DNA of 22,778 nt from a virus. Both the position numbers and the translations under genes were made by a program. Shown here piece by piece: positions 1 through 22,778 of this stretch. The stretch's first letter is position 1; every line of letters starts with the position of its first letter. The stretch spans positions 1 to 22,778 of the IMG/VR virus record IMGVR_UViG_3300045413_000043; one strand, written 5' to 3'. The notes beneath the pieces are model-generated. The model saw only the letters and a list, made by a program, of their open reading frames with translations. It was not told where the DNA came from and ran no database searches.

Positions 1-2561
1 TGAACAAGGGCGGTTCTCTGTCGTTCGGCGGCAAATATAATGCCGCTGGCGGTTACGCGACATTCGCTAGCATCTGGGGCTTAAAGGATTCGGCGGCTGA
101 TGGCGCATTTACCGGCTATTTGGCCTTTGCCACTTCGCCTGGTGGCACGCCAACGGAAAAGATGAGAATAACAAGCTCCGGCAACGTCGGCATTGGAACA
201 TCGAGTCCTGTCGCAAAAACTCACAGTAAAGGTTCTGGAACAAGTGGACAAGTTTCAGCCGATTGGATTTTAGAGAATTCTTCGTCAGGCACGCTTGGTC
301 TTGATATTACCGGTTCAGCCGGGTCAAGTCGCGCTCGATGGTTACGTGCTGGCGGTCCATCAACAGGCACCAACTCAATGACAGAATCATTTTGTGTGAT
401 GCTAGAGGGTTCAAATGCTGGCAACGTCGGTATTGGGACGACGGAGCCCGGACAGTTATTAGACGTAAATGGTGTCTCGCGGATGAGAGATTATTTGCAG
501 CTACAAACTGGTACGACTTTAAGCGGATACTTCGGCAGAGCATCAGGATTCATTGCAGGTGGTGGACATAACGAACTTGGAATCAGGTCAGAATCAAAGT
601 ATTACGTTGCCACTAACGGCGATGGAACACCTCGCGTCACAGTGGACACATCTGGCAAAGTCGGCATCGGGACGACAAGTCCTCAAAATGGCATACATGT
701 AGTTGTGGACGATGCCACGACCAACAATGTTACTAATGTTTTACGCCTTGACCATACGACTACAGGCACAGCCGCGAACGGAATCGGAGTGGGGTTAGCA
801 TTCATAGCGGAGAAATCAAACGGGGGAGCAGAGAGTGTCGCGGATATTCAGGCAATCTTGACAGATGTAACTGCTGGGAACGAAGATGGAGCTTTAGCAT
901 TTAGGACAAATCTCAATGGCACACTAACAGAGTATGTAAGGATTACATCTACTGGCAACGTCGGGATTGGAACGACGAGTCCGAATATCTATGGTGCGGG
1001 AAACGGGCGTTTCCTTTCTATATTGGGTGCGGGTTCAGTCGCGTCTGCGGCAAGCGGACGCATTGAACTTGCGAATAATAATACAGGGAGTGACTACGGC
1101 GTCGGGGAATTGCTTTTCGTTCTGGCGAACAACAATAACGAAAAGAGAGTGGCGCAAATTTATTCTGTAACCGAGGGGAACGGCGGTGCCAATGGATTTG
1201 GAGGCAGTCTATACTTCGTGACGAAACAGGACGGTGTCGCGGGTGGTGGAGCTGTGAGAATATACATTGCAAACTCCGGCCACGTCGGCATCGGCACGAT
1301 TGGACCACAGAGAACCTTAGATGTGGCTGGAAGCGGTATTAGGGTTCAGGGAATTACAAGTGGCGGAGGCACAGGCTCAGGCATGGAAATAGGTAATACT
1401 GCTATCTATTCTTATAATAGGGATACTAGTCAATACAACCTGATGAATATTGGTGACTCCATGTATATTGCTTCAGGTGCTTCATCAAACCGCAACGTCG
1501 GCATCGGGACGACGAGCCCAGGCAGCAAGCTTCATGTGTCGGGAGATATTTCAACCGATAACACCTATGGCTTCCGATCTTACGGAGTTGGTTCTGCAAG
1601 TGCAGCCAATGCTGAATGGATTCAGGTGGATCACAATGGGGCCAGTGATAAGGCGCGTTTTTTTACGACAGCCAGCGGAACGGGCAGTGCTCGCGATATA
1701 GTTTTTTCGTCTGGCACAGGGTTTACACAATTATATCTAAAAAACGGCGGCAACGTCGGGATTGGGACGACGAGCCCGGGGAGGCCACTCTCCGTTAAAG
1801 CTGATTCCAATGGATACAATCTTGGTTTGAATGATAGTGGGAATACTGAACGCTCATGGTTTTACAGCACCTCAGGAGGTTCATTTTGGCAGACGGCATC
1901 AGGGGTCAAGCTACAGTTGTATGGATCTTCTGGTACGGGACTTGTCATTGACAATGCAAGCAACGTCGGCATCGGGACTACCACACCACTTACAAATTTA
2001 CATGTTAGAACAGGTGGTAGTTCGATTGCTGCACAAGCAGTTTCTACAGCAGCTTTTCAAAATAATGCAAATGCAAGCGATAACTGTATTCTTTCAATCG
2101 CTTCAGGAAATACCGGACTTGCAACAATCTTTCTAGGTGATCCAGATAATTATGCTCGTGGTCGTTTCCAGTATGACAACAACACAGATGCGATTGAGTT
2201 CTACACAGCGACGACAAAGTGGATGTCTATTAGTTCAACCGGCGTAGTTAATCTTGCTCAATTAACAGCCAGTGCACTTGTTGTAACAGATAGCAGCAAG
2301 AACCTTATTTCTGGGCCAGCACTACCTGCTGGATCAGCCGCAGCAAGGGTAGTAAAAACTGTATTAACTTCTGGAATGATTTCTGGAAATGTAGCAACAC
2401 AAACTCATAACTTGTCAACCGATCAAGTAAATGCTCAAGTGCAGAAAGTTTCTACTAAGCAGCGGTGGTATCCTGACATAGTAATGAGCACAAATTCCAT
2501 TGCGATTGATTTTGGGTTTGCTCCTGGAGATGGAGAATTTGAAGTGATTACTGTAGGCTAA
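1..2561 (+). CDS. Tail fibre protein with NVGIGT repeats, 5' partial
   Basis: The reading frame is open from base 3 at the window edge to the TAA at 2561, so the true start lies upstream; the TTG at 120 is only an internal codon. The protein is low-complexity, rich in Gly, Ser, Thr and Asn. It contains eight copies of a motif close to GNVGIGTTSP, each followed by a short strand such as KLHVSG or LLDVNG. This pattern is known from beta-structured trimeric phage tail fibres and other surface fibres. The last ~70 residues have an H-L-T...V..QV...P-D-I...I-F..AP...V-I-T-V-G pattern seen at tail-fibre C-termini. I see no C-terminal intramolecular chaperone (peptidase S74) domain. Likely role: host recognition at the virion surface. 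Base composition shifts to more A+T around 1950-2000, roughly where the repeats end, suggesting a mosaic gene. Confidence 0.85.
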   Translation, partial: NKGGSLSFGGKYNAAGGYATFASIWGLKDSAADGAFTGYLAFATSPGGTPTEKMRITSSGNVGIGTSSPVAKTHSKGSGTSGQVSADWILENSSSGTLGLDITGSAGSSRARWLRAGGPSTGTNSMTESFCVMLEGSNAGNVGIGTTEPGQLLDVNGVSRMRDYLQLQTGTTLSGYFGRASGFIAGGGHNELGIRSESKYYVATNGDGTPRVTVDTSGKVGIGTTSPQNGIHVVVDDATTNNVTNVLRLDHTTTGTAANGIGVGLAFIAEKSNGGAESVADIQAILTDVTAGNEDGALAFRTNLNGTLTEYVRITSTGNVGIGTTSPNIYGAGNGRFLSILGAGSVASAASGRIELANNNTGSDYGVGELLFVLANNNNEKRVAQIYSVTEGNGGANGFGGSLYFVTKQDGVAGGGAVRIYIANSGHVGIGTIGPQRTLDVAGSGIRVQGITSGGGTGSGMEIGNTAIYSYNRDTSQYNLMNIGDSMYIASGASSNRNVGIGTTSPGSKLHVSGDISTDNTYGFRSYGVGSASAANAEWIQVDHNGASDKARFFTTASGTGSARDIVFSSGTGFTQLYLKNGGNVGIGTTSPGRPLSVKADSNGYNLGLNDSGNTERSWFYSTSGGSFWQTASGVKLQLYGSSGTGLVIDNASNVGIGTTTPLTNLHVRTGGSSIAAQAVSTAAFQNNANASDNCILSIASGNTGLATIFLGDPDNYARGRFQYDNNTDAIEFYTATTKWMSISSTGVVNLAQLTASALVVTDSSKNLISGPALPAGSAAARVVKTVLTSGMISGNVATQTHNLSTDQVNAQVQKVSTKQRWYPDIVMSTNSIAIDFGFAPGDGEFEVITVG
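180..1988 (+). repeat. Eight dispersed NVGIGT coding repeats
   Basis: A roughly 30-base segment resembling ggcaacgtcggcatcggg recurs in frame at about 180, 420, 654, 954, 1278, 1491, 1749 and 1959. Spacings are irregular, 210 to 324 bases. Codon choice is kept more alike than the amino acids require (for example AAC-GTC-GG at six or more copies), while the intervening sequence is unrelated. This looks like repeated short DNA anchors between variable fibre modules. Confidence 0.85.
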
Positions 2562-2566
2562 CATCT

Positions 2567-3085
2567 ATGGCATTACCATCACCATTTGTTGGAATTAAGG
2601 TTCGACTGGGAAATAGTTCTACCTTTTCCGGTGTTGGAGGTTCGGTAAACCATAATGTAACTACTGTAGAAGACAATACTGGTGGCGGAACAGAAGTTGA
2701 TTTAATGTCTTATACAGTTCCTGCTAATGCTTTGAATGCTAATGGGGATTATATTCATCTTGTGTTTTGCGGAGAAAAGTTTGGTGCTCTTTCAACAGAA
2801 TTTAAGTTGTATATTGGCGGAAGCTCCTATTCATTCTTTTCGGGCACTACTGTTGGTTGGTGGATGTTTCACTTATACATCATTAGAACAGCGTCGAATG
2901 CTGTAAGAGCTGTTTATTGGGGACTCTTACCAAACAATACGCCATTTTCTACATACGTTTCACAGGGCGTTACGCTTTCAAGCACTTTTGTTGTAAAGAT
3001 TACAAGCAAGACTACAGGAACTGGGCCTACATCCTATTCAAGGCAATACGTAGCACTTTGTGATTTTTTACCGGTTCAACCATGA
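2567..3085 (+). CDS. Small virion-like beta-rich protein, unknown function
   Basis: 172 residues, starting with the ATG five bases after the tail-fibre stop. No classical Shine-Dalgarno is visible. The segment at about residues 36-70, with Thr-Gly-Gly-Gly-Thr, LMSYTVPANAL and a following Asn-Gly-Asp, resembles a beta-sandwich domain found in many phage structural and fibre-associated proteins. No signal peptide, coiled coil or enzyme motif is visible. Its place right behind the tail fibre suggests a fibre-associated or tip protein. It overlaps the next gene by 4 bases (ATGA). The family resemblance is from memory and the function is inferred only from context. Confidence 0.6.
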   Translation: MALPSPFVGIKVRLGNSSTFSGVGGSVNHNVTTVEDNTGGGTEVDLMSYTVPANALNANGDYIHLVFCGEKFGALSTEFKLYIGGSSYSFFSGTTVGWWMFHLYIIRTASNAVRAVYWGLLPNNTPFSTYVSQGVTLSSTFVVKITSKTTGTGPTSYSRQYVALCDFLPVQP

Positions 3086-3558
3086 AGTTAATTAACTCAA
3101 CGCAGCTTTCTGCTGAACTGACTGGTTTTGGATTCCGCACAGTTGAATTCCGGGATGTATTGTATTACTGCCCAGAATTCAGCTGGTTAGAGAAATTTGA
3201 TGAATATCTTCAGCCGCTGCTTGCTCCTTTGAGAGATGCGGTTAAAGCTGGTTTCAAGTGTGTGGATTGTGATGATTTTGCGATGAGGGTTGTTGATCGT
3301 GCGCTGGATTGCTTATTAGCTGGTGATAATGATAAACCTGTTTGTGGACATTCTGTAGGACTCGCAGATGTTATCATCCGAAACTTTGACGATGATGGGA
3401 ATGTTTCAGTAGGACTCAATGGAATAACTGGCAGTCATGAAACAAACATTATTCGCTGTGCTGATGACTGGTATTTTTATGAACCACAAACCCGCAAACA
3501 CTGCAAAGTTAAAGATGCTCTTGGTGTTATTAGTATTCTTGCTTGGTGCAGGATGTAA
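3082..3558 (+). CDS. Putative papain-fold cysteine peptidase-like protein (MOA C-terminal type)
   Basis: 158 residues, with an ATGA overlap to the upstream gene. A candidate Cys-His-Glu triad is visible. Cys63 lies in CVDCDDFA, the C-D-D-[FY]-A context typical of papain/transglutaminase-like nucleophile helices. His119 lies in GSHETN, and Glu134 lies in a YFYEPQT strand. This order and spacing resemble the Marasmius oreades agglutinin C-terminal protease domain and the phage proteins annotated as MOA-related. There is no signal peptide. The protein could be virion-associated, act in lysis as a peptidase or amidase-type enzyme, or serve another maturation role. It directly precedes the membrane/lysis genes, which makes a lysis role worth considering, but no cell-wall-binding motif is seen. 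The enzyme assignment is moderate; the substrate is unknown. Confidence 0.5.
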   Translation: MKLINSTQLSAELTGFGFRTVEFRDVLYYCPEFSWLEKFDEYLQPLLAPLRDAVKAGFKCVDCDDFAMRVVDRALDCLLAGDNDKPVCGHSVGLADVIIRNFDDDGNVSVGLNGITGSHETNIIRCADDWYFYEPQTRKHCKVKDALGVISILAWCRM

Positions 3559-3598
3559 TAGCACTACTCCACCACCAAAACCTCCACCCATGTATTAG
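3479..3598 (+). CDS. Tiny Pro-rich lipoprotein overlapping the peptidase gene (o-spanin candidate)
   Basis: A 39-codon frame read in +1 relative to the end of the cysteine-peptidase gene. From the ATG at 3479 it has a basic n-region (KLK), a run of Leu/Val/Phe, and LLGAGC as a lipoprotein signal, giving a mature 14-residue peptide CNSTTPPPKPPPMY. An internal ATG at 3515 would give a 27-residue form. Cys after a hydrophobic core, a tiny Pro-rich mature part and an overlapping-frame location are all traits of Rz1-type outer-membrane spanins. It is, however, far shorter than lambda Rz1, and no partner i-spanin overlaps it. The stop lies one base before the next gene's ATG. The lipobox has Gly at -3, which is not the commonest residue. 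Confidence 0.5.
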   Translation: MNHKPANTAKLKMLLVLLVFLLGAGCNSTTPPPKPPPMY

Positions 3599-3599
3599 T

Positions 3600-4052
3600 A
3601 TGAAGCTAACATATAAAACCATAGTTGAAGCGGTCCAAGCCCTCAATTCGTTTAATCCACAAATCGCATGGAAAACTAACCTGCGACTTGATCGTAATTT
3701 GCGGAAGTTAGATTCTGCCGCAAATGAGTTCCAGTTCCTTCGCAATCGCATTCAGTGGCAATGCAAGAAGGATAAATCTAAACCAGCGAATCGTTCAGAT
3801 GGTTCTGCGGAATTGACTCCAGAAGAACATCTTGAATTCTCTGAGAAGCTGGAGAAGCTCTTTGCTGAGTCTGCTGAAGTTGATATTCATCCAATCGAAC
3901 TAATTAACTCCGAGCAGAATCAAGCGCCAACTGATCCTGAGTTTTTTGTTGATGAGAGTGCTAATCCAATGCCCCGTTCGATCCGTGCTACTTTGCGGGA
4001 AGTTATCTTTACTGAATGGGCAGGCAAAGTAAACGGCGAACATAAGGTATGA
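3600..4052 (+). CDS. DUF1617-like phage protein
   Basis: 150 residues from the ATG at 3600. An upstream TTG at 3543 is in frame, but using it would bury the start inside the preceding genes. The N-terminal half has a VEAVQALNSF helix, a basic helix around residues 24-52, and an ELTPEEHLEFSEKLEKLF segment at 71-88 followed by a short strand VDIHPIEL. This layout matches the small phage proteins grouped as DUF1617-like, which sit beside tail and lysis genes and have no proven role. The C-terminal 50 residues are acidic and look disordered. It overlaps the holin candidate by 4 bases (ATGA). Confidence 0.5.
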   Translation: MKLTYKTIVEAVQALNSFNPQIAWKTNLRLDRNLRKLDSAANEFQFLRNRIQWQCKKDKSKPANRSDGSAELTPEEHLEFSEKLEKLFAESAEVDIHPIELINSEQNQAPTDPEFFVDESANPMPRSIRATLREVIFTEWAGKVNGEHKV

Positions 4053-4258
4053 AATGGAGAAAATGGAGACTAGGATTACTTGTAGCAATAATGACCGGCT
4101 GCTTTACAGCTTTGACCGGTCTTGCTGCTGGAATAACCAGGGAACAGTTTCTGATTATTCTGTTGGTAAGTATTGGTAAGGATGCTTTGCTGTTCCTCAA
4201 AGAACATCCTGTCGATACCATAACAAATGGGGACACTGAACATAGGACGAGAGTATGA
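4049..4258 (+). CDS. Putative holin (two-helix membrane protein)
   Basis: 69 residues with a short basic N-terminus (MKWRKWR) and two hydrophobic segments, about residues 8-28 and 33-50. These are followed by the G-K-D-A-L-L-F-L-K-E-H-P end typical of a widespread small phage holin group whose second helix runs into a Y/F-L-K-x-x-P signature. AAGG lies just upstream of the ATG. Role inferred from family: forms inner-membrane lesions that trigger lysis. It sits in a chain of ATGA-coupled small genes. Cys18 after a hydrophobic stretch could mimic a lipobox, but a second membrane helix follows, so a holin is the better reading. Confidence 0.6.
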   Translation: MKWRKWRLGLLVAIMTGCFTALTGLAAGITREQFLIILLVSIGKDALLFLKEHPVDTITNGDTEHRTRV

Positions 4259-4560
4259 ATGGTGAAAGCACAATAACAAATAAAACACTTGTTTCTATTG
4301 GCACTGTTGCTATTCTTGGCGGAATAGTTTGGTGGGGAGCAACTATCTCCTCGAAGGTTGATTCCATTATTGCCATGCAGACACAGTTTTCTTTGTCGCT
4401 TGGAGGACAGCGCAAGGATATTGATGCAATGTCAATTAAACTTGTTGAGTTTGACAAGCTCGGAAGTCCGGCGCTGGTGCCGCGCATTAACTCTCTGGAA
4501 AAACAAATGATCGAAGTAATGCTTCGATTGAACAAAACCGTAAATGAAAGGACTCAATGA
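4255..4560 (+). CDS. Membrane-anchored coiled-coil protein (XhlA or i-spanin-like)
   Basis: 101 residues. One hydrophobic segment at about residues 11-31 (with GGIVWWG) is followed by a long heptad-like helix, most clearly at about 75-100 (ending near LEKQMIEVMLRLNKTV). A single N-terminal membrane anchor followed by a coiled coil is the architecture of inner-membrane spanins, and also of XhlA-like haemolysin/holin accessory proteins. It is ATGA-coupled at both ends, to the holin candidate upstream and to another small membrane protein downstream. This supports a place in the lysis group. I cannot tell which of the two roles applies. Confidence 0.5.
   Translation: MNGESTITNKTLVSIGTVAILGGIVWWGATISSKVDSIIAMQTQFSLSLGGQRKDIDAMSIKLVEFDKLGSPALVPRINSLEKQMIEVMLRLNKTVNERTQ
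4547..4552 (+). promoter_or_regulatory. Shine-Dalgarno AAAGGA for the 4557 gene
   Basis: AAAGGA ends 4 bases before the ATG at 4557 and lies inside the end of the upstream gene. It is one of the few clear ribosome binding sites on the plus strand and supports that start. Confidence 0.5.
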
Positions 4561-4757
4561 AAACAAGTTGGAGAACCACAGTATTCGGCGCTGGAGGATT
4601 ACTAACTGTTCTAGTATCTGTCCTCAATGCACTGTTTGATGGCGATCCTGCTACTAATCCAGATTGGTCAGCAGTAATTACCGCAGCAACTGCATCCATT
4701 GGCCTCCTTTTTGCTCGTGATCACAAAGTCACAAGTGAAGATGCTGGACTTAAATGA
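4557..4757 (+). CDS. Small two-helix phage membrane protein (second holin-like)
   Basis: 66 residues. The N-terminus KTSWRTTVFGAGG runs into a hydrophobic helix (about residues 8-27). A polar loop DGDPATNPDWSAVI and a second hydrophobic stretch (about 40-52) follow, then LFARDHKVTSEDAG. This W-x-T-T...GDP...PDW...G-L-x-F-A-R-D pattern recurs in small proteins of the lysis regions of many phages, often annotated as holin or membrane protein. It has a good AAAGGA site and an ATGA overlap with the next gene. Having two small two-helix proteins, here and at 4049, suggests a holin/antiholin or pinholin pair, which is inference. Confidence 0.55.
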   Translation: MKTSWRTTVFGAGGLLTVLVSVLNALFDGDPATNPDWSAVITAATASIGLLFARDHKVTSEDAGLK

Positions 4758-4948
4758 TTACAGCGTTGCTGAAACTTCTAGCCTCAATTCCTTTATTAGC
4801 TAAGCTGATAAAGGAAATTGAGGCCACTTGGAATGAAATCAAATCTCATAAACGTCAAGAAGCTAAAGATGTTGCTGTTGATGCTGCTATTGACAGGGTG
4901 CTCTCACCACCGCCTGGAGAACAGTCAAAGGTTGATGAACAGAAATGA
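4754..4948 (+). CDS. Short membrane-anchored protein, i-spanin-like
   Basis: 64 residues. The N-terminal ~20 residues are hydrophobic with two lysines (LLKLLASIPLLAKLIKEI), followed by a charged helical stretch (about 20-50) and a Pro-rich, charged tail. Its distal half is overlapped in another frame by the lipoprotein gene at 4833. That nested arrangement is the classic Rz/Rz1 layout, so this is the natural i-spanin candidate. It is shorter than most Rz proteins, and the lysines make the membrane anchor look amphipathic. It could instead be an unrelated small membrane peptide. The start is fixed by an ATGA overlap with the upstream gene. Confidence 0.5.
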   Translation: MITALLKLLASIPLLAKLIKEIEATWNEIKSHKRQEAKDVAVDAAIDRVLSPPPGEQSKVDEQK

Positions 4949-5039
4949 CTTTCCAGTAGCAGTGAAAGCTGCGCCAGAGTGGGTTAGAGATGCGCTGAAG
5001 ACAGTAAATAAACTCGAATTTGAAATAGAACGTCGGTAA
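4833..5039 (+). CDS. Lipoprotein nested in another frame (Rz1-like o-spanin candidate)
   Basis: 68 residues from the ATG at 4833; an in-frame TTG at 4818 would add five residues and is less likely. The basic n-region (NVKKLK), the Leu/Met hydrophobic core and the LLLTGC lipobox predict signal-peptidase-II processing at Cys23, leaving about 46 mature residues that end in a short charged helix. Most of the signal peptide is encoded inside the 4754 gene in another frame, and the gene ends with a TAATG overlap with the next one. Overlapping frames plus lipobox are the hallmark of o-spanins, which bridge to the i-spanin and disrupt the Gram-negative outer membrane. The spanin role is inferred from architecture only. 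Confidence 0.6.
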   Translation: MKSNLINVKKLKMLLLMLLLTGCSHHRLENSQRLMNRNDFPVAVKAAPEWVRDALKTVNKLEFEIERR

Positions 5040-5548
5040 TGAGTATTTTCAATCAACCAGTAAGACCTCTTACGCTGTCAGCTACACCTGTTATAGATAG
5101 GCGTAAGTTAGCGGCTTTCGGGATTGTAAATTACTCGTTCATTATTCCAGTGTTTAGTGAATCGGCTCCTACATGGCTTGGAGCTAGCTACACCACTGTT
5201 GAGTTTCCTTGTGTAGCTTCTTCTGGATTTTCTTTTATTGCTCTTTTAGGACAGCCAACAACTCCGAACTTCTGTTTAGCGGTTCGTTCTGGAAATAATC
5301 GCTACAAATTCTGGGAAGGTGTTGGAGAGCTTTTGAATGCTCCGCTGTATAATGGAGAATCGATTGCTACATCTTTTGCTCTGGAAGTTTGGACAGCCCA
5401 AGACGAGCCGATAACATCAATTTCTTCGCAGATAGAATTAGTTACTTCTCTGCGGCGGTTTGCTACTGCTTCTAGTGAAGCGGTAACAGAGAACCTTGGA
5501 GTAAGTGACACACTGACAGGAAGTTCGTTAATCTTAACCTTTGCTTAA
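5039..5548 (+). CDS. Hypothetical phage structural-type protein
   Basis: 169 residues; the start is fixed by the TAATG junction with the lipoprotein gene. The sequence is Ser/Thr/Ala-rich with alternating strand-like segments and no membrane helix, signal peptide, coiled coil or catalytic motif that I recognise. It lies between the lysis group and a tail fibre, so a virion or fibre-associated role is plausible. Only two bases separate it from the next gene. The function is unknown. Confidence 0.5.
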   Translation: MSIFNQPVRPLTLSATPVIDRRKLAAFGIVNYSFIIPVFSESAPTWLGASYTTVEFPCVASSGFSFIALLGQPTTPNFCLAVRSGNNRYKFWEGVGELLNAPLYNGESIATSFALEVWTAQDEPITSISSQIELVTSLRRFATASSEAVTENLGVSDTLTGSSLILTFA

Positions 5549-5550
5549 TT

Positions 5551-6633
5551 ATGCCAGTCTCAAACCAATTTCTCATCAAAGGAATCACACCGACGAATTG
5601 TAGTCAAGCTACGCTGACACAACTTGTAGATGCCGCATTACCTTATACAGACAAAGGGATGGTGATTGTCAGTAATGACACTCCAGATGTTTCTACTTAT
5701 CCTTCGCTGGGTCGCTGCTTGTGGGTTAAGCCGTCTGAGTATAATGCAACGGTGCGGCGCTACAACACAAACAGTTCTTCCTGGGAAGTTATCACAATCG
5801 GCGCTTCTGGAATAGGGACTAGTCAACTGGCAGATTTAGCAGTAACGCCGGCGAAACTGTATGCTCCAGGCGCTGCGCATTCAGGAAAGCAACTAATCGT
5901 AAATGCTTCCGGTAACTTCGAGCTGACTTTGTATGCTATCGCTGACAACAGTGTAGCAATAACGAAACTCTCTAAAGGATCTGGAAATGCTTCAAAGCTC
6001 ATTCGAGTAGCTGCTGATAATAGCAGTTTTGAATTCTTCACGCTGAATGCAATCAACTATATTGCTGATGGAGCAATCAATCCAGTAAAGCTGAACTTCG
6101 GAGCAAATAGTTCAGTGATTGTTTCCAACGCTTCTGGAGTTCCTGTTGTAGTAACAATCAGTTCTCTTGCTTCTTTGTTCTCTGCTGGTGTTCTTGCTCC
6201 AGCGAAGATTACTCCGGGAAATGAAAGTCAGCAATTAGTTACGCGGAACGGTGTAGCCATCTGGGAAAATGAAACAAACAGAACATTGTCAACTACTCAG
6301 ATCGGCACTAACCAGAATCTTCCTGCTGCGGCGGGAACGATTGTTATTGCTCATGGATTATCCGGTATTCCTCGCTTCATTGATTTGCGGCTTGTTTGTA
6401 TCGATGGTGGCGGCGATGCTGGATATGCTTTGAATGATGAAGTAGATTTCAGGGATTTGTCATACGATGACACCGACAATGTTGCTGGCATGAGTGTCAA
6501 GTATGATTCCACTAACATTACTTTTCGATTTACTGCTGGCACCTTAATCTTGCAGCACGCAACAACCGGCGCTGAAACAGCGATCACACGATCTAAGTGG
6601 CAAGTGAAAGCACACAGACTAACTATTGTCTAA
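5551..6633 (+). CDS. Second tail fibre-like protein
   Basis: 360 residues. Residues 90-220 contain loose repeats of the form S-x-L-A-D-x-A-V-T-P-A-K-L, N-S-V-A-I-T-K-L, D-G-A-I-N-P-V-K-L and V-L-A-P-A-K-I-T. These are the collar- or stalk-like repeats of many phage fibres, in which regular A-V/I-x-x-x-K-L units precede beta strands. The C-terminal ~100 residues carry IVIAHGLSGIPRFIDLRLVC followed by a G-Y-A-L-N-D-E-V segment, a C-terminal domain common in tail fibres. The gene has no clear ribosome binding site and is followed after five bases by the next ATG. It is distinct from the NVGIGT fibre at the left edge, so the phage may carry two fibre types. Confidence 0.7.
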   Translation: MPVSNQFLIKGITPTNCSQATLTQLVDAALPYTDKGMVIVSNDTPDVSTYPSLGRCLWVKPSEYNATVRRYNTNSSSWEVITIGASGIGTSQLADLAVTPAKLYAPGAAHSGKQLIVNASGNFELTLYAIADNSVAITKLSKGSGNASKLIRVAADNSSFEFFTLNAINYIADGAINPVKLNFGANSSVIVSNASGVPVVVTISSLASLFSAGVLAPAKITPGNESQQLVTRNGVAIWENETNRTLSTTQIGTNQNLPAAAGTIVIAHGLSGIPRFIDLRLVCIDGGGDAGYALNDEVDFRDLSYDDTDNVAGMSVKYDSTNITFRFTAGTLILQHATTGAETAITRSKWQVKAHRLTIV

Positions 6634-6638
6634 CTTTT

Positions 6639-7613
6639 ATGCTGAAAAACATCATAGAAAATACTTTCGGTCCTCTAGGATTAGATCCGCAGCGCACAGA
6701 GGATCGACTGTTATTGGTGAAGAAGATCAACTTTGCTGCGAAGGAATTATGGGATGAGACTGATCTTATTGGATCGTTGCAAGAACAGTTTTTTGTAACG
6801 ACAGATGAAAATCAAGTAACTTTTCCATATTACGTCTATCAGATTCGTGGACTGCGTTCTGTTAATACGAACGGTCCTTTTGAGTTGAAGGATATGTCTC
6901 CACGTTATTATTACGGCGCAGGCTATGATAGTAATATCGAGTGGCGTCTTTTGCCAAAATCTCCGATTGAAAGAAACATTTCTAACTCGGCGCCAATGAC
7001 TATTAGTGTCCCGGTCGCTGAAACTGTAAGAGTGAGATTTACTGTTCGTGGAAGGACAACGAACTCCCAGAAACTTAGTGAGACTGTAACACTAGAAGTC
7101 GGAGAAACAGCAGTAGCATTCACACAATCTTTTGAAGATGTTCTGTTCTTCCACAAAGATGTTGTTACCACAAATGATTGCACAATGCGAGATGCAGATT
7201 TGAACACTATTGCTGTGATTCCAAATGCTCTCTTGAAATCTTTATATTGTGTGGCGCAGATTCGTGATCCAAGTTTCGATAATACAATCAGCAACAATGC
7301 AACTTTCCAGCTATTGTTCAAACAGTTGTTTGTTCCATTCGTCAATGACGATGACGAATATCCTGTCGAAGATTATGACGATGCAATCGTCTGGAAAACT
7401 CTGTCACACTTTTATGCTACAAAAGAAGGTCAAGAAGGACTTGCTGCTGCTTATGCTGGACAAGTTTTGGGATTACTGCGAACTAGAGATGCAGATGCTT
7501 CTCGTGGGATTGTTAAGCCTGTGCAAGTGAGAGCTAATAGGTTCATTAAAGCCCTGAATTCTTACGGATTCTTTGGTCGTCGCAGCTATTCTTTATATGG
7601 CCATAACCCATAA
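6639..7613 (+). CDS. Virion structural protein, possible neck/tail adaptor
   Basis: 324 residues from the ATG at 6639; the in-frame upstream start at 6597 would overlap the preceding fibre gene. The N-terminus (residues 1-75) is a helical segment with RTEDRLLLVKKIN, A-A-K-E-L-W-D-E-T-D-L and then FPYYVYQIRGLRSV, a pattern I associate with podovirus-type virion proteins beside the tail-stabilisation gene. A beta-rich Ig-like stretch covers about residues 125-215, and a helical C-terminal domain begins near 225. It overlaps the next gene by 17 bases. A role as connector or tail-tube accessory is inferred from position; no catalytic motif is seen. Confidence 0.5.
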   Translation: MLKNIIENTFGPLGLDPQRTEDRLLLVKKINFAAKELWDETDLIGSLQEQFFVTTDENQVTFPYYVYQIRGLRSVNTNGPFELKDMSPRYYYGAGYDSNIEWRLLPKSPIERNISNSAPMTISVPVAETVRVRFTVRGRTTNSQKLSETVTLEVGETAVAFTQSFEDVLFFHKDVVTTNDCTMRDADLNTIAVIPNALLKSLYCVAQIRDPSFDNTISNNATFQLLFKQLFVPFVNDDDEYPVEDYDDAIVWKTLSHFYATKEGQEGLAAAYAGQVLGLLRTRDADASRGIVKPVQVRANRFIKALNSYGFFGRRSYSLYGHNP

Positions 7614-8727
7614 ACAAGTTGACTTCAGCGGCGGGCTAAATTATCTGGCTGATCCTGCAAAGATCAAGCCGGATGAATACTACTTTTTGTCGAATGCTCG
7701 AATTCGAGATGGTGGAATTATTCCAGTTAAGTTGCCGCTGAAGATTGTTTTAGGGTTGCCTTCACCTATTGTTGTTGATATTGGAGTAACTGATCCTCAA
7801 ACCGGTGCTCCGCCGCCACCTGAAGTTACAGAAGTTCCTCCTAATCCGCCACCATATCCTGCTGAACCTACTGGTTGGCCTCCTGTTCCTCCTTTTCCAG
7901 TGGGAAGTCCTTGGCCTCCTGTTACAGAAACAATGGAAGATCCACCGGATTATCCTCCGAGAGTATTACCTACTTTACCTTCGTGCGATAGTCAAAGGAC
8001 TTATGATGGAACATCTCGTCCTTGGATGCCTGCCGGAATGACTGGTCCATTGAAAGCGCCAGCAACAATAACCCAGACAGACAATCCAAACAATATCCTA
8101 TCTCCTGCTGTTCTTACTTGGTGGGAATCAAAACTTGTTGCAGATTTTGCAAGTTGGGCAGTTGCTAATGGAGTTCAGTATGACGCTTATGACACTTACT
8201 GGGTTTGGGATACTGGCACGTCTGGAATAGATGCTTTGGCATTGCATGGTTCTGGGACATATCAACCGCAACCTGAACCTGGTTGGGTGATGAAAATAGA
8301 ATACTGCGAAAAAGTTTCTGGACCTGGGCTATTTGTTAGTATCAATTATTACAACACCAGTAGCCAGTGCAACGATTCTCTCTTATCAGGGTCTGTCAAC
8401 AATGCAACAGAATTTCCTCCTGATCCTGTTGTATTTAATAAAGAACAGGGGCCGGTGCTTAATCCAAGTATTGCGCCGCAAACAACTCATAGAGTATTTC
8501 TTATTCGATTTGACGCTGCTTTTCTAACACATGGAGTCGGAGAGATGGGCCAGGCTTATACGTTCACAGCACGGCATTATACGTATAATCTTGAAACAGA
8601 AGCCTGTGATCTTGGAACAAATTGGCCGTTTACTAAAACGTATGATGATGTAGTTTCTCTCATTAATACTGCACCCGGTTCTGGAACACTAGCCGATCCA
8701 TACAGAATAACTCATAATGTATCCTAA
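7597..8727 (+). CDS. N-terminal part of a tail stabilisation-type protein with Pro-rich insertion
   Basis: 376 residues from the ATG at 7597, which overlaps the upstream gene by 17 bases; an in-frame start at 7573 is less likely. Residues 8-48 (VDFSGGLNYL, DEYYFLSNARIRDGG, PVKLPLK) form the N-terminal signature of a phage tail family in which the chain normally runs on into a beta-propeller-like body. Here that continuation appears in the next gene instead. Residues 66-128 are extremely Pro-rich, and residues 130-376 form an unrelated Trp/Tyr-rich region with several Cys. The gene ends with TAA immediately followed by the ATG of the next gene, so translational coupling is likely. Confidence 0.6.
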   Translation: MAITHKQVDFSGGLNYLADPAKIKPDEYYFLSNARIRDGGIIPVKLPLKIVLGLPSPIVVDIGVTDPQTGAPPPPEVTEVPPNPPPYPAEPTGWPPVPPFPVGSPWPPVTETMEDPPDYPPRVLPTLPSCDSQRTYDGTSRPWMPAGMTGPLKAPATITQTDNPNNILSPAVLTWWESKLVADFASWAVANGVQYDAYDTYWVWDTGTSGIDALALHGSGTYQPQPEPGWVMKIEYCEKVSGPGLFVSINYYNTSSQCNDSLLSGSVNNATEFPPDPVVFNKEQGPVLNPSIAPQTTHRVFLIRFDAAFLTHGVGEMGQAYTFTARHYTYNLETEACDLGTNWPFTKTYDDVVSLINTAPGSGTLADPYRITHNVS

Positions 8728-11016
8728 ATGATTGCTCAAGGTATATTCGGAGCGGATTCGGTTTTACTAGCGTTTTTTGACGGTAGAGCTTACTACCGAG
8801 ATTTTGCATCAACTGATGAAGCATTCCGGCAGATAAATGGTTTGCAGTTAGATGCTAATGTTCCATTCATTTATGCTGTTCCCATCCCAGGATCAAGCAT
8901 CAATTTCGCACGAGAGAAGTTCGGAGAAGGAAATGAGAACATCATTTTCACTAATCCTACAACAGCGACTCCAGCGGCAGTATTCGTAACTGACGGAGTT
9001 ACTCAGCCTGTAATTATTCCGCCGAATGGTCAATGGAGATTGACGAAGACTTATTCTCAGTGGACCATTGATGAACCGGAGTATGTTCCGATAGGGACAT
9101 TGCCTGTATATGTAGGTGTTAAACTTTATTTGGCGGCGCGGGATAAAGCAGGACGATTGACCAGAATCCTACATTCAGTTTCTGGTAGGCCACTGGATTT
9201 CATGATTCCGATTGGTGAAGATGGAAACAAAACATCTGTAGATGAAGAACTTGGTGGTGCTCCTGTAGTTCGTCATGCTATTGCTTATGATGAAATTACT
9301 GCGTTGAACAGGATTGCTACAACCGAAGATTCTTTCTTTGCGGCGACGCGGAAAAGCTCCTATCTTGTAACGCCGATTGCCGATGACTTGTTTGGAGAAC
9401 CGAGATTCAAGAACCAGTTCCTGTTCTCCACCGGACCAGAGAATCAATATAGCACAGTAGATATTCTTGGAGATACTGCACTAATTGACAGCGGCGGTAT
9501 TCGTGCATTTAATGCTATTGCTGCGCTGAAGAATGAAGGCCGCAACAGCGTATTTAGTAGGAAGATTTTCCGGTTATTCCACTCTGTTGTCCAGACAATC
9601 ACCACAGCGTTTCCGTTTGACAATTATGCGCTGTTTGCTGTGAATACAATCTACGGTCCAGGGATTGTAGTGTATGACACGCTGGTTGAAAAGTTCATCG
9701 CTCTCGATATTTATCCTGGAGTTGGGCTGATTAAGCAGTTTGCTGAGATTAAAGTTGCTGGCAGCAGGCGATTGTTCTTCATAACCTCTGATGCTTTCCT
9801 TTATGAAGCGTTTGCAGATACTACAACAGCGAAAGCTAGGTTCTATTTTGGGGATTTGTCCAGCGGAGATCCAAAGATCGAGCACAAAGGAGCATTCTTC
9901 TACTCAATTTTCGACCAAATCAAAGAATCTGGACGGGCACAGGTGAGTTTATTTGTAGATCATCACAGAGAGAAGTCCCTGCAAGTAGATGTTGCACAAA
10001 ATATCACAGAAAATGATCAATCTGTTGCTCTGAATCTTCCTTTTCACCACTCCACTGAAGATTCTTCAACGCCGCTGGCATTTAACTTCCAAGATTCTCG
10101 ACATGGAACTAGACTTGGATTCCTTCTTGAGTGGGATTTTGAAGGAAGTTTGAACCATGTTCAAGTAAACACTGAGGAGCGGACAGCATCTATGTCTTTG
10201 CAGCAAGAAGGGAAGATTCAAGGTAATTATTCGCAAAGCAGCACCTTTACTCCTCTAGTGCTTTGTGTTACTGGGAATGATGGAGTAGCTTCAGCGAACA
10301 AATTAGCAGTTGTTCGAGCAATTAAGAACGAGAATCCTGAGTTTGTGCTTGGAACAGGAAATCATAACTATCCTGCTGGAGCTTCAGCAACAAGAGCTAC
10401 TACATTGGAGCAATATTGGGGACAACTTCTCCAGAATGAACAGGCTTTCTTCGCACTATCGAACCGTGATCTCGATACATCAAATGGTGGGCCGGCGATT
10501 CAGTATTACTTGCAAGGTCACAGGTATTTCAAGAAGACACTCCGCGCTGGATTGTGCGATTTGTTTGTGTATAACAGTGGAATGAATACTGCTAGTGCTA
10601 TTGTTGAACCTGATGGCATTGTCGAAGGCTCAATTCAAGCAAATTGGTTGAAGCGAGAACTAGAACAATCTACAGCGACTTGTAAGATAGTTCTAATCGG
10701 TCATCCACCTTACAGCAGCATCAGTCAGTTTGCTTCTTTGCAGTTACCTTTTAGGCTTTGGGGAGCTTCTTTAGTGTTGTCAAGTTTCCATACTGCATAT
10801 GAACATCTTTTTGTTGACGGCTTGCATTACATTAACATCGGACTTGGCGGCGATTCAACGTTTGCTTCTTTTCCTGGAACCTCTGTTGCTGGAAGCATTA
10901 CGCGAGAAACTGATGTATTTGCTTTCCTGAAACTTGTTGTGAACCATTTCGCTATCGATGTTCGTTTGGTGGATACTGACAGGAACATCCTTGACTTTGC
11001 TACCATCAGCATCTAA
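8728..11016 (+). CDS. Tail protein with degenerate metallophosphatase C-terminal domain
   Basis: 762 residues; the ATG abuts the previous stop. Residues 1-70 (GIFGADSVLLAFFDGRAYY, then NFAREKF) and the following ~400 residues form a strand-rich body like the beta-propeller of phage tail stabilisation/structural proteins. Residues ~508-762 follow the purple-acid-phosphatase/calcineurin-like order of motifs: TGNDG at 515-519, GTGNHNYP at 542-549, SNRDLD at 578-583, IGHPPYSS at 657-664, and FHTAYE at 687-692 followed by a Y-I-N-I-G-L-G-G strand. Compared with GDxG, GDNxYP, GNHD, GHxP and GHxHxYE, most metal ligands are replaced, so catalysis is unlikely. I infer a virion-surface domain, perhaps for binding. 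TAATG overlap with the next gene. Confidence 0.65.
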   Translation: MIAQGIFGADSVLLAFFDGRAYYRDFASTDEAFRQINGLQLDANVPFIYAVPIPGSSINFAREKFGEGNENIIFTNPTTATPAAVFVTDGVTQPVIIPPNGQWRLTKTYSQWTIDEPEYVPIGTLPVYVGVKLYLAARDKAGRLTRILHSVSGRPLDFMIPIGEDGNKTSVDEELGGAPVVRHAIAYDEITALNRIATTEDSFFAATRKSSYLVTPIADDLFGEPRFKNQFLFSTGPENQYSTVDILGDTALIDSGGIRAFNAIAALKNEGRNSVFSRKIFRLFHSVVQTITTAFPFDNYALFAVNTIYGPGIVVYDTLVEKFIALDIYPGVGLIKQFAEIKVAGSRRLFFITSDAFLYEAFADTTTAKARFYFGDLSSGDPKIEHKGAFFYSIFDQIKESGRAQVSLFVDHHREKSLQVDVAQNITENDQSVALNLPFHHSTEDSSTPLAFNFQDSRHGTRLGFLLEWDFEGSLNHVQVNTEERTASMSLQQEGKIQGNYSQSSTFTPLVLCVTGNDGVASANKLAVVRAIKNENPEFVLGTGNHNYPAGASATRATTLEQYWGQLLQNEQAFFALSNRDLDTSNGGPAIQYYLQGHRYFKKTLRAGLCDLFVYNSGMNTASAIVEPDGIVEGSIQANWLKRELEQSTATCKIVLIGHPPYSSISQFASLQLPFRLWGASLVLSSFHTAYEHLFVDGLHYINIGLGGDSTFASFPGTSVAGSITRETDVFAFLKLVVNHFAIDVRLVDTDRNILDFATISI

Positions 11017-11390
11017 TGAATGCTTTCGATAGACTCCCGAAAATCTATCCTCTAACAACACAAGAGGAAATGGATAATCTTATGGTCGCTGCTGGCCAAG
11101 ATGCTCATTGGGTAGTTTATCCGACGCATTACGTAAAAAAACAAGATGAGATTGTGGGTTATTTCTCCGTCTGTAAGCTGCCAGTAGTTTGTCTTTGGAT
11201 GCACACAGGAAAAGTGAAACCGCTGGACAGTGTAATTGCTTTGAATACAGCTGAGAATCTTGTTCGATCAGCAGGCCATAAACATCTTTTTGCTTTGGTT
11301 AGTGAAGAAAGTCCATACGCTCCTGTATTGGAAGAACACATGAGCCTAAAACCTCTGCACAAAGCAGTAGTTTGGGGAAAACAGCTATGA
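11016..11390 (+). CDS. GNAT-fold-like phage protein
   Basis: 124 residues; the start is set by a 1-base TAATG overlap. Strand segments WVVYPTHYVKK, EIVGYFSVC and PVVCLWMHTG are followed by a helix with SVIALNTAENLVRSAG and a strand HLFALV before an SPYAPVLEEHM helix. This is the topology of small acetyltransferase-like (GNAT) proteins found between tail and ejection genes in some phages. The usual R/Q-x-x-G-x-G/A acetyl-CoA loop is not evident, so the protein may be structural rather than an active acetyltransferase. It overlaps the next gene by 4 bases. Confidence 0.45.
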   Translation: MNAFDRLPKIYPLTTQEEMDNLMVAAGQDAHWVVYPTHYVKKQDEIVGYFSVCKLPVVCLWMHTGKVKPLDSVIALNTAENLVRSAGHKHLFALVSEESPYAPVLEEHMSLKPLHKAVVWGKQL

Positions 11391-12328
11391 ATGAACAACT
11401 TGCATTATGTTTTCAGCTTGCACAGAAAATTGTGCAAAGAGTTAAAGATCAATATCCAGGTTGCGAAGATGTTGTTAATTGCACCGGCGGAGGCGGTATT
11501 CCTCCAATGGAAGCAATGAATAGCATTCTCACGGCTTACGAGAAACATTTGCCTGGATTAACTAAAGTCGCTGCTGAGAATCTGTTTCCGCTGGAGCAAG
11601 CAGTCTTCGACACGAAAGCTGCAATCGCTCCACAAGAAGCAGATTTGCTTTATCGACTATTTGCTGGAAATGCGCCGAGACTAAATAAGATTGGACAGCA
11701 AATCCTTCGAGATAATGCTTTAGCTCAGGCTGCTGGCGAAGCTGCTGTATTAGCTGGTACTGGTGGAGATTTAATCAGACGGTCTGTTGATCTAAGCAAA
11801 GAAATTGATCCTCAATTCGAGCGGATTCGTAATGCTGTTGCCGCTTCAAGTGAAGGATTGCTGAAAGGCTTGGATTTAGGTGGAGAACTTTCAGGCTCTG
11901 AACGGGCTGAGATTAGTCGTTCTTTAGCACGAGACAATGCTGCAATGGGAACTTCAGATGTTCCGACAGCGATTCAGACAATTACAAATGCGCTGAAGTT
12001 TGGAAAGGCTGGAGAAGCTAGAAAGCAACAGCGCCAAGAAACAGGAGCTAGAGTTGTTGGTGCTATAGGTAGCATTGCTCCAAATGTTAGATCTGGAATT
12101 GATCCGCTGCTTACTGGAGTTGGACGGCCCTCTGTTCCAAATACCGGTGCCGCTGTAAATACTGGAATCAATCCAAATATTGGACAATCTGGATTAGGAT
12201 TTGGAAATAATGTTTTGGGGCTTGTTGGACAGACACAGAATCTTTATGGCCAAGCTCAGAGCAGAGATGCTTTTGATCGAGTAGTTCAAGGGCTTGGAGG
12301 AATCGGAGCACTATTCGGAAAACGCTAA
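11387..12328 (+). CDS. Putative internal virion or ejection protein
   Basis: 313 residues starting at the ATGA overlap (ATG at 11387). The N-terminus carries a Gly-rich GGGGIPPMEAM element, then long Ala/Leu-rich helices (about 45-170). A conserved-looking LSGSERAEISRSLARDNAAMG segment near 165-185 and a Gly/Asn-rich C-terminus (about 220-313) follow. Ala-rich helices followed by a flexible Gly-rich end are typical of phage proteins packaged inside the head or tail. There is no catalytic motif. Together with the next two genes it probably forms an ejection module; this is inferred from position and composition. Confidence 0.5.
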   Translation: MNEQLALCFQLAQKIVQRVKDQYPGCEDVVNCTGGGGIPPMEAMNSILTAYEKHLPGLTKVAAENLFPLEQAVFDTKAAIAPQEADLLYRLFAGNAPRLNKIGQQILRDNALAQAAGEAAVLAGTGGDLIRRSVDLSKEIDPQFERIRNAVAASSEGLLKGLDLGGELSGSERAEISRSLARDNAAMGTSDVPTAIQTITNALKFGKAGEARKQQRQETGARVVGAIGSIAPNVRSGIDPLLTGVGRPSVPNTGAAVNTGINPNIGQSGLGFGNNVLGLVGQTQNLYGQAQSRDAFDRVVQGLGGIGALFGKR

Positions 12329-12337
12329 ACTAAATTT

Positions 12338-13264
12338 ATGCCAACTACAACTGACGAACGAACAAGTGTTTTTGAAGACATTCTACGCTTATTCACCCGT
12401 GATCCTGGGATGGATGTTGACATCAACCCAGAAACAGGAGAAGTCCGCGCCAAAGCACGTAAGCCTTTCTTGGACAGAATTGCTTATGGAGGAAGGAATG
12501 CTAGAGCAGCACAAGAACTGGAACTCAGGAGTAAGTTAGCTCCGATTGAAGCAAATCTGCGTGTGAATGAAGCTCTTAAGAAAGAACGTGGTGTAAGTGA
12601 GATTCGTGAGGGAGAAGCTAAAGCAGACGCAGAAAGAAAAGCTAAGTTAGAGGCTTGGAGAATTGCTAACGATGAATCCAGTAAAAGGCGTATTTCCGAA
12701 TTAGAAACGAAGCATAAAGAGTATCTAGCCGATGTAGAAACAAAACAGAAAGGACGACAATTAGAAGATGCTGAAATTGTTAAAATTTTTGGGCGCTTAT
12801 TGAGTAGTATGACCCCAGAAGAAAAGGGAAATGCGATCGATCTGTTGAATGCGACTACTAACCGAAAGCGTGTGGATACAAACGCAGCAACTCTTGGAGA
12901 TATTGCCAGAGGATATGAGAATGCTGCAGTTGCAGATTTTCTGGATACAGAAGAAGGTAGAGCTGTAGCCAGAGATATTTACACAAAGGGTGCTTACTTA
13001 CCAAATATAGGTGTAAATCAGGTGGCGGCGCGTCCTTCTGGTCCAATGATACAGGGTGTTAGAACGGAAGAAATACCTGGAAAACCTGTGTTTGATCCGA
13101 AGACAAAGAAATATACAGGCGAGTCTGGAGAGACGGTAGTAAGGAGCTATCCTGCTGTAAATACTGAAGTGGCTGCTGCTATCTTAGAGAGGATTCGTCG
13201 TGAAAAAGAAGCTGCTGCTGCGGCTGGAGGAACTAACCGTGCATCAATACTCCGAACTCGTTAA
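12338..13264 (+). CDS. Coiled-coil internal virion-type protein
   Basis: 308 residues; the ATG at 12338 lies nine bases after the upstream stop, with an A/T-rich leader and no clear ribosome binding site. Residues ~45-155 are a long, highly charged Lys/Glu/Ala helix consistent with an extended coiled coil. Residues 155-210 form a helical region, and the C-terminus ends in another Arg/Glu/Ala helix. No enzymatic motif is visible. Its place between the 11387 gene and the giant 13271 gene suggests a middle ejection-complex component comparable in position to T7 internal core proteins, though no homology to these is claimed. Confidence 0.5.
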   Translation: MPTTTDERTSVFEDILRLFTRDPGMDVDINPETGEVRAKARKPFLDRIAYGGRNARAAQELELRSKLAPIEANLRVNEALKKERGVSEIREGEAKADAERKAKLEAWRIANDESSKRRISELETKHKEYLADVETKQKGRQLEDAEIVKIFGRLLSSMTPEEKGNAIDLLNATTNRKRVDTNAATLGDIARGYENAAVADFLDTEEGRAVARDIYTKGAYLPNIGVNQVAARPSGPMIQGVRTEEIPGKPVFDPKTKKYTGESGETVVRSYPAVNTEVAAAILERIRREKEAAAAAGGTNRASILRTR

Positions 13265-13270
13265 TGTATT

Positions 13271-16200
13271 ATGCCAATCACACTAACAAGAGAAGATCGA
13301 AAAGCTGCTGTTCGGCAGTTAGGATACGATCCTGAACAGTGGGATATTGACGAAGTAACAAACCAGTTGATTCCGGTAACTCCTTCGGAAGATACTGGCT
13401 CACCAGAATCTTCTTTACGCACGCATGATCCAGTATCAGCAGGACCAAGTCCTTTAGGTTCAGGGTTAAGACATGCGGCTGTTGGTGTCCTTCCTTCAGC
13501 ATTAGCATTAAAAGCTGGAGTTGCTGTTGGCGCTTCAACATTGAATCCCCTTCTTGGTTTACTTGCTGCCGGTGGAACAGGAATTGTAAGCCACATGGCA
13601 GAGAGGAAGGCTATTAAAACCTTCGCTCCAGAATTTCATAAACAGCTTGAGAAGGATGTTGAAGTTAATCCTAAAGCGTCTTTTGCTGGTGGGATGCTCA
13701 GTAGTGCACCATTCATGGTTCCTGGCAAATCAATTCCAGAAGCTGCTAAAGCATTACCATTATTAGTGCGGCGCGGTGCTACTTTGTTGCCTGAGCAAAA
13801 AGCAGCTTTATATAATGTCGGATTAGGTGGAACTGTTGGAGCGGGTTCTTCAGTAGCAGAAGATATTTTGGCTAAACCGGGTCCGATCTCTGAAAGACTT
13901 AAAAACATTTCTCCGACTAAAGCTGCTCTTGGGGCTGTTATTGGTGGAGCTTCAAGCGATCCTACAAGAATTGGACAACGCTTGTTAGGACTTTCTCCTA
14001 CGATTGCCACTGCGCCACGAATTCTTTCTACTCGCAGAGCAGCAACAGAAGATACTCCGCTTTCTCCAGAAGAACTTAACCTTGTTCGTCTAGGTATTGA
14101 GCCAGGCGCTGAAGCTCCTGCGCCGACAGTAAAAACTAAATACACGAAGGAAGAACTGAAAGCTGTTAAGCAGCAAATGAAGGATGAAGCTGCTGAATTA
14201 GCAGTAGCAAAGAAACTCAAAACTAGTGCTGCTGGAGAAGAATTAGCTAGAGGAATGGAGGCTGAAGTTGCTGAAATTCGAGAAGCTAAATTAAGGGCCG
14301 CTGGAGAGCAGAAGAAAATTGGAGATGCTGATGAAATTGCTGCACAACAAAAAGCTGAGGCAAATGCTGCTGAAGCCGCAGCAAAACAAGAAGCTGCATT
14401 GAAAGAGCAGGCAGATAAATTAGCTACTGGACAGCGTGCATTAACTGAGCGTAAATTAGCTCTCCGTCAAGCTAAACTTGAGGCAAGGGCAAAAGAACTC
14501 GAAAAGCAGGAAATAGATTTCAAAAACAAGCTAGCTGCTAAAGCATTAAAACCTCCACCTAAGCAGCGGCCTGGTATCGAAGAATCAAGATTACTTGGGC
14601 TTACGGATGCTGAACAAGATCGATTGATTCGTCTAGGAGAGATAGACCGGCGCGGTGATGCTACTCCAGAGGAAGTAAAAGAACTTAATCTTCTGTTCGA
14701 TAAATCACAGAGGGCTTCTCCAGAGGCTGCTGTGCCTGAATTACCTTCTTTTGATGAAGTCAGTAAAAAGATTGGATGGAAAAGTAAGGTTAAAAATCCT
14801 ACTCCTGGAAGTATGCATGGGTCGCATTCCTGGAAAGATTTGCTTGATGCAGTCCTTTCTGGGAGAAAGCCTGTTGCTACTGGCTCCGCACTTCCTCCGA
14901 AATCATCTGTTCCAGAAGGAATAGTCTTTTACCGACTTACAGATGATGATAGCATTAGCCATTTTGGGTCTTACGTTGCCGTGAAGAAAGGTAACGAAGA
15001 CGCTATTAATAATTTGTTACTTGCTAGGGATTCAGAAGAAGTCGGAAAAGCTCTTGGTTATACAGCAGAAGAAATTGCTGAATATGCTACAAGACTCAAG
15101 ATGATTCGGGATTATGAGAAGAAACATGGACCGTTTTATCAGAAAGAGCCTGCTGCTGTAGAAGCTCTACCTACTACTCCAAAAGCAACAAAACCCTCAG
15201 AGGGTTGGTTCCAGTGGTGGAGAAACCTTGCTGATGAGCATGGAATTCAGCTTGAACGGGACGGCACTTTAACTCAAAATGGTAAACCGATTGCTGGTTT
15301 AGCCTTCCTTCGTCAAATGTCCCAGCGTGCTCTGGCGAAAATCAATCCATCGAAAGCTGGATTTGATACTCCAGCGCATGAAGTATTTCATATTTACTTC
15401 AGGGATATGTTGGAAGGTCCATCGAAGATTCGAGCTAAGTTAGCGAAGAAAGCTCTTGATTCTTTGGAACGTGCAGAAGGAGAAGTTGCTGCGCGGATTG
15501 ATGCAATCCGAAAAGCTAATCCTGGAATGTCTCGTCGAGAAGCTGCTGAAGAATTTCTTGTGAGTGCTGTTGGAGAAGAATCGATCTGGCGTGCTCTAGG
15601 CGAGGACACAGGATTTAAGAGAGCAATGCAGGATATTTGGTCTAATATCAAGGCGCGGTTTGGTCCTAAAGGAAGTGCTACAATCGATGATTGGAAACGG
15701 TTGTATAGTAACAAACTTGTTTACGACGCTCCGACTGGTGCTCGGTATTCGAAAGAGTTGCCGGTAGCAAAACCTGTTGGCGATCCAGAAGTATTTATGC
15801 AAGATGAACCGACTATCCCTAAAGTTGAATCTCGCGCAAGAGTAGGTATTCCTGGAATCCATGATTCAAGAGGCTCAGAAGCTATTATGGATTTGGACAG
15901 AAATGGTTTTGGAATTTCTGAGCGTTATAAGAAGTGGCTGAGGGAGGTCAAAGGGTTTTCTGATCAAGAAATTGCTGATTTGTCTAACCGGCTAAGGGAA
16001 GCCAAAGGTATTGGAATCGGATCATCACTTAAATACCAAGATGAGCCAGCAGTGCCTAAACTTGAGAAGCAAATCACAAGACGCCGTCATCCGCAATTTT
16101 TGATTAATGGAATCCACCAATATTTTGATAGAAATCATAAATTGGTTGCAGAAATCTATCGAGATCCTGAAACAGGATTTTGGCGTGATAATGACGATCA

Positions 16201-19200
16201 AAGTTTCATTGGATTTTCACGATCAGAAGCAGAAAGGTCTTTGAATTTAGCACAAGACGAACCAGTAATTACTCGCCTGGAACCCCTGGAAGAATCTCTT
16301 GGCCCTGCTGACAAAAACCCTAAAGCTACTGCTCCAAAATCTAGGGTAGGTGTTCCTGGAATGGTTACTGGCGGTAGGGAAGATATTGGAGGAGAAGCTA
16401 TAATGGATTTAGACAGAAGCCCTGGGTTCCCTTATCGTTATAGGGAGTGGTTACAAGATGTTAAAAAACTTTCTGACTCGGAAATTGATGCTTTGGAACG
16501 TCAAGCGGCAGCGGACCAAGTAGGTTATATGCGAAAGAAAACACAAGATGAACCTACTGTCCCGGAACTTGAAGCAAGTGCCCCAAAATCTAGGGTGGGA
16601 ATTCCTGGTATGAAAGTTTTAGGGTCACAACCTATTATGGATCTAAGCAAAGAAACTTCTGGAATTTCTGAACGCTATCGGGAATGGTTAAAAAATGTTA
16701 AAGGATTGTCTGATGACGAGATTGCTGCTTTGGATAGGCAACGGGCGGCAAATTCTATTATTCTTACACGACTAAAAAAGCAGGACGATCCATCAATTAC
16801 TTCCCTAGATCGCCGCCCTGTAGAAGATAATCCTAGAGCAGCACTTCCAATCCCGCGTCCAACTGAAGCTGAAGTAATGTCTGCACCAGAAGTAGAGAAA
16901 CAGCCAAGAAGTCTTCGAGTCTTGGAAGGAATCCATTCTAGGATTCTTCATCACAAAGACTACAAGAATACTCCCGAAGCTCATTATGCTGCCCGCACCT
17001 TGAACCGTTGGGAACGTTTAGCAGATTTCAATCAAGGACGTTTCGTAGAACTTCCTCAATTAGCTCTGAACGAATTCACTCCAGCGGTTCGAGATTCCTA
17101 CTACCAGAAAGCTATGCAGGCTGGACTAACTAAGCAGCCAGCTAAATTCAACGCCGAAGAACAGAAGGTCGAAAACTACATGCGCAAATACCTGTTAGAT
17201 GTTCATGATGAGGCTCGTAATATGGGCTACAAAATCAATGATCGGGAACCAATCAGCGAACCTACCTATTTTCCTAGCATCATGTCCGCACAAGTTCAAC
17301 ATGTTCTTACACAGCGCCGTCATACTTTAGAAGGACAGCGTTACTGGAAAGCTATCACAGATCACTGGAAAGCTGCCGAACTGGAAGACACTGATAAACT
17401 CCTAGAGAATTACCTCAAAGCTATCTCTAGCATCCAGAAAGAAGGTTTAGGTCAAATTGAGTTTGGTGCTCTGCGGAAAGCTCAAGGTGTTGGATTGCCT
17501 GTTTCAGTCCGAGAGAAGGACTTGATTGTTGCTGTGTCGAAATACGGTAAACGAGTATCAAAGGATATGGCCTTATTTGAGGCGGTGCAATCTGATCCAA
17601 AGGCCATGAAGATATTAGGAATTAAAGGACACGACGGAGAAGAAGCAGGAGACGTGAAATGGGATTCTGGCGAAGAAGTAAAATCGCTGGCAGGAGTAGA
17701 AGAAATTAATACGGCACTGCAACATAATATGGATTTGATGCCGAAGCATCCTTTTACGCGTGCTGTAGATAAACTTGTTTCTAATCTTCTGATGGGTCCA
17801 ACAACCGGACTAAAGAACCTAATTAATACTCCAGCGCAGGCACTTCCTTATGTAAAAGGCGGACAACTTCCTGAATTCTTGACAGCATATTCTCGCGGTC
17901 GAGAACTAACTGCCCGCGCTTTTGGTTCAAGAGTAATCCGAAATAACATGCAGTCAATCTTGCTCGGAGATGAAGTTGATACTTCCAGTAGAATGCTGCA
18001 ATGGTTCAACAAAATGTCAGCAGGACTGTATCAATATCAACAAGGAGCTTTGGAAAAAACTTCTAGGCTTTGGACTTTAGGACTTGCTGATATTGCAAAT
18101 TCCCAGAATCTTGCAAGAGCACAAGCTGGAGATTTAGCGGCTAGAAAAGCCCTAAGAACTATGGGCGGTTTACTTGAAAAGAACCGACTCGAAGAACTAA
18201 TCAGTGGGCGCGGTAAATCAATAACTGAGCGAGAAATGGACATGCTAAACAAAGAATTTGTTGATGCTGTTCAGCAAACTTATGGCCCAAAAGATCAGCC
18301 ACGCTGGACCCTTGAAGGAGCGTATTCTCCATTCTTTGTGTTGGCGCGGTGGAGTGTTGGAAAGGCAAACAACATCATCAAGCATGTTGTTAATCCGTTA
18401 GTGAATGATGGGAACATTGTTCCTCTCATTGTTTATGCTGGCGGAACATTCCTGAATGGGTTGGCACTCCAAAAACTTGTTGAGATTCTTAATAATAAAA
18501 GGGACTTCAACCCAACTGCGAATGAAGTTTGGGATGCCATGAAAACTGATGGACGTAAAGCAGAGATTGCTGCTGGGATTATTAACATTATGCAACTGGG
18601 AAGTGCTGGAGGATTTGTCTCAGATGTTTTGAAGATTGTTGCTGATGTTGGTTTAACAGGACAGATGCCACGAGGATACGGAATTCCAACCGTTACTTTA
18701 GGTGTAAATCTTGTGGAGGATTTAGTGAATCTACAAAGGGCTGTCAACGATGGAACAGAGCCAGTTGAAGCTATCTTAGCATTCATTAAAGATTTAGCCG
18801 TGAAGAATGTCCAATCAGTCAGATTAGCTTTATCTCATTTGCCGGGAGCTAGAAAAGAAGAACTGAAAAGGAAAGAACGTTACAGGGATTTAGCTGTATT
18901 CGAGCGGCTGACTGGTGAAAGAACAATGCCGTTGGATGCTTCAGCGCAGCGCCTAAGTAATCCTCTACACCGCCCAGACATTAAAGCATTTAAGCGAGCG
19001 AAGACTGTAGAAGAAGGTGCTGAGTTGCTGCCAAAACTAATCGAGAAAGCTGAACAGAGAGCAGCAGGAAATATTGAAAAGTTCCGAGATGAAATGAAAA
19101 CTTTGAAAGGGCACAGTTATCAAACTATGCCCAATCCAAAGACTCATCCGAAAGATTTTTCTGAGTTCTTCCAGTTCCTTGTTCGGACACAGGGAGAACA

Positions 19201-19285
19201 AGCTGCTCTTGAACATTTAACAGATTTCATGCAGCAGAATGCAGTAGATAAGGTTAAGGCAAAGCTAGTGCCTAGTGTTCGCTAA
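13271..19285 (+). CDS. Giant ejection/polyvalent-type protein with HExxH peptidase motif
   Basis: 2004 residues. Order: Gly/Ala-rich hydrophobic region (about 66-108) that could insert in membranes; Ala/Glu/Lys coiled coil (about 285-430); a small helical domain near 540-625; a zincin-like region with HEVFH at 703-707 and a candidate third ligand in AEEF (Glu760/761); an array of five QDEP linkers (844-1180); and a long helical C-terminal region with a PTTGLKNLINTPAQ segment near 1510-1525 and further Gly/Ala-rich stretches. Giant multidomain proteins with peptidase plus helical C-terminal regions occur among phage polyvalent and internal virion proteins injected with DNA. I infer roles in genome ejection and cell-envelope or host-protein processing. 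Its stop overlaps the convergent gene's stop. Confidence 0.75.
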   Translation: MPITLTREDRKAAVRQLGYDPEQWDIDEVTNQLIPVTPSEDTGSPESSLRTHDPVSAGPSPLGSGLRHAAVGVLPSALALKAGVAVGASTLNPLLGLLAAGGTGIVSHMAERKAIKTFAPEFHKQLEKDVEVNPKASFAGGMLSSAPFMVPGKSIPEAAKALPLLVRRGATLLPEQKAALYNVGLGGTVGAGSSVAEDILAKPGPISERLKNISPTKAALGAVIGGASSDPTRIGQRLLGLSPTIATAPRILSTRRAATEDTPLSPEELNLVRLGIEPGAEAPAPTVKTKYTKEELKAVKQQMKDEAAELAVAKKLKTSAAGEELARGMEAEVAEIREAKLRAAGEQKKIGDADEIAAQQKAEANAAEAAAKQEAALKEQADKLATGQRALTERKLALRQAKLEARAKELEKQEIDFKNKLAAKALKPPPKQRPGIEESRLLGLTDAEQDRLIRLGEIDRRGDATPEEVKELNLLFDKSQRASPEAAVPELPSFDEVSKKIGWKSKVKNPTPGSMHGSHSWKDLLDAVLSGRKPVATGSALPPKSSVPEGIVFYRLTDDDSISHFGSYVAVKKGNEDAINNLLLARDSEEVGKALGYTAEEIAEYATRLKMIRDYEKKHGPFYQKEPAAVEALPTTPKATKPSEGWFQWWRNLADEHGIQLERDGTLTQNGKPIAGLAFLRQMSQRALAKINPSKAGFDTPAHEVFHIYFRDMLEGPSKIRAKLAKKALDSLERAEGEVAARIDAIRKANPGMSRREAAEEFLVSAVGEESIWRALGEDTGFKRAMQDIWSNIKARFGPKGSATIDDWKRLYSNKLVYDAPTGARYSKELPVAKPVGDPEVFMQDEPTIPKVESRARVGIPGIHDSRGSEAIMDLDRNGFGISERYKKWLREVKGFSDQEIADLSNRLREAKGIGIGSSLKYQDEPAVPKLEKQITRRRHPQFLINGIHQYFDRNHKLVAEIYRDPETGFWRDNDDQSFIGFSRSEAERSLNLAQDEPVITRLEPLEESLGPADKNPKATAPKSRVGVPGMVTGGREDIGGEAIMDLDRSPGFPYRYREWLQDVKKLSDSEIDALERQAAADQVGYMRKKTQDEPTVPELEASAPKSRVGIPGMKVLGSQPIMDLSKETSGISERYREWLKNVKGLSDDEIAALDRQRAANSIILTRLKKQDDPSITSLDRRPVEDNPRAALPIPRPTEAEVMSAPEVEKQPRSLRVLEGIHSRILHHKDYKNTPEAHYAARTLNRWERLADFNQGRFVELPQLALNEFTPAVRDSYYQKAMQAGLTKQPAKFNAEEQKVENYMRKYLLDVHDEARNMGYKINDREPISEPTYFPSIMSAQVQHVLTQRRHTLEGQRYWKAITDHWKAAELEDTDKLLENYLKAISSIQKEGLGQIEFGALRKAQGVGLPVSVREKDLIVAVSKYGKRVSKDMALFEAVQSDPKAMKILGIKGHDGEEAGDVKWDSGEEVKSLAGVEEINTALQHNMDLMPKHPFTRAVDKLVSNLLMGPTTGLKNLINTPAQALPYVKGGQLPEFLTAYSRGRELTARAFGSRVIRNNMQSILLGDEVDTSSRMLQWFNKMSAGLYQYQQGALEKTSRLWTLGLADIANSQNLARAQAGDLAARKALRTMGGLLEKNRLEELISGRGKSITEREMDMLNKEFVDAVQQTYGPKDQPRWTLEGAYSPFFVLARWSVGKANNIIKHVVNPLVNDGNIVPLIVYAGGTFLNGLALQKLVEILNNKRDFNPTANEVWDAMKTDGRKAEIAAGIINIMQLGSAGGFVSDVLKIVADVGLTGQMPRGYGIPTVTLGVNLVEDLVNLQRAVNDGTEPVEAILAFIKDLAVKNVQSVRLALSHLPGARKEELKRKERYRDLAVFERLTGERTMPLDASAQRLSNPLHRPDIKAFKRAKTVEEGAELLPKLIEKAEQRAAGNIEKFRDEMKTLKGHSYQTMPNPKTHPKDFSEFFQFLVRTQGEQAALEHLTDFMQQNAVDKVKAKLVPSVR
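15800..16810 (+). repeat. QDEP-linked module array inside the giant protein
   Basis: Five linkers of the form Q-D-[ED]-P-x-[IV]-x-x-[LV]-[ED] start at 15800, 16037, 16253, 16544 and 16781 (residues 844, 923, 995, 1092, 1171). Modules one, three and four share R-V-G-[IV]-P-G-[IM], an I-M-D-L segment and Y-[KR]-[KE]-W-L-x-x-V-K-x-[FL]-S-D-x-E-I. Module two is unrelated (HPQFLINGIHQYFD onwards). Modules three and four are also very alike in DNA at their starts (about 16331 and 16580), so duplication is recent enough to see. Confidence 0.8.
19282..19285. other. Convergent genes with overlapping stop codons
   Basis: The four bases ctaa hold the plus-strand TAA (19283-19285) and the minus-strand TAG (19284-19282). 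The structural block and the replication block therefore meet with no intergenic space, and any bidirectional terminator would have to lie inside coding sequence. I saw no obvious hairpin with a T-run around it. Confidence 0.9.
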
Positions 19286-19641
19286 TTCAATTTCCCGTGC
19301 CTGAATGGACGGGTTTTATTGAAAGCATGTTTTGTTAGAATCGCTGTGTAAATATCAATCCGCAGCCTTCGACTAACATCTAAGGCGCGGATGATAATAT
19401 CTGCAAGTTCTTCTTCAGCCTTCGTTAGCGGCCGTAACTGCAAACCGAGCATCTTACTTGCTTTATCGCAAAGATGATCAGCTTCTCCAGCGCGGAAAGC
19501 ATCCCATAATTCAGAGATTTCAGCATGGAGGTTGTTGCATTGGTTAGCAATAAACACTTCGATTGGCTGTTCTTTTGGATGAAAGCCATGTTCAACAGCA
19601 CAAGCATGGACTGTATCAGCGATTTCGTCGATTGTATTCAT
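19282..19641 (-). CDS. MazG-like all-alpha NTP pyrophosphohydrolase
   Basis: 119 residues. The family signature is visible: ExxE at Glu41/Glu44 in NLHAEISELWDA and ExxD at Glu78/Asp81 in EEELADIIIR, which bind Mg2+ in the all-alpha NTP-PPase superfamily. The chain ends with NKTRPFRHGKL, a typical last segment of phage MazG-like enzymes. Likely reaction: NTP or dNTP to NMP plus pyrophosphate, helping shape nucleotide or alarmone pools during infection; the substrate is not predictable. An AAAGGA site 8 bases upstream and an ATGA overlap with the ligase gene support this start. Confidence 0.8.
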   Translation of the reverse strand: MNTIDEIADTVHACAVEHGFHPKEQPIEVFIANQCNNLHAEISELWDAFRAGEADHLCDKASKMLGLQLRPLTKAEEELADIIIRALDVSRRLRIDIYTAILTKHAFNKTRPFRHGKLN

Positions 19642-20456
19642 ATGGTAGATCCTTTCACTTGCAGGAATATAGGAGTTCTTGGTTTATCTTTCGTTCCGTA
19701 AGCCTTGTATTTGAACATCAGAGTTTTCCCAATCGGCTTATTCTTCCAGAAGTATTTCTGCTGTAAGAAATTCAGTCCAGAGCCGACAAAGAATCTTCCA
19801 AACACTGGATGGAATACTTCAAAAGAACCACACAAATTCAGCACCCGCAGATTCTGTTGCTGGTATGTATCTGGATCAGCATTCTCCACAAGCTGCTTTA
19901 CATCCATGATTGTAGCTTCATCTGTAATCCACTGGATGTATTTTATCATTCCGAGTTCTGCCAGTGTGGACCTACCGAACTTGTAAGGAGCATTCGGATT
20001 TCTAATAATACTTCCTTCAAAGTCTTTGTTATTCGCCAGCGCAGCTTTCAATTCAGCTTCGGTATCTACCATTACTGGCATCAGTGCTGGAAAGCCTTTG
20101 TTGAACAAGTAATGGTTATAGCGTTTGATATAACTCATGTTCGGCTCCCTGAAATGATCAAACACAACAAAGACTGTCCCTTCAGGAAGACGCTCATTGA
20201 TGGACATAACTATCGACTGAATTTGATGGAATGTTTTGTCTGGAATAATGATTTCTCCATCGCAGCATTCAAGCTCTGGCCGCGCTTCTAACATAGCACG
20301 AAGCCGTCTGTTTGGAATTTGATGGTTACTTCTTGTCCAGGTTTGTCCGTGCTGGATTAAGCACCGGATACCATCTAGTTTCGGAGTGACCGCCAAAGGG
20401 TATCTCAACTGAGAGAATTCCCAAGGCCCATTGTAAGCAAGCATTGGTGTTGGCAT
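19638..20456 (-). CDS. ATP-dependent DNA ligase, small phage type
   Basis: 272 residues. Nucleotidyltransferase motifs in order: motif I KLDGIR at 26-31 with Lys26 as the AMP-accepting lysine; motif Ia-like TRSNHQIPN at 41-49; motif III DGEII at 66-70; motif IIIa FVVFD at 96-100; motif IV EGSIIR at 147-152; and a motif V position around Lys172 (MIKY), where the usual K-x-K is reduced to one lysine. An OB-fold-like C-terminal region (about 205-270) follows, with a PRTPIFLQVKG end resembling the last motif of T7-type ligases. It seals nicks in duplex DNA in replication. It is separated from the ATPase stop by one base and overlaps the MazG-like gene by four. Confidence 0.85.
   Translation of the reverse strand: MPTPMLAYNGPWEFSQLRYPLAVTPKLDGIRCLIQHGQTWTRSNHQIPNRRLRAMLEARPELECCDGEIIIPDKTFHQIQSIVMSINERLPEGTVFVVFDHFREPNMSYIKRYNHYLFNKGFPALMPVMVDTEAELKAALANNKDFEGSIIRNPNAPYKFGRSTLAELGMIKYIQWITDEATIMDVKQLVENADPDTYQQQNLRVLNLCGSFEVFHPVFGRFFVGSGLNFLQQKYFWKNKPIGKTLMFKYKAYGTKDKPRTPIFLQVKGSTI
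19650..19655 (-). promoter_or_regulatory. Shine-Dalgarno AAAGGA of the MazG-like gene
   Basis: On the minus strand AAAGGA lies 8 bases before the ATG at 19641, inside the end of the ligase gene. It supports the chosen start. Confidence 0.55.
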
Positions 20457-20457
20457 A

Positions 20458-21816
20458 CTATCTTTTTGTTATGTAGGCGATCTTTCTGTTTTCTGTTTCG
20501 CCTTTTGTTATTTTGTCTGTTCTTTGGAGATAGTCTAAGACTTCGATAAGCTCAGACTCTTTAACATCTCCAACGAATTCTTTCCATATATCGGTGAAGG
20601 TTTGTGGAACTTGAGAATTCCTGATAAATGTTTCCACGTCTTTTGCAACCTTCGCCAAGAAATTCTTGCCGCCGAAACTTAGTGCTAGGTGCATCCTAGA
20701 TTCTACTGTTTCCAGAACTTCAAGCACCCGCACACAAGTTTCTTTCTCAATAACTAAGCTATCATTATCCGCAAAGTGTATTGCCATCGCTAGCTTCTGA
20801 GCATGAACTTTCTTTCGCTCGTAATACGGCAACATCTTCGGACTGCTGTTTGGTCGTCGGATAGGATGGATTTTCTCAAAGTAGTGTTTGAAGTATGCAA
20901 ATGCTTCATCAGAGTATTGGACATGACCGTAGATTCCAGCAAGTTTCCGCAGACGTGTAAGAATATCTATAACAAAATTCTTCTGAATGTCATTCCTTTC
21001 CGGTAACTCAAATTTCTCAAAGCGTTTTGTAGTCTCATAAACAAAAACTACTCGCGCTGTGAACCCGGTTCCGATGAGTTTATTATCAAATGCTTCTGAC
21101 ATGAAATCTGGAGTGGTTCCAGCGTAGAATGAGATACATGGACGCGGAATGATATTCTCTCCGCAGTGCTTAGTTTCGTAGATATACTTCTCTCCATCCC
21201 ATATGTCAGTGAAGAAAGTAACTAAAGTGCTGGTGTCTCTGGAGAACAATGTAGCAAGTTCTGATATGCAGAATGCAAGGCTGTTATGCGTGTAACGCAT
21301 TGTTTTCATTTCTCCATTTTCCGCACCAGGAACTTTGTAAACGAAGGCGCGGTAAGCACCTTCAAGAGATTCAACTAACTTTGCATATGTAGTGCAGGAA
21401 GCTCCAAGCGGAAACAACAAGTTCCGCTTTTTTGTTTTAATCTTCTTCGGGTCTTCACCAATCTCTCGGAGGAATTCTCTGGCAGCTTCAGCAGATTCTT
21501 CTAGCTTCGCTGCTTTTGTTGAAGGATCAAGCATTGTCGGTCCAGCGGCAGTAGCAGTTACTTTCGGAGGAATTAATTCGTGGTAAGACAGCAGGAAGTT
21601 CAGTTCATGAACCATTAAGCCCTTTCCAACTCCAGGTTCTCCAACAAGAATAACATACATCCCTGGATATATTGGATGATGAGAAGCACCTATCCAGACA
21701 CGTCGCTGTAAGCAGGAAGCAATCAGAAAGTAAAACGACCAGTCAATAAAAGTGTCTGGAGAAGTGCTGTCTTTCATTACATAACGCCATTTTTCAAGAA
21801 GTGTTTTGTGTTCCAT
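20458..21816 (-). CDS. DUF3987-like AAA+/RecA-type ATPase, putative replicative helicase
   Basis: 452 residues. Walker A GEPGVGKG lies at 59-66 (Lys65) after a hydrophobic strand YVILV. A Walker B-like strand LAFCISELATLF at 180-191 holds Ser-Glu instead of the more usual Asp-Glu, as in DUF3987 proteins. A Y-I-Y-E-T-K...P-R-P-C-I-S-F-Y-A-G-T-T-P segment at 211-236 and GTGFTARVVFV at 249-259, with Arg255 as arginine-finger candidate, match that family. The C-terminal ~90 residues resemble a winged-helix domain. A charged insert (about 100-132) follows the first strand. No primase domain is seen in the window. Likely role: DNA unwinding or loading in phage replication, which fits the adjacent ligase. 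An AGGA site precedes the ATG. Confidence 0.75.
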   Translation of the reverse strand: MEHKTLLEKWRYVMKDSTSPDTFIDWSFYFLIASCLQRRVWIGASHHPIYPGMYVILVGEPGVGKGLMVHELNFLLSYHELIPPKVTATAAGPTMLDPSTKAAKLEESAEAAREFLREIGEDPKKIKTKKRNLLFPLGASCTTYAKLVESLEGAYRAFVYKVPGAENGEMKTMRYTHNSLAFCISELATLFSRDTSTLVTFFTDIWDGEKYIYETKHCGENIIPRPCISFYAGTTPDFMSEAFDNKLIGTGFTARVVFVYETTKRFEKFELPERNDIQKNFVIDILTRLRKLAGIYGHVQYSDEAFAYFKHYFEKIHPIRRPNSSPKMLPYYERKKVHAQKLAMAIHFADNDSLVIEKETCVRVLEVLETVESRMHLALSFGGKNFLAKVAKDVETFIRNSQVPQTFTDIWKEFVGDVKESELIEVLDYLQRTDKITKGETENRKIAYITKR

Positions 21817-21997
21817 GTTGATATTTCCTGAACGCTTTTAGTAATGCCTCGTATTTTTCTTCCTCGGTTGGGAAGCCCTTTTTAACCTTGACGACAATCC
21901 TTCCATTTCGTTTTATTACACAGAGCGCACAAGATGTTTGTGCAACAGAGTAGCCACACCTAGCTACTTCTAGGATGACTTCAGCCGGTGAGTTCAT
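21794..21997 (-). CDS. Small hypothetical protein
   Basis: 67 residues from the ATG at 21997, overlapping the ATPase start by 23 bases and the upstream gene's end by 17. It has two Cys in TSCALCVI and a strand pair with RIVVKVKKG, then a charged helix (EEEKYEALLKAFRKYQ). This could be a small alpha/beta fold; a metal site is not demonstrable from only a close Cys pair plus one earlier Cys. An AGAAG lies a short distance upstream. The function is unknown. It belongs to the replication operon by strand and spacing. Confidence 0.5.
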   Translation of the reverse strand: MNSPAEVILEVARCGYSVAQTSCALCVIKRNGRIVVKVKKGFPTEEEKYEALLKAFRKYQHGTQNTS

Positions 21998-22178
21998 TGA
22001 GTTCTTCTGGTGTCAAATCAAGTCGGAAGATTAGGAGTTTCTCTGTGCTGTCGATAGCAGGAAATAATGGACTCTTAGTGTCCGCAGATTTCTCCTGCTT
22101 TAGTATGCGGAATACAACAGACAGGGCTAACAGATAACCTTGCTGCTGTTCGTCAGAGAGATTCGGTGGAATTTTCAT
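21981..22178 (-). CDS. Small hypothetical protein
   Basis: 65 residues using the ATG at 22178; an in-frame TTG at 22205 would add nine residues and deepen the overlap with the upstream gene. The sequence MKIPPNLSDEQQQGYLLALSVVFRIL starts with a helical segment, and the C-terminus is LTPEELNEL. No recognisable domain. It overlaps both neighbours by under 30 bases, as is usual here. Confidence 0.45.
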   Translation of the reverse strand: MKIPPNLSDEQQQGYLLALSVVFRILKQEKSADTKSPLFPAIDSTEKLLIFRLDLTPEELNELTG

Positions 22179-22530
22179 TGAGAAGCTCTGGATAAAGTGT
22201 TTCAAAGAATGCTCTAAATTTCTGTTCTGGCGTTGCTGTCATAATGCGCCAACATGTGTCATGATCAATTTCATCTGGCGGTGCATCTGGATTATCGATT
22301 ACTTGGCTAAGTAACATGTCTATATAGGAATGACGAGTAAATGTATGACACTGTTCTAGTGCTCTCTCCAACGCACTTGCAGCATTCGAGTCAGTCAGCG
22401 GATTATTATTCAAGCAGAATTCATAAATACCTTCAGACTTTTTATAGACAAGTTTATCTGTAACAGTAGCAAAGAACTTGCTATACTGTTCTGTAAGAAC
22501 TGCTTGTTGTAGTTGTGTTAATGTTTTCAT
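22153..22530 (-). CDS. Hypothetical protein, mostly helical
   Basis: 125 residues; the ATG at 22530 follows a strong Shine-Dalgarno GGAGG ten bases upstream. Predicted mostly alpha-helical from its Gln/Leu/Ala-rich N-terminus and from the middle (NAASALERALEQC) and C-terminal (EQKFRAFFETLYPEL) segments. No catalytic motif or membrane segment is seen. It is the second gene of the minus-strand run. The function is unknown. Confidence 0.55.
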   Translation of the reverse strand: MKTLTQLQQAVLTEQYSKFFATVTDKLVYKKSEGIYEFCLNNNPLTDSNAASALERALEQCHTFTRHSYIDMLLSQVIDNPDAPPDEIDHDTCWRIMTATPEQKFRAFFETLYPELLNENSTESL

Positions 22531-22533
22531 ATG

Positions 22534-22778
22534 TCAGTTCCCTCCAAACAGTTGACCAATTTCTTCGTCAGTGTAGAGATCGGCCTCGTCAGGAATATAA
22601 GTAACCTGTATTCCAAATTGAAAACGCCATAATGAGAGATACCAATATCTTTGGTCCCGTTTCCAGAAGCATTGATTGATTCCAATAAGCCAGTTGTTCA
22701 TATTTCTTTTAGTCCATTCGTGTTCTTGCTGCTGTAAGGTTGCCAGTTGTATCCGATAGATACTCCTGAACCCATCTT
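22534..22778 (-). CDS. Unknown protein, partial at the window edge
   Basis: A minus-strand frame, open from base 22778 to the TGA at 22536-22534, encodes at least 80 residues. It is Trp/Tyr/Gln-rich at the start (IYRIQLATLQQQEHEW, then NWLIGINQCFWKRD) and acidic at the end (PDEADLYTDEEIGQL). An internal ATG at 22701 preceded by AAAAGAAAT could start a 54-residue form instead, so the upstream part is uncertain. The end carries the GGAGG of the next gene. No family is recognised. Confidence 0.5.
   Translation of the reverse strand, partial: DGFRSIYRIQLATLQQQEHEWTKRNMNNWLIGINQCFWKRDQRYWYLSLWRFQFGIQVTYIPDEADLYTDEEIGQLFGGN
22541..22545 (-). promoter_or_regulatory. Strong Shine-Dalgarno GGAGG of the 22530 gene
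   Basis: GGAGG on the minus strand, ten bases before the ATG at 22530 and within the last codons of the edge gene. It is the clearest ribosome binding site in the window. Confidence 0.6.

Follow-up and report, generated by a model that had tools for sequence, protein, structure and literature searches.

A purple-acid-phosphatase-like domain with a dismantled active site on a virion-type protein of an uncultured phage

Accessory domains are common on phage particles and their origin is seldom caught in progress. The viral DNA analyzed here (IMG/VR record IMGVR_UViG_3300045413_000043, 22,778 nucleotides, referred to as the window) encodes a 762-aa protein that ends in a region resembling purple acid phosphatases (PAPs) with altered metal-binding positions, which raises the question of what a phage protein does with an enzyme fold that appears to have lost its catalysis. 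A preliminary description of the locus had proposed a dead PAP-like domain fused to a phage tail protein and re-used for binding a receptor or a phosphate ligand. The open reading frame and the motifs quoted there were present exactly as described:

8728..11016, + strand: 762-aa virion-type protein, consisting of an N-part (residues 1 to ~500, nozzle-like/virion structural) and a C-terminal PAP-like domain
10252..11013, + strand: residues 509-762, a PAP-like domain (calcineurin-like metallophosphoesterase) with a dismantled active site

Identification of the C-terminal domain

Pfam returned only a sub-threshold PhoD match for the 762-aa protein (E 0.038), the PAP-like domain was not recognised by PHROGs and NCBIfam, and a PDB sequence search yielded nothing relevant. 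Viral contigs and phage records scanned with the window protein alone contained no relative, and no isolate phage record matched either this protein or its later found relative L105. The search for relatives was opened with a composed seed sequence modelled on the bacterial PAP-like family, which matched ten sequences in viral contigs (L002-L011) and none in the phage records. Pfam assigns these sequences to Metallophos (~1e-11), and compared directly with the window protein by BLASTP they showed 24-30% identity (E 1e-9 to 4e-17 in the ten-sequence set). Since the relatives were scored directly against the window, the conclusion is independent of the seed. Repeated rounds of scanning viral contigs, together with a single scan of bacterial genomes, supplied the remaining relatives. 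Three human-gut records (MT835841, MT835888 and MT837099) were dropped as apparently ordinary PAP-like genes on unannotated, perhaps bacterial, contigs, and a fourth (MT836329) as a chance match.

Against a profile built from intact relatives only, the window domain scored 165.7 bits (E 1.7e-44 when 2.5e8 sequences are searched), while 500 shuffles of the same domain reached 10 bits at most. The family profile in turn matched solved PAPs at 1.7e-16. On the basis of the sequence profile, which carries the homology, residues ~509-762 are assigned to a PAP-like domain.

Structure prediction from the single sequence gave a pLDDT of 34, and AlphaFold2 with 41 relatives in the alignment gave a pLDDT of 91.6 and a pTM of 0.91. 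The best Foldseek matches of this model were mammalian PAPs (E 6e-16), and VIA-align superposed it on pig PAP (1ute) with a Z of 30.4 (2.3 A over 250 residues) and on GAP50 (3tgh) with a Z of 28.2. The model thus shows the PAP fold, and a structure lacking a phosphatase fold, which would have spoken against the domain assignment, was not obtained. As the alignment consisted mostly of intact enzymes and pulls the model toward the enzyme fold, the model is to be read as compatible with a PAP fold rather than as independent proof of it.

Active-site residues of the window domain

All five motif registers of the window domain could be aligned with the profile of intact relatives:

10276..10278, + strand: motif 1 ligand, Asp to Asn (N517), by alignment to relatives
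10360..10371, + strand: motif 2, GNHNY for GDNxY; Asp to Asn (N545), next residue H546, Tyr kept (Y548)
10459..10470, + strand: motif 3, SNRD for GNHD; Asn kept (N579), catalytic His to Arg (R580)
10699..10704, + strand: motif 4, GHPP for HHPP; His to Gly (G658), with His659 as a non-ligand neighbour
10783..10806, + strand: motif 5, SFHTAYEH for GHxHxYER; both ligand His gone (F687, T689)

The seven ligands D, D, Y, N, H, H and H correspond to N517, N545, Y548, N579, G658, F687 and T689. Five of seven are therefore replaced and Tyr548 and Asn579, which were absent from the ligands listed earlier, are retained, whereas the catalytic His of GNH(D/E) is R580. The ligand losses of the preliminary description were thereby borne out, with the exception of motif 4, where His659 had been taken for a retained ligand. 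In mammalian PAP the metal ligand of this motif is the His of H-x-P. The mammalian GHYP aligns here with HHPP or GHYPP (L013) in the relatives, and because the first His of H-x-P in these relatives aligns with G658, the true ligand column is Gly658 and His659 is not a ligand. By this alignment less of the site is left at motif 4 than had been claimed. The intact relatives align in identical register, so that intact ligands offset from the chosen positions were not observed.

To judge the loss against general divergence, five relatives (L112, L061, L107, L105 and L049) were compared with the window domain. Each retains 7/7 core active-site residues, whereas the window domain retains 1/7; at other conserved positions they retain 57-70% and the window 65%. 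Since similarly divergent relatives keep the complete core, the loss exceeds general divergence, and in this comparison it is specific to the active site. The closest cellular relatives, bacterial PAP-like phosphatases of Hymenobacter, Planctomycetota, Chloroflexi and Acidobacteria (L063-L087), share up to 34% identity with the window over the whole domain and, unlike it, have an intact core site in 23/23 counted. Fold, motif order and spacing, and flanking strands are common to the window domain and the PAPs (TRAP/uteroferrin, 1ute and 2bq8; plant enzymes, 1kbp and 4dhl; PF00149), from which it is set apart by the replaced ligands and catalytic His and by its fusion to a virion-type protein.

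These substitutions suggest that the window domain is catalytically silent. Its ancestor would be a catalytically active PAP-like metallophosphoesterase carried by a virion-type phage protein. In the window lineage the two-metal site was dismantled with the fold kept, and phosphoester hydrolysis by the PAP mechanism should be gone. A domain re-tooled for another metal site or for metal-free chemistry by way of H546, H659, H688 or R580 could still be active, as several His lie one residue away from lost ligands. We consider this highly improbable: the intact L105 and L107 carry His at position 546 as well (GDHAY and GDHIY), His659 corresponds to the usual second His of HHPP, and the dead members have no new motif in common. 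A compensation by new His ligands one position away was accordingly rejected; these His were judged to be inherited, as His occurs there in intact relatives.

Relatives, gene neighbourhood and repeated loss

Near-full-length relatives from uncultured phages (L101, L105/L108 and L107/L106) align with nearly all of the window protein at 33-34% identity (E 1e-102 to 1e-112). L105 and L107 have the N-part, the gene order and the C-terminal domain in common with the window, and every ligand as well as the catalytic His is intact. L101 retains the Asp of motif 1, the Asn of motif 3, the His of motif 4 and the first His of motif 5. Its motif-2 Asp is gone (GNI, aligned by eye), Leu has replaced the catalytic His and Lys the last His. 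Among these four the window is the most degraded. Conservation of the ligand losses in homologues, proposed earlier as a check, was consequently not found: the site is intact in L105 and L107, partial in L101 and dead in the window, and losses recur elsewhere.

The genes at 5039, 5551 and 6597, the fused gene, and those at 11372 and 13271 occur in conserved order in L107 and in L105 (or L108, a near-copy of it); with L101, synteny comprises the gene at 5551, the fused gene and part of 13271. Two genes lie directly upstream of the fused gene:

6597..7613, + strand: conserved gene on the upstream side, termed adaptor-like solely from its position, with synteny to L105 and L107
7597..8727, + strand: upstream ORF, its first ~50 residues matching the N-terminus of the near-full-length relatives

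After these ~50 residues the latter ORF continues with a Pro-rich stretch and a ~300-residue insert for which no match was detected. It is separated from the gene at 8728 by one TAA, with an ATG directly after it and in frame, and the nozzle-like gene thus appears to be split in two in the window. The gene at 13271-19285 encodes a 2004-aa protein with no Pfam match. It contains AHEVFHIYF, a stretch similar to HExxH, as well as roughly three related copies of a segment reading GISERYxxWLxxVKGxSDxEIxxL, and it is reminiscent of the large internal virion proteins that consist of many domains. At 3-2561, cut by the window start, a tail-fibre-like protein with many NVGIGTTSP repeats is encoded.

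The designation as a phage tail protein is weakly supported. PHROG 3287 ('virion structural protein') matches 3/4 members of the N-part family (best E 9e-6) and, like the gene order, supports it; the window's own N-part was not matched by PHROG 3287, and hhalign gave no usable profile match between the N-part and T7 gp12. A tail location of the 762-aa protein is probable, judged from PHROG 3287 in its relatives and from gene order, and the protein is likely to be part of the virion.

In most other viral members the PAP-like domain is located C-terminal to a different, ~280-aa protein family (L005, L012, L013, L015, L023, L053, L056, L057 and, by its sequence, L102). No profile match was detected between this carrier and the adaptor-like gene of the window, nor was similarity found when the neighbours of the N-parts of the two carriers were compared with each other or with T7 gp11/gp12. 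The domain is carried by at least two N-terminal families whose mutual similarity is undetectable. Downstream of the domain in L056 lie a tail fibre gene and a PHROG 3287 virion structural gene.

On the second carrier the domain is intact in L013, L015, L057 and L005. L012 is damaged (Asn to Ala, His to Arg, catalytic His to Asn), as is the pair L053/L054 with three ligands lost. Dead copies are found in L056, with 7/7 ligands lost to hydrophobic or neutral residues, and in L102, which has lost four ligands and the catalytic His and reads NRD like the window. In another phage, L035, the domain belongs to a 1101-aa protein and all ligands are lost (motif-2 register uncertain). This ligand-less copy, at 8052-8999 of an 83-kb phage record, has several ligands replaced by Lys. 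The type of replacement thus varies by lineage, being hydrophobic or neutral in L056, basic in L035 and acidic in L053.

To analyze how often the site was lost, a tree was built without the ligand columns. The domains of the window, L101, L105 and L107 form a supported clade (95/90), and the dead label requires five changes on the tree. Placing all dead copies in one clade was rejected by the AU test in the denser set (p 0.0057) and not in the first, sparser set (p 0.147), so that the rejection depends on the closer relatives that were added. Given the long branches in the tree, the safe statement from these sequences is that the site was lost at least twice independently. Degraded sites were counted in 8/23 viral and 0/23 cellular members (p 0.004), an excess that is suggestive only, because one viral scan used patterns allowing degenerate motifs. 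A possible cellular dead relative is a 1204-aa protein of a Clostridiales MAG (L094, ORF 1241-4855), which in a weak alignment has E, S, A, R, N, N and G at the PAP positions.

Intact, half-lost and dead sites are hence found in one gene and one neighbourhood, and the second carrier repeats the series, so that the conversion of an enzyme into a non-enzyme can be tested directly on a virus protein. The proposal of a PAP-like fold on a virion-type protein with its catalytic site lost is supported by the profile, the fold model and the intact relatives. The series also cautions that the automatic annotation 'phosphatase' will often be wrong for such domains.

Retention and possible role of the dead domain

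A domain that lost its activity may be a decaying relic, drifting because catalysis is no longer valuable and merely yet to be truncated. The graded and scattered losses, partial in L012, L053 and L101 and near complete in L056, L035, L102 and the window, would fit such a decay, as would the somewhat lower conservation of the window PAP part compared with the N-part (28% versus 35% identity to L105, 27% versus 34% to L107). However, no stop codon interrupts the 254 codons of the window PAP part (probability 3e-7 at the given composition), its divergence from L101 equals that of the N-part (35.5% and 36.4% identity), and about two thirds of the other family-conserved positions are retained. Codon usage of the PAP part is also like that of the N-part. 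In the damaged L053/L054 domain, dN/dS was 0.085, with 3/14 changes nonsynonymous (p 3e-5), which shows purifying selection in this pair; as L053/L054 belong to another lineage, the value is not the window's own. No close relative of the window protein itself was found, and for its copy of the domain selection would be suggested by stop freedom and N-part-like divergence. Continued decay is therefore regarded as improbable.

The main rival to a binding function is a pure scaffold, in which the dead domain serves as a structural or docking piece (for fibres, ring closure or neck protection) and the old cleft is free of ligand. GAP50 of the Plasmodium glideosome and VPS29 of retromer are metallophosphoesterase folds with a non-enzymatic anchor or scaffold job. 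Both are good structural matches and, with GAP50 at Z 28.2, among the nearest solved folds, and they provide a precedent for a catalytic fold in a non-enzymatic job; unlike the window domain, they are eukaryotic and act in an unrelated context outside virions. The presence of the domain on at least two dissimilar N-terminal families would also suit a scaffold, as would the lineage-specific replacements in L056, L035 and L053, which look as if no shared ligand had been selected. Against it stands the intact site at the equivalent place of the equivalent gene in L105 and L107, which indicates that access to a substrate was initially possible at this position and was probably favored by selection. 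We regard a scaffold as a serious possibility with the lesser share of the probability.

With modest confidence we favor the reading that the dead domain is a repurposed pseudo-phosphatase and a non-catalytic binding module on the particle surface. The active versions would presumably have as substrates the phosphoesters that a particle encounters. In the window, the two changes of Asp to Asn and the change of His to Arg would remove metal binding and negative charge, and the former cleft may bind a surface ligand without cutting it, possibly a phosphorylated envelope polymer. For the window domain, a receptor or phosphate would be plausible candidate ligands. Lys or Arg was gained at an active-site position in 5/7 degraded members (window, L101, L102, L012 and L035), which would suit metal-free anion binding; this hint is weak, because L056 and L053 do not follow the pattern, and the hydrophobic or neutral site of L056 does not suggest phosphate binding. 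More tentatively still, and with some doubt on our part, uncultured phages may repeatedly turn a virion-mounted PAP-type phosphatase into a dead binding module, with carriers switching between cutting and holding phosphorylated host-surface polymers.

PAP or PAP-like genes have been reported in phages, namely Rowlf gp26 (PMC12352085) and genes of EK1 phages such as SwissCheezer (PMC13014141). They are phage-encoded PAP-like domains like that of the window, and dead forms were not reported there. In the open-access literature no paper was found on dead phosphatase domains of virion proteins. PAP-like genes in phages are thus already known, the dead forms on virion-type proteins appear to be new, and phages seem to reuse the PAP enzyme fold for a non-catalytic purpose.

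An intact PAP partner elsewhere in the virus was also considered and dropped: a second PAP copy was found neither in the window record nor in the seven further records searched whose domains are damaged or dead, and the records may be fragments (some are 77-83 kb). Between L053 and L054, dS was 0.06 in the PAP part and 0.37 in the preceding N-part, as would be expected if related phages had exchanged the domain by recombination.

What the first reader, a model, noticed from the sequence alone, without database searches (positions are those of the whole stretch)
15800..16810. QDEP-linked tandem modules in the giant ejection protein
Five near-identical Q-D-E-P-x-V-x-x-L-E linkers punctuate four modules; three modules are homologous and one is a foreign insert. 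The array lies about 100 residues after a putative zinc peptidase motif in the same chain. Uniform linkers between exchangeable modules resemble a polyprotein with processing sites, or a recombination-built set of effector domains delivered into the host. The repeated unit (RVGIPG...IMDL...YREWL..VKGLSDDEI) is unfamiliar to me.
Basis: partly seen in the sequence, partly recalled or inferred. Interest (0 to 1): 0.68.

Follow-up and report, generated by a model that had tools for sequence, protein, structure and literature searches.

The report
Tandem repeat array in phage protein
A 2004-residue protein of an uncultivated phage, probably one it injects when it infects, contains three related copies of an otherwise unknown ~75-residue unit and one unrelated ~62-residue segment, all separated by the same short acidic motif; the array is real and kept by selection, but nothing found here shows that the motif is a cutting site.

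Summary
The array is real. In the 2004-aa ORF 13271-19285(+), five QD[E/D]P-x-[IV]-[PT]-x-[LV]-[ED] motifs start at residues 844, 923, 995, 1092 and 1171. They bound three homologous units (44-55% identical) and one non-homologous 62-aa segment. Shuffled copies of the protein never give one such motif. Synonymous sites are near saturation between copies while amino acids persist, so the duplications are old and selected. A weak structure model shows an unstructured RVGIPG...IMDL stretch, a helical hairpin (pLDDT 75-85) and an unstructured motif: a motif-plus-hairpin repeat, not an enzyme-like effector domain. HEVFH at residue 703 with E760/E761 looks like a zinc-peptidase site, but no family model confirms it. 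By synteny the gene is the last virion gene of 119X/PaMx41-like podoviruses, facing the primase; nine positional counterparts have no such motif or comparable array, and two have HEXXH. No relative of the array was found in IMG/VR, GTDB genomes, INPHARED, PLSDB, PDB, Pfam, PHROGs or NCBIfam. Preferred reading: a flexible multivalent docking or 'molecular tape' segment of an ejection protein. Cleavage by the in-chain peptidase, already proposed for polyvalent phage proteins, stays possible but undemonstrated.

The parts
13271..19285 (+). giant ORF, 2004 aa, probable internal/ejection virion protein, last gene of the late operon
   Evidence: open frame; position as PaMx41 gp24, annotated structural, and other counterparts; no sequence homology to them
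15377..15391 (+). HEVFH (residues 703-707), candidate zinc-peptidase site; candidate third ligand E760/E761 in EEFLVSA (from 15548)
   Evidence: no match to PF18818 MPTase-PolyVal; model too poor to confirm
15800..15829 (+). motif 1 QDEPTIPKVE
15830..16036 (+). module 1 (RVGIPG / IMDL / YKKWL hairpin)
   Evidence: homologous to modules 3 and 4
16037..16066 (+). motif 2 QDEPAVPKLE
16067..16252 (+). module 2, unrelated 62-aa segment (933-994)
   Evidence: no homology to the other modules; GC 36% against 43.7%; no family hit
16253..16282 (+). motif 3 QDEPVITRLE
16283..16543 (+). spacer PLEESLGPADKNPKATAPK and module 3
16544..16573 (+). motif 4 QDEPTVPELE
16574..16780 (+). module 4
   Evidence: model with helices 43-52 and 57-80
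16781..16810 (+). motif 5 QDDPSITSLD
20458..21816 (-). primase/helicase-type protein that places the phage near 119X/PaMx41-like podoviruses
   Evidence: phrog_14296 E 4.7e-32; tblastn

Best explanation
A lineage-specific tandem repeat in a giant internal (ejection) protein of a podovirus of roughly 119X/PaMx41-like gene order. The unit is: short acidic QDEPxVPxLE motif, extended RVGIPG...IMDL motif, then a helical hairpin Y[RK]xWLxxVKxLSDxEI. It arose by old duplications. I think it works as a flexible, multivalent docking segment, a 'molecular tape' whose copies bind equivalent sites on a ring-shaped partner (internal core, portal or ejection tunnel) and which can unfold and refold as the protein passes through portal and tail. 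The motif is the conserved end of each unit, a hinge or docking motif, not necessarily a cut site. Shown: the repeat, its conservation under selection, the gene position. Inferred: the structure of the unit and the ejection role. Speculative: the docking role and its partner.
For: Three homologous copies and five motifs. Amino acids kept while synonymous sites drifted: modules pS 0.55-0.60, dN 0.36-0.53; motifs pooled pS 0.72, pN 0.24. Model: only the hairpin is confident, the rest is coil. Conserved residues are structural or hydrophobic (R V G P G, I M D L, Y W L, S D E I), not catalytic-looking. Gene position as last late gene in related podoviruses, PaMx41 gp24 being annotated structural. 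T7 gp16 is proposed to use molecular-tape residues that stitch gp15 subunits together (PMC8954989).
Against: No partner is known and no docking was tested. The structure model rests on three sequences (mean pLDDT 61, pTM 0.34). The motif also flanks the unrelated module 2, which a simple repeat-unit view does not predict. Positional counterparts lack any such repeat, so the function is not general to this kind of protein.
Confidence: 0.45

Rival explanations
1. Self-processed polyprotein: the HEVFH zinc peptidase in the chain cuts at or near the QDEP motifs, during head assembly or after injection, and frees the modules.
For: HEXXH plus a plausible glutamate helix lies 141 residues upstream; the motif is modelled as coil and flanks even the unrelated module 2; motifs are under purifying selection; Iyer et al. 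propose MPTase autoprocessing of polyvalent proteins, citing P1 DdrB (PMC5512222). HEXXH also occurs in the counterparts of ABTNL-3 and Mel-JY34.
Against: No cleavage data. PF18818 does not match. The counterparts with HEXXH have no repeated motif. N4 vRNAP has HExxH yet is packaged unprocessed; P1 DarA is cut by the separate prohead protease Pro (PMC12810830).
Confidence: 0.2
2. Passive spacer: duplicated low-constraint segment with no function of its own beyond length and flexibility.
For: Mostly unstructured in the model; absent from positional counterparts; no relatives.
Against: Amino acids held over near-saturated synonymous divergence, with the same residues kept in all copies.
Confidence: 0.2
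3. Recombination-built set of exchangeable effector cassettes that act in the host, with the motif as the joint.
For: Module 2 is unrelated, has lower GC (36%) and is flanked by the motif. Motifs 3 and 5 (IT-type) could end two blocks, as if module 2 held the place of a former RVGIPG unit. The hairpin resembles a stretch of a lambda-P-like helicase-loader ORF.
Against: No other phage with any of the modules. Synonymous divergence of the motifs leaves little DNA identity for recombination. No catalytic signature. The helicase-loader likeness was pre-selected by the search pattern and is below family cut-offs.
Confidence: 0.1

Closest known systems
Phage-type polyvalent proteins with zincin-like MPTase (Iyer et al. 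2017, PMC5512222)
   Same: Giant multi-part phage protein, probably injected, with an HEXXH site in the chain; processing by the peptidase was proposed there.
   Different: No match to MPTase-PolyVal or LPD38; no recognised enzyme domain; a repeated motif between tandem copies of one unit is not a feature of their definition.
Phage N4 virion RNA polymerase gp50 (PMC12633501)
   Same: Giant ejected chain with HExxH and long flexible linkers between folded units.
   Different: 3500 aa; no RNA polymerase domain matched here; its linkers are not described as repeats.
Last late-operon giant protein of 119X/PaMx41-like podoviruses (PaMx41 gp24, EBPR podovirus 3 gp20, ABTNL-3 PVS_24, Mel-JY34)
   Same: Position, size class and orientation toward primase; HEXXH in two.
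   Different: No detectable sequence similarity; no QDEP motif and no comparable repeat array.
T7 gp16 ejection protein (review PMC8954989)
   Same: Large late protein thought to be ejected; a molecular-tape segment offers a model for repeated docking.
   Different: No sequence or structural match shown here.

Membership tests
Polyvalent protein with MPTase-PolyVal domain | match to the MPTase-PolyVal model (PF18818) | tested here: not met
   no match at E <= 10, and none in Pfam scans
Polyvalent protein with MPTase-PolyVal domain | HEXXH helix and a downstream glutamate in a second helix | tested here: inconclusive
   HEVFH at 703 and EEFLVSA at 760; model pLDDT 49, no zincin match
Polyvalent protein with MPTase-PolyVal domain | several distinct known domains or LPDs in one chain | tested here: not met
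   no Pfam, NCBIfam or PHROG domain above cut-off; LPD38 no match, although the Desulfofustis counterpart has it weakly
Podovirus ejection (internal virion) protein | gene position at the end of the late operon | tested here: met
Podovirus ejection (internal virion) protein | presence in the virion and ejection into the host | not testable with these tools
   no virion exists for this record
Viral polyprotein with repeated cleavage sites | proteolysis at the repeated motif | not testable with these tools
   needs protein chemistry
Lambda P-like helicase loader | match to Phage_lambda_P / phrog_109 | tested here: not met
   modules give no hit to either; only a pattern-selected ORF in L052 resembles both, weakly

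The most novel reading that the evidence does not exclude
A phage-borne polyprotein whose own zinc peptidase cuts at a repeated QDEPxVPxLE signal and, on injection, frees several copies of a small host-acting or tunnel-building module plus an exchangeable cassette.
Probability: 0.12. Interest if true: 0.75.

Novelty: new variant of a known kind. Interest (0 to 1): 0.36.

Why it matters
Whether the HExxH domains in giant injected phage proteins really cut their own chain is open. A chain with five copies of one motif, two of them flanking an unrelated segment, would be an unusually clean substrate to test that. If instead the units dock to a symmetric partner, they would be a countable handle on how podovirus ejection proteins are stacked and threaded.

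Tried and rejected
Relatives of the whole protein, of the modules (profile and degenerate DNA patterns), of the motif (pairs and single) and of the C-terminal part: none in viral contigs, genome contigs (46, 73), phages, plasmids or PDB. Neighbouring structural genes also found no tblastn match (the query joined two genes in one frame, so it tests only the first properly). QDEP pairs in L026/L022 lie in a large protein with different repeats and no visible resemblance beyond QDEP: taken as chance. The 10 genome hits show no second motif. Extra degenerate copies outside the array (for example QKEPAAVEAL near residue 624): not significant. Homology of module 2 to the others: rejected. LPD38 and MPTase-PolyVal: no match. 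Fold searches: uninformative because the models are poor. The self-BLAST hides internal repeats and was redone in pieces.

Full report
OBSERVATION. The window is a linear 22,778-base IMG/VR virus record. ORF 13271-19285(+) encodes 2004 aa without interruption. Five motifs QDEPTIPKVE, QDEPAVPKLE, QDEPVITRLE, QDEPTVPELE and QDDPSITSLD start at residues 844, 923, 995, 1092 and 1171 (coordinates). A pattern fitting all five never occurs in 2000 shuffles of the protein. Pairwise they share 4 to 8 of 10 residues, so 'near-identical' is generous. Modules 1, 3 and 4 are homologous (core scores 118-166 against shuffled maxima of 40-41; 44-55% identical). Module 2 (933-994) is not related to them and has lower GC, 36%. 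The HEVFH motif lies at residue 703, 141 residues before the first motif. No further significant copy of the unit was found in the protein.

AGE AND SELECTION. Between module copies pS is 0.55-0.60 (dS about 1.0-1.2) and dN 0.36-0.53. Over the five motifs pooled, pS is 0.72 (near saturation) and pN 0.24; single motif pairs have only ten codons, so those values are rough. The QDEP/QDDP copies use different codons (for example CCG, CCA, CCA, CCT, CCA for P). The array is therefore not a recent duplication or an assembly artefact: amino acids were kept while silent sites drifted. The motifs fall into two kinds, x[IV]Px[LV]E (1, 2, 4) and [VS]IT[RS]L[ED] (3, 5); motifs 3 and 5 show the lowest synonymous difference of any pair (pS 0.27). 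This would fit two blocks, each ending in an IT-type motif, with module 2 in the place of a former unit; that is inference.

STRUCTURE. A three-row AlphaFold model of module 4 has mean pLDDT 61; only the hairpin (helices 43-52 and 57-80) reaches 75-85 in part, and the RVGIPG...IMDL stretch and both motifs are coil. Foldseek against viral models finds nothing. The peptidase-like segment, folded alone, is too poor to use (pLDDT 49). HEVFH followed by EEFLVSA at 760 resembles by eye the HExxH...EE[FY] layout in the counterparts of ABTNL-3 and Mel-JY34 printed, but alignment scores to these are not significant and PF18818 does not match.

CONTEXT. The ORF at 20458-21816(-) is a primase/helicase-type protein (phrog_14296, E 4.7e-32) related to those of 119X/PaMx41-like and similar podoviruses. 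In most of these a giant gene is the last of the late operon and runs toward the primase side, as here; PaMx41 gp24 (1849 aa) is annotated as a structural protein. The giant proteins show no sequence similarity to this one, so 'ejection protein' is an inference from position. The nine counterparts have neither the motif nor a comparable repeat (one weak 23-residue pair in vir526).

RELATIVES. None of the array or of the giant protein was found by seven scans of IMG/VR, two of the GTDB genomes, tblastn against INPHARED and PLSDB, or Pfam, PHROGs, NCBIfam and PDB searches. The collection scans need short exact or degenerate peptide matches, so moderately diverged relatives could be missed. The one hit of a 16-residue hairpin pattern is an ORF with weak likeness to lambda-P helicase loaders (L052). 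The likeness extends slightly beyond the searched residues, but it was selected by the pattern and no family model links the modules to that family.

MECHANISM. Three copies of one small unit of extended motif plus hairpin, kept by selection, fit repeated binding to a repetitive partner better than a set of different effectors. T7 gp16 is proposed to have a comparable 'molecular tape' role (PMC8954989). The processing idea is not new: Iyer et al. 2017 propose that MPTases cut polyvalent proteins, citing phage P1 DdrB, and also note that N4 vRNAP is packaged unprocessed (PMC5512222); a 2025 preprint on N4 vRNAP describes HExxH in its C1 domain (PMC12633501). The motif around the unrelated module 2 is the best argument that the motif has a role of its own, which could be hinge, docking or cut site. 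I give docking/tape 0.45, processing 0.2, passive spacer 0.2, effector cassettes 0.1.

VERDICT. A real, selected, orphan repeat array in a known kind of giant phage protein. Interesting as a test object, but neither effectors nor cleavage is shown.

Noticed in passing
window 5039-5548 (+), residue 121: A second ORF of the late region carries TAQDEPITSISSQ, like the IT-type motifs 3 and 5. It may be chance.
   Followed up: no
window 3-2561 (+): Tail-fibre-like protein with many GNVGIGTTSP repeats; phrog_18345 and phrog_9942 tail fiber; cut by the window start.
   Followed up: no
window 8728-11016 (+): 762-aa structural-position protein whose C-terminal part (GNHNYP, GHPPYS motifs) looks by eye like a metallophosphatase fused to a tail protein; no family hit.
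   Followed up: no
window 19638-20456 (-): ATP-dependent DNA ligase (phrog_114, E 1.6e-35; DNA_ligase_OB_2).
   Followed up: no
L004 17815-23187, L006 17795-23479: Giant counterparts in Vibrio phage ABTNL-3 and Microcystis phage Mel-JY34 carry HEXXH (residues 629 and 768) with a downstream SFEE[FY] segment, so a zinc-peptidase-like site recurs in this gene position.
   Followed up: partly
L026 3232-7299 (-), L022: Unrelated 1355-aa phage protein with a tandem ~45-aa repeat holding QDEPRLIGAQSRPI twice and a third QDEP.
   Followed up: partly
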